Positions 1 through 64,000 of a stretch of 64,000 nucleotides of DNA are shown in pieces. Source of the DNA: Scolanthus callimorphus (taxonomy: Eukaryota > Cnidaria > Anthozoa > Actiniaria > Edwardsiidae); NCBI GenBank assembly GCA_033964015.1, contig JAWWUD010000101.1, positions 186,001-250,000 on the forward strand. Reading direction: 5' to 3'. A program made the translations under genes and the position numbers. The notes under the pieces are model-generated. The model saw nothing but the letters and a program-made list of their open reading frames with translations, searched no databases and had not been told where the DNA came from. Numbering within the stretch: the first letter of the stretch is position 1; each line of letters opens with the position of its first letter.

Positions 1-2400
1 CTGCTGACTTTTCATTTCTTTCAGTGGGCATGTCTCTTTAAGGTACTACAGGAGGCTCCCGAGGGTACAATTTGAAAAATTATATCTCGCTTTATATTTC
101 GTTTTACCCAATCAGCATTTCAGCATGTTTTTATTAAATATTTAGCTTTGTTTTGATGTAATGCGCATACTGATACCACGCCCTGTTTCGCGAGTATCGG
201 TCTCCATAGTAACCATTACATTTTCACTAAAAATCTAAAAACTCACACGTTTTTAACAACAGACCTAAACTAAGTGCACCAGCTTATTTTGCATTAAAAA
301 AGGGACAAAATTGACCGTGCCCGAAGCAAAAAGTTAATAAGTTACCGATTAATAAAGTCAAAACGCAACAGAATTAATAATATCATGAGTTTCCGTACGG
401 GCATGGTCAAAATCCTTCTAAATGCACTATCTTTTCGTTTCAGAAAGTTTCAGAGACATAGCTGAAATCTACACGCACTTATTCATCATTTTCGGTGTTC
501 AAGCGCCTTAATTACAGTGAAATAACTTCCTTACTTCACGAATTTTCGATTCTATGGCTTTGTTCGCTTCAGTTGGCAAGATGCATCTGTGTTGGTTACT
601 TTTAACCAGTCAGCGGTCTTTTGTATTCAATATTTCCCCCCAAATAAGGATCTTTTGCCCTTATACAGCAATGTTTTTCGCGCGAAAATAAGTACACGCT
701 ACTAAGCAAAGTAAATCGGATTAAATTTCACTCAAGTTTCAGAAGTCACGCGCGCTCGTAAACAAGCTCAGAACAAACCGCATAGCTGCGAAATTTTGGT
801 TTTAACAACATTGGCTTTTTATAACAAGTAAGAATCTGTTTTTTAAGCTGCCAAAAACATGTTTTTATGTCTCAGGAATGATTCATCGATCAATGCACAC
901 GGCATGACTCCACCAGGGATTAAATACTGGAAATGAAATGCGATCCGGCTTGACCAACACAACAACTGATAATATTTCATTGTTTTTAGAGGAAAAGAAG
1001 CAACCTCTGGAAATTATTTCGTTGCTACAAATGATTAAAACCTCTATGAACAAAAATAAAGTACTTTCTCGCATATAAAGCCGAATTCTGTGTCCAGTTA
1101 ATGACTAACAGTAGGTCAAGGGTCACTGCAACAATACCAGATAAATACTCGGGCAGGATAAACACAAGGTATAACATTACAATATTTGGCGCGAAAAACG
1201 TTGCATTTCTCTCTCGATTTTTGTAGGAATTCGTGAAATTTCAAAGTTTTAAACTACCCTATATGATAAATAGTATCACCAGCATCAGGTTGGGTGATTC
1301 TGGGGAGAATTGAAATTTCGATCATGATCATGAGGGTAACATTTTGTAGAGATAATCAGTGAAACTAAAATTTGAAGGCTCTGCTAAAAGATTGAGTATG
1401 TTTCTTTCTTATCAAAACTCAAACAATGAGGTTTAGGAGCACGTCTCTCTAGCCTAACGCTTGTGAAACGCCGCACCCACGTTCTTGTAACCCTTCTTTT
1501 ACAGCCATGTTTCTCTAACTTTTTCGAAGGTAAATATTGTATTGGTATCTTACCCTACTACTTTCATGGAATAATTTGTAAATTATGGCCATGCGGCTGC
1601 ACAAGAGGTTTAAATAAGCGAACTTTTGTACAAAAATGTACATATTTCGGGTCTAAGCCTTCAGCAATGTCTCGAGGCTGTAGCAAAGAGAGGTCGACGT
1701 GGACGTACTCTAGCATCAAACACACACTTGTTGGAATGGATTTGCGAACTCCAGCTTTAAGAGATCGCGTCCAAGGAGAAAGAGACAGTTGTGGCAAGGT
1801 ATTTTGATCAATAAACCTATAAGTTCTGAAAATATATACGACACAAAGGTTATCTTGGTTATTTTTCCGATCAAATTATTTTGTATAAGGACGTATAGAT
1901 ATTGTGCAAGTGCGTGTTTCTGTGCCGTTAAGACGATCAGAATAAAGATTTGAAATGAAGATTAATAAATGCGCTTTGCACAAAACCCATTAATATACAG
2001 TCGGCTAAATGACCATTGCAATTTTCTGTTATTATCAATGCTGTTGAATCCAGTTCTGGCTCCCTGTAGCTCCCTGTTTAGTGTAGATATGAAAATGCGT
2101 TTTCGAAGAACACGTTTTGCAGCTTTCCAGCATTTGCGAAACTAAAGGTGTTACAAGCTCAAGTTTAAAATTGTTCAAGTGAAGCATGTTCGCGAAAATA
2201 TCTGTAAAAGAATCGATTCCGAAGTATATTGACAATCCATAAGAGATTGATCACTTTTGAGCAAATGTGGCATGGTTTTCAAACACGGGTTTCTTGTCGA
2301 GCGAGTCGACGCGGGCGCGTGTTTTTTAAGTTACTTCGGCGGGAAAATGTACGAGGCGACTTCCGGTTCGTAAGAAGTTTGAGAAAAGTGCCACATAATA
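1..2400. other. Gene-poor AT-rich stretch
   Basis: No open reading frame here resembles a known family, and none is joined to another by convincing splice sites. The short ORFs (about 60-115 codons) lack domain-like composition. I see no structured repeat apart from the hairpin listed just downstream. It may be intronic or intergenic host DNA. Confidence 0.5.
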
Positions 2401-2406
2401 AACAAC

Positions 2407-2516
2407 GTACTAACCTCTGCCGTTCGGTGATTACGGGAAATAACAAACCTCAGCTTTGGTGCCAAAGCTTCGGTTTGATATTTCCCGTAATGTCCTCACC
2501 ATCGGTTAGTAAGTAG
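2407..2516. repeat. Long imperfect palindrome (MITE-like hairpin)
   Basis: Two arms of about 50 bases face each other around CTTTGGTGCCAAAG. The outer parts read ACTAACC...CGGTGATTACGGGAAATA on the left and TATTTCCCGTAATG...CCATCGGTTAGTAAG on the right. A single strand could fold into a hairpin of over 100 nt. It has no coding content and is probably a short foldback MITE; no target duplication was found. Confidence 0.55.
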
Positions 2517-3199
2517 TGAACATTAGAGCATGAAGTCAGGAACTGAGTATTTTAATCTAGAAGAGTTTTCAGAGATCGAGGCGACTCATTTTTAGCCATG
2601 TTGGAAGCGATCGTGTGTTAAGCTCGTAGTTTCCCTTTTTAAATCTCTTAAAATACTTAGAACTTTTAAAATACTTATTAAATCATATTGCTCAGTATAA
2701 TCATTGATTTCCTTGCCATTTATGAGCCGTATTTATTTATGATATATGTTTTGTCCTTCGCTAAACTCATAATGTTTACATCGTATCAAGTCCGCCCCAG
2801 GCCCTACCCGTGCGGTTGAAAGTTGGCCCAATTTGCGATTGAAATTTACAAGCATGCTCCGGGATTTTACAAAGCTAAGCTAAGGAACAATTAGCTAAGT
2901 TACCAATATCACTAACTACCACTAAGACACAAGAACAAGGGTCATTCGGCAAACATCGCTGGTTGAGCGTGAAAGCAACTTAGTCTCCTTAACAATGTAT
3001 TTTTGTTCCACATGTTAATATTTATTTAATATAAAACTATTATCATGCAGAACGAATTCGCCATTTTCAAGTGGGAGATTGGCCGAAAATTGGCGTTGTT
3101 TAATGTCTGCATCAGACTTTTTCAAAGAAGGCAGTAACTAGGTAAGCAATCTTGACATCATCAGGCATCAGACCGGAAAGAGGGATAGGTTTGCTATGT

Positions 3200-3400
3200 T
3201 GGTTGTGATGGTAGCAATAAGTCAAAACAGTCCTTCATTAGTGATGAAGGAAGAGGGTCAAGATCACAGGATTTCTTTGCTGGCTTATGAGCAAGCTCGC
3301 GAATGGTTTCTACCGGTGTAAAGTCAGAAAATTCCCCTGAACACTCGCGACGAATTATTTCAACAGAGAAAGGATGTAGCCGTTTATCATAGTGCAAGCG
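3200..3400 (-). pseudogene. Non-LTR retrotransposon RT N-terminal fragment
   Basis: The minus strand encodes about 60 residues including FTPVETIRELAHKPAKKSC followed by DLDPLPSSLMKDC. This matches the region just upstream of the RT catalytic core in L2/CR1/jockey-like LINEs (consensus of the type KSCDLDPIP...LLK). No endonuclease or further RT motifs are joined to it. It is a short decayed fragment of a reverse transcriptase gene. Confidence 0.6.
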
Positions 3401-3839
3401 TTACTTTTTCTGGAGGAATCCGTTGAGTAGTGCATCAGAGCAAATTAATGTTTCACTGTAAGTACCTCATGATGGAGAGCGCCCAAGGTCAGGACTGGCA
3501 CAACGCGGCGCTACAGAAACTTTGTTGAATTTGTGGCCTATTTTCTAAAAACTAAAAGGAGACTTTCGACCGTATCAAGCCTTCATAGCGTTTAAGAACC
3601 TTGCGGTTCTTTTTAGAGAGCAAAAATACTATAAATTTTGACTTTCGAAATTTAAAATTTTTATAACTGTTGAAGAACAGTCGAAGCTCTCTGTGCGACC
3701 GCTCTTGTAAGCGGCCAGCTCCCATAACAACCATTTTCCCGAAACCCCGTTTGAATTTCACACAAACTCTGTTATTTCAAGCTCTCGTAAGCGACCGCCT
3801 TATCGATGCGATCAGCTCCGTTAGCGACCACAATAGACC

Positions 3840-3950
3840 TTATTACAGTTTCCGCCGCAATTTTGACGAGTAGGCAAGAATTACAAAACCCCACATAAAC
3901 TCTGCAAATGCGAAGTGAAATCATTGCGAAAATATTGCATACATGAACAA
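3840..3950 (-). repeat. Left arm of an inverted pair flanking the 128-bp repeat array
   Basis: Read on the minus strand, this stretch (TATTTTCGCAATGATTTCAC...GCATTTGCAGAGTTTATG...GCGGCGGAAACTGTAATAAG) matches 6332-6428 on the plus strand at roughly 80% identity by eye. The right copy contains a splice-acceptor-like TTTGCAG and the start of a small ORF. The pair brackets the tandem array and may be the inner edges of an old inverted duplication or of one repeat family. Confidence 0.5.
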
Positions 3951-4454
3951 AATATTTAGTACGCAAACAATCAATCTACTAAATTTCAGCTTCCTACGCT
4001 TTCTCTAAAGCTAGCGATTGTAGTTTTTTTCTTTCCCATATCTATCCTGTACTTTGACAGGCTTTTTATGCATCGATTCACACAGATTTTACAGTCATCA
4101 GTATGAATAATTAAAAACGCAATTGCTCAATTCATACAGTAGCTATAATCTCCAAAGTTTGCAGGTAAACTGTTTCAGTCAATATCTCATTAATATTTTG
4201 TCGATATGTTTATAGCGGAGCTCCTGAGCGGAGCACCATACATAAGGAAAAGTGGTATCAGAATTCAGACGTATAACCATCAAGTCGCTTTTGAGTGGTT
4301 TCAGATGTTTTTGTCATTTTCAATGACGTAAACAGTGACGTCATATCACGTGACTTTGACAATAGACAGGTATGAACCTAAAGACAACTTTTGCCAAGTT
4401 TGGTCGTCATTGGAGCTTTCCAACTGGAGATATGATTTTTTTCCTTTCATTCCT

Positions 4455-4575
4455 GAATAAAACGTATAGTGTAATTCCGTGTGTGTGTTTGTGTGTTTGT
4501 GTGTCCGCTCGGCACACAGGCATCCCAATTCTAGGCGGGAAAATAGGCAAGAACGCACACGCGCGCGCGGTCGCT
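4455..4575. repeat. GT-rich and CG-rich microsatellites
   Basis: GTGTGTGTTTGTGTGTTTGTG runs from about 4478, followed by an alternating purine-pyrimidine ACACGCGCGCGCGG stretch near 4555. These are simple repeats. ORFs crossing them are compositional artefacts. Confidence 0.8.
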
Positions 4576-4639
4576 CCTATTTTTGTTGCCTTCGTGTTTA
4601 GTTTTAACGGAGCTCCGGCCCGGCGCTAGTTGACCAACA

Positions 4640-6290
4640 TTGGGTTAATTAAAGTTATGTTAGAAGCAAGGGGGTGCATCACCTACGTCACGCCGCATGA
4701 CGTCATCGATGACGTCATCAAAACTAGAGAAGTCAATATCTTAAGAAGGTAACATCGCTAGGTGACCAAACTTGGGTAAAGTTATCTTGGAGGTAAGTGG
4801 GGTGCACCAACAAGGTCAAGTGGGATGACGTCATCGATGACGCCATCAAAACTAGAGAAGTCAATATCTTAAGAAGGTAACATATATAGGTGACCAAACT
4901 TGGGTAAAGTTATCTTGGAGGTAAGGGGGGTGCACCACCAAGGTCAAGTGGGATGACGTCATCGATGACGTCATCAAAACTAGAAAATTCAATATTTCAA
5001 GAAGGTAACATCGCTAGGTGACCAAACTTGGGTAAAGTTATCTTGGAGGTAAGGGGGGTGCACCACCAAGGTCAAGTGGGATGACGTCATCGATGACGTC
5101 ATCAAAGCTAGAAAATTCAATATTTCAAGAAGGTAACATCGCTAGGTGACCAAACTTTGGTAAAGTTATCCTGGAGGCAAGTGGGGTGCACCACCAAGGT
5201 CACGTGACATGACGTCATCGATGACGTCATCAAAACTAGAGAAGTCAATATTTCAAGAAGGTAACATCGCTAGGTGACCAAACGTGGGTAAAGTTATCTT
5301 GGAGGCAAGAGGGGTGCACCGCCAAAGTCACGTGACATGACGTCATCGATGACGTCATCAAAACTAGAGAAGTCAATATTTCAAGAAGGTAACATCGCTA
5401 GGTGACCAAACTTGGGTAAAGTTATCCTGGAGGCAAGGGGGGTGCACCACCAAGGTCACGTGGCATGACGTCATCGATGACGTCATCAAAACTAGAGAAG
5501 TCAATATTTCAAGAAGGTAACATCGCTTGGTGACCAAACTTGGGTAAAGTTATCCTGGAGGCAATGGGGGTGCACCACCAAGGTCACGTGGCATGACGTC
5601 ATCGATGAAGTCATCAAAACTAGAGAAGTCAATATTTCAAGAAGGTAACATCGCTAGGTGACCAAACTTGGGTAAAGTTATCCTGGAGGCAAGGGGGTGC
5701 ACCACCAAGGTCACGTGGCATGACGTCATCGATGACGTCATCAAAACTAGAGAAGTCAATATTTCAAGAAGGTAACATCGCTAGGTGACCAAACTTGGGT
5801 AAAGTTATCCTGGAGGCAAGGGGGGTGCACCACCAAGGTCACGAGGCATGACGTCATCGATGACGTCATCAAAATTAGAGAAGTCAATATTTCAAGAAGG
5901 TAACATCGCTAGGTGACCAAACCTGGGTAAAGTTATCTTGGAGGCAAGGGGGTGCACCACCAAGGTCACGTGGCATGACGTCATCGATGACGTTATCGAA
6001 ACTAGAGAAGTCAATATCTCAAGAAGGTAACATCGCTAGGTGACCAAACTTGAGTAAAGTTATCTCGGAGGTAAGGGGGGTGCACCACCAAGGTCAAGTG
6101 CGATGATGTCATCGATGACGTCATCAAAACTAGAGAAGTCAATATTTCAAGAAGGTAACATCGCTAGGTGACCAAACTTGGGTAAAGTCATTTGGTGGAA
6201 AGGGGGAGCACCACCAAGGTCATGCGGTATGACATCATCGATGACGTCATCAAAACTAGAAAGTCGATACCGCGATGACAGTAATGATTC
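4640..6290. repeat. 13-copy tandem repeat, ~128-bp unit, with CRE palindrome
   Basis: The anchor TGACGTCATCGATGACGTCA recurs at 4698, 4826, 4954, 5082, 5210, 5338, 5466, 5594, 5721, 5849, 5976, 6104 and 6230, giving spacings of 126-128 bp. The anchor is a perfect 20-bp palindrome holding two CRE/ATF-type TGACGTCA boxes. The first and last copies are diverged and several central copies carry point changes. Each unit also holds GGTAACATCGCTAGGTGACC and GGGGTGCACCACCAAGGTCA, and central copies have CACGTG (E-box) just before the palindrome. The array is non-coding. It could be a minisatellite inside a MITE or Helitron-like element, or a cluster of bZIP sites; the sequence alone does not decide. 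Confidence 0.92.
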
Positions 6291-6349
6291 GAGCTCCGCT
6301 TTTAGGCATTGCCTAAATCTATATATTATTTTCGCAATAATTCAACTTT

Positions 6350-6681
6350 GCGTTTGCAGTGTTTATGAGGGATGTTGAACTTCTTGAATACTCAACAAAA
6401 TGGCGACGGAAACCGTGATAAGGCCTTTTTCAAATCACCAACAGAGATTTTCTATCGTTTTTAATCGAAGACGAGACGCGGAGTTTGACATCCCCCTTAG
6501 GCAACCGGAAATTGCAAGTGCCAAAGGTGGTCTTAGCATTGTTAGAGTTGTTGGACTTTTCTATGTGGCAAAACAACGAAAAGCTCACTCCGGCATTTGC
6601 ACCTCAACTGTGAAAGACATTATCATCGATGAGGACCTAGGGTCGTCGAGGAAAACAACCATCACGAGCTATTTCACCTAG
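6350..6681 (+). CDS. Small protein (93 aa) with C-terminal PIP-box-like motif
   Basis: The ORF starts at ATG 6400 (MATETVIRPFSNHQQRF) and ends at TAG 6681, following a splice-acceptor-like TTTGCAG at about 6352-6358. An AATAAA lies about 120 bases after the stop, so this looks like a terminal exon. The C-terminus reads SSRKTTITSYFT; the ITSYF core resembles PCNA-interacting (PIP) boxes, with Thr where Gln is usual. I do not recognise the rest. The 5' part, including the first codons, is repeated in inverted orientation at 3840-3950. PCNA binding is a guess from one short motif, and the ORF could be spurious. Confidence 0.35.
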
Positions 6682-7217
6682 CAACGTTTTTTTGCGATAG
6701 AAAAAAAGCTATGTATGTTTTGTTAGCTGAATGAACTGATACAAGCTGCTCCAGTTTCTATGTACATATTTGTGGCAATCTATTCTTAATTAAAGTCGGG
6801 AAATAAATCAAGCTATTTTAAGCATTAGTATCGCATGATATTTTCTAGATTTATTGTACTAATCAACACCTATTGTTCAGGTTATTCATTTTTGCCATAG
6901 CCACTAATCCATGCTATAAGCTTTGCAACGATAAATAGGTTGACATGTTTTGGCTAAACTATGGAGGTGTTTTCCAGGACTTGCCTGAAAGGTTCTCAAT
7001 AACCTTTAAGTATAGGGGCTAGAAAGTGAAAAAAAGAAACAGCGCCAAAGGATGAAAGAGAGGTTATTGGTAACAACCTTGAGTCTGACCTTGTTCCATT
7101 GGAACATACAGAAAAGAGAGACAACAGGACATGTTTAACCCCTCCCGGTAAAAAAGGAACAGTCCCTAATCTCATGTATTTCAGAACTGCATTCCTAGTC
7201 TCCACATCAGCCTGGGC

Positions 7218-7671
7218 TTGTTTCTCAAGTACCATGTGCACTTTGAAAGTGATTGTAGTGAAATTGATGAGCACATTTTTGTTCATCTAGCCAGAGATGA
7301 GGCTGACACCAGTGAATCGAGCACTCGTTCTCACCTACAGGCACTCACTGCACATAGACACTCTAGGAAGGCTGATGAGTACAGAGATGAAGCAGCCAGG
7401 CTTGCAGAGTATGCCACATACATCAGTGGGATTGCTGGTTCAGAGACAGTCACAGAGGAGCAGGCCAAGTTCTTTGTTTCTCAAATGATCAACAATTGTA
7501 GTAAATTGCAGGAAAAAGCCAAAAATGAGGTTATACATATAATATTAAACATTGCATCCCTTTTATTTATTTTATCCAGTCAGTGGATAAAAATGACATA
7601 AGCAATTCAAACATTTTATATTTTTTAAACAGGAAGCTGCAGCAGCTAACATGCTAGAGCAGTCACCATAG
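7218..7671 (+). CDS. 3' end of an unrecognised two-exon gene
   Basis: An open frame from about 7218 (true 5' limit unknown) reads through a Glu/Ala/Arg-rich segment (SRKADEYRDEAARLAEYA...EEQAKFFVSQM) to AATGAG at 7529, followed by a GTTATA donor. An intron of about 100 bp ends in TTTTTTAAACAG at 7632. The next exon continues in phase 0 with EAAAANMLEQSP and stops at TAG 7669-7671. The in-phase join and charged helical composition argue that this is a real gene end rather than chance. I know no family for it. Upstream exons are not evident, so it may be a remnant. Confidence 0.4.
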
Positions 7672-8119
7672 TGGTAAAATCCTACTTGCCCTAAGAAGTC
7701 CTCCTACAATCAAAACGAGTGAAACGTCAGGCAAATAGCCAAAGCTTCATAGGAAATCATATTGAGTTTTTTTCTCTATTTACTTAGAGGTAACTATTAT
7801 TCTTAATTCTCAGCAAATTAATACAGATTATATTAGTCTAAAAACTCAATGTAGATCTTGATGTACAGCATTATGTGCACTTGATAAAAACTGCCTCTTT
7901 ATCCAGAAACTCAAAGCAAACCAGGTAGTGGATGGAAATGTACTGTAACTACACATGTTCAGCTAAAACTGAGCTAAAGCAGCTAAAACAAATGCGCCAC
8001 TATCAATCAACAGTAAATGTTGTTCCATTGAGCAAAGTCACGGTGGCTTTTCGAATCGAGTGCGACCACCAATTTGAAACCGTGGTTGAATGAAAATGGG
8101 GGACAAAAAAAGATGGAAA

Positions 8120-8197
8120 AAAAAACGGGATTTCAACTCGAGACCTTCCGTTCTATAGGCGAACGTCTTATTCACTGTACCATTCTGCCTACTTGAA
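8120..8197 (-). repeat. tRNA-derived SINE-like segment
   Basis: On the minus strand the sequence GGCAGAATGGTACAGTGAAT, then AAGACGTTCGCC, ends in GGTCTCGAGTTGAAATCCCG and a T-rich run. It resembles a tRNA gene with an A-box-like TGGTACAGTGAATAAG and a B-box-like GTTGAAATCC (one mismatch to the consensus). I see no acceptor-stem pairing good enough to call a functional tRNA, so a tRNA-derived SINE head is more likely. Confidence 0.45.
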
Positions 8198-11136
8198 TTG
8201 ATGACCGAAAAATTAATTCATGCTGATGTGAAGCCGCAAAGGAAAGGAGAGGGACTGGACAAGAATCACACGGTGACTATGAGCCTACGATCCCACGAGC
8301 GAGTGACGAAGATCGACCATCACAAAACTCTTTTCTAAGCTAAAGCTTATCCACTCGTAAAAAAGGTACTTCTTTAATATAATGAATTGAGAAACAACAA
8401 AAACACACAAACAATTCCAGGAAACCCCACTGCAGATAATTCTACTCAGTGTGGCGAGAGAAAAGGAAGTTCTACCTCACCACTACGTCATCAGGAGATC
8501 ACGTGAGATTGCACAACTTGCTAGCTCAGCTCAATGCATGCTTGCTCAGCGAAGCGAACACACGTGTTTTCATAGCTGAAGACTATAAACGTTCAAATTG
8601 CCCAAAATTGGGACGAACTGTGGACTTACTACTCAAATGAGGGAAGAAAAATCCAACCCTGAAGGTGTAATCACCAAAACTCAGGGTTGTGAGCATGAAC
8701 GTATTGAACAAATCCAAGCGGAAATGTCAATGACGGGAAATCCCACAACCATGACCACAAGAACAAACATTGAAGTGGAAACGCCTGTGACCCAGACAAG
8801 GTCTGCAGCTGGAGGCTCAAAGGTTAAAAAAGCAGCGAAAAAGCCATCTAATTCAGCCAGCAGCAATACGGGACCGGGAAACTCTAATGACCATCCCGCT
8901 CGAACAAACAAAATGGCGGCCATCTTGTTGACATGGCGGGCCCGTCGCAATCTTCTGCGATGACAGATGCAATAGTGTAAAGTATGCAGGCTGGATTCAA
9001 TGAACTAGCCTCCTAGCTCAAAGAAGGAAGTGGCCTAAAGGGCTCAAAAAGGGACCGGAACTCGTCCCATACTTTAAAAGCTCAAGCTCAGGCGAAACGT
9101 GCTCGACACGAAAGCTTCTCCGAGTCCTCCGAGTCAGGGAGTGATTCAGCTAAGGAAGGCGATACGCAAGGCCCCGAACCTATAAAGGTTGACAAAGGAA
9201 TAGAAGATCTGTTCGACAATACCGCAGCTGATGGAGCGGCGGGCTTCAAAACAATGGAAAATATCGTGGACGAGCTAGGTGCATCGGGTGCAAATATTAC
9301 GTGGTGTAATAAAATGAAAAATGAGCTTAGTGCTTGGCAACGCTACCTGAAGACTGAGTACCAAACCCATTGTAGTGATAAGGGGAGCACGTGTGCAGAT
9401 CATTGTCGACACCAGGCCCTCAGTGATCCTACTAGCGCGGAATACCGAACGGACTGCAATCATGGGCATGACGTCACTTGCACTAACTGCCAAGCACTAA
9501 GGCAGGTCGTAGAAAAAGTAGAAAAAGAGCTGAAAGACCCGACTCTCACATTCTATAGTCAGGATCAGCAAGAGGATTTTCGCTATGATTTTGATATAGC
9601 TAAGACGCACATTGAACAATGGAAAGCTCACATCATCAGAGCTGTAAACCAAGAAGAAGCCAAACAGGATCTCTTAAAGAAGATGGAAGTCGGACGAGAA
9701 GCTCTGGTGGTTATGGATTGGGCGATGAAGTTTCAGCAGTTAAAATTTAGAGAAAAACAATCGGAGTGGTTTGGAAAGCGTGGGCTTTCAGGCATATATC
9801 CAGTGTGATTATCAAAAAGGGAGAAAACGATACTGAAGTCAAATCATATGCCCACTTGTTGGACTCCTCTAATCAGGATTGGTATGCAGTGGCATCCATC
9901 ATGGAAGATCTTCTAGTAAATCTAAAATCCGGGAACCCTTCTCTGTCAAAAGCGTACCTTCGTTCGGATGAGGCAGGCTGCTACCACAATAATAACTTGG
10001 TAGCAGCCTCACGTGACATTGGTAAGCGTACGGGAGTCATCGTGGCGCGTCTAGATCATTCGGAACCACAGCACTGCAAGGATATTTGTGACCGCATATT
10101 GTGTCCCATGAAATCTGCACTTAAAACATATTGCAATGAGGTTTAGGAGCACGGTCTGCGCTACAGACATGCGAACAGCATTGCTTGAGAGGCCTGTGAA
10201 GGGAACAAGTGCCTCCGTCTGTTCGATCAGAGCCATGGACATTATGGTAAAAAAATATAGACAACTTCAGCAAGTTTCATCATTTTTCTTTTGAAGAACA
10301 TGGTTGCTGGGTATGGAGGTGCTATGGTATTGGGCCTGGGAAGATGATACCTTACAAACGATTCATAAAAAAGCCACAAGGTGCAACAGGGCTCGACACG
10401 GAAATTCCGTTTTTTGAAATCAGCAAGCCCCGCGTACTAAAGTCGAGGGACGATTGTACAAAACAGAAATCAACTGAAACCCAAGCTTTGTTTTTTTGTA
10501 CCGAACCAGGATGTACAGGGTCATTCACTACGTTTTCTGATTTAGAGCTGCATCTGGATGCAGGAGAGCATGAAAAGAAGACGAAATCAGAAAGCATGTA
10601 TGATACTTTGAGAAAGGATTGGGCAAACAGATGTTTGACAGCGAACATTGAAGCCACCAGCTACATGAGGGTCGCAACCACGGATGCATCTGTTCTTGAC
10701 AAAGGAATGCCTGTACATGCATTACATGCATATGCATCAGTGCCAGAAGCACCTGTCCAGGGCTGGGCACTTCACAAGGGAAGAAGTGGCGGCACAAGAT
10801 TTTCTTCCTCGGTAAAGGAGTACCTTACAGCAAAATTCGATCTTGGGGAACGCACAGGGAAAAAGTGTGACCCACAACAAGTAGCAAAAAGTATGAGGAC
10901 CGCAAAAACAGTACAAAACGAAAGAATGTTCTCAAGAGAAGATTGGCTAACTAAATCTCAGATTCAAGGATTTTTCTCGAGGTTAGCATATGCTCGACGA
11001 AAGCAAAGAGCAAGTGGAATAAGCGTGGAAGACTAAGAAGTCGCAGAGCTACCGAATGAAGAGCAACAAGAAGAACTTGTACATGAGGTTCTTCAGGAGC
11101 TTGGCCCGACACACCCAATCGTATTTGATGCATATG

Positions 11137-13037
11137 ACCTGTTTTAATGATTGTTTTAATTGTTTTAATGATTACTTTATAAATATAGGTCCTGATTTAG
11201 CTTCTCAAATACAACAACAGTCACCAAATAATGTAAACACATTCTTAAACAAAAATAATCAATTGCCACCCTTTAGGTTTTCGGATATTCCAGTGGAAAA
11301 TATTCTGTTCAGCTTAAAAAAGCTAAAATCTTCTAAAAGCACCGGTCTGGACAAATTACCGGCGCGCGCCCTCAAAACGGCAGCTGATATAATAGCACCA
11401 TCTCTAACGACGATTTTTAACCTGTCTATTTCCACTGGGGTATTCGTTGACGAATGGAAAAATGCACGCGTTTCCCCTATCTATAAAAGTGACGAGCGGC
11501 GTTATTGTGGTAACTACAGACCGATTTCTGTTCTTCCAGTCATCAGCAAAATATTTGAGAGAGAAATTTTCCGACAAATGTATAACTATCTGAATGACAA
11601 TTCCCTGTTGTCTAAATTTCAATCCGGTTTTCGTCCTCAACATTCTACGGTTTCAGCCCTTATACAAATGGTTGATGCCTGGTTTGAGAATTTAGACAAA
11701 GGGGAATTGACAGGAGTGGTATTTTTGGACATCCGAAAAGCATTTGATTCTGTCAATCACAAAATTTTACTTGAGAAGTTGGGATTCTATGGGATTTCGG
11801 GTATGGAGCTCTTGTGGTTCCATTCCTACCTCAAAAATCGCCAGCAACAATGCTTTGTTAATGGTGTTCTTTCAGAACAACAACAGATTGTGTGCGGAAT
11901 CCCACAGGGCTCCATACTTGGCCCTTTACTCTTCCTTATATATATAAACGATTTGCCAGAATGTCTTGAACATACCACTCCTTGTCTCTATGCTGATGAC
12001 ACCCAAATTTTTGCCTCCTCTAAAGAAACTGATGAACTATCCTCTGCACTGAATTTAGACCTTGAAAACATATCTGACTGGCTTGCGGTCAACAAACTCC
12101 AGTCACATACTTCTAAATCAAAAGTGATGATTATAGGGTCTGATCACAACTTAAGTTCCAAAGCCGGGGCCCTGACTAATACCATCAAGTTGGGCGATAA
12201 AAATATCACCCATGTTGACTCTCACAAGTGCCTTGGTGTCGAAGTTGACAAAAGGCTTAATTTTAAGACTCACATAGAGGAAATGTGTAAGAAAGTCTGC
12301 TCCGGCATTGGTGCTATTAAGCGTGTCAGGCCCTTTGTCCCGTTATGGTCTCGTGAGGCCCTGTATAAGTCTCTGGTTCTCCCATACTTTGATTATTGTT
12401 CCCCCTTGTGGGATACCTGTGGTAAAACTCTTAAGGACAAGCTTCAGAGACTGCAGAACCGGGCCGCACGAGTCATAACGGGTGCAAATTACGATTCCCC
12501 ATCTCAAATGATCCTTGAAAAACTTGAATGGGAGAAACTTGATAGGAGACATGTAAAGTCTAAGGGTACATATATTTTTAAAATATTAAACGGGCACTCC
12601 GCACCTAACCTAAGGGAAAGCTTTACGAGGCTACAGGATACAGGGATAACTACAGGATACAGGGATAAAATATATCCTGAGAAGCTGTGAAACTGACCTA
12701 GTGCTCCCAAGGCCGAACACGAATTTCCTTAAACGTAGCTTTAAGTACAGTGGTGCAATGCTATGGAACAGCCTACCAACAACTGCCAAGAAGGCAAATT
12801 CAATTAAGGAATTCAAGTGCCTGATTGACTTGACCTCTTCCACGGAGACATGCTGACTCTTTTTTTAAAGGTGTCTGCAATCAGTGATTCTTAATCCAGT
12901 ATTATAATACAGTTTTTTAATAAGCACAGCCCCCCTGGAAACCAGCGTTACAGTATTAGGTAAATTACTGTACTTGTTGTGTGAGGCCACTGTGCCTAAA
13001 TAAAATTGTATGTATGTATATGTATGTATGTGTGAAT
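11137..13037 (+). mobile_element. 5'-truncated L2/CR1-like non-LTR retrotransposon
   Basis: The body encodes RT and C-terminal sequence, followed by a short 3' UTR and a TGTATGTATGTA microsatellite tail (about 13005-13035) of the kind that ends many cnidarian LINEs. No endonuclease domain is present, so it is 5'-truncated. It lies inside the transposase-like pseudogene, whose coding sequence stops at its left edge and resumes at its right edge. I could not define a clean target-site duplication. Confidence 0.8.
11140..12854 (+). pseudogene. Reverse transcriptase of the non-LTR element, frameshifted near its end
   Basis: A single frame from about 11137 to 12690 carries RT motifs in order: STGLDKLPARALK, NYRPISVLPVISKIFE, FQSGFRPQHST, VVFLDIRKAFDSVNH (motif A), GIPQGSILGPLLFLIYINDL (motif B), and the catalytic YADD at about 11989-12000. 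The thumb and C-terminal region follow (SKCLGV-like HKCLGVEVDKRLNF, NRAARVITG). A 19-bp tandem duplication (12631-12649 repeated at 12650-12668) shifts the frame and ends the ORF at 12690. The normal C-terminus (KYSGAMLWNSLP) continues in the shifted frame to TGA 12852-12854. RT copies element RNA at a nicked target; this copy lacks the endonuclease and cannot be autonomous. Confidence 0.85.
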
Positions 13038-13199
13038 GTTACCATACTAACAAGCTAGGAGGCTTCAGCAAAGATATGCTGAATGACTTTTGTCTCCACT
13101 TTGATTTACAATTTAAGTCAAAGGATCTCAAAAAGGACCTTATTTGAACTATAGGGAACATGATTAAAGACTGCTCATGCAACATGTGATGCAACCGGC

Positions 13200-14500
13200 A
13201 CAGCGCTGTTGAAGTACAAGACACTTGCGAACCGTACCAGCTGATTTCCTATCCTCCAATTAGCCAACAGAACAATGTTTGTTGCATCGCCAAGCGTTCC
13301 CAAAGATTGTAAAAGATATTGGAATTAAATGTACAAACGGGTGGCACGAGGTCCATGAAGCCCCCCCTCCCCCTTGAAACAAATTATGGCTAACATAAAC
13401 TCATCAACTTCTGATTAACCAAGCGTATCCGATAATTTTGTACTGTCCCCCTCCCCCCTTCCAATAATGTTTTGCTTCCACTGCCTATACTATAATGTCA
13501 AATCTTAACTTGGCTTCATTTGGACAATGACTAAATCCAAAACTACGAAAATTCGGTTTATCTCGCAAGACTTTTCGTTTTCACGTGCAAAGAATCCTTT
13601 ACGCACCGTGAGGTGAGATCAGCTGATTCCTCCACAGAGTGATAACAGGGGGGGTTGTTCCTCTATTTTTTGGGCGGGGGTGCTGGGGTGCTCGTCGTAC
13701 CTTTTAGGGTTTAAAATCAGGCCTCTGGTGAGGGTAAAATTCAAAAGCTCAACATTTTTTCCAGATAGGTACCTGTTAGGGGTTAGCTTGTGTAAGCAGC
13801 TGCCACTTCGCGCTCGCTGGAAAAGGACGACCAAATCTGTGTTGAATTGAGGTCAGCAGATTCCTTTTTCATCAAAAATCTACACATTATAAAAAAAAAT
13901 TGTTTCTTGATGCACTCAAGTAAGAAAAAAAAATAAAAGAATAAATTAAGCAGGCCCGAAGGTCAGCGGATCAATTGTTCCGAGCGGTTATCGATTAGTC
14001 TCGTTAGATTTGCTGTTTATTTCTCCGCTGCGTACTAGTGAGGTAATATTTTCGAGAAATTGTGCTAAACTATGAAGAAAACGAGAGCTTATTCTCTATA
14101 CAAAGTTCACCTGAGTGCATGGTATGCAAGTTGGAACTATCCGCCAGTTCTATAGCAAGCAACTTAGAGGATCTGCAATGTTTCTAAATGTTTTGTTGTC
14201 GCGGTTCTGGAAGTCACGATCAGTCACGTAACACTGAAATCACCAAAATCACACTAAAAAGCCAGGTAAAATCCATTTCCTGCTTTTGAAACTGTGGAAA
14301 GGACCGCTACTAACCTTTCTGCATCATCTAGGGATGATTATCTGCATTGTTTGGAACTTGTTCTTCTTCATGGTATGATCTAGGTGACTCGTAAACAATA
14401 CAACAAGAGGTCACAATCTCAAGGTGAGAACCGTAACTTCGAGCGTTTGTTTTGCGCTCAATACGCGCGAGCCGACAAATGTTTTTCCATAATTCTACAC
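13200..14500. other. Non-coding stretch with a dispersed G-rich repeat
   Basis: No supported gene. A segment around 13660-13760 (GGGGTGCTCGTCGTACCTTTTAGGG) resembles sequences near 27430 and 31740 in this window, so it belongs to a dispersed repeat family. The rest is AT-rich with no clear structure. Confidence 0.45.
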
Positions 14501-14502
14501 TA

Positions 14503-14700
14503 CCAGCAAAAAGAAACTGGAACGAAATTCGACGAAATTCGACGAAATTCGCCGTAATTCGCCGAAAAACATCGAAAAATCGATGACCTCGAATTTTCGC
14601 CGAAAATTCGTTCGTTCTTTTGTCTCAAACCCTCGAAATTTCGCCGCGTTAATCGATGCTGTCAAGCGAATTATCGCTTCGAATTTTCGTTCAGCGATTT
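14503..14700 (+). repeat. Left TIR and subterminal repeats of the Tc1-type element
   Basis: The first 39 bp match the inverted right end without mismatch. Beyond that the segment is a series of related CGAAATTCG / CGAATTTTCG / CGAAAAATCG units rather than a strict inverted repeat. These look like repeated transposase-binding sites, by analogy with IR/DR-type Tc1 elements. Confidence 0.8.
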
Positions 14701-15192
14701 ATCGTTCAGCGAATTTTCGCCGTGAATGTACTGCTGAAGTGCGAGAAATGTACCTGTGACTAAAACGTTAATTGATTGTTTACTTTTCCATACTGGATGC
14801 ATCTAGAATGGGCTGCAATTATCATGTTGTATATTATTAAAGTGATTTCAGACTAACACAAGTGTGCGTTTTGTTATCACTCCAGGAATCCTCTTTCTGA
14901 AAAGCTTTTCTAAATGTGATCGAAGAGAACGGCAATGCTCGGTTACGTACCTGTCCTTAAGAATTTGTTCCTGCGCCGAAATCCCTCCAAGCCACGACGT
15001 AGATAGAGAAGAATACTCCAGTGTGAGCGTTTGATTTAGTATTTTCCACCGAGAAAACGCGGGTAGCATGATTGTAGCGTCACACGATTTATGTTGTCAG
15101 TACTTATTGCAGTGCGACTCGTTCCCATGCCCTTTGTTTACGTGCATCGTTATAGCAACCAATCAACAAAGCCGTGCCTATAAAGTGGCTGA

Positions 15193-16236
15193 ATGAGTTT
15201 CAAGAAATCACTTTTCTCATTGATCATGCCTCGTGTGAGTGATTACACTCGTGAGCGAATTGTTCGTTTGCACTTACAACATTTAAAACTCAAAGACATC
15301 AAAACAGCGTTAGCGAGAGAGAACATCTCAGTTAGCCTCGGTAGTGTCGGAGCCATCGTCCGGAAGTACCGCGAGACCGGATCCACCCGCGATTTACGAA
15401 AGACAGGAAGGCCGAGAAAGATGACTGAGGCTGGTACGCGGATCATAAACGACGAGATGGAGAGAAATGACGAGACGACAGCCGAGGCGCTTAAGGCCAA
15501 ACTTGAGGAGGCCGGAATCGATGTGTGTGCCTCTACAGTGTGTGCCGAGCGGAGAAAAGGGTGGACCCTTGAAGCCACCAAATACGGTCAAATGATCCGT
15601 AATCAGAACAAGGAGTTGCGCCTTCGGTTTGCAGAAAGATGTGCTGCCCTTGGTGATCGTTTCAAGGATTCAATCTTTGCCGACGAGTCATCTATACAGG
15701 CCGAGCAGTACCGAAGGACATGCTACAGGAAAAAGGACCAGCCTAAAAAGAAGAAACCCAAGCCGAAGCACCCCCTGAAAGTGCATGTTTGGGCCGGAAT
15801 CTCCAAGAACGGCGCTACTAATATCTGCATTTTCGAGGGGATCCTTGACGCGGAATTCTACTGCGAGATCTTAGAACGGACGCTCGTACCATTCATCCGC
15901 GAGAAAATGCCAGGAACTCACAGGCTGATCCAGGACAACGATCCAAAGCACACGTCCAACAGGTGCAAGAACTTTTACATCGAAAATGGCATTGATTGGT
16001 GGCCGACCCCTGCAGAGAGCCCTGATCTGAACCCCATAGAGAAGGTGTGGCATGAGCTGAAAGAGTTTTTGCGATCCCACGTCAAGCCGAAAACCAAACA
16101 GGAGCTCGTGGATGGGATCAAGCTCTTTTGGAGTGAGAGGATGGACGCCGCTAAATGCGCTCGCTACATCGACCATATGATAGACAAGTGTATTCCAGCG
16201 GTGATAGAGGCACAGGGAGGAACCACCAAGTTTTAA
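15193..16236 (+). CDS. Tc1-family DD34E transposase, open reading frame intact
   Basis: 347 codons, or 336 if translation starts at the second ATG (15226, MPRVSDYTRERIVRLH), which fits Tc1 transposases better. The N-terminal half holds paired helix-turn-helix regions (KLKDIKTALARENISVS; GRPRKMT linker). The catalytic triad is visible: Asp in IFADESSI, Asp in LIQDNDPKHTS and Glu in SPDLNPIEKVWHEL, with 34 residues between the last two, the DD34E spacing. A Lys-rich stretch (KKDQPKKKKPKPKHPLK) lies in the catalytic domain and may act in nuclear import. There are no stops or frameshifts, and it sits about 700 bp from an intact TIR. The enzyme would excise and reinsert the element at TA sites; whether it is active is untested. 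Confidence 0.93.
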   Translation: MSFKKSLFSLIMPRVSDYTRERIVRLHLQHLKLKDIKTALARENISVSLGSVGAIVRKYRETGSTRDLRKTGRPRKMTEAGTRIINDEMERNDETTAEALKAKLEEAGIDVCASTVCAERRKGWTLEATKYGQMIRNQNKELRLRFAERCAALGDRFKDSIFADESSIQAEQYRRTCYRKKDQPKKKKPKPKHPLKVHVWAGISKNGATNICIFEGILDAEFYCEILERTLVPFIREKMPGTHRLIQDNDPKHTSNRCKNFYIENGIDWWPTPAESPDLNPIEKVWHELKEFLRSHVKPKTKQELVDGIKLFWSERMDAAKCARYIDHMIDKCIPAVIEAQGGTTKF

Positions 16237-16332
16237 GATCCAGACAAGCAAAAAAAAAAAACGGTTCTATTAGGAACCACCCAAATGAAATAAAAGTCAA
16301 TACACAATGCTTCTTAACACAAACCCACAAAA

Positions 16333-16717
16333 GGTTCTAGTTAGTTAACCGTATCAGAACCAGCGCCTTTTCTTTCCTGAATAAAAAAGAGAAAACAAAC
16401 CCACAAAGGTTCTAGTTAGTTAACCGTATCAGAACCAGCGCCTTTTCTTTCCTGAATAAAAAAGAGAAAACAAACACACAAAATGTTCTAGTTAGTTAAC
16501 CGTATTAGAACCAGCGCCTTCTCTTTCCTGAATAAAAAAGAGAAAACAAACACACAAAAGGTTCTAGTTAGTTAACCGTATTAGAACCAGCGCCTTCTCT
16601 TTCCTGAATAAAAAAGAGAAAACAAACACACAAAAGGTTCTAGTTAGTTAACCGTATCAGAACCAGCGCCTTTTCTTTCCTGAATAAAAAAGAGAAAACA
16701 AACCCACAAAAGGTTCT
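16333..16717. repeat. 76-bp tandem repeat array, left part
   Basis: GGTTCTAGTTAGTTAACCGT recurs at 16333, 16408, 16484 (one mismatch), 16560 and 16636, with a partial unit at 16712 cut off by the IS3EU-like insertion. Each unit contains GGTTCT...AGAACC as a short inverted repeat, and TTTTCTTTCC...AAGAGAAAAC as another. The array continues at 24001 in the same orientation. It belongs to the Tc1-type element, lying just 3' of its transposase. Confidence 0.92.
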
Positions 16718-16975
16718 TACGGTGGCCCACAAGTGTCACGGCAAAATAAAAACTCCACGGCAAAACAAAGCAAACTCACGGCAAAACAAAGCAAACTCAC
16801 GGCAAAACAAAGCAAACTCACGGCAAAACAAAGCAAACTCACGGCAAAACAAAGCAAACTCACGGCAAAACAAAGCAAACTCACGGCAAAACAAAGCAAA
16901 CTCACGGCAAAACAAAGCAAACTCACGGCAAAACAAAGCAAACTCACGGCAAAACAAAGCAAACTCACGGCAAAA
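16718..16975 (+). repeat. Left TIR of the IS3EU-like element, with ten 21-bp repeats
   Basis: About 40 bp of unique TIR (TACGGTGGCCCACAAGTGTC...) is followed by ten tandem copies of the 21-bp unit CGGCAAAACAAAGCAAACTC+A, from 16758 to 16967. The right end has the same unit inverted, with about seven copies. Because 21 is a multiple of three, the repeats stay open in all three frames and generate spurious low-complexity ORFs. They are probably transposase-binding sites. Confidence 0.9.
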
Positions 16976-17086
16976 AGCAGAATGGGAGAAACGGCCGAGA
17001 AGACCCTGGGGACGAGGTTACGACTGTTGGTCAGCGGTTCACCTTATGAGGAGAAGTGTGAATCTTCCCTCGTGCTCGAATCCATC

Positions 17087-20015
17087 ATGTTTTGCACAAA
17101 CTGTGGCAAAGAAGGCACTTTATTTGCACGATTTTGTGAAGGATGTGGAAAAGGTAAGATTTTAACTTAGCTCAGCAGTTACTTATACATATTTTCTCTC
17201 ATTCTCTCGACTGCTGAGCGAAATGACCTGCATGCATAGCTATGCATGCTGCTTGCCTTATTCATGAAATAGTCGAGTTTGGGTACAATTTTAGCGTCTC
17301 AAACTCCTAACTTATGCTCTAATTTTGCGGCTTTTTGCGTGTTAAAATATCAATTGTCGAATATCAAAAACTTGGCTTCGTATCATAGTCTCCTGAAACA
17401 TATGTATCGTGTTTCTTCTCTTGAGATTCATGAGCCAAGTAAACAAACATACCATAACATGTAACCGGGGAAGGGGTACCTCTATTTATTATATGGCTGG
17501 ACAATTTCCTGTGATTTGATTGATTGGCGCACTGGCTGTATTTTGTGTATTGCCCACAGGCTATATTTTCCGTATTCGGACCCGTGTCCCAGATGAAGAT
17601 CATGCATATTTGAATGAGTCATAAAATACATGAATTATTAACCTCTCTTATTATTGACTTAACGGGGATGATCTGCTGAACAGAGTCGGATTTCGAGCTT
17701 CTTGTCATAAACAGGGTATACATTTTCCAGATTTCTGAGTCTGTTGGTCATCAGCCAATCAGATTGCGTAGAGAAAACAATTATACAATTACTTGTGATT
17801 ACTTTGGAAGGAAATTCAGTTTTTGATTCACAATTGTGAATTACTTTGCCCTCTGATTGATTTGCCGTTGAATTACTATCGCATTTGATTTTGCAGTGAA
17901 TAACTCATGAATTGCTTTGACAGTCATGTGAAAACTGCTTAATCATTCTGTAAAAGATTTACACCTTTTCTTTTTCTATCAGCACTTTCATCTTCCAATC
18001 AATCTGGACCATCCAATCAATCTGGACCCTGTAATCAGCCTGGACCGTCCAACCAAGCCGGACCCTCCAATCAGTCTAAACCCTACAGTCAGCGTGGACC
18101 CTCAATACGAGCAAAGTCTTTTGAGGAGTACAAAAGATCAAAAGGAAAACAATGGAAGTCATTTGTTAAATCCAAACCCTTACCTGATAAAGATGAGGAT
18201 GTAGTCATTAATATATCATTAATGGAGTACAGCCATAAAGACGAAGACCTCAAGGCTAAAAGGGGGAAGAGGCTCCCACTAAGGGTCTCACCCTCAGTGG
18301 GCTATATTGCACTTAAAAAGCTAGCAGAGGAGAAGTGGAAAAACTTCTGCAGTGATTTGTATGATGAATCAGAAGTTTATCACCTTCTCTTTGAAGATAA
18401 GGCCAAAGCTTTGTGGGTACCGGGGACAAAAAAAACCGAACCATTCACCCTTGCACGATATAAAGAAGAGATAGGCAAAGACTACAAACGGATAACGATG
18501 TATATCTGCTGTGACAGAGACTTACAAATGTATGAGGGCTTCTGTGATGATGACTATGAAAGTGAAGATGGGAATGATGCCAATGGAAATGAGAATCATA
18601 CCAAGGAAACCAAGGGAGCAAAGTCTGATGATGGCGATGACATAAAGCCAATGCTTGATGCATCTTCCAGCAAACGCCCAAAACTAGATACTAGTCAATT
18701 TGAGAATACAATACCAGTGGTTCATCTTGATGATGGTGATCATCCAGATGAAACTGCAGTTAATCAGCAGATCCAGATGGACCAGGAGTTGGCTAAGCAA
18801 CTACAAGAAACTGTTGATGAATGCACAGAATCGCATATGAATGCAGAATCTGTTGTGCGACAGATATCAAAAAATGTTGACAATCAAGGACAACTTTACA
18901 TTGTGCTCAGACGCAATGCGTCGATTGAAAGAATTGTTGCGCTTTGGAAGCGAGAAATCGAGAAAAATCCAGAAGCAGTTGATCAAGTCCTTAGGGTGCA
19001 CTTTAGTGGCGAAAAGGGTATAGATTCTGGTGCTATAGCCCAGGAGTTTTTCCATTATGCAATAAACCTTATCAGCGTTACAGTTTTTCCTGGTGGAGTC
19101 CCCGTGGAGAGCACAACATATGTGCAAAATGGGACATTTGTGATCTGTGGTCAGCTGGCTGCTCACAGCTTAGCCCAGCGAGGCCTTCCTCCTAGATTCC
19201 TTGAGAATGCTACTTATAACTTGATGATCAACCCAGAGCTGTCATTACAAGAGGTTGACCAAGAACAGTTCTTGACTGAGAATGACAGAACTCTGTTGGA
19301 GGCACTAAAGAATGATGTCAAGGAAAGCAGAAGCCTTATCATAGACCATGGCTATACTGGTCCAATTGATGAATTGCACAAGGAAGAAATCGCCAAGTCT
19401 GTCACTGTCAGTATCATTACAAGAAGAAGCATTTACCTGAAGGAGTTCATGAATGGACTCAAGGCCTTTGGCTTATCTGACCTGATTGTTAGATATCCAG
19501 AAGCATGTAGAAGTCTGTTGGTTAAGGATGCACACAGTGTTGAAGAGGTGGATGCAAACTATGTTGCATCATTGTTAAGGCCTGTTTACTCAGACATTAA
19601 GTCACAAAGAGTTGTAGAGGAGAGCATGTTGGATCATTTCCATGATTTTATGATTACACTAGAAGACAAGCAGGTTGATGGGTACGAGGAGGCTGTGGGA
19701 TGGAAAACAGAAGAAGACACCTGCACAGCTGAACCGGAGCAGTTTATTTCAGCTGACCTGACCCCTGCTGGGGTACTAGGCTGGCTTACAGGTCAGCGAC
19801 ACAAACCTCTTGATGAGGAAGATGAGCTAGTAATTACGGTGCAGTTTGACCATCACTGTAAATTAAGAAACAAAGATCACACTATCTGTTACCCAATTGT
19901 TGGTGCATGTGCCCAAGTGATAACATTGCCAGTAGAGCACATGAAAACATCCAAAGAATTCAGCGAGGTATTTCTGACCGCATATTGTAAAGGCCAGGCA
20001 TTTGCGAAGCCCTAA
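17087..20015 (+). CDS. Zinc-ribbon / ubiquitin-like / HECT-domain E3-ligase-like protein (699 aa, two exons)
   Basis: Exon 1 is 17087-17153 (MFCTNCGKEGTLFARFCEGC: two CxxC pairs, a zinc ribbon), donor GTAAGA. Exon 2 starts at 17983 after TTTTTCTATCAG and joins in frame (phase 1). Next come SNQSGP-like linker repeats (about residues 26-60), FEEYKRSKGKQWKSF, and a ubiquitin-like region (about 80-190, INISLM...LPLRVSPS...FTLARYKEEIGKDYKRITMY). After an acidic linker comes a degenerate UIM-like QELAKQLQETVDE and a C-terminal HECT domain (about 345-699) with VHFSGEKGIDSGAIAQEFF. A Cys at residue 665 (GACAQVITLP) lies seven residues before the Pro, where the HECT catalytic Cys falls. No stops. The family resembles multicopy 'G2E3-like' genes of fish and cnidarians. 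It lies wholly inside the IS3EU-like element, so it is cargo or a transposition helper. The same frame is open upstream through the TIR repeats (ATG 16733), but 17087 is the better start. Confidence 0.85.
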
Positions 20016-20219
20016 GTTTGTATACTGGTACTTTATGATTTATTGAAGATTTTTTTAACCATACCAGGAAAGGAGGGTGTGTGCTTACATCCCCTTCTTA
20101 TAGACAAAAAATGCAATCATAGACTGTTTAGCAGATGGTTCACAGATGGAACAGAACATAGTGAAAACAGAAGTTTAGTGACTGTATCCTAAAGTATGAA
20201 ACAAGGTTCCTTGGTGACT

Positions 20220-20590
20220 CCCCCTAAAAAAAGTCACATATGCTTGTTCTATCCCTTAGGGTATAAAATTCGCCTCCAAGTGCTATCCCTTAGGGTCTTC
20301 TAGAAAATCTGCTATCACTTAGGGTGTCTTGCAGCCCGACCCAAAGAATACAAATCAAACTTCCTGTCAAACTTGTTAAGATTTCCTGTTTTAAAATCAA
20401 GTAATAGGTCTCATGGTCCATCCAACTGTCTATAAATCACAAACGTCAATTGGCCAATCAAAATTGATCTATAGACCATGCCTTTTTGCTATCTCTTAGG
20501 GTTGAATTTGCCTTTGGCCACACCCATTTTGCTATCCCTTAGGGTTAAAATTCATTTTCTCAACTAGCATATGTGACTTTTTTTAGGGGT
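20220..20590. repeat. MITE with CCCCTAAAAAAAGTCACATATG termini
   Basis: Inverted ends CCCCTAAAAAAAGTCACATA (left) and TATGTGACTTTTTTTAGGGG (right) enclose about 330 bp. The interior repeats GCTATCCCTTAGGGT five times or so, in a stretch lacking ORFs. It sits in the IS3EU-like element's intergenic region, 3' of the HECT gene. No clear target duplication is visible. Confidence 0.65.
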
Positions 20591-20599
20591 TAAGACACC

Positions 20600-22560
20600 A
20601 ATAACTGAAAAGAGTGATAACTTTCTCTACATAGAGCAGATAATTATTAGTATTATATGAAAGATATATGGTATAATATATTGTTCCATGAATTATAATT
20701 CATGTATGTTATATGTTACAGTTTTAAATTTTATACTTTTATCATGATTGTCATAACTTGAAAATATAGTTACTGTTTTTTTGGTTTGGTATGGCTAACA
20801 CTTAATCAGTTGCACTCTTATCCAATCATGCTGGAGATGAGGAACTTGCTCAAAAAGTAAGTGTCAGTTATGCAAACAATGATAGCTAAGGGGCTGAACA
20901 TTTCACTTTTGAGGGAAGAGGTGGTTGATTTTGTGGTTGCAATATTTTTTTGGGGGGTCCTCAGTCTTCACCCAAAATGCACGATTTTTTATAAGCATAA
21001 AGCGGGATATTTTTTTCAAAATCACCCCCCCCCCCTCAAAAGTCACTTGGGCAGCCCCTAAGATGAATAAATGTTATGTTACTGTTAATGCACATGTTAT
21101 TGTAATTACCAGAAAGCCTCTGATTTTTGTGTATCCATGTGGATGTTCTCTGTTTACATTGATAATTTTAATTCAGGATGATGTTTAACAATAATAAAAT
21201 TCTGATACAGCTAAAAATACCAAATGATATTACTCTTTTCCTGTCAAAGAACTAAGATGTTCTAGGAATTCTCTGAGACCTTTCTGTAGGTGGGTGGGCT
21301 CTGCAAAATGGAAAAGCATCTTTCCTATAACTGTCCACATAAGGTCTATAACAGTAATCTCATATTAAACATAGTTGTTTTCTTTGTCTTTACTTGTAAT
21401 TTGAACAGTTTGTCAATCACATCACTAGACACTGCCTGTACATGGTGAACATGATCAAGTTAATATCCTCATTGTGTGATCCCAGAAAAAATCTGACCCC
21501 CCCCCCCCCCCCCCCCCCCGGGGAAAGGATCTGAAATTTCAGAGGGGTGGGGAGGGGGTCAAATCTCAACCCCCTTCTCTGGGGAGGGGGGGGGGGGTAT
21601 GGATCATTTCTGGAATCACACATTACAAAAACATTTCCAGCACGTCATTTTTATACAGCTATGAAATTTGTTGGTATCTCATGCATCTCTCGATTTGTTT
21701 CTTAACAAACAAATTATGTTAAGATGATTTACTGCTGTTTTGAGTATTCTGTGAACTCTCACCAACGTTTTCCAATGCTAAACCATCTTCTGGCTTCCGT
21801 CAATCAAACTTCAAATTTTTAACGGAATTACATTTTGTGCTATTTGATTGATCAGTGCCTTGCGATGAGATGGTGTTTTATGTGTTGGCCTATTGAAAAG
21901 CTTCAAGGGTTTTGATTGACGGCAGCTCAAAGGAGGTTAAGCAGATGGAAATCATTGGCGAGAGTTCGCAGAATACTCAAAACATTAGTAATGAGATCCA
22001 CTTAACTTGGAGGAAGTAGTATCAAGATTGATTGATTGAGATAATAAAAGATAATGTAAAACGTTTAGTCTTTCAGATAAGTAGATGCAATACAGTAAAA
22101 TCCTGCAAGTAAGAACCTAAAATTTAAGAACCTGTTAGGCTAAAATTTTGGCTAAAATTGGCCAACATTTATGTATTGTATTGTATTCCCTGTTATACAC
22201 CCTTTATATAAAAACCTGCTTAGCCTAAACATTTGTCATAGGTTCTTAATTTTTATAAAAAATCATGAATTGGAACATGCTGTACCTGATGTCCAGGAAA
22301 GAAATTAATTTAAGAAAGAAATTAATTTAGGAAAATTATTTAAGGAATAAAGGAGAAATAAAGAATGTAAATAGCTTAAAGTTTCACTAATCACCATTTA
22401 TATAAGAACCTGTTTAGGCTAACTTGGGAAAATGTAGGTTTATTACTCACACGTTTTTACTGTTTATCATATACTCATTAGTGGATCTCATTAAATAATA
22501 TACTCATTACAAAGAATGAGTATATAACAGTAACCACGCCCTTTAATTTAATGTTACATC
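20600..22560. repeat. Non-coding interior of the IS3EU-like element
   Basis: No gene is supported here. A poly-C/poly-G segment at 21497-21597 with TCTGAAATTTCAGAGGGG resembles 35440-35520 and is a dispersed repeat. At 22100-22440, AAGAACCTGTTTAGGCTAA-type units recur irregularly. ORFs crossing these are compositional. Confidence 0.5.
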
Positions 22561-22567
22561 AACCACT

Positions 22568-23705
22568 TCAAACTGCAACTAAAAGTAACCGTTCATAAAG
22601 ACTAAGGGCCTCTCGCCAATGCATTGGCCTCTGAAGGTCAAGGGTATTCACTACATATCTAAAATATTCCTGGTATTCATTATCCTCATCCTTTTCTACT
22701 ATATGACCCTTTGCATACTCAAGCTCATTCAAGGGAACTGTGATGATTAGATCACGAACACCACCATGACTCTCTGGTAATGCATATATTGCATTTGGTC
22801 TTCCAGATATAGTGTCATGCCTGGATTTGCGTATATAGTGTGTGTTCCAGTGCTCTAAGACCTGATTTAAATCAGCTTGTAACAATTCGGCAAAGCAAAA
22901 CCACAGGCACTCTTTTTGTAAAGGATCACCAATGTTTAACTTTCCCACTTCTTGTAAGTCCTTAAAAAAGTTGATCCACCAACTGCTCCAGCTTTTTTCA
23001 AGGACGACCACCATGCCTCTATTCTTTGGTTTCTTGGTGAGGGTACATATTGATGTGAATCTGGATTATCAAGAAAAAAGCAGTGTATGGCAGCCATTGT
23101 TCCATTTTCTGTCCCAAGGTCAGTATAAAGGCGTCGTGGGCAGCCACCCTTTTTGCTGACAGCATCTAAATAGTATGCAGCTATATTATCAGGATAGCTA
23201 TTTGATCTAGTGACGTAAAGCCATAGCATTTTACGGCTAAACCCATCAATGCAACCGTGGATGGGGAATCCATACGGAGACAGTTTATCATAGCCGTCTG
23301 CATGCCAAGCACTGTTTGGGCCTGGATTATGATACTCTCGTCTTTGTAGTTTATGTGCTTTTCTCCTTTCGACGCCATCTGGATCTAATTCTAGCATCAA
23401 ATTTGTACTACTATTCGTGGTACAATTATCCCCTTGAGTCTAAGTGAGTGCCAGATTGATCGGTACCCGACACTTGAATTTGGACCATCTAAAAGCTCCA
23501 CTATAGCTTGTCTCACTTCCTGCTCATCGAAATCAACCTTTTTTCTCGATAAATCCATGGCCTTCAGCCGCCTTTTCAGAGTTCTAAGACTCATTTCAAT
23601 TCCAAAATCTTCCCGAAGCAATCCCCTTATCTCTTCGTATTCATATCCTTTATAAAACAGATATTCTATGGCTTCTTCTTCTTCGTAGTCATTGGAGGCC
23701 GCCAT
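22568..23705 (-). pseudogene. IS3EU-like integrase-type transposase, two single-base frameshifts
   Basis: The minus-strand gene starts at ATG 23705 (MAASNDYEEEEAIEYLFYKG). Its N-terminal helix-turn-helix region (YEEIRGLLREDFGIEMSLRT) is followed by a linker and an RNase H-fold catalytic core. Candidate triad residues are the Asp of WHADGYDKL, the Asp of RLYTDLGTENG and the Glu of NQRIEAWWSSL, the layout of IS3/retroviral-type integrases. The C-terminal region (SWSSWWINFFKDL...) follows to TGA near 22568. The frame breaks twice: near 23405 (a T run) and near 22993 (an A run); each would be explained by one missing base. It is therefore inactive as read, unless these are consensus errors. It would cut and join the TIR ends of this element. 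Confidence 0.8.
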
Positions 23706-23812
23706 TTTATTTCCAAATAGTCAAAAGTCGAGCATGCGCCGTTGAGCAAACTTCCGCCTTGGACCGCTGACCAAGAACACGGTATTTGTAAATTTGCCGT
23801 GATTATTTTGCC

Positions 23813-24000
23813 GTGAGTTTGCCTTGTTTTGCCGTGAGTTTGCTTTGTTTTGCCGTGAGTTTGCTTTGTTTTGCCGTGAGTTTGCTTTGTTTTGCCGTGA
23901 GTTTGCTTTGTTTTGCCGTGAGTTTGCTTTGTTTTGCCGTGAGTTTGCTTTGTTTTGCCGTGGAGTTTTTATTTTGCCGTGACACTTGTGGGCCACCGTA
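23813..24000 (-). repeat. Right TIR of the IS3EU-like element, with seven 21-bp repeats
   Basis: Complement of the left TIR: about seven GTTTTGCCGTGAGTTTGCTTT units followed by the terminal TGACACTTGTGGGCCACCGTA. Copy number differs from the left end (about 7 against 10). The adjacent TSD copy GGTTCT follows at 24001. Confidence 0.88.
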
Positions 24001-24480
24001 GGTTCTAGTTAGTTAACCGTATTAGAACCAGCGCCTTCTCTTTCCTAAATAAAAAAGAGAAAACAAACACACAAAAGGTTCTAGTTAGTTAACCGTATCA
24101 GAACCAGCGCCTTTTCTTTCCTGAATAAAAAAGAGAAAACAAACCCACAAAAGGTTCTAGTTAGTTAACCGTATCAGAACCAGCGCCTTCTCTTTCCTGA
24201 ATAAAAAAGAGAAAACAAACCCACAAAAGGTTCTAGTTAGTTAACCGTATCAGAACCAGCGCCTTTTCTTTCCTGAATAAAAAAGAGAAAACAAACACAC
24301 AAAAGGTTCTAGTTAGTTAACCGTATCAGAACCAGCTTTTCTTTCATGCAGATAAAAGGAAAATTCACAAAAGGCGCTAATTAGGAAACCGTGTCAAAAC
24401 CTACTCTTTTGTTTCATTTACATAAAAGAAAATATACTCACAAAAGGGTTCTAGTTAGTTAACCGTGTCAGAACCTGTGC
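24001..24480. repeat. 76-bp tandem repeat array, right part
   Basis: Units start at 24001, 24077, 24153, 24229 and 24305, each 76 bp apart, then two degenerate units to about 24480. The orientation and sequence match the array at 16333-16717. The two halves were one array before the IS3EU-like element inserted. Confidence 0.92.
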
Positions 24481-24699
24481 CTTTTGTTTACAGGAAACAA
24501 AGCCTGCGCGTTCTAAACACAATGACACGGGACTCCTTTGAGTCTTTTTGTTAAACTCAATTAGTGACTGCATAACATGCGCATAATTTCGATCCGAGGC
24601 ATGATATAAAAGCGTGGTTGTGAAACTTTTAATCACTCGGCTCTTGCCACACTCCAAATCAACACGCTCAATAGAATTCTACACGCTACACTGTCAAAT

Positions 24700-26590
24700 A
24701 TGGAAACCCTCGCTCAAGTCAACTGGAAACGTGGGCTAATTTCCGATGTTGTGCGGTCTGCAATTATCGATGAATCGCCTCTAAAGAAAGGACAGAAAGT
24801 GAAAGTGATATGGGGAACCAAAACCTGCACGGCTACTATTTCTTGCTATCCATATCAGAAACCCGCAGAAGCTACAACGTCCCCGGTGTTGGCTGAAAAA
24901 ACGTCAGAGAAAGCCAAATCGTAGACTGGTGAGTTAAATCAATTAATGAAAATCACGCATATTTTTTCAGACCTAATGTTTGACTCTTCCTCTTAAAACA
25001 GATACCGATTCCCCGTCTTCGGCTGAGGAGAGCTTCGAAGAAGAAACTGTCGATAATAGGAAACCCGCCAAACGTCCACGAAAAGAGAAGGATGCCAACA
25101 AGAAGAAAAAGGAAAAGAAAGAAAAGCCAAAGGGACAGGTATTAAGATAGCCGTATTATTTTTGTTGGAAAACCGTTAACTTTATTAGGCCGGTCTATTT
25201 TGGTGAGCGCTAAAGTGGTGTAGACTTTTGCGGGCTTTATAGACCTTTCACTTTTTGGGGATAATATTTTTTTGGTTGTTTTAGATTATCGAAATCGGTG
25301 AAAGTACCGCCGTGGTGGAAACATCAAATGCTTCAGATCTAGACGACGTTGTGGCGTTAGACACACGAGAGCCCAATTCTCCCGAGTTGCCCGTGGGCGA
25401 CCAGCCTTCTTCGCTAGAACTGCAAGTGGCGGAGCTGCCTTCATCGCCAAGGATTCCTCGTCGCCGCTACCAAGCTCTAGAGTTGCCGGACTTCGATGAC
25501 GACGATCTGCTGGCAGACACCAGGGAATCGTCTCCACAGCTCTGCAGACCATCAACAATGATGTCTCTTTCGTAAGTATTGTTTTTTTACGTTGTTTTTT
25601 TGGGCGGCGTATCGTGAAAAGTATTTTATCATCTCGCTCGGGTAAGCTATTCCCTACTGCTACTGGTAAATGCTGAAATTATTTTAACGTTAACATTCTG
25701 GATAATTATATTTTGCAGAGTGGTGGCAGTAGAGAACTCAGAGACGAACTCAGAGACGTGAGGCAGATTTTAGAGCGTCTCGAATGTGCCTTTGCCCGCC
25801 AGGAGGCTAAGCTGGACCGCCAGGAGGCTTTGCTGGACCTTCTGTTAGCCAGACAAGCGCCGCAGTTACTGCACCCGACGCCTCAGCAAAGTTCGTCGCC
25901 AATACCAGTCACTCCAGCCAGACAAGCGATGCCCCAAATACAAATGCTACGGACCCCTATGCTGCCGCCAGCCACTCCATCGCCGGTTTGCCCTTCGCAA
26001 TTCATTGAGCCTCTACGAGAGCGTTGTACAGGTAATTTCTAGTCCTGCTAAATACGAGAATCACACTCGGATAGTATCGGACGTATGGCAATGGATACTT
26101 GTACTATTTATTAACACTAAATGACGTTTTCTCTCTGCAGTTTGCGTTGGTGGAATGTCGACGATAACGTGACGAGTGACGAATTCGCCTTTTGCAAGGC
26201 AGCTTCCAAGCCGACGAAAATGGCCCTCCGTTTCCTAGACACGTTATGCTCCAAGGACCTTCTCGCTCGCTCCACAGTCTGCGGTGCTGCATCTGGCCTT
26301 GCCGCCTTAGATGCCAAACTTATGAGTGCAATCAAAGGTAAATGTGATTTAACGTATAACGATGGACTGGATGGACACATCAACGGAGAACAGATTACTG
26401 GTGTATTCATGAGGTTAAACCTTTTCTTAGACCGTTTATATTTTTTCCTATTTCAGCTGAAGTGTTGGAGTCTTTTACCCATTTATTCCGAAACGATCGC
26501 GAAAAGCACCAACTATGGGAGCAGTGCCGCATAAGTATCGGCAAACGATGCCAAAACTTACGAAAATCAACAGCGCCAAGAGCCATTTAA
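24700..26590 (+). pseudogene. BEN-domain protein gene, six exons, with two possible defects
   Basis: Exon 1 starts at ATG 24700 (METLAQVNWKRGLISDVVRS). Donors and acceptors: GTGAGT after 24928, ...AAACAG to about 25000; GTATTA near 25140, GTTTTAG to about 25284; GTAAGT at 25572, GCAGAG to 25720; GTAATT at 26032, CTGCAG to 26140; GTAAAT at 26338, TTTCAG to 26456. Products in order: an acidic/Lys-rich region (KRPRKEKDANKKKKEKK), a coiled coil (DELRDVRQILERLECAFA...), a Pro-rich linker, then a BEN-like fold (ALRFLDTLCSKDLLARSTVCG ... LDAKLMSAIKAEVLESF ... WEQCRISIGKRCQNLRKS) ending at TAA 26588. AATAAA follows near 26611. Two oddities: TAG at 24922-24924 lies in frame just before the first donor, and the join at 26031/26141 is out of phase by one base. 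BEN domains bind DNA and recur in repressors, viruses and transposons. Its place inside the Tc1 element suggests an accessory DNA-binding protein. Confidence 0.6.
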
Positions 26591-26884
26591 CGTTGTAATT
26601 ATTTCTAAAATAAAGACGTTAACTTTGAAATCATGCTGTCTACTGTTTATGAATTACAAGAAACGTTGCCAATTCCGCTTAACTTGCTCATAATTCTCGA
26701 GGTTTAACCCAAAAAGACGTGTATTTCTGTGAGAAGAACGCAAAGTTGGCAGCGTTGCTTTAAATTGCAAATCAACGCATCATTGTTTTGCTCTCGATAA
26801 GGAACCAGGCGAATCAAACTTTCATTGTTTTTGTTTTAAAAACGCTTGACAAGTAAGTTGTACATTTTCTAGCGCATTTAGAGT

Positions 26885-27055
26885 TTATTTGCATCGAAAA
26901 TTCAAAGGCCGTCTTCGAAAATTCGGAGGCCGAATTTTCGCCGCGCGAAAATTCAGCGAAAATCGGGTCGAAAGTTCGCTGCGAATTTTCGGACGATATT
27001 TCGTTGGAACAAAGGCCGAATTTCGTCGAATTTCGTTCCAGTTTCTTTTTGCTGG
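26885..27055 (-). repeat. Right TIR and subterminal repeats of the Tc1-type element
   Basis: The outermost 39 bp are the exact complement of 14503-14541. The inner part again consists of CGAAAATTCG-type units, different in order from the left end. TA follows at 27056-27057. Confidence 0.8.
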
Positions 27056-27456
27056 TAGACCAAGCAACCCTTTGTATCGTAGAGCTAGCATGTCAATATT
27101 CCAGATCTGCCCCCACTTTTGAGAAAATACATTTTCGAGAACCCTTTCCACACACGATTTATAGCCGATCAGGGAACATCTATGTTCGCGACCTCATAGT
27201 TTAAAAAATATTGAAGTGGAAGGAGGAAATAATTGCATTTTTATAGTTAGGATAAAAATGCCTTTTCATACATATAATATAAATGCTACTTGTTTTTTGA
27301 CCAGGATTCGGCTGGTCGGTTCTTACACGGACAGCCTCTTAAAAAGTGGACAGGGATTCTGAAGTTTAGCTCCACAGAAATACAAGCCGTGATATCACCA
27401 ATACACCCGGGGGGACTCCCCATAAGCATAGACGGGGGTGCTCGTCCTTTCCTTTA

Positions 27457-28353
27457 GACAGGTTTGGTCCGGTACAAATCCGCCTTAACCATAAAACACT
27501 GAAAGAAGCACAGATAATTATCTTTGCATGTATGACGACGAGGGCTATCCATTTAGAGTTGGTAACTGACAAAACAACAGACGCATTCCTTATGGCCTTT
27601 TGTAGATTCGCTTGTACTAGAGGCCATCCTAACGTTTGCTGGTCAGACCGTGGGACAAATTTCATTGGCACGCAAACATATCTGAAAGAACTGATGCAAG
27701 CAGAGAGCACTGAGAAGATTAAAGATACGCTAGCCGAGGAATTTAGTTGCGAATTTCACTGCGAATGGAATGTACCAAAAGCAAGCCATATGAACGGCAT
27801 GGTCGAGTCCCTTATCAAATCAGTACGTCAAGCCCTAGACACAAGTTGCAAACTACGAGCCTTCACGGAAGAGCAATGGCACACTTTGCTAGCGGAAATA
27901 ACGTATGCAGTTAACAGCCGCCCTTTGTATCCAAGTTCTGAAAGTGTTTGGGAATCCCCTGCAATCACCCCAAATGATGTTGTTATCGGAATTCACTCTG
28001 CACCCCCAGTACCAATTCCTGAAGACCGAGTTAACCCGAGACACTTAGCCCGAGCGACACAGCAGAGAGTGCAAGATTTCTGGAACGCCTGGATTAAGTA
28101 TTTCACACCAACCCTTCTCCCTAGGAACAAGTGGTATTGGCCGAGAGAAAATCTGCAACCAGGAGATTTAGTCTTAGAACTCGAGCCAACCCCAAGACGA
28201 AAGTGGAAAATGGCATTAGTGCAAGAGGTTTACCCAGGGACAGACGGACTAGTGATGAGGAAAGTCAAGATCAAGAACTCAAATGGAGAGTACGAGCGGC
28301 CAATACATAAACTTTGCTTGATTGCAACAAGAATCGAACTAGAAGCGGAATGA
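27457..28353 (+). pseudogene. BEL/Pao retrotransposon integrase fragment
   Basis: The frame is open from about 27457 to TGA 28353 and reads FGPVQIR...TTRAIHLELV, then CWSDRGTNFIGT (Asp), and ASHMNGMVESLIKSVR (candidate Glu), the catalytic core of a retroviral-type integrase. It continues into the C-terminal region common to BEL/Pao (NPRHLARATQQRVQDFWNAW...PGDLVLE...RKWKMALVQEVYPG). The zinc-binding N-terminus and everything upstream are absent. The sequence before it (27395-27455) is a dispersed G-rich repeat. No LTR was found nearby, so this is a truncated copy, distinct from the full element at 38.3-47.3 kb. Confidence 0.85.
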
Positions 28354-28664
28354 AAAAAACAGAAAACTCATGCGAAGACGTCCACAAGATTGTAAGTATA
28401 CTTAACTTAAGTATATGTATACAGTAGTTTATCAGATTTCTTTCAACACCATTACAATCATTACATAGAACTTTGAAATTAACCATATTGCGGTGTATTT
28501 ATAGTTGACTTTGTTCATCTAACACAAGTGCAAAACCGTGGATTAAACAAATGCAGTTATAGTGAGAGTTGTGGTCAAATCACTTACATTTTACCTCGGC
28601 AGGAGCAGGAGCTAGCGCCGCCATGTTGTATTTTCATCTGCGCGCGCAGCTTGCCGGCGATATT

Positions 28665-28726
28665 ATGGCCAGCGGAGTACCAAACAGCCGACGGAGGTCG
28701 AAACCACTAGAAGTCCTCGCGATAGG
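28665..28726 (+). CDS. Possible first coding exon of a host gene
   Basis: In a locally GC-rich stretch, ATG 28665 opens MASGVPNSRRRSKPLEVLAI and meets a strong donor (GGGTGAGT at 28727) in phase 2. GC-rich leader sequence and a consensus donor fit a promoter-proximal first exon. No partner exon could be assigned downstream, so the protein is unknown. Confidence 0.3.
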
Positions 28727-28836
28727 GTGAGTATTTTTCTGAATTTTACTTTAGAAAGACGTCTATACAACCCTGCAAATGTATAATCGCTTTCCAAAGT
28801 CGTTGTTTGTCGATATTAGAAAAACAAAGTAGGGTA

Positions 28837-29945
28837 AACATTGTTTGCACGGCATGTCTAATTCACGGAACCCACGGCCACGGAACCTACGGAACCTGGT
28901 GTACTTAACTTACTTATGTCCCGTTTTAGAGCAGAAAACACAACTCACGGTGAAGTGAACAACATCTACATAACCATTTCGGATTTCGGAGACGCTATAA
29001 TGTACTGGAGTACTGGTCACTAGTCAAATTCCACAGGCTTCACGCAGGCACGTGTAGCAGACAGACAGACAGACAGTATGTTTATTTAGAGAACCATATA
29101 CAAAGAGTAGTACATTATATAAATATTTAAATTGGCCAGGTTTGCCCAATGGTGAAGCAATCATAAATATATTTGGCTATTATGCTATTTGTGCAAATGA
29201 GTCGTCTTTCCTGCCCCCCGCCCCCCCCCCCCCCCCCCCAAAAAAAAACAAATGCTGAAGAGCGGGTGTTGGCCTTTGAAAAGCTAGAAATGAAAGATCC
29301 CTCGTTGCAGCCAGGAGACCCGAGACCCATACATGTGTCGTTATCTTAGTTCTTAGGGGAACCCATTCAAAGTTGTTTTTGTTTTTGTGCGTATTATTTT
29401 TGCGTATTAATTTTGTGATTGCTAAACACAATGAAATACAGCAAAAGTGTATTGCGGGACATAAATGCGCTGCATCCTGGTAGGTTAAACTATCTTTTAG
29501 TGGTGAAAACAAAAACTCCCGGAATTACAGATTTGCGAGAGGAGGCCATTTTGCTACGCGTAGATGCAAAGAGGAGGTCTAAACGCATGCTCAAGGCTGT
29601 AAGAAAATTGCTGCTTGGCAAGCCAAGCTGCATTTGACTGTCTGTGTGGCTGACTGTGGTTTCCCTGTGGATGCCGGTGTGGTCTCCTGTGGTAGCAGTG
29701 TGCCAGTTCATGTAGTGTTTCAGCGAATCCAAAGTTGCGGATAGAGTGGTTTTCACATGACTGTTGTGAAACCAATCGCAAAGTAATTACACCAATTCTG
29801 AACAAAACGTATGAGAGTAATTACAAAGTAATTGCTAATTACTCATGGCAGTCATCTGAAATCCACTCTATGTAGATGTTGTTTAAAAAGAGACATATAC
29901 ATCGGGTTCCGTGGGTTCCGTGAATTAGACATGCCGTTGTTTGCA
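28837..29945. repeat. Inverted pair bounding a 1.1-kb segment
   Basis: TTGCACGGCATGTCTAATTC...ACGGAACCCACGG at 28840-28880 is matched in inverted orientation by CCGTGGGTTCCGTGAATTAG...ACATGCCG at 29903-29945. The interior holds a (CAGA)n run at 29063, poly-C at 29211-29240 and an unrecognised 72-codon ORF (29419-29637). It may be a non-autonomous DNA element; target duplications are unclear. Confidence 0.5.
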
Positions 29946-29973
29946 ATAGTCTAAGCACCATATTAGTAGGGTC

Positions 29974-30914
29974 TGTTAGCGATTTTATTGTGTACTTTTG
30001 CGTACAGGCACCAAACTTGTATCTTGGGTGATATCAAAACGTTTTAGAGGGGGTGCCACCGAAAACAGCGAAAACAATACGAAAACGATAAGTGTGGATT
30101 CAAATCTTTTTAAAAACGGAGCAAAAAGTATCTGTTTTCGTTTGAAAATGGTGTAGTGTAGACAGGGTCTTAATGTGAAGAATAAAATATCGAACTAATG
30201 TCACTTGAGAAACAAAAATTTACTGTAGCAACTAATCTAAATTACACAAGGAATTTCTGCAGAAACCCATATGGGAAAAGCTGAATTTCCTAATGCACAT
30301 GCATTGGAAGTGTTCGGAAAATCACATGGGTAGCCATGGGAAATCCAAACACTGTCCTATTATTCTACCATGGGAAATTCAGCTTTTCCCAATTGTGTCA
30401 ATTGTGCCAATTTTGGTGCCTGTACGGTCTCGGCAGCTCCCAAAAGAGCCCCATGCCTATTTTGGACAAAATTGCCTCTCCCCCCCCCTCCCCCCCTAGG
30501 ACGAACATTTGTGGCACCCCCACTAAATCTGTTCGATATCACTCAAGGAAGGTATGTGCCAAGTTTGGTGCCTGTACGGTCTCGGAAGCTCCTAAAAGAG
30601 CACAGTGCCTATTTTGGACAAAATTGTCACCCCCTCCCACTCTTAGGGCCAACATTTTTGGCACTCCCTCTAAATCTGCTTTGTATCACACAAGGTATGT
30701 ATGTGCCAAGTTTGGTTCCTGCATGGTGTCGGCAGCTCCCAAAAAAGCCCCATGTCATCTTTTTGGACAAAATTGCCTCACCCACCTGGGGCGAACATTT
30801 GTGACACGCCCCTCTAAAACTGTTTGATTTCACCCAAGGAACATTTCTGCCAAGTTTGGTGCCTGTACGCAAAAGTGCACAATCCGAGGGTATTTTACCC
30901 TAACAGACCCTACT
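29974..30914. mobile_element. 0.94-kb MITE with internal tandem repeats
   Basis: The ends are TAGTAGGGTCTGTTAG at 29974 and CTAACAGACCCTACTA ending at 30914. TAT flanks both sides (or TA, if the ends are set differently). Similarity between arms extends inward about 90 bp (GTACAGGCACCAAACTT...TTTTAGAGGGG, with its complement at 30810-30870). The interior repeats a ~150-bp unit. No ORF is credible. Confidence 0.7.
30398..30872. repeat. ~150-bp tandem repeats, about three copies
   Basis: GCCAAGTTTGGTGCCTGTAC, followed by GGTCTCGGCAGCTCC and TATTTTGGACAAAATTG, recurs near 30398, 30557, 30702 and (partial) 30848. Reading frames stay open across it (up to 163 codons) through repetition, not coding selection. 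Confidence 0.75.
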
Positions 30915-31228
30915 ATATGAAGTCCCCTCAGCTCGGCAGTTTGAAAAGACAACTGCATGTTTGTAGTTGTCCATGTGATGCTAACGCTTTGCGGATCAAT
31001 GAATATAAATTAATTTTGCAACACCCATGCTACAAGCATGGAAAACATCTAAAATCGTAGTTCAGTATCAAAAATAATATGAAAATAATATGTTTTCATT
31101 GCCACTGGGCCGTTGATAGTTGTGTTTTCACTATTCCCATACATCCTTACTAATAGTAGTGCAGTAAAAAAAAATGCAATAAATGTATGAAAATATGAGA
31201 AAAAGTGGTGGTGCTCGAGCACCCCCTT

Positions 31229-31449
31229 AAAGGGGCACTTTCACGCTTGACAAGCAAATAATTTAAATCGCAATCCAGTTCCACCCTCGTGATAATAGAT
31301 AAAAGCACTATAAATTTTATTGATTTAACAGTTAAAAGGTCATTTAACAAACATGGACTGTTATTTTGGTTATTTCTGGTAAACTTAAATGTTAGAATAA
31401 GACTTTTTTTTTCAGGTTGTACAAAAATTAAGCGTGCAAGTGCCCCTTC
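31229..31449. repeat. ~220-bp MITE with AAAGGGGCACTT termini
   Basis: AAAGGGGCACTTTCACGCTT (31229) faces AAGCGTGCAAGTGCCCCTTC (31430-31449). The interior is AT-rich and non-coding. It is a typical short inverted-repeat element. Confidence 0.65.
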
Positions 31450-31789
31450 AATGTAACGCTGCCCCGCCTATGAAGCCCTAAAATTTATATGTGTCATATC
31501 AGTCGGCCGAGTCATACTGTATCATTCATTTGAATTTTTTCATACAACTCAGATGACCATATGGAAACACTCATGCGATACAATTGGGACAACTTATACA
31601 ACCCAGATAACTGAGACACCTGGTCATTTCACAGCCCCTGAGATAGAATCAATTCTATCTTCTATGGCTGGAACGGCAAGAAATGACATGTTGAAACCTG
31701 GTGGGGGGGGAGGGGAGGGGGGGGGGCTCCTATATGTCATCGGGTGGGGAAGCTCGTTGTATCTTTTAGGGGTTAAAATTTGGGTTCAT

Positions 31790-32423
31790 TAGGTATCTTT
31801 AAGGAGGCTGCCTACAGTTTTTCTTGAACTTGGCCTTTCAACTTTGTAATGTTTAGTTGTTTAGTGGAGAATTGAACGACCGCATGGTGAACGTCGCCAT
31901 GTTGGATTTATTACTCTCTTTAGTACCAGGATGTAGCCGCGTGACATATAACATTACGTGACATATCATCACATGTTTCCCTTTAAGAAAACACTGTTTT
32001 GTCATCACCATCTTAATCTACGGTAGATGGCTCCGGCAGTTTCCGTGGCGCGTTTCGATTTGTTTATAAGTGTCGAGTCAGGAGAGGGAGATGCGCCACG
32101 GGGGGAAAACGCGGGGTCACCGAAAAACGCACGCCATGGTATTTACCCATTTCTTACAATATCAGCTATTAGCTTATTTCCATCTAAACTTCTATCCAAT
32201 TACATATCTCCTAATTGATGGTTTCTCGTACTTGTGCTCAAACGGTCTGTTGTGGAACGCCTGGTATTTTTTGCATTCGGTGGCGATCGTATATCGGAAG
32301 AAAATGGTGGAGTTTTCAAGGTTTTTGCGCTTAATACTTTAGCATCAACATAATAAACTAGGTATTGACCTGCAAATCTCTGAAATTATCGTGTTTAGAA
32401 GGATTGTTTCACCCAATTCTTAG
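31790..32423. other. Non-coding stretch left of the Ty3 remnant
   Basis: No supported gene. AT-rich sequence with a short GC-rich patch near 32040-32110; short ORFs there show no domain-like features. Confidence 0.4.
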
Positions 32424-32539
32424 TCATTTTCTTAAAAGTGCGGAGAAGTGTGAAAGTGCGAAAAAGTGCGATTTTTGGGCAAAAGTGCGGAATCGCACTG
32501 CCGCACTTCCCCAGATGCCCTGTAAGATTGCTTGACATT

Positions 32540-32746
32540 CTTGAGGTACTATGACAAGCATCACTTCATCTTTCTTTCCACTACACTCAAGGCTTGTGTG
32601 ACAAACATCAGGGGTACTCAGGGGTAAGACATTTATTTGGGCGCCAGAATCCAATTTTAATTTGATCTCTGTGCCTCCTATTTTTGCTGTTGTTACTTTT
32701 ATGTGTGGTGTGTATTGCACCTAGAAACAGATCTCCATCTTTTTCT
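32540..32746 (-). pseudogene. Ty3/gypsy protease remnant (left of the insertion)
   Basis: The minus strand encodes PHIKVTTAKIGGTEIKLKLD and then SGAQINVLPL, an aspartic protease active-site region (DSGA) of Ty3/gypsy type. The frame leads directly to the left edge of the 18-kb element at 32747. Its upstream partner, the gag zinc-knuckle region, lies on the other side of that element at 50797-51045. A one-base shift near 32712 and an apparent internal deletion after the active site show decay. Confidence 0.7.
32738..32746. repeat. Target-site duplication, left copy (TCTTTTTCT)
   Basis: Nine bases TCTTTTTCT directly precede the TAGCC terminus. The identical nine bases follow the other end at 50788-50796. 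Confidence 0.88.
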
Positions 32747-32895
32747 TAGCCTGCGAGCCGGCTCTCCAGTGGGTTTTTTCGGATGTATTTTTTTGGGGCG
32801 CGCGGGATTCCTGTGTCGTGTCGGGGGGAAAGGAGAAAGGAGAGCCGGCAGGAAAGGCCCATGTTTTGTCGTGCCCGCCCCCGTCACGGGTCAAC
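32747..32895 (+). repeat. Left TIR of the DUF6589/RecQ transposon
   Basis: The first 21 bp are identical to the inverted right end. After a poorly matching stretch, GAAAGGAGAGCCGGCAGGAA and AGGCCCATGTTTT match again. It lies about 150 bp upstream of the DUF6589 start codon, so it may also contain the promoter. Confidence 0.85.
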
Positions 32896-33041
32896 GACTC
32901 GCATCAAAACACTTTGACAATAGCTGTCAAACTTAGCCAATAACAGCGTAGGAACATGTAAACAGAACACAACAGCTAATCCACGTGTGTGATATTCGAA
33001 GTGTAAAGACTTTCGAAGATTTTTGTAGATCTTTGTAGTTT

Positions 33042-36000
33042 ATGGATTCACAAAAAACTCCTACAAAAACGATCCCCTTGAAAAAAGATTTAGTAGACGA
33101 CTTCTGCCGTATCTGTAAGAAGAGTTTCAAGGTAAAGTTTGGCGCGTCTGGAAGAGATCATTTGACTTCCACGGAAAATTTATTTAGACCGTCAAGGAGA
33201 GAGGGGAGCCGCGGAGAAGTTCTAGCGACTCAGTGCGAAAACATCGGACTGAAAGTATTGAAATCAAAAGAATTGTCAAGCCGGGTTTGCAATCCATGTG
33301 CTAGAAAAGTCAGAAATCTCCACAACTTATATCGGTTTATAAGTTCGTCACTCTCCGACGATTCGCAGGATTGCGGGAAGGAGAATTGCAGCCCGAAAGT
33401 TTCAACGCCAGTTAGGAGTAAACGTTTGCTACCGACCTCTGTTTGTACTCCGGATAGAAGTCCGGTACATCGCAAACAATTGCGATTTAGAAGTCCCACG
33501 AAATCGCCGAACCCTGCGGAGAAAGCTTATAAGTCCAAAAGCCGCAAAACTCTTTTTGAGCTAGTGCACGGCGAGGTTGTCGAAGAAGACATATTTGGAC
33601 ACCGTTTTAATGTGGAGGAACTTATAAACTCATCAAAAACAAGACTGAAAGTTGTCCTGGTCTTTCCGAACGGCGAATCCAGAGTTCGAACACCTAAAGA
33701 TCAAAGTACTTCGAATTTGATTCGGAATCTTGCGCTCAATAATTTCCAAGCAGTAGCAAACGAAATTTTCAGACACGAAGAAATCAAGGCAGAGTTGCCA
33801 AATGCGCTGAAGCGGGAGGTGAGGTGCGAGTTTAAAAACTTCAGCAGGTCAGAATCCGTGCTGAAAGGAACAGACCCAGATCAGTTATCTGGATTTTCCA
33901 ACAAACTGGTCTTGGAAGAAAGTAGTATTTATTGTCCTATGTGGCATGCTAGTATAGTTGGGGCATGCGGGAAGGAGAACACAAATTCGTGTGTTCTGGC
34001 AACAGCAGCAGTCGCGCGTGCAAGAAATGCCACCATGTCGGCTTTTCACTACCGCATTTCTGCAGTTCTTTCTCATGGAGGTGTTGGGTATGATGATATG
34101 ATACGGCTAAATCGTTTGGGAATTTGTATGTCGCCAGACAGCATGATTTGCCTGCAGAGAAAAATGGGAGAGAACTCCACTGCAAAAGTACAAGTCTGGA
34201 AACAGGAGATAGAGAGAAACAAGAGATCCATAATATTTCTGGAGGAGGTGCTTAGAGCCCAAGTACCGGCATTTGCTGAAGACGACATGGAAGTAGAAAA
34301 TGAAGTGAGCTTGAAAGTTGAAGATGTAAATAACTATGAAAGCTACACACCAGCAGTACTTTCACACACGTTAAATCAAGTGCCCACTATTTACAGGCTC
34401 ACAGACGATATTATACTTGATGTCATAAACCAGCTCAAAGGAAAAAGACTTCCATATTATAAGTAAGTATGAAAAAGATAATCCTTGATGGTGTGATAAA
34501 CGTTTTATAAGTATCAGACCAGATCCCTTTTGGCCTCAGACAGGCTTTGACAAATTTTATTTTGGACGAAAATGGGGTTGCAGACACTTTAAGTAGCACA
34601 CAACCCTTCGCTTCGACACACCCCTTTTGAAAAGGCCTTGTACATGGCACACAAATCCCTCCACAAACACACATTCATAAATAAAACAAACAATCTACAT
34701 CCAAATCTCTTAAGAGATAGTGGGATAGGAGTGAGGGGTTATTTTCTCTTTCTCTTTATGTTTTGCTTGTTTTGTCAGCTCTCTTATATTCCTCATTTGT
34801 GCTTGCTTCCCAGGCTAGGTGTGTTCCTTCCATTAGCCTATCTAGTTTAATGATATACTATTATCTATTTATATTTATTATGTTTCCAAAATATGTAAAT
34901 GTCTGTCTAAAAATAAAATCTGAATCTGATTTCTTCTTTCTTTAGACTTGTTGGAGATAATGTGGACCTAGAAGTTCATGCTAGGATACAGACAAAAGGC
35001 CATCGTAACCAATCACTACACTGGACACACCAGTTTGCAGAGAAAAGCAGAGTAGTGGAGCCTTTAGCTGAACCTAAATCACCACAAAAAAGAGTGAAGG
35101 ACATCCAGTTGATAGAGCTCCTCCCCAACCATGGTGTTATGGAATCCCTTAAAGCTACTTGGTCAATTCTGATCAGTCGGGTTGTGTGTAAATATTTGAC
35201 ACCATTCAAGTGCTTGAAAGATGTTGTGATCCACCACATTCCCCACAAGTATTCAGCCCAGATGTCCCAGAAGTCTACGTATGTAAGTTTTATCTCCTGC
35301 CTATAATGCAAATTGCCCCCAAGGGGAGGGGGTCTCCCAAGTATGAGTGATAGGGTCGGGACATCAAGCGGACATAAAAAATCCACCCCCTTAAAAAATA
35401 CCTTTAAAACAAAATGACCCTTAAAAAATACAAATACTGTATTTTTCTTTGCAAATTCCAGAGGGGTGACTTTTCAAACCCTTCTGTGGAGGGGGTATGG
35501 ATATTTTTTGGAACCACACATTATTTATTGTTTCTCATCTCAAAACAAGCTTGTTTTTAGAGCTATAAATGAATAAAGAAAGCCAGAAAATGTTTTGCTT
35601 GGTTTGTGACCCTTTCATTCATTTGCGTACCCCTAAAAAATAACACTTATTAGTGAAAGCCACACTCTTTCTCCGATGCCCCCTAAACAATATCTAAGAG
35701 TCGATTTTGACCCCTAAAAAAATATGACGAGCACCCCTATCAGGCCGACAGGTCAGGTCAAAATTGTTTAGATGAAACAGTAGAATCATAACCTTGTTAG
35801 GGGATTAATTTGGGATTTTAGAGAAACCCTGAAAACAGCATTTCAAATAAAATATAAATATTTTAGAAGAAAAATCTCATCCCCCCTTGAGAGTGAACTG
35901 TGTTTTTTTCTGCATAAGACTTTGATGATGTACCCTGAAGTGAAGTACATATATGATCCTTGGTTTCTCTTTTGTTATAGTGCTACCTGGACCTTTTTTT

Positions 36001-38273
36001 CCTGAACCCTAATGTTGCTGGGGATATGGCTAAAATTCTCAAGAAGAACCAAGAGAAATATGTTCCAGTATCATGTGATAACAAGACAGTCCTGTTCCCA
36101 GTTGCACAGCATGGAGATCAGTTGTATGAGGAAAGGGGTAGGAATGTCCAGTGGGCATTTGGAGATGGTGGAACCAAGTTGGACAAGCTGCAAGGGCTGA
36201 GGACAGAGTTTGCAGATTGGCATGCTAAGGTCACCCTCTACGAGGTATGGAAAAAAATAATTATATAATAATGAGTAACAGGGTAACTAAGTAGGTAAGC
36301 AGGGTGACACAATTGTGATGGGCATACTCCAGATAATGATTTAAGTAACACATAAATTTGACAGGTTTGTCAAACCACAGTCTGCAGGAGAAATTGGCAC
36401 TTCAAGAGCTAGCATGAACCGGACTGGCAAAACTAATGCTAGTAAGGGGGTTCATGCTAGCTACAATGAGTACAAGGATTTCCATACAAGGGAGATAGAA
36501 GCGCACATTTGTGCTGCTGTCATGCACATGTTGTCTATGAATACCGTTGATGGTGAGGTTTTTTTCCACGTGCTGCGCATCATTATCAACTTACAATTTA
36601 GCCCTTATAGATAAATTGCAATTATGGCTTCTAGCTGTACAAAGCTATAAAGTGGTTTGAATCAATTTATGTCAGTATAACTTAATTTTGACCCCCCCCC
36701 CCCCACCCCACCACCACCACTTTTTTTATTAATGTTGTATGTACATTAATGGTAAAACGCTACCAAGACCATTAATGTGATTACACACAATCCAAGGGAG
36801 GGTATTATGGACACTGCAGTTATCTCACTACTATGTTCTTACCTAGATGAACCAAATGAGATATTTCCAGGCGCAAGTGTACCGAAGCATGTTAGACAGA
36901 AGTGGCTGATGGAATTGTGTGGAAGGGTTGTTGACACGTATATCGGAGTAGATGATGTTGGTGACGTTACACATGACACACAAGGCCTGTTTGAGTCTTC
37001 AAATCAGAGATATGTTTGTAGAGCAGAGGGCTGTGACCAAAGCTATGTGTACCACTCTGGCAGAGTAAGGTAAGTTATTTCAAGTATATCCTATTTAATT
37101 TCATTGGCCGATCCAGGGATTCCCAAGAAACAGAAGCCCACTGGATCGGTCACTGATTAGAAGATGATATCTCTGTTTATTCATATCCAAACACTGAGTA
37201 TAACAGACATAATAGTGTAAACAATTATTAAGTCCTACATATATTTCTTGCAGCCATGAAATCGACAAACATGCTAGGAATTTCAACAATGTAGTTGGTG
37301 AGCGTGATGAGTATGGTTACTTTTATTGCCGAGCTGGCTGTGGCAGAGTGTATTCAACCAAGGCAACCAGAAATAGGCAAGTGTTAATTATAGTCAAATC
37401 CATATCAATTAGTTAGCCTACAACCACACTTCTCAGTCAGAAACCTGTGTCCTCATCCTTTCAACTCAAAAGGCCCACAATGCATTACTAACCCTAAAGA
37501 CTGATTTTCTAAAATCGTGGTATCATTACTTTTTTTCTAAGCCATGAACGCAAGCTCCATATTGTAAGTGTTGCAGCAGAGGCAGATGAAGTCACTGCTA
37601 CTACTGAAGACCAGACAGACACAAAGGAAGACTTTGTGTTTAATTATCATTCCTCAAAGATGGCCTTTGGGCTTCTTCTGTTTGAAATAAATGATGCAAT
37701 TAAGGAAGGGGACGGGGAACGCCTACACAATGCCTACAAGCTCTCATTGCTAATTTACAAAGAGGATGGCCACACCAAGTACTCTTATGCTGTATTGCTG
37801 TATTTGGTCCAGCTAAGTGCATTGTTACCAGAGGCTGAAGCTGTTGATCTGAAGTGGAACCGATTCCACAACAATGTTGGAGGAAGAGGGAAGAACATCC
37901 CTCTTGATCTAACCAAGGAGCATCAGAACAAGGTACTAAAACAAATGTGGAGGTCTCTGGGACCCAATTTGTCGGAGTCAAATGCCTCAAGAATGGCCAA
38001 TTGTCTAGATGCATTGGAAACGCTGATGTCATCCATAAATGAAGACTGCAAGCAGCAGACAAGAAGTAGTTACAGGGCGGGCAAGGATGCAGACTTAGCG
38101 ACTTGAAAGATAAGAATGTATTCACAAACACACCTGGCAGGGAAGGGTACAAATCATTTCCAGATATAAGTGGTAATCTGATAGACAACCTGGATTATAG
38201 AGATCTACACGTATGGATGACCGATCACATCAAGTTATGGGGATCTATTTATGAAGAGCGTGCAGGACAATGA
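33042..38273 (+). CDS. DUF6589-family zinc-finger protein, candidate transposase, seven exons (C-terminus frameshifted)
   Basis: Exons: 33042-34462, 34946-35282, 35981-36244, about 36381-36552, 36847-37069, 37254-37376 and 37542 onward. All join in frame to a 1034-aa protein stopping at TGA 38104-38106. In order: an N-terminal CRICKKSF...CNPCARK Cys pair (ZAD-like), a basic linker, a helical region, then the DUF6589 core with LVGDNVDLEVHARI (Asp about 478) and HWTHQFA, HHIPHKYSAQM, FGDGGTKLDKLQG (Asp about 648) and a Glu/His-rich helix (YNEYKDFHTREIEAHICAAV). Two C2H2-like fingers follow (CRAEGCDQSY...SHEIDKH; CRAGCGRVY...SHERKLH), then a helical C-terminus. The intron after 37376 has a GC donor (AG/GCAAGT). 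The exon-4 acceptor is the least certain. After ADLAT the +1 frame continues coherently (SDLKDKNVFTNTPGREGYKS...) to TGA 38271-38273, so one base may be missing near 38100. That this is the transposase is inference from its position and zinc fingers. Confidence 0.75.
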
Positions 38274-38333
38274 TCAGGAGCATGACAAAAGCACTAGAGT
38301 AGCATGTGCACACTAGAATAACATGTACCTATT

Positions 38334-38622
38334 TGTTTCGTCCTACGAAAACAATTTCTGACGTTTTTAATAAACGCACGTTATATGACGTAATAGACGC
38401 TAATTAGAGAGACAAACTATCATCTTCGCTAGTCGCGGATCCGTTCCACAGACACCAATGGGTAAGCTGTAACTTTTGTTTTATTCTGTTCTATTTCTTC
38501 ACTCCCCTAACGAATTGTAATCTATTCACAGCTTTCGAATAACACTTCTACCTGTATGAAACGTGGCAATAAACCATGCAGTGTAAAACATTTGAAACCT
38601 TGGTGATGCGGCTAGCGTAACA
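38334..38622 (+). repeat. 5' LTR
   Basis: 289 bp from TGTTTCGTCCTACG to GCGGCTAGCGTAACA. By eye it is identical to the 3' LTR. It contains TAATAAA-like and CAATAAA sequences that could serve as polyadenylation signals, and a splice-like CAATGGGTAAGCTG. Confidence 0.95.
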
Positions 38623-38693
38623 TTCGAAAGCCAGTTGAAAGTCAAGTCGAAAACCGAGTCACATCGGGGACGTCAACAGACGGCATTATCAAA

Positions 38694-40215
38694 ATGGCAG
38701 AAGCAGCCAAGTTAGCGCGACGCGCAGCTAAAGGGAAGTTCACGAGGAAAAGGACTGATTTCCAAAATTCTGTTCGGGACAGAAACAGCATTAAAACTAT
38801 AAAGAAAAACTACGATCAACTGGAAGATGTGATGAAAGACCTAGAAGGTAAACATGAGCATTATACATCGTTTTTAAACGACGAAGAATTTGATGTAGCT
38901 GAAAATTGGATGAGTGAGCTGCAAGCATTATACACAGATGCAACGAATCTGAAAAACGAGTACATCAATAATTTACAATTTGATGAATCTAGAGCGCGCG
39001 CTGCGCGAGAACACGAAGAAATCGTGAAAAGAGAAAAGGAGCAAAATGAAAAATTGAAAGAACACATTCTAATCAAGAGAGCCGGTGCGCGCACTGTATT
39101 TGATGCTATATTAAGCAATGCGTCACACATTATAGAAAGTGAGAATGCTGCAGCTTCTCTCATGAAGAAAGTCCTCGCACAGCTCGAAGAGGCCTTTATT
39201 GAATGCAAGCAAAAAATGAGCAGTATCTTGAGTTAGTAGGCAAGGAAATGATGCAAGAGGAATTGCAATGGATATCAAATCTTCAGATCCAATACAGTCA
39301 GATATTTGAAATATTTGAAACTCGAATCAGTGAAAACGAGGAGAGTAAGCTCAACGAAGCAGCCCTGTACAATAATGGTCCTGAGGCAATCGTTAAAAAT
39401 GTACACTTAGAGAAAATCAAAAGACCGCAGTTTGAGGGAGATATAAGAGAATACCCGCAATTTAAACGAGATTTCCAGACTCAAGTTATGCCAGGTTTGA
39501 CTAAGCTAACAGCCCCGTATACATTACGTACTTGTCTTGCTAAGGATGCTTTAGCAAAGATAAAATCCGTTGACGATGATATCGAAGAAATGTGGAGTCG
39601 TCACGGATGTGATTATCAATGATATCAAACAATTTAAAGTCATCCGAAAGGGAGAGAACACGAAATTTGTGGAATTCGTAGATAAGATAGAAGATAGCTA
39701 TCGTGATCTGAAAAGACTCGGTATTGAAAAGGAAATCACAACCACGAGTTCAGTTAGTACTATTGAAAGCAAACTCCCTTCTGACGTTAGAAAGGAATGG
39801 GCTAGGCTTGTTAGCTCACGTTCTAGCATTGTTGACAAAACTGACAAATTTCCAAGTCTACTAGAGTTCCTATTAGAAGAAAAACGAGCCATAGAATATG
39901 ACACATCTGACCTCAGATCAGCAGACACACCATGCGTAAGAGGCGCAACTCATTTATCAGATGGGAAACCTTCGCCAACGACAAAACATTGTCTTGTGCA
40001 CGGTAACGCGAAGCACTCCACTCACGAGTGTAAAAACTATCTGGCTAAGCCTGTGCAACAAAGAAAGAATGTTGTAAAGGATAAGGTTGCATGCTTTTCG
40101 TGCCTAAAACTAGGCCATCGTTGGGCTCAATGTAGAAATAAGAAAGAATGTAGCATTGAAGGTTGTAAAGAATTCCATCACCGAAGTCTTCACGAAGATA
40201 AAACAAACGTCCCAA
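38694..40215 (+). pseudogene. BEL/Pao gag region with zinc knuckles (frames broken)
   Basis: It starts at ATG 38694 (MAEAAKLARRAAKGKFTRKR). A long charged coiled-coil region (DLEGKHEHYTSFLNDEEFD...) leads to the capsid-like segment IKRPQFEGDIREYPQFKRDF, common to BEL/Pao Gag. Cys/His clusters follow (CLVHGNAKHSTHEC; CFSCLKLGHRWAQC; CSIEGCKEFHH), for RNA binding. The frame shifts near 39215, where an A run seems one base short, and again near 39600, where part of the sequence after IEEMW is missing. Gag packages the element's RNA; as read this copy could not make the full protein. Confidence 0.85.
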
Positions 40216-40249
40216 TCGAGGAAGATCAAGAAGATCAAATTTCTGGCAC

Positions 40250-41310
40250 CACAAATACATGTTCGAGAATCGGTAGTAATAAGGCCTGTCTCTTACAAAT
40301 ACAACGCATAAGAACTCGCACAAATTGGCTCAATGTTATGTGGGATAATGCATCTTCCCTTAGCTTCATTACAAACAAGGCAGCCAAAGCACAAAAATTG
40401 CACGGTACCACAGTTCAGCTGTCACTGCTAAAAGTTGGAGCAGAGAAAGAAGAGATCACAACAAAACGATACATGTTACCACTCATTGACCTACAAGGAC
40501 ATCAAACTTTAATTGAAGTATACGGAATAGAACAAATCACCTCTGACATCAGCAAAATCAAAATTGACGCGATACTTCATATATTTGACATCCCAAGGAA
40601 GGATATAGAACGACCAATCGGAACCATCGACGTGTTGATAGGATATGATTATGCAGGATTGCACCCAGAAAAGCAAAAACGATCGGGACACCTCCTGTTG
40701 TTAAAGAATCGCTTTGGGTTCTGTATCGGTGGAACACACCCGGCAATTGAAGAAAACACAGAATGTTTCAAATACAACGTCGCACATGTGAATCATGTGA
40801 AAGGAATCGAATTGAGCGATTTTTATGAGATAGAAAATCTGGGCGTGGAGTGTACACCGCGTTGCGGCGGCTGCAAATGTGGAAAATGTCCACCAGGCAG
40901 TAAGAATTATACACTTAAGGAAGAAAAGGAATCGAATCTCATCGAGAATAATCTTGAATATAACCCACAAGAACGTGTATGGATAACAACGTACCCATGG
41001 ATCAAAGACCCTTATAATCTCCCAGACAACAAAAGAGCAGCATATGGAAGATTGATATCGACAGAACAACGTTTACGCAAAAACCCAGATCACGCGAAAG
41101 TGTACCAACAACAAATACAAGACATGATTGACAGAGAGGTAGCGCGTAAACTAACCAGTGAAGAAATAAAGAAGTACAATGGGCCTGTGCACTACATCTC
41201 ACATCACGAGGTCTTGAAATCTGATTCCAAATCAACCCCAGTCCGTATTGTCTTCAATAGTAGTGCTAACTACATGGGCCATATTCTAAACGAATATTGG
41301 GCAAAAGGAC
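40250..41310 (+). pseudogene. BEL/Pao protease and start of reverse transcriptase, truncated by insertion
   Basis: After the zinc knuckles the same frame carries a DUF1758-like aspartic protease region: NVMWDNASSLSFITNKAA (Asn where the catalytic Asp-Ser/Thr-Gly pattern is degenerate) and IGTIDVLIGYDYAGLHPE. A Cys-rich CTPRCGGCKCGKCPPG segment follows, then the RT fingers region (PVHYISHHEVLK...TPVRIVFNSSANY). The RT is cut at 41310 by the foldback element. The remaining ORF to 41447 is insertion sequence, not RT. Confidence 0.82.
41304..41310. repeat. Target-site duplication of the foldback element (AAAGGAC)
   Basis: Seven bases AAAGGAC precede the element; the same seven follow at 43593-43599. 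Removing the element and one copy rejoins the RT frame (WAKGP then DLLNNL). Confidence 0.88.
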
Positions 41311-43592
41311 CACGGGCGGTAGGACCCGCTAGAGTATTTTTAAATGTACTGCTTTCCCGAATTTGGTCAATAAGTTCGTTATCAGCCGTGTCGAGAGGTC
41401 TTATAAAAGTTTTTTTTCGAAATCTCCTTAAAACCTGTTCTTTTTGAAGCCCGAAACTGGTCAATCTTAACGTTTATCTACTTATTTCTTTGTTAATAAA
41501 GCTTCTTTTAGCTTACCTTGGGCTTTTGAGGCATTATTCCTGATAAATAGACGGAGAGCCAACGTTCCTGTCATTATACCTCGTGTTACCCGAGACGCGA
41601 CTGGAGCCAACGTTCCTGTTATTATACCTCGTGTTACCCGAGACGCGACTGGAGTCTAACCTAGCCGTTAATGACTAAGCGATCAGCGCATGTCAAACTT
41701 GACAGCCCGAATTTCCCCACGCAATAAGAAATAGACAGGGTAGGCAACCAAGCCGGCTTCCTTTGTCCTCTCGTCAGCTCGATTTTCGACCCTCACTTGA
41801 CAAGTTGCTAGTGACAGTGTTGATGGATTGGCCTGCTCTAGAATAGCAAGTGTCTGGAGTGTATCACTTAACGGTCACCTTATGTACACAGAGTAACATG
41901 TAGGCCATTTAACCTAGATCGCTTAATCTCCAAATCTGTCACGCGCCGTCCTCCAAAGGTCAACCACGGTCCTTCATTCTCAACAAGGATTTACAAATAC
42001 CGGTGGCGGTTAACAAGCAATTTTTAAAAGTTTGAAACGTATATACATATTGACGATGATGTGAACATACAACTGAACGGTCATATTATATTTCGGAATG
42101 TTTTATTTACAACCTTCTAACCAAGACTTCACCTCTAGGTCTGGGCCACGGATACGTGTGTCTCGTATCTATTGTGAATTCGGCTAATCTTCCGTTCTGT
42201 TATAATAATTTACATCTAACATTTTCAAAAAGAAGGATACACCCTTTCATTTTTATAGCGCATAAGCTTCCTTGTTAGTCCCGTCGGGAACACTTCTCGT
42301 AAGTTTATACCAAACTTACTCTCGTTCCACGATAAAACTCCATACTCTTGGCATTTGGACTTGAAAAGTGTAAACGCAGATGAGCATTTCATGACGGATG
42401 ACGGAGACACACGGAACAGCTCACGAATTATATCCTCCCTGGGGCTATAAAGAGATTTAAAGAATAATGAAGCGTTAGCTGTTTGACATGGGCCGTTAAA
42501 AAGAGATCGATCAAAAATGTATTAAAATGTATAAAAAACTCACCGTGGCCCAGACCTAGAGGTGAAGTCTTCGTTAGAAGGTTGTAAATAAAACATCCCG
42601 AAATATAATATGACCGTTCAGTTGTACGTTCACATCATCGTCAATATACGTTTCAAACTTTTAAAAATTGCTTGTTAACCGCCACCGGTATTTGTAAATC
42701 CTTGTTAAGAATGAAGGACCGTGGTTGACCTTTGGAGGACGGCGCGTGACAGATTTGGAGATTAAGCGATTTGGGTTAAATGGCCTACATGTTACTCTGT
42801 GTACATAAGGTGACCGTTAAGTGATACACTCCAGACACTTGCTATTCTAGAGCAGGCCAATCCATCAACACTGTCACTAGCAACTTGTCAAGTGAGGGTC
42901 GAAAATCGAGCTGACGAGAGGACAAAGGAAGCCGGCTTGGTTGCCTACCCTGTCTATTTCTTATTGCGTGGGGAAATTCGGGCTGTCAAGTTTGACATGC
43001 GCTGATCGCTTAGTCATTAACGGCTAGGTTAGACTCCAGTCGCGTCTCGGGTAACACGAGGTATCATACCTGCCAACCCTGAAAACTCCAAAACCGGGAG
43101 ATTTTGTCTCAACCCGGGAGATTTTGTCACAAATACAACAACTGTATGAGAAAATCGCAAGAAATTTACCCGGAGATATACAGTAAATATATGGAAAGTT
43201 TCAATTTTTTCCCCGGGAGACTGAGGGTTAAAACCGGGAGTCTCCCGCGTAAACCGGGAGAGTTGGCAGGTATGAGGTATAATAACAGGAACGTTGGCTC
43301 CAGTCGCGTCTCGGGTAACACGAGGTATAATGACAGGAACGTTGGCTCTCCGTCTATTTATCAGGAATAATGCCTCAAAAGCCCAAGGTAAGCTAAAAGA
43401 AGCTTTATTAACAAAGAAATAAGTAGATAAACGTTAAGATTGAGCAGTTTCGGGCTTCAAAAAGAACAGGTTTTAAGGAGATTTCGAAAAAAACTTTTAT
43501 AAGACCTCTCGACACGGCTGATAACGAACTTATTGACCAAATTCGGGAAAGCAGTACATTTAAAAATACTCTAGCGGGTCCTACCGCCCGTG
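41311..43592. mobile_element. 2.3-kb foldback transposon with ~0.85-kb arms and a 7-bp duplication
   Basis: It begins CACGGGCGGTAGGACCCGC and ends with the exact complement. The arms (41311-~42150 and ~42543-43592) are nearly perfect inverted copies; the right one is longer because it contains a 208-bp MITE. The middle (42150-42540) has no coding content. Within the arm a ~48-bp segment (CCAACGTTCCTGT...ACCCGAGACGCGACTGGAG) is repeated in tandem. Termini CA...TG and a 7-bp duplication recall P-type elements, which make 7-8 bp duplications, but Dada elements (6-7 bp) are also possible. It encodes no transposase, so it moves only with help. Confidence 0.9.
43066..43273. mobile_element. 208-bp MITE nested in the foldback's right arm
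   Basis: ATACCTGCCAACCCT at the left and AGAGTTGGCAGGTAT at the right are inverted ends. GAGGTATC (43058-43065) and GAGGTATA (43274-43281) flank it, an 8-bp duplication with one mismatch. The left foldback arm shows the empty site. The interior repeats AACCGGGAGATTTTGTC and its complement. An 8-bp duplication would fit hAT-type mobilisation. Confidence 0.85.
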
Positions 43593-43599
43593 AAAGGAC

Positions 43600-45125
43600 C
43601 AGACCTCTTAAATAACCTATTAGGAATACTCGTCAGATTTCGTGAGAATCGCGTTGCGTTCATTGGAGATGTCAGCAAAATGTATCATACTGTGAAAACT
43701 AAGATCGTTGAGCAGCATACTCATCGTTTCCTATGGCGAGACATGAACACAGCAATAGAACCTGATATCTATGTGATACAAAGAGTTTCTTTTGGAGACA
43801 GACCGTCCGGAACTATAGCAACCGTTGCTATGAGAAATACAGCACAAATGGGTATTGAATCTCATCCCCAAGCAGCTCAGATCATCAAAGAAAACTCCTA
43901 TATGGACGACATAATCGACAGCGTCGACAACGTTAAGTTAGCCAAAGATCTAACAGAAGCTATTGAAGAACTTTTAACCATGGGAGGATTTCATATAAAG
44001 GAATGGATAATGTCAAAGGATAATACTCAAGAAAACCTGACGCTCACCTTGAGAGGTGATTCAAACGAACCCACGGAAAAGGTTCTTGGAGTAGTTTGGA
44101 ATCCACATACGGACCAGTTGTGTTTTTGTGTTAAATTCGATTTACAGATGAAGAGTAAAAGGAAAAGACATCTACCACAAGCACTTGATACAACGAGCTC
44201 ACATGACACCAAACTCACCAAGAGAATTGTCTTATCTCAAGTAAACCGTATCTATGATCCGATCGGACTCGCCACACCATTTACAGTCCGAGCTAAAATG
44301 TTGATGAGAAAATTATGGATGAGCGAGACAAAACCTGATTGGGATGACCCTATTCCGGATATGCTCACGAAAGAATGGATGAATTTCTTTGAAGACCTTC
44401 CAAATATGGGAAGCGAAGTCTTTGAAAGATGTATTAAACCCGTGAATGCAAGAGGGGATCCAGTCATAATAATATTTAGTGACGGTTCAGAATGCGCTTA
44501 CGGTGCATGCGCTTACTCCAGATGGAACATCACAGACAACAGCTACGAGAGCAGATTGATCATATCGAAAAATCGACTTTCTCCTGTGAAAAAGATGTCT
44601 ATTGATCGAGTCGAATTATGTGGCGCAGTTCTTAATAAACGACTCAAGACGTTTATCGAGAAAGAAATGAGGTACAAGTTTGCTAAATTCTACCATATTG
44701 TTGATTCCCAGATAGTGTACGGAATGGTTCAAAAAGAATCCTATGGCTTTAATACTTTCGCTGCCACACGTATTGGTGAGATACAACAAGGAACCAACAA
44801 GGACGATTGGTATTGGGTAGAGAGTAAGAACAACATCGCGGATTGGATTACTCGCGGAAAGAAACCAGCAGATATTGGACTAAGCAGCATCTGGCAAACC
44901 GGTCCTGAGTTCCTCAAACTACCTGAAAGTAAGTGGCCGATATACAAACCAAATTACCAAAACGAACTGCCTGAACAATTGAAAACAGTAATGTTAACTG
45001 AAGCCAAATCTCAAGATAGCTTAGAAGCAAGGATTGACATAAACAGATATTCTAACTACACAAAGCTAATCAGAATAACTGCAAGAATATTATCCATGTA
45101 CAAACGAAAACCTCGACCTACTTAA
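43600..45125 (+). pseudogene. BEL/Pao reverse transcriptase (rest), linker and RNase H
   Basis: The frame resumes with DLLNNLLGILVRFRENRVAF and IGDVSKMYHTVK (motif A), FGDRPSGTIATVAM (motif B) and the catalytic ENSYMDDIIDSV (YMDD). A Pao-type region follows (KVLGVVWNPHTDQLCF...RIVLSQVNRIYDPIGLATP). RNase H comes next (IFSDGSECAYGACAY, DRVELCGAVLNKRLK, YHIVDSQIVYGMV). The frame ends at TAA 45123-45125; the expected sequence continues one frame over, consistent with one missing base in ACTTAAAAAA. Together these domains make cDNA from the element RNA and remove the template. Confidence 0.88.
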
Positions 45126-46855
45126 AAAACGCAACATATCCACTAACACCAGAAGATATAGACAGAGCTGAAAGGTTTTGGATACTTCGATGCCAAAAAA
45201 TGTTGACATCAGATATGGAAAAAGGAAGATTCAAAAGACTATGTCCACGAACTCGAGAGGATGGCATCATAGTTGTAGGCGGCAGAGCTGACAAGTGGCT
45301 CGAGATAAGTTATAATAAGAATGACTTAGTTTTGCTGCCATACGAGCATCGCTTTGCAAGGTTATATGCTGAACATATACATCAAAGAGGGCATCACGGA
45401 ATATCATCCACAGTAAGCAAGATAAGAGGGCGATTTTAGATTACCAATATCCAGCGCATGGTGCGATCCATCAAATTGAACTGCATAACCTGGAAGAAAA
45501 TAGATAAACGACTTTGCGAGCAAACGATGGGGAAATTACCAGAGGAAAGATTAAAACCATCTCCACCTTGGCGCTACACGGGTATAGACCTCTTTGGACC
45601 GTTCAAGATCAGAGATGAAGTGAAACGAAGAACCTTTGGAAAGTGTTATGGAGTGATATTCAACTTTATTATATAGACACGAGTGTTTTACTGGGAAATA
45701 CGCCACTCGTAGATCTCATACGAAGCTACATCCGGGTCCTCAGTGACATATTTTCCATATCCTCACTAGTGAGGATATTGGTCAAAACAAAAGTGCTTGG
45801 AAATCAATTTGGAATATTTTTTCTGGTTTGTCTATATAATAAAAAGAAAATTACACGGTGGCTTGAAGATATGAGTTTTATTTTCTCGTGTCAAAAACAA
45901 TATTTTACTCATTCGCTGCGCTCATTCGTAAAATATTGTTCTTGCCACTCGAAAATAAAACTCATATCTTCGCGCCACCGTGTAATATCCTCTATGTATG
46001 TGTTCTCGAGCAGTTCACTTAGACCTAGCACCAGATTACAGCACAGAAACATTTCTATTAGTACTCAGAAGATTTGTATCATTGAGAGGATATCCAGCAA
46101 AATTATACTCTGACAATGGACCCCAACTTGTAGCCGCAGATAAAGAAATCAAGGATATAACACAGAGCTGGAATTGGGACGAATTACATGAATTTGGAGT
46201 AACGGAGGGCCTACAATGGGAGTTCTCGCCTGCCGACGCCCCTTGGTACAATGGTACGTCCGAAGCATTAATACGTTCTGTTAAACGGGCCCTAAATATC
46301 GCAATCGGTGAAAACATCATGACCTTCACTGAATTACAGACAGTCTGTTTTGAAGTTGCCAACTTGATAAATGAAAGGCCAATTGGTAAACACCCAACTA
46401 ATACCGATGATGGCGTATACTTAAGTCCGAACGACCTATTACTTGGAAGATCTACTTCACGCGTTCCAAGTGGACCCTTCAGAGAAACTACCAATCCTCG
46501 TCATAGATTCGAATTTGTCCAGAATATAGTGAAGAGCTTTTGGAAGAAATGGACGCGCGATTATTTTCCGAGTCTTCTTATTCAGTCAAAATGGCATACA
46601 GCGCACCGTGACGTTAAAGTTGGTGACGTCGTTATGATCCAAGATTCTAATCTTGTCCGAGGAAATTGGAAACTTGGCAAAGTTATTACAGCCAACCCAA
46701 GTAAGGATGGAAGAGTGCGCAGAGTTGAAATCAGTTATAAGAATGCTAAACCAGGAGAACCTGTAAAGACATATCGCGGAGGAGGATATGTTACAGTAGA
46801 ACGCCCAGTTCAGAGGATAATCGTCATCGTTCCTGTAGACGAAATGAAGGATTGA
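45126..46855 (+). pseudogene. BEL/Pao integrase, with a stop codon and an inserted hairpin element
   Basis: From the shifted frame, TPEDIDRAERFWILRCQKM leads to the zinc-binding N-terminus (HIHQRGHHGIS...). A TAG at 45437-45439 (GRF-stop-ITNIQRMV) sits where a Trp is usual. The core begins RYTGIDLFGPFKI and is interrupted at about 45665-45990 by a hairpin element. It resumes with CSRAVHLDLAPDYST, SDNGPQLVAADKE (Asp) and APWYNGTSEALIRSVKR (Glu). The BEL/Pao C-terminal domain (NPRHRFEFVQNIVKSFWKKW...VGDVVMIQD) ends at TGA 46853-46855. The enzyme would insert cDNA into the genome; this copy is defective. Confidence 0.85.
45665..45990. mobile_element. ~320-bp insertion ending in a 136-bp hairpin
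   Basis: This piece separates two parts of the integrase core. Its right part (45850-45986) is a near-perfect palindrome: ATTACACGGTGGC...GATATGAGTTTTATTTTC, then ATATTTTACTCATTCGCTGC at the turn, and back to GCGCCACCGTGTAAT. Its left part (GGGAAATACGCCACTCGTAG...CACTAGTGAGGATATT) has no coding content. The left boundary is approximate and no duplication could be fixed. Confidence 0.7.
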
Positions 46856-46984
46856 AATGAACTTACTCGAATAACTATACTATACTTATGAACATGCTAA
46901 CTAACCTATTTGAAACTTTGTACTAACCTGTTTGAAACTTAATTAACTGTTAAAACTTGCATAACTTTCTAGATGAGGGGGGAG

Positions 46985-47273
46985 TGTTTCGTCCTACGAA
47001 AACAATTTCTGACGTTTTTAATAAACGCACGTTATATGACGTAATAGACGCTAATTAGAGAGACAAACTATCATCTTCGCTAGTCGCGGATCCGTTCCAC
47101 AGACACCAATGGGTAAGCTGTAACTTTTGTTTTATTCTGTTCTATTTCTTCACTCCCCTAACGAATTGTAATCTATTCACAGCTTTCGAATAACACTTCT
47201 ACCTGTATGAAACGTGGCAATAAACCATGCAGTGTAAAACATTTGAAACCTTGGTGATGCGGCTAGCGTAACA
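46985..47273 (+). repeat. 3' LTR
   Basis: 289 bp, apparently identical to 38334-38622, preceded by the polypurine tract GAGGGGGGAG and followed by CTATT. Confidence 0.95.
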
Positions 47274-47278
47274 CTATT

Positions 47279-48350
47279 GTAAGAAACTGAATTGGGAGGT
47301 TGTTACTCAGCCTTTGTTAAACCCAATGTTTTTAGGCTAGATAGTTCAGGGGCACTTATTTAAAGCTTGTGATAACTTATCACATGCAGTGACCCATGGA
47401 AATGTAACATTACTGCATGTTATACATTAACGCAAGCTTAAAAAAAAAGTCCCAGGAGTCTTTTGTTTAATAGACCACTGTATATTTAACGAACACAACT
47501 ACAGTGTACTACATGTAGAATATTTTGTATCAAGTTCTAGTTTATGTTACACCAACAATAAATCACAATGGCTCTGCAGGATGCCATGCTGGCTCCCCAG
47601 GCAGATTTTGGAGTGCTAATTATCTAATGGTCACCGTAATTCATATGCACTACAACAGTGACACAGTTGATATGCAATTCTACAGTATAGCTTTGATCAT
47701 TATGGTATCACTTCTGGTCTAACTTCTTCAGTCATTTCAATTAGAAAAATGCTACTGTTAAATCGCAGTGAGACATCCATCCATTGAACTGCGACCATTG
47801 GGATCAAATGGGCAGTCGCAAAAAAAAAAATCTGCACCCCCAGTTGAGAACCCTGTATTCGTTACCTTACCTACCCACCCTGGAATTCCAACAAGTTTCT
47901 TTGTGACCTCAACCTAGATTTTCTCTCCAGCTAGAGAGCACCCACCCTGGATTTTCAAAGGTCCTCGAAAGGTGGGTGCATATTTCTTTTTTTGCCACTG
48001 CACAAAGTGGTCATTTTGAGTGTGCTCATATCATAGGTTTCTGATTAGTGGTTTCTGCTTTATAGTGCACGTGTCATTTGTATTTGAAAATAACAGTTGA
48101 TTAAAATGAGCGATAATTAATTAGCGATAATTAATTAGCATGGAATTGTGTTCATAACTGATGTTGACCATTGAAAAAGTGAAGATACTGCAGTACTAAA
48201 AGAAAAATGGACATTGTTGAACTGTTAAAATACAGTGTAAATGCTTGTCCTGTCTCAACTAGATTTGTGGAATGAAACAGCATTTTGAAACTTCATTTTT
48301 CTTGTAGTACACAGTATCTTCATTTTGATCATCTCTTCACCTTAGTTTGT
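47279..48350. other. Non-coding part of the 18-kb element between BEL/Pao and the helicase gene
   Basis: No gene is supported. The stretch contains the 3' flank of the RecQ-like gene (minus strand) and AT-rich sequence. It resumes the same element interrupted at 38333. Confidence 0.5.
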
Positions 48351-48354
48351 GTTT

Positions 48355-50565
48355 TCATTCAACATCACTTGCATCACTTGCATCAAAGTACCCTTCAAAT
48401 AATTCTGTTGGTACTGTTGAGCCATACAAAAAATTGAGTAAGCCAACAGTTTCCTCAAAGTGGGGGATATCTTCAAACAGTTCATTGAATATCTCAAGGA
48501 TCTTCACAGCATGATTAAAACTGAACACAGGAAATCTGGAAGTCAAATCATCCAACGTAAAAATTGTACTACTGTTTTGAACAATATCATCAATAAGTTC
48601 TGGAGTGAACCCACAATTTGCCTCAATTCCAAAAAGTCCCTTCCTAGCACCTAGTTGTAGTTCCTTTAATGCTTCTGCTAGGTCTTTTCTGTCATTTTTA
48701 CTGACTGGTCTTGACAGGCTATGGGTTTCAGAAACAGTATCCTCTGCAGGTAATTGGAATGGCGCTGGTGGTTCCAAACAGAGCTGACCATTGGCACACT
48801 TGCATGTCTCTCTGCAGTTTGAACAGCAGTCGTGAGAAGGAACTAAGGGCTTGATGGTAGGGTCCAACGATTTGTAGCTGGCGATACTTAAGCACCCTGT
48901 TGCCTTGACAAATTCCTTTACCTCATCCTCACAGTGTGTCAACTGATTGCCATGGTATACAACCACCACATCCGATTTCTTGCCATCTCTGCCAGCCCTA
49001 CCAGCCTCTTGATGGTGGTCAAGAATAGACCGTGCTGGGCCCAGGTTAACAATGTATCTGACATCAGGGAAATTAATTCCCATGCTCAGAGCTGTTGTGG
49101 CAATAATTATCCTTTTCTTGTTGTTGCCCTTGAAGTCGTTAATTATCTCCTCTTTATAACTGTCCCATGATGATGAATGAAAGATTCCAACCAAAGAATT
49201 TTCTCTGGTTCGTGACGTTTGAGGGCTGTAGGCAGCACCACCAAGTTTCATCATCAGTTGATTGACTGTTCTAGCAACATCATTCAAGGTATTGCAAAAT
49301 ATAATGCACTTAGGCATCTCTGTGCCAAGTTCTTTTGCCATTTTAACAATCCAGTCCAGTTTAGTAAATATATGTGCTTTCTTTGTTTTGTAAACATTGA
49401 TCCTTAAATTTGTCCTGTTTTGACTGATGAATACTTTGAGATATCCTTCGCTCATCCCCAGGCTAGTTGTTATCACCTTGACTGTTTCTGTGTCTGCAGT
49501 CCCAGTGAGGGCTAACCAAGGGATTCCTGCCAGACAGAAGGAAGATTAGTTAGATACCTCAGTTTGCCCAAATATTTTTTAGTTCTTGTGTAATTATTAA
49601 GCTTCAACGAGACTTTTATATTAAAAAGTGCACAATAATATCTGCTTCATTAGAGGTTTCTTCATTTTATTTAAGCTTCAAAATTACTGATTTTTGGTAC
49701 TTTCATATGTTGCCAAAACTGAACTAAACTTTAAGTGCAAAATTACCTTCGCATAATGATCTTAAAACTGCCAATTCTCCATAGGCTCCTCGAAACTCTT
49801 TGTGGACTTTCCCTTTCGATTTCCTGTAAAATATAATATTATATTATTGTTAGTCTAACGTCCTCAGTCTTTAAGAGGAAAGAATCGAGGACAAACAAGA
49901 GAGTTGCGGAAAATTCACAGATTAACAAACTGTTATTAGGACTTAGGAGGGATTTCTTAGGAGTAGTAAACTTCTTACAATGTCTCACTGCACAACAAAA
50001 TCCATCGATTGTCGTACTCGGCAAAATAAACGAACAAGAATCAGAAGCTTTGGCCTTCGCAGTAACCAACAGTTAACAAAAAAGAAGCATACCTTTTGCC
50101 GGTCCACGTTTCCACTGTGTGGGATTCATCCACGACGATGGCGCTCAAATGGAATTGCGAATCTCTTCGCTTGAGTGTTCGTCGAAACTCGGGACTTTGA
50201 GTGTCTTCGGCTGACGCGAAGATCACTTGTTCGTTAATAACGGCCGTTGTTTCCAGATCTAAATCACTTAGACAAGCAGCGCTTATTCCTAAGCTTTCTG
50301 CTTCTCTTTTCTGGTCGGCAACTAGACTTACAAGAGGGCTAATAACAAGAATTTTAGCCTCGCCGCTCAAAAGCTGCTTCGCCGTTACAAAGACTTGAAA
50401 AATCATGCTTTTGCCAAAACCAGTAGGTAAAATAGCTAACACATCTCTGCCTTCGAGAAGGGCATCGATAGCTTGTTTCTGTTCGTCTTTCAAAACAAAT
50501 CCAGGAGCTTTTAAAAGCGAGAGGGCCTTCTGAACAGCTTCGTTGTTACTAAGAAGAGCCGCCAT
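48355..50565 (-). CDS. RecQ-like DNA helicase, three exons, 573 aa, intact
   Basis: Exon 1 is 50565-50093 (MAALLSNNEAVQKALSLLKA), exon 2 is 49823-49747 and exon 3 is 49526-48355; all joins are GT-AG and in phase, with no stops. Visible helicase motifs: LPTGFGKS (Walker A, residues 46-53), VISPLVSLVADQ (Ia), VVDESHTVETW (motif II as DESH rather than DEAH), LALTGTAD (III), IIFCNTLND (IV), TTALSMGINFPDVRYIVN (V) and QEAGRAGRDG (VI). A Cys cluster (CCSNCRETCKCANGQLC) occupies the RecQ zinc-binding position, and a helical tail follows. It unwinds DNA 3'-5' in the RecQ family. Its start codon lies about 220 bp inside the right TIR of the 18-kb transposon, so it is part of that element and may help process transposition intermediates (inference). 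Its paralogue is at 54.2-56.5 kb. Confidence 0.92.
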
Positions 50566-50639
50566 ATTTCTTCTACTTCTAGTTCTGAGCTTGTCGTGTG
50601 TTGAATGTCACACATTTTTGACGAGTTGTCAAAACCGGC

Positions 50640-50787
50640 CAATCAAATGACCCCGTTCGCTGGCGAACGGGAAGCATGAAAAAACATGGGCCTTTCCTGC
50701 CGGCTCTCCTTTCACTCGCCACAGGAACCCCGCGCGCACCCTTACGAATTCTCTGGAAAACACTCTGGAGAGCCGGCTCGCAGGCTA
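50640..50787 (-). repeat. Right TIR of the DUF6589/RecQ transposon
   Basis: Complement of the left end: GGAGAGCCGGCTCGCAGGCTA closes the element at 50787. Farther in, AAAACATGGGCCTTTCCTGC and CGGCTCTCCTTTC match the left arm. It lies directly upstream of the helicase start codon. Confidence 0.85.
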
Positions 50788-50796
50788 TCTTTTTCT
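50788..50796. repeat. Target-site duplication, right copy (TCTTTTTCT)
   Basis: Identical to 32738-32746, directly outside the GGCTA terminus. Confidence 0.88.
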
Positions 50797-51045
50797 GTCT
50801 TCCGCGGAGTGTTGTCAAGCACAGTACCTACGTGTTTACTGCGACACATACTTTCAAAGTGCTTCTTTTTATGGCATGTTTTGTTATAGGCAAAACATTT
50901 CCCTTGTTCATGGAATTTACCACACTTTTGACATGGATTTGTGCCTTGTTGTCATGAAAGCTTTTATCTGGGCTTCGATTCCCTGTTTGTCTTGGGGTTT
51001 ATGCTTATGCTTATTTAGGGCATGCACATCCACCTCCCCTTCTGT
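50797..51045 (-). pseudogene. Ty3/gypsy gag zinc-knuckle remnant (right of the insertion)
   Basis: The minus strand reads, with small frame breaks, HALNKHKHKPQDKQG, CQKCGKFHEQGKCFAYNKTC and RSKHVGTVLDNTPRKTEKD. This is a nucleocapsid knuckle followed by the linker to the protease in Ty3/gypsy elements. The frame runs into the right edge of the 18-kb transposon; the protease continues at 32540-32746. On the other side it is bounded by the 3' tail of a LINE at 51049. Confidence 0.65.
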
Positions 51046-51048
51046 ACT

Positions 51049-52110
51049 TTCAATAATAATAAGAGAATTTATATAGCGCCTTTTCTCATACAGATCAAGA
51101 GCGCTTTACAATATTAAAAGTTAAAAAGTTACATACTTTAAATAAATAATACTATGAATAATAACAGAACAAAATACAATTTAATGCTAAAAGAACTAAA
51201 AACTAAAAGTTAAAAAATACGCTATGTACTGCATTATATTATACTGAGCTCATTATATTATTTTTATTCTGTTTATATTTAAAAATATATAATGAATGAC
51301 GATAAAAAGTTACAAATGGAGTGCGCGCTTAAAAAGAAATGTCTTCAATTTTGTTTTGAATTCGCTAAGGTCATTGCATACGCGCATCTCAAGCGGCAAA
51401 GAATTCCAAAGCCTTGGGGCATGGACTGGGAAGGCTCTACCGCCATAGGACTCAAGGTTATACCTAAGCTGTACCAACAAAGTCTTGCCTGCAGAGCGTA
51501 GAGTCCTAGTTGGTTTGTGGAGAGCAAGTACATCAGATAGATAGGCAGGGGCTAAACCATTGATGACTTTGAAGGCTAAGAGAAGTTGCTTGAAGTCAAT
51601 TCGATCTTTCACTGGAAGCCAGTGGAGATCACGAAGAATGGGGAAATGTGGTCATATTTCCTTGTCCCAGTCAGAAGGCGAGCAGCGGAATTCTGGACGC
51701 GTTGTAACTTGTCTAGTTCTTCATGTTTTATGCCGGAAAAAAGTGAGTTGCAATGGTCGAGCGTAGAGCTAATAAAAGCGTGTATCAAAATTTCACAATT
51801 AGAATGTGAAATAAATTTTCTGATCTTTGAAATGTTACTGAGATGAAAAAAAGGCGGATTTGCAGGTTTCTTTCACATGTCTCTCCATCGTCATAAATTC
51901 ATCGAGCCAGACTCCTATGTTCTTTGCGTGTTTTGCGATTTTAATGGAGTCAAGGTTGACAAAAGTTGAGTCGAGACCAGGACTTGATCGATGGCGGGCA
52001 TTGAAGACTAGTAACTCCGTTTTGTCAGTATGAAATTCCTGAAAAATAGCTTTAGTTATAATGGTGCGGTTCTCTATATTAGCCTGTCCCGGAATTGCGG
52101 CAGGCAAAAT
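51049..52110 (-). pseudogene. 3' part of a non-LTR retrotransposon (RT thumb and C-terminus)
   Basis: Reading on the minus strand: KTELLVFNARHRS, KNIGVWLDEFMTMERHVKET, STLDHCNSLFSGIKHEELDK, LQRVQNSAARLLTG, then RIDFKQLLLAFKVINGLAPA and YGGRAFPVHAPRLWNSLP. These are the late RT and C-terminal signatures of CR1/L2-like LINEs. The 3' UTR ends in a TTATTATTATTG tail at 51049. A frame change near 51640 fits one missing base. The catalytic core is absent, so this is a 5'-truncated copy inserted in the Ty3 remnant. Confidence 0.8.
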
Positions 52111-52449
52111 CTCTTAAATCTTTTCGAGATGGTTTTTGCGGTTTCTTCCTTTGAATATACGCACACCGCATCTATGTGAAGCAGATTTTTCTTTGTTGTT
52201 ATTTATTGTTATTATTCATTTTTTAGATTATGCATTATCTAGATTAAAATGGGATATAGTTATATTATATTATATCATATCACAATTGTATTTTTTTATT
52301 ATAAATATCTGATAGATTCACCGTGTTTAAATAACATTCTAAAAGCCATGAATTATTCATAAGGTCTGTGACCAATGGGTGAACCCTATATTGGTCACGT
52401 AACGTGTTTATAACTACGATAAAGACACTCATGTTTAATTAATGAGTGT

Positions 52450-54080
52450 CTATGTCGTACTTATAGACCCGGTACCCCGGATGAAATGCCAATTTCGGCA
52501 CTTTGCATCATAGATCCTTGGACGGAACATCATAATTGCTGAAGGTGATAATACGAGCTGCCCTATTTTGTAACTTAAGACCCGTAAGACCCGCCCCAAT
52601 TGAATCCCATACCGTTGAGCAATATTCGGAATATGGCTCAACAAGAGCATTTTGAATCAATTTTAACGTTGGCAAATCGATAAATTCTCTTATAGCTTTT
52701 AGAGCAGCTAGAACCTTCTTAACAATATGGGCAACATGTTCCTTCTAAGTAAAACGCCATCGATATGGACACCAACAAGCTTCGATTCATTGACCCTTTT
52801 CAAACTTACATCGCCTATTTTGATGTCAGGATTTGTACAAATTTTCTGGAGTCTCAATCAACATATATTCTGTTTTAGTAACATTTAACGACAACTTAAT
52901 TGTGGCAAGCCACTTTCTTATTTCCTCAAGATCCTCATTCATTAAATTCTCAATTACTGTGACATCTCTACCTGCGACTGTAATAATTGTATCATCTGCA
53001 TACAAACCTGGAGTGGAATGGTTGAGACAGTTCGGAAGGTCATTTATAAATATCAAAAACAGCAAAGGTCCAACAATTGATCCTTGTGGTACACTGACCT
53101 GAATGTCCCTTGGACTTCAAAGTGCACCGTTAACAAAACACTTTTGGGACCTTCCGCTTAAATATGATTTGAACAATGCCACTCCAACATTATCTAAACC
53201 ATACAATTGCAGTTTCTTTAAAAGTATGCTATGGTCAACTGAAGCAAAAGCCTTTTTTAAATCAAGAAATAACACCCCATTCATTAGCCCATTATCCGTA
53301 TTTTGGTACCAGGTATTATTGCCAAAGAGTAAGGCTGTTGATGTAGAGTGTAAAGACCGAAAGCCAGATTGAAATTTAGTAAAAAGGTTATTTGTACTTA
53401 GATAACCATAGAGTTGGTCATAGATCACCCTTTCATAAACCTTAGATATAACTGGTAATATTGAAATGGCTCTATATTTATTAACATCCGATCTACTGGC
53501 ACTTTTAAATAGAGGAGTTATTCTTGCAAGCTTTCAATCGTCAAGAAAAATGCCAACTCTGATAGCTAAGTTAAAGATTAAAACCAAAGAGCCACTTATA
53601 GCAGGTGCCGAAATTTTGATTAATCTACTCGAAAGCCCACCATGCCTTGTGGCCATATTGACCGACAATTTGTCAATTATTTTGAGAACAGTTTTTGCAT
53701 TGGTTGGCTTCAGGCAAAATGCGCAACTTGATTTACGTACTGCTCAGGTAAAATATCATTTTCACTTATTTCCGCTGCCATCTTGTTGCCAACACTTGCA
53801 AAATTGGAATTAAACTGATCTGCTATTTCTATTGGCTTGTTTGTTATAGCGCCATCCGCAAGCTTTATACTATTTACATAATTACTTTTCCTTTTACGAG
53901 CCAAAAAACGATTCACAACCTACCAGGCACTTCTAGTACTTCCATTGCTATAATTCAGGCTGTTTACAAAATACTCTTTTTTGCACGCTTTATCTCTCTA
54001 TTAACCTCATTTCTTGCGCATTTGAATTCCTCCCAGTGTGCCTGGGAAAACTTAGAGTTCGTTTTATCCCTTTGAGTCAT
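52450..54080 (-). pseudogene. Second non-LTR retrotransposon RT, frames broken
   Basis: On the minus strand, in order: REIKRAKKEYF-like and NRFLARKRKSNYVNSIKLAD (about 53900), KFQSGFRSLHSTSTAL, NGVLFLDLKKAFASVDHSIL (motif A; Asp present), VPQGSIVGPLLFLIFINDLP (motif B) and GLYADDTIITVAG (YADD near 52990). The family is L2/CR1-like but differs from the copy at 11-13 kb. Frames change at about 53110 and 53500, and the N-terminal endonuclease is missing. It abuts the RecQ-like pseudogene at about 54080. Confidence 0.8.
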
Positions 54081-54239
54081 AGTTGGGTGGCTTGGAGCCA
54101 GCCAACTGTATGAGGGTCAATCAGCCCTTCCAGGCCATGTGGGGGTTTGAGGATAGGACACGTCTGGATGTGTTCCAGTGTCTGACGGAGACCGCAGTCG
54201 CAATCATCATTGGCCCGCAGACCGATTGTCTAATGATTG

Positions 54240-56525
54240 TTCAATTCTTGCTGCACACTCACTCCTCCATGCCTTCATCGCAGTCCTCAAATATGTCGCA
54301 GAAGACTTCCAATATTATTAGGGCATGTCTGGTAGAAAACACTGGTGTCAATGACAAAATGTCAGAAATAGTAAATATTTCTTTACTGTGGCTCAAAACA
54401 TCCTCAATAAGTTCCTCTGAAAATCCATGTGGATGGATGTAGATGTGTCACCAAACACTGGCATCGGAGAAATTTCCACAGTCAATGTGCCCTTTAACTC
54501 CCTGAGGGCAGCCTCTAAAAGTCCATATTGCTCCTTTGTGACTTCCCGACATGCTGGAACTGTTGGTTCTTGCTCTTGTGGTGGTGATGCCCTTGTTTGT
54601 TTACATTCATCGCATTCGCAAGATACCTCACACAATGTACAACAGTTGTGGCCTGGTTGCAGTGGAGTGATGTTCGGATCTAAGGAAATGTTTGCATCAA
54701 CCCTAAGGCAACCTTCTGATTTAAGAAAGCTGCTAACATCGTCCTCACAGTGTGTTACTTGCTGGCCATAAAAATATGTTGTGCAAATTGATTGAAGGCC
54801 ATCTCTCCCAGCACGCCCAGCTTCCTGGTGGAAATCCAGTATGCAGCGTGCCGGGCCAAACATACCCACATTCCTGATGTCCGGAAAGTTCACGCCCATG
54901 CTGAGGGCAGATGTGGCGACTTGCCCCCTATCTTGAGAGACCTTGAAATCCTCTCCTTGTTCGTTTTCAAAGTCAAGGAATGAAAAATTCCTATAAGACA
55001 GTCATCCCACGAAGTTGACGAGGATGGTACAAAAGCAGAACTTCCCAGCATCATCATCAGCCATTTGACAACTGAGGAAATAGCATTTAAAGTGCTACAG
55101 AAAAGAATTGTCTTAGGCATCTTTGCCCCTCTTTTCCTGGCAGAGTACACAATCCACTGCAATTGACCCAGCAGATCTGGCTTTTTTATCTTTTTCACTT
55201 CAAATTTAATGTTTATTCTATTTGGACTTACAAAGAGTTCCAAAAGAAGGTGCATGACAAGCTCTTTCACAATTGTCCGTTGGGTTTCCTTGTCTGCTGT
55301 CCCAGTAAGGGCCATAAATGGAGTTCCTGCAAAATTGTGTAAATACTAGGTAAACAATGCTTTCGAGTCAAGAATATCCGAAACATCACTTGTATTTTCT
55401 GGTAAGCCATTAAACAAGGAGCGAAGGTGTATGCTATATTAAGAAGTAATTGGTCTCGGTTCACCCATTTTACACAGGAAAAAATTCCTAAAAAGCATTT
55501 TGTATTGTATTGTAACCATTAAGTTTAAAATGGTGTTAGTTCTACAAAACCATTCAGTTTTGAATGTTTTTATATACAATATGTTCTCCTTTGCACATTG
55601 ATCTCAAAACCGATAATTTCCGGTATGCCTCTCTAAACGCATGCTGGTCAGCCTTGGTCTGGAACTTTCTGTAGAGATAAAAAGTAAGCTTAATACTCGT
55701 TCTTACAAACAAACAAGAGCGACATGAAAAAAAACGTTGGCAACTTCATGATAAAACGGACTACTCTCTAGAGCCAGCGGTTCGGATCCCTTTAGATGGG
55801 TTCCTTTAGATAAAATCAACCTGACTTTAAACTCGAATTAAAGAAAAGTAAAGCGAAAAAGCGACCTATAGTAGAATAAGCTGCGAAAGAGAAGCGCGCT
55901 TTGACCAAACAAGAAAGATCAAACAACAACCTACAACCAATACAAGAAGCTTCGAACGGTGCAAATGGAAGCAAATGTGACTTTTCTCACTTGAACTTTG
56001 TATGTCAGAGAGAAGCTCATCGTATCTGTTTTCCTTTTTCCTGACCAAGTCTCGACAGTGTGTGACTCGTCCACGACTACAGCAGATATTCGTAGATGAT
56101 GAGCCGAATCTTTATCCTTCAAGGCCTCGAAAAGCGCTTCTCTAATAGTTGTTCTGCCGTGGCATAAATAAACTGCGGCGGATCACGGAATACTTTGTCG
56201 GCGGTACTTGGAGTCAGTTCCATAGCTGTACACTCGATGTCTTGCATCGCCGCTATCTTGTCTTCAATGATGCTTTTAAGCGGAGCAACAACAAGTACGG
56301 AAACTTGTCCGCCATTTATAGCCTCCTGCTCGAACCTCTTTGCCAAAGCGAAGACGGTGAAGATTAAACTCTTGCCAAAGCCAGTTGGTAATACCGCAAT
56401 AAAAACATCCTTTCCTCTCAGAAGACCCCTTACTGCTTCCTCTTGTTTTTTTTTTTAAGAGAATTCTTTTGATTTCGACTTTAAATATGCGAGAGAACGT
56501 TCTATAAGTTTTGTAGCATTCGCCA
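54240..56525 (-). pseudogene. Second RecQ-like helicase gene, decayed
   Basis: The same three-exon plan as the copy at 48-50 kb. Exon 1 begins near 56525 (MANATKLIERSLAYLKS) with VLPTGFGKSLIFTVFA and VVVDESHTVETWSGK. Exon 2 is near 55670-55590 (KFQTKADQHAFREAYRKLSV). Exon 3 starts near 55325 (TPFMALTGTADKETQ) and carries ILFCSTLN, ALSMGVNFPDIRN, QEAGRAGRDG and CCTLCEVSCECDEC. Breaks: an A run near 56450, one base missing near 56120, a degenerate first donor, a frame change near 54925 and another near 54430. It is roughly half identical to the intact copy, so it comes from an older or different subfamily, not a recent duplication. Confidence 0.85.
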
Positions 56526-56649
56526 TGTTTTGGTAGGATAATGCGAGAAAGGATTGTGTGACTCGTTTTTCTACTCATTTGAATGACAACTCAATTTTCG
56601 ACCAATCATATTTCCCGTCTATTCGTGGACGAGAAATTCAAATCACCTA

Positions 56650-56833
56650 CCAATAAAAGCCTAGTTTCCCGGCAGGCGTTCTTTCCGTTGGCCCCCGGCG
56701 CGTTCCTACTTCCGGCTGGCCTTTTTTTAAAACTCGTGCCAGGTCGACCGCGCGTACAGAAATCCAAGTTGGCGCCTCGAACAACAAATTCCAGGTATTT
56801 TCGCCGTTAAAACACTGACAAACGCCGGCTAGC
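56650..56833 (-). repeat. Right TIR of a second DUF6589/RecQ-type element
   Basis: Ends in GCCGGCTAGCAGGCTA, matching the terminus of the 18-kb element (TAGCCTGCGAGCCGGC inverted) with one difference. Inward it contains CGGCAGGCGTTCTTTCCGTT and a GC-rich stretch. Its position about 130-300 bp upstream of the RecQ-like pseudogene mirrors the intact element. No left end or DUF6589 gene for this copy was found in the window. Confidence 0.7.
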
Positions 56834-56839
56834 AGGCTA

Positions 56840-57750
56840 CATAACTTGTGAACTGAATTTTGCTTTGACTTTTATTTTACTTCGGTAAATGTTTTTCAAA
56901 GTTGATTTTAGATTGCTAACCATTTTTGTTTGGAATTTGATATTGTCTTTCACTTGGGTTTGAAATTAATTTTGATTCTTGATGTAGTTTTCTTGTGTAA
57001 AGCAATTTCCTGTTCAGTTCGAAATTGTTTCTTTCCATTTTTAGTTCAATTTGCAACCACTATAAGGTTAATTTCATTTTTTAATTGAAAAAAAAAACAT
57101 ATCGAGCATCGAAAAACGCGATGGCAGCCATCGACGTGACGTTGACGTGCAGAAATAGGCGAACTTTTCTCCATTACTCTGTCGATGGTTTTAGTCATAC
57201 TAAGAATGCGTCTTTCCGTAAGACGAATCAAAAAGTCTGCGCTCTTTCATACAAGTCCAAGCCAAACAATGGATTGACGGGGCTACCAGACAGATTTCTC
57301 TTCATTTGTGACAAAACCCGCTTTATGCAAATCGGTCCTTACATTTCGAGCAAGAATAGTGCAATCCTCTTTATTGCCATGAAACCTCCAATACTTCTCC
57401 ATTGGTTTTAGTAAAAAAAATTAAACCACAATCAGAAAGGCAAACCCTGTAAACGAAATATCTAAGATACTTTTGATCAGTGAATTTCCAAGAACACCCT
57501 AAGTATGTTTAAATAATAAGAAGACAGGAAACGCCATAAGCAGCTACGTGATGTTTTTTTTTCGTTATAGACCTTTCGACCAACAAGTGGCCCTCTTCAG
57601 TAACGACTGAAACTATGTAAATAGACAAATACAAACACCGCCATACAGCTCCACGTTACTTGGTTTATTTGAAACAGCCAAAGGCCTTTCGAACTACGTC
57701 CTCCTCAGTGGCCGACACAATATGGTAAATAACAAGCGGCAGCTATTAAA
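56840..57750. other. Non-coding stretch
   Basis: AT-rich sequence without a supported gene. A 109-codon ORF at 57085-57411 has no recognisable features. Around 57560-57720, CTTTCGACCAACAAGTGGCC and CTTTCGAACTACGTCCTCC are repeated in variant form (ACCTTTCGA...CTCTTCAGT / CCTCCTCAGT), a likely 3' end of the neighbouring retroelement. Confidence 0.4.
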
Positions 57751-57759
57751 GGCACCGAG

Positions 57760-58155
57760 TTAAGTTGGGATCCCTGTGCGCAAGGCATAGGGATCCGCCC
57801 TGTTAAGACCATAAGGCTCTGCGGTCCCTAGACGGTGGATCCACAGGGTCTCGGACTCTAACATTTGTTCTGGGGAAACTTTACATAAGGCTAAAAATTT
57901 AAATAGATGGTCAAACTCAGGCTCATGCATTTTAGCATGGACGTTGAGTGCAGAGTCTGTCTTGTTTCTGTGCCCTGAGATCCTTCTCCTTAAAGGTTGT
58001 GTGGTGTTCCCTACATATTGCTTATGACAGATGTTACATGTGGCTAGGTAAATAACGCAGCGTGTTGCGCATGATGCTGTACAAGTAACACTGACCCGAC
58101 CGCCATTGCTGGTGCAAACGAATGAGTTGCTACTCGTAACGACTGAACACGACAA
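57760..58155 (-). pseudogene. GIY-YIG endonuclease domain, Penelope-like (distal copy)
   Basis: The minus strand encodes CVIYLATCNICHKQYVG, then NTTQPLRRRISGHRNK, the GIY-YIG-like core (VIY...YVG) with its Arg-bearing helix, and ends ESETLWIHRLGTAEPYGLNR. This is the C-terminal endonuclease of Penelope-like elements, in my reading. Only this domain is present, so it is a 5'-truncated copy lying head-to-tail with the next one. Confidence 0.65.
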
Positions 58156-58197
58156 TGTGATTACAGCAATTATATAACAAAAATCCCTAGAGGAAAA

Positions 58198-58890
58198 CTA
58201 AACTGGGATACCTGTGCCTAAGGCACAGGGATCCACCCTATTGAGACCACTAGGAACGCCTGATCTTAACTTGCTGATCCAGATAGCTTCTCTTTCTAAG
58301 ATATTAACAGACGAACTACTACAGATTACTAAAAGCTTAAAACAGCTATTAAACGAAATACTGTGCTGTTTTGCGTGGCTATACAGCGCCGATTCTTTTT
58401 TGTTGCGGTGGCCTGAGATACGTTCCCTAAGTGTCTGGGTTGTGTTGCCCACATATTGTAGGCCACATAATGTGCAGGAGGCGAGGTACACGACCGATCT
58501 AGAGGCGCATAAAGCTCTGCAACTGACTTTATAAGATCTACCGTCCACCTTGCTTACGAAATTAGGGTCTGTTTGTACCAGACTGCATGCGTAGCACTTC
58601 GAGCCTCCACATGGGACGGTACCTCTCTCCTCGCCCGGTTTGGAGGTGGAAATCATGCGGCGCTTATATAATTTATCCCTGAGATTGGGTGCACGTCTGA
58701 ACCAGCATTACCCTAGTTTCTAGTTTGCTCCACTTATCTGATCTCTCTAGAACACGCACGCCTCGCTTTATAAAATCCGCGGTTTTCTTAGAGGCAGGAC
58801 CGTAGGTCGTAACCCATGGGACGAAACCACTGCTTTCTTGTCGGTCACTGTACTCTAAAGATCTGGGCATGGCATCTACCCTCTTTATGA
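58198..58890 (-). pseudogene. Penelope-like C-terminal region with GIY-YIG domain (proximal copy)
   Basis: In two frames with a break near 58670: RVDAMPRSLEYSDRQESSGF, VPWVTTYGPASKKTADFIKR (linker after the RT in Penelope-like elements), then GTVPCGGSKCYACSLV (Cys motif before the nuclease), VVYLASCTLCGLQYVG, NTTQTLRERISGHRNK and EREAIWISKLRSGVPSGLNR. The RT itself is missing; a DIRS-type RT fragment abuts at about 58890 instead. Confidence 0.65.
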
Positions 58891-59355
58891 TCCTTTTAAC
58901 AAAAGTATGTTTAGTAGTCGTTTTGAATGTCGATGTGATGATATCCGCTCTTCAGATCAAAAGTTATCATGTAAGGATCCTTGTTGGAAATAGGAAAGCC
59001 CGATTTTCCAATCCTCATGTTTTACTTTCTACTTGGTTAAGAATTTGTTTACGTTCCTTAAATCCATTATTAGGCTCTTCTTTTCACTCGGCTGCACCGA
59101 AACGCTAAGTGGATCAACAAAAGGCGGCTCTTTTGCTTTAATAACACGATTGGACTGAATTAACTTAATTATGGCATCCCCTACGAAATACGCATTCTCT
59201 CTCGCCCGCCGATCTATTGTTCTTAAAAAAGAATGAAGGGAGGCGGGTTCCCCGTAATGGCAATCTGTATCTATCGGCAATAACTGACAAAATATAAGCG
59301 TTTGTCGCAATGTTCCGCCAGAAATCAATGTTCCTTCTCAGACTGCCTATCACAA
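58890..59355 (-). pseudogene. DIRS-type reverse transcriptase fragment
   Basis: Minus strand, with one or two frame breaks: ANAYILSVIADRYRLPL-like segment, FVDPLSVSVQPSEKKSLIMD, LRNVNKFLTK, then MITFDLKSGYHHIDI (motif A region). The LSVSxQPSGKKRLILDLRxVN pattern is characteristic of DIRS-family RT in cnidarians. The rest of the RT, RNase H, tyrosine recombinase and methylase are absent. The right neighbour on the coding strand is Penelope-like, so the join is a chimeric junction. Confidence 0.7.
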
Positions 59356-59404
59356 GTGAACTCGGTGTCGAATTTAAATTTCCACAATCGCATGCATTAG
59401 GTGT

Positions 59405-59655
59405 TACCTAAGTCAATTTTTCAAGCAATTCGTCAGAAATCAAACTATCTTGCACCTCCCTCATTGGATCCTGACCCTCCTCTGACGGTACTGGGCGCGT
59501 TTGCATAGTAGAAGCCACTTCTGTTTGCTGTTGGGAGACTGGCCCATCGCCGCATCGCTGCTTGCAGTGACCGGGCTTATGTCATAGGAAACATCTCCCG
59601 TAGCTGCTAACATTGTCTGAAAGGCCTGAAAAATACAACATTCGAACATGAGAAT
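59405..59655 (-). pseudogene. Probable DIRS N-terminal/gag-like remnant
   Basis: Two overlapping frames encode AFQTMLAATGDVSYDISPVT and, after a one-base shift, QQQTEVASTMQTRPVPSEEG...MREVQDSLISDELLEKLT. The composition is Ser/Gln/Glu-rich and leads directly towards the DIRS RT fragment. A decayed gag or RT leader fits; a host exon is possible. Confidence 0.35.
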
Positions 59656-59804
59656 AAATAAGGCTTTTCCGCTTTTGCGTTAAAAGGGCGGGCGGGATAA
59701 CAAACGTCAGTAAGGAGTGCGAGAGTGGGAAAAATAACAGCATTGTCTAGTCAATTAAATAGTCAACCTAGCCAATCAGAATGACCCAAGGGACACGGCC
59801 TTAA

Positions 59805-60495
59805 GGTATGAGTATACATTTGAAGGGTGTCGCGGGGGAAAAAATCGTATCGCGGCGTCACAATTTACACCACAAACGTCGTTCATATATCATTTTAAAG
59901 TTAAAAGGTTGGGCTATCTGATGAATAACTTTGTTTTCACTATATTGTACATTAACATATATTTGTTTAGCTCTAAAGAAAAAAGTACCGACTTTCTTGA
60001 AAAAGTTCCAGCTTCTTCCAATTAAATTGCACAGCTCAAAAATTTAAGCAAAGTCTATTCTTTAGAAGGTGATCTAAAAAAGGGTGTTCAAAACATATTT
60101 TATGCTAATTTTTGTGTTAGCATTGCCAAAAATATCAATTTTCAACCTGTTTTACGTGATATTTCCGCAAATATGTAAATTATCAATAATCCCGCACACC
60201 TTTTTTCAGATCGCCCTCTAAGGAATACATTTTGCGGAAATCTGGAGCTTTTAACATTAACTGGAAATGGCAGGAGCTTTTAGAAAGCAAAAATTTGTAC
60301 TTTTCCTTTGAAGCACAAAACGACGAAAACGATCCATCAAAGTAACGTTGCACATAAATATACCACTTAGCAAGAAAGGCCGTTCCACAAGCTTTAAAAC
60401 GATATATAAATTGCCCTTGTAGTGTAAATAATGACGCGACAGTGATTTTTTTTCGCGAATAATTGACATCCCTCGCGCAAAGGTATACTCATACC
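59805..60495. mobile_element. 691-bp MITE with TTAA target duplication
   Basis: GGTATGAGTATAC at 59805 faces GTATACTCATACC ending at 60495, and TTAA flanks both ends (59801-59804, 60496-60499). Arms stay loosely similar for about 100 bp (GTCGCGGGGG..., TTTACAC...). TTAA duplications are made by piggyBac and Kolobok transposases. No transposase is encoded. Confidence 0.78.
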
Positions 60496-60896
60496 TTAAG
60501 CTGTCTGACGCAACTACACTGATAGAGTCCATTCATGGCATTGCAATGGAAAATACATAACCTGCAACCTAATGCCGCTGCTGTTTGCACAGATCGGCGT
60601 GTCCACTAGATTTCAAGGATGCTCTTATGTGTCGGGGTTTTCTGTAGTTCAGTAAATGTAAATCATCCACTAATTATAGGGCTCCTGAAGTAAAGTTTTG
60701 TAAACTAAGATTTTAGCGGTTCCAAAGGCATCAGAGCATTAATTTACTTACTTCGACAAATATATCACTCCGCGCATATTATAGCTCTCTGCAATGTCGA
60801 AACTGATACGGCGCTTGAGGGCCGGTCCAGTAGGGTACTCGCGACGGTATCAATGACGTTTAATGCAGCCGAAACTCGCATCATGAGATATATTTT

Positions 60897-61190
60897 TTAA
60901 CTCTTTGAAGGGGTACGTCCTTGCTGAATTGCCTCGTTGATGTCGTTGATAAATGCCGTGCTGATGTTCTTTAGGAGTTCTTCTGCTGCATGTTCAAACG
61001 AGTACATTGCCACGAAGATGTCATCCATAGACTTGAGGTGGGAGACTTGCGCGTTTATCTGTTCGTTTGGAGCAGGGGTCTGTTCGCGTGTTGACCTCAT
61101 GCAATCAGGGAAAGTGAAAAGGAATCTGTCGAGCAGTCCGTGTCCATGATTTAACATAACGATAAGCTGGGCGGCATACGGAACCTGCAT
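60897..61190 (-). pseudogene. Fragment resembling DUF3987-type primase/helicase proteins
   Basis: The ORF carries GHGLLDRFLFTFPDCMRSTR and REQTPAPNEQINAQVSHLKS. A GLLDRFLF-type segment occurs in DUF3987 proteins, which are multicopy in cnidarian genomes. No neighbouring exon could be joined with confidence. The assignment rests on one motif. Confidence 0.35.
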
Positions 61191-61194
61191 TGCG

Positions 61195-62340
61195 CGGGGT
61201 ATGGAAAATGGGCATTCTCTGATATATCTCTTACACGTTTAGACTTTTATTATTACAATTGATATAAATAATGCTTTACATCAGTAAAATAAAAATATTT
61301 ATATAAAGAATGATAGCAACAATTTTAAAGCAAAAAAGAGCAATGGGTATTAGCAATTAAAATTTCTAGACCGTTCCTTGGCATACTGAAACGAGCAGTC
61401 TTCTCCTGTGAAAAGTTCTCACAAAACTTGAACTCCAAATGCAGTCAATCTATCTAAACTGATTTGTTGTTTTCATATTTCCCGTCCAAATAATACAGTC
61501 AATCTATCATAACTGATTATCATAACTGGGATGTGATGCGGGGTCCCGTCTTCGAAAACATGTTAATGCAATGCAGCCAAAGTTGCCACAGAAATGACAC
61601 TATGGTGGAGTGCCTCTCCATCCACGACCGCCGCCGCGGAATTCCGTTTTTGTGACGTCACATTTGGTCAGCGGAGTTACTTTGCAAATTAAACCCTTCG
61701 GTGCTTTTGACCTCGAACTTCGACGAAGGCGGGTCGCTGTGAGAGAGGTTTATCCGGACTAAATCAATACGATTTACAGGGAACATCACAATACAATCGA
61801 ACCAATGGATTCCCCATGTATCTTGTCGTGTTTCTTGTTTGGCCAGGATCCTATACACTTCCAGAGCGCCTGATTTATGGTAGGTTAACTATGTGGATTT
61901 CGCAGACTCTTTTCTGGCGTCCAATATCGTTATTTGAAAAGTTCTTTTGTCTGAATTATTTTACAAGATTATGACAAAGTTTAGTTTTGTCTTGAACGAG
62001 CTCGAGCTCAGAGAATCTTTAACAATTTTATCTGCTAGCTTGTGACAAAGAGCAGAAGAATAAGACGAATTTTGTACTAATTCAACTTACTACATTGTAA
62101 GTCTTTTATTTAACTATGTACAAAAACCTTCAATCTTGGGATCCGCTGGTACTAGCGCTTTCATGGTGCTAATAAATGATTTGGATTCAATTTAAATATC
62201 AGTCATCTCATGACAGAATTGAATCACTCACTATGATGAAGAAGTCTTCTACCAACTATTAGTGGCTTTTCACCTTATAAAAGCACTGTTGCAGTCAATT
62301 TTATTTTCATTCTTCTCTTGACTTCTCTCTTGGGATAGCA
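61195..62340. other. Non-coding stretch
   Basis: AT-rich; no supported coding segment. An ORF at 61658-61858 (minus) has no recognisable features. Confidence 0.4.
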
Positions 62341-62344
62341 GCCT

Positions 62345-62806
62345 TCATGTAGCTACTTTACTTCTGAGATCTTTGTAATTACTAGACTGATAGTAACCCT
62401 TAGACATTTCTTTTCCAGGCTTCTTCAGCTGTTCAGGGTCGTTGTCATCATCATCGTGATCAGGGCCATCAAGCCTGTTACCCCCACCATCCCGTGGACC
62501 TGCATCTGCTAGCAAACCTTTATTCCAGCTGTCTGCAAGCTTCTCGACATCTTGAAGAACTTTTGGTGGTGCAGCTTGGATGATCACAATCAAGCAATGT
62601 GTTGGGTTTATCTCCTGGCCATCAATATCCGAGTCGTAGACACTTGCGGGAAACATCTATGTCATAACTGGACAAATGATATGGGGATTTTCCATACGGT
62701 CTTCCAGCCCTGTTCAGTGGTCTTGGTTGTTTTGCAGATTTCCCAAGATTGGTGGAGACCCTCTCAAACATTGACAGGATCACCTAAGAGGGAAGACCTA
62801 ATTTGA
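62345..62806 (-). pseudogene. Possible 3' exon of the gene at 63.2-63.8 kb
   Basis: On the minus strand, an acceptor-like TCTTCCCTCTTAG near 62785 precedes an open segment (LSMFERVSTNLGKSAKQPRP...GRPYGKSPYHLSS). A second frame then gives MFPASVYDSDIDGQEINPTH...APPKVLQDVEKLADSWNKG and an Asp-rich stretch DGPDHDDDDNDPEQL. The two overlap near 62650, as if one frame change occurred. It could be the terminal exon of the gene whose upstream exon ends near 63208. I do not recognise the family. Confidence 0.35.
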
Positions 62807-63204
62807 ACAAATAATATTACAAAATTCACAAAACACCCGCAAAAACAAATTGAGAAATAAAGGAAGTAACAGGACTTAATTTTGCTTTTTATTCAACCCT
62901 CATCAGGACAGCTGCAAAATATCTAGTTGAACATTGCTACTCCTGTTATTTCTTTTACTTCTTCAGTAGACATTATTACCCCTACTGGCTTTTCTCTAAG
63001 TACTTTTAATGATTCAACTCATACAGCCTCTAAGTTCAAGAATTTGGAATTTTATATTATCGCCCAATAAAACCAAGCAATATTATAATAAATGACCTTG
63101 ATTGCTCTGGCTTTACTGTAAAATCCCAAACATCTTCACTCAGTCTGGCATTTTCCAGTAAAGCCCTTGCATTCGGCTGTTAGTTGTTAATAATGATGAT
63201 TATT

Positions 63205-63804
63205 TACCTGTCAAAAGCAGTAAGTCTTGGTCACTATAACCACGTTGATACTTAGGGACGTAAGACTGTTCAAACCCATTCTCAGTTGTGGATCTTGCCA
63301 GTAACCTTGCAGTTTCTTGGATCTTTGCTGCTCTGTCGGTCTTCCTTATCCTGGATCTTATTCGTGAATGGAATACTTCCACCTTCTTGTCTGTAATCAC
63401 TGAGCAGAGCTTCTCCTTTGCTTCATAATAGGCAGGAACCCTTTTCTGCTGGCTTTGTTGTAATGATGTCTGTCCATTGATATCAACATCATCGCCAGGC
63501 GCATCATTGACCGCTTCAGGAAACTAAAGTTCTCTCCCTTGATAATAACAGGATGGTGGAGATACGCTAGTGGAACAACCTCCTCAAACAAGTGGAACAA
63601 GCTGGTATAGTCATCCTTGCACTGTCCAAAGGCATCTAGAACTTGGTGTCGTACCATCAGCCACCCACAAAAAGCAAGGACTAGACAAATAGCTACTTTC
63701 TCGGGCTTGGGTTTTGCATGTAGATGAGCTCTTCCTCCAAAGACCCCAGAGTAGTTTTCTTTGAATACATGGTGATAGTTCTGTACAACATCTTCAGAAC
63801 TGTT
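63205..63804 (-). pseudogene. Exon of an unrecognised multicopy-type gene, one frame break
   Basis: An acceptor-like CTAAACAG at about 63805 opens SSEDVVQNYHHVFKENYSGV, FGGRAHLHAKPKPEKVAICL, VLAFCGWLMVRHQVLDAFGQ and HPVIIKGENFSFLKRSMMRL. After HHYNKAS the frame shifts near 63450 and continues VPAYYEAKEKLCSVITDKKV, EVFHSRIRSRIRKTDRAAKI and YVPKYQRGYSDQDLLLLTGK to a donor (GTAAATAA) near 63207. I cannot assign a function. Its 5' part lies beyond the window. Confidence 0.45.
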
Positions 63805-64000
63805 TAGATAAACATTGTTTTTTTCTCTTTTTTAAAATATATTTATGAAGACCATATTACATCTTTTGTATATACAAATATAATACATATAATTTGAATA
63901 TTGTTTCATATATCTTATATATATGTCCTTATTTCAATTGTCTTTACATTCACTTTTTTAATAAGTTAGTTCCCCTTTTAAATAATTATTTTTATTGGTT

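Follow-up and report, generated by a model that had tools for sequence, protein, structure and literature searches.

The window, by which we mean the whole stretch of 64,000 nucleotides that was analysed, holds between positions 32747 and 50787 a DNA transposon of about 9.1 kb that pairs a DUF6589 gene with a gene for a RecQ-like helicase and that contains a nested retrotransposon. Matched to AcademH by its published description, this element is very probably of the AcademH type. Since both genes and both ends are found in it, it can be regarded as a nearly complete animal AcademH candidate.

Boundaries of the element and the nested retrotransposon

The element is bounded by inverted ends of 31 nt with 94% identity (TAGCCTGCGAGCCGG), which lie at 32747..32777 on the forward strand and at 50757..50787 on the reverse strand. 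Inside them a further inverted pair of 40 nt and 95% identity occupies the subterminal positions 32835..32874 (forward) and 50674..50713 (reverse). The 18,041 bp enclosed in this way are flanked by a perfect 9-bp target-site duplication, TCTTTTTCT, with its left copy at 32738..32746 and its right copy at 50788..50796. The terminal 15-mer is exact at both ends of the element. When up to three mismatches were allowed it had three matches in the window, against 0.39 expected, and in the genome searched (597 Mb in 302 contigs) the exact 15-mer was found 522 times, tandem copies included, with no match for the pattern read backwards. The initial annotation had described inverted termini, a 9-bp duplication and two inward-facing spliced genes that start 220-300 bp from the ends, and all these features were confirmed in the window sequence: the start of the DUF6589 gene is 295 bp from the left end (33042, forward strand) and that of the helicase gene 222 bp from the right end (50565, reverse strand).

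The same annotation had presented the element as a large transposon of 18 kb. It is indeed a real DNA transposon, but about half of this length belongs to a nested BEL/Pao LTR retrotransposon, foreign to it, at 38334..47273 on the forward strand, which was recognised from its LTRs, domains and duplication and from the spacing in sibling copies. The two LTRs (38334-38622 and 46985-47273) are 289 bp long and 100% identical, the 5-bp duplication CTATT is found at 38329-38333 and 47274-47278, and the BEL/Pao-type domains Peptidase_A17, DUF1758 and DUF5641 are located between these limits. The presence of BEL/Pao elements suggests that the genome is that of an animal. Subtracting the retrotransposon and one CTATT leaves, by arithmetic, an element of 9,096 bp. 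In the siblings on contigs C5, C7 and C4 the matched exons of one gene are separated from those of the other by 1,370-1,388 bp, versus 10,288 bp in the window, and this difference of about 8.9 kb fits the BEL/Pao insertion. Judged by spacing, the retrotransposon is absent from these three siblings. A native 18-kb element was therefore rejected, given the nested BEL/Pao copy and the short gene spacing of the siblings. The retrotransposon arrived later than the transposon, in the interval that separates the genes, and left both of them unbroken.

Inside the BEL/Pao element we also observed a near-perfect inverted repeat at 41311-43592, with arms of 425, 225, 106 and 105 nt that are 97-100% identical. 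It sits between the BEL/Pao coding parts, overlapping them slightly, and is either a true insertion or an assembly artefact.

The two genes and their pairing across the genome

The final model of the DUF6589 gene comprises seven exons on the forward strand and encodes 1,062 aa, with a stop at 38106 and no internal stop. Exon 1 (33042..34462) encodes an N-terminus weakly similar to zf-AD, under the Pfam cut-off in the draft model where this match was seen. Exon 2 (34946..35282) carries GDNVD, whose Asp 478 is the candidate first catalytic residue, and exon 3 (35981..36244) carries HGDQ and FGDGG, the latter containing Asp 648 and the former Asp 632 as a further candidate. Asp 478 and Asp 648 are the residues to which the initial annotation had pointed. 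There follow exon 4 (36381..36557), exon 5 (36768..37069), exon 6 (37254..37376), after which the intron is of the GC-AG type, and exon 7 (37542..38106), with the C-terminal part of DUF6589 (E 2.2e-22). The joints between exons 3 and 4 and between exons 4 and 5 are the most plausible in-frame GT-AG choices among several. The initial annotation had reported this gene as open for 1034 codons. Its openness was confirmed, but the length had to be revised to 1,062 aa, and the 3' part is probably frameshifted: because a sister copy on contig C1 continues past the stop of the window gene, using residues that the window has in another frame, the window gene probably loses its last residues through a frameshift near its end.

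Pfam recognises DUF6589 from residue 475 onwards (E 7.2e-28 in the final model, 1.8e-29 in an earlier full draft). Two C2H2-like knuckles are present in exons 5-7, with one Pfam match at E 0.041, under the cut-off; a match to a toxin family (E 0.054) is likewise below the cut-off and at chance level. No match to the DUF6589 protein came from an NCBIfam scan, and a search of the PDB with the DUF6589 part gave nothing useful, the best being a zinc-finger match with E 0.11. Exon 1 alone, folded from the single sequence, produced a meaningless model (pLDDT 31.7). The HGDQ and FGDGG stretches are both kept in a distant relative (locus L070), which retains GDQL-EER-RN, then DG and DWHA. No relatives of the DUF6589 part were found in the viral, prokaryote and phage contigs searched, and the matches to DUF6589 in 14 control genomes were zero. 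The family is labelled 'unknown function' in Pfam and we found no mention of it in the literature searched. The protein is most likely a DDD/E transposase, as we infer, and DUF6589 would in this way gain a concrete function that can be tested.

The helicase gene lies on the reverse strand and its final model encodes 573 aa in three exons. The frame is open to its stop, in agreement with the earlier view that this gene is intact. Exon 1 (50093..50565) contains PTGFGKS and DESH, exon 2 (49747..49823) is short, and exon 3 (48355..49526) covers Helicase_C and a cysteine cluster and ends at the stop codon; QEAGRAGRDG completes the helicase motifs identified. The Pfam matches are DEAD (E 1.3e-16) and Helicase_C (E 1.1e-16), and solved structures of RecQ helicases match the protein, the best being 4tmu (E 2.9e-32). 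A search of viral contigs found no relatives of this helicase.

To DUF6589 the genome has at least 103 matches over the cut-off, merged to 102 loci, and to the helicase at least 108, merged to 101 loci, both lists being lower bounds. A facing (tail-to-tail) helicase was found within 12 kb at 57 of the 102 DUF6589 loci listed, and a helicase only in another orientation within this distance at none of the 102. In a control with 500 random shifts the mean was 0.084 pairs, with at most 2. The median gap between the matched exons in the DUF6589-helicase pairs is 2,150 bp. Facing pairs thus recur across the genome, and therefore the two genes belong together; it was their co-occurrence that the initial annotation had proposed to check. 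Without a listed partner within 12 kb there remain 45 of the 102 DUF6589 loci and 44 of the 101 helicase loci. These may be pairs that have decayed or diverged, elements with a single gene, or host genes, the last in particular for some of the helicase loci.

The siblings on C5, C7 and C4 encode helicases 99, 99 and 96% identical to that of the window, respectively, and each of these helicases is adjoined by the 222-bp right end of the window element at full length (93-100%). C5 holds an additional full-length copy of this right end, about 5 kb farther along the contig. The sister copy on C1 is more distant (helicase 61-78%, DUF6589 56-79%) and shows the same gene layout as the window; 285 bp away from its helicase match lies a related end. 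The window itself contains a second relative, decayed and left-truncated, at 54283..56839 on the reverse strand, which consists of a helicase remnant and its own end. The remnant (56445-54283) is frameshifted, with 43% identity in its two longest pieces and 36-72% in the others; the end, TAGCCTGCTAGCCGG, is located at 56839-56825, and the helicase match starts 394 bp inside it. No further DUF6589 match was found beside this remnant in the window.

Target-site duplications, short derivatives and tandem ends

Starting from 100 listed matches to the 15-mer, 68 loci (L001-L068) were examined for ends, several of which overlap or copy one repeat. We considered 27 distinct insertion sites, the window element included, that were chosen for a recognised duplication; insertions recurring within larger repeats (AATAAACAC, AGTATTTGCC, TGAAACCTC, ATGCTTCAA) or in overlapping loci each contributed a single site. 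Left out for want of a recognised duplication were L004/L029, L006/L030, L008, L026, L037, L038, L040, L043, L045 and L048. Also left out were L049, L051, L052, L053, L061, L063, L066 and L067, the first anchors of L024 and L033, the second end pair in L023, L064 (8 bp with 2 mismatches) and, as decayed copies of the AATAAACAC/GTGTTTATT repeat, L010, L027 (8 bp, perfect) and L068.

Among these duplication-selected sites the duplication measures 9 bp at 25 of the 27 (22 perfect, 3 imperfect) and 10 bp at the other 2 (one perfect, one imperfect). In a control across sites, none of the 702 pairs agrees at 9 or 10 bp when as many as 2 mismatches are tolerated. A first control across loci gave 2,608 perfect 9-mers of 196,534, a value that is inflated because many copies of one repeat carry the same derivative; for this reason one representative was used per site.

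The window element is the sole gene-bearing copy among the 27 sites. The other paired copies, 26 in number, are 75-555 bp long and gene-less, and neither protein was detected in the 68 loci (tblastn, E up to 0.01, with the window as positive control). Copies of the ends without either gene nearby had been named beforehand as an observation that would count against the proposed system. Formally, these 26 copies are of that kind; a family like this one is, however, expected to give rise to short gene-less derivatives. Several other ends have no recognised partner.

An end pair 3,278 bp apart at L021 was considered as one element and rejected: it is without an outer duplication and corresponds to two short derivatives, each with its own 9-bp duplication. 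The right end of L004/L029 is about 80% identical to the window right end over 137 bp; it lacks a recognised duplication partner, and nothing coding was matched within 10 kb of it. Many ends in the genome resemble this type (77-82% over about 110-190 bp), and they perhaps constitute another derivative family.

For tandem repeats in short transposons the literature offers the example of Tetris (PMC4079207). Here, one end is multiplied in tandem, 3-15 times, at six loci of short derivatives. There are 15 ends about 71 bp apart in L008 (1374-2454), 7 about 83 bp apart in L028 (79-616), 3 about 71 bp apart in L039, 3 at 83 bp in L044, 3 recognised ends separated by 83 and 158 in L046, and 4 about 83 bp apart in L058. 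A perfect 9-bp duplication lies outside the whole array at five of the six, L008 having none. At all six loci every inner unit breaks off at the terminus, GGCTA or nearly so, and the unit that follows starts at a fixed subterminal point; for the 71-bp class this is CACAGGAA and for the 83-bp class CTTCCCCC, small variants apart. It could be imagined that Academ elements with a helicase move not by simple cut-and-paste but in a helicase-assisted, partly replicative way, in which a newly cut terminus is repeatedly joined to an internal point of an end, at 71 or 83 bp. Tandem arrays of complete ends would thereby grow within short derivatives, be mobile as a whole with the usual 9-bp duplications, and give rise to satellite-like repeats. 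We consider this quite unlikely; unequal recombination, followed by normal transposition, is the simpler account of the tandem ends.

Relationship to AcademH and proposed mechanism

The initial annotation knew of no described superfamily combining these features. This claim fails because AcademH, reportedly described by Kojima in 2020, was already characterised by a helicase and by 9- or 10-bp duplications, as measured here, and a categorically new superfamily was rejected since the AcademH description fits. The likeness, established by description only, is that of a DNA transposon with a helicase and 9- or 10-bp duplications in animals. Terminal inverted repeats are present, a RecQ-like helicase lies beside the putative transposase, and the 9-10-bp duplication occurs at 27 of the 27 duplication-selected sites, the window copy being the only one of them that carries genes. 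The 9- or 10-bp duplications of AcademH and the 3- or 4-bp duplications of AcademX have been linked to the encoded helicase and nuclease, respectively (PMC10045372). AcademX is the sister lineage of AcademH within Academ, but its short duplications and its nuclease (PMC10045372) differ from the window family, where 9-10 bp were found at all 27 sites. AcademH is reported as low-copy in three fungal phyla (PMC10799480), and putative non-autonomous MULE and Academ elements as widespread in a fungus (PMC8290104). Academ is also mentioned in PMC10294476, PMC4455052 and PMC12210899.

One could still suppose that an unrelated DUF6589 transposase formed a partnership of its own with a RecQ helicase and shares the 9-10-bp duplication with AcademH by chance, so that a new superfamily would be at hand. 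DUF6589 is indeed unnamed in the literature searched, and helicases joined transposons more than once, as illustrated by KolobokH, which carries a RecQ helicase together with a DDD/E transposase (PMC9587614). However, what has been published on AcademH is matched both by the helicase and by the length of the duplications, the rare cases of 10 bp among them, and we judge a new superfamily to be unlikely. KolobokH itself differs from the window family: Kolobok duplicates the 4 bp TTAA, which was not encountered at the 27 sites, and KolobokH is given as found only in fungi (PMC9587614).

The other explanations have still less in their favour. MuDR/MULE elements make 9-bp duplications, and by duplication length alone the window element might be one of them that gained a helicase. 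Pfam, however, gives DUF6589 and weak zinc fingers and no MULE domain, and the C/DxxH motif common to MuDR, hAT, P, Kolobok and Dada (PMC9587614, PMC10045372) is not evident by eye, the window having FADWH and the distant relative EDWH; such an origin is therefore highly improbable. Two unrelated short derivatives might also flank host-like genes, with a coincidental duplication, given that the 9-mer TCTTTTTCT is T-rich and that such ends are common. This last reading is largely refuted by the genome-wide pairing (57 of the 102 listed loci) and by the sibling helicases that adjoin the same right end, and chance of this kind seems to us exceedingly improbable.

If the element is of the AcademH type, as we favour, the DUF6589 protein would bind the GAGCCGGCTC-containing ends, cut at TAGCC...GGCTA and join them to positions on the two target strands that lie 9 bp, or occasionally 10 bp, from each other. 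For the RecQ-like helicase, the likeliest role would be to open the DNA at the ends or at the target, or to clear repair intermediates, and the great length of the duplication may be connected with this action. In this way, copies that carry the genes could mobilise the many short gene-less derivatives. With 57 or more facing DUF6589-helicase pairs, a genome of this kind is suited to testing the role of the helicase and the reason for the 9-10-bp duplication.

Other mobile debris was observed in the window. It includes a reverse transcriptase (11023-12687), a DDE_3 transposase with a weak Sleeping Beauty-like HTH (15193-16233), a 690-aa ORF with no Pfam match (17943-20012), an integrase core (22571-23439) and a DUF5641 domain (27370-28350). 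A GIY-YIG nuclease domain at 58201-58707 on the reverse strand (E 1.2e-7) probably derives from a retroelement.
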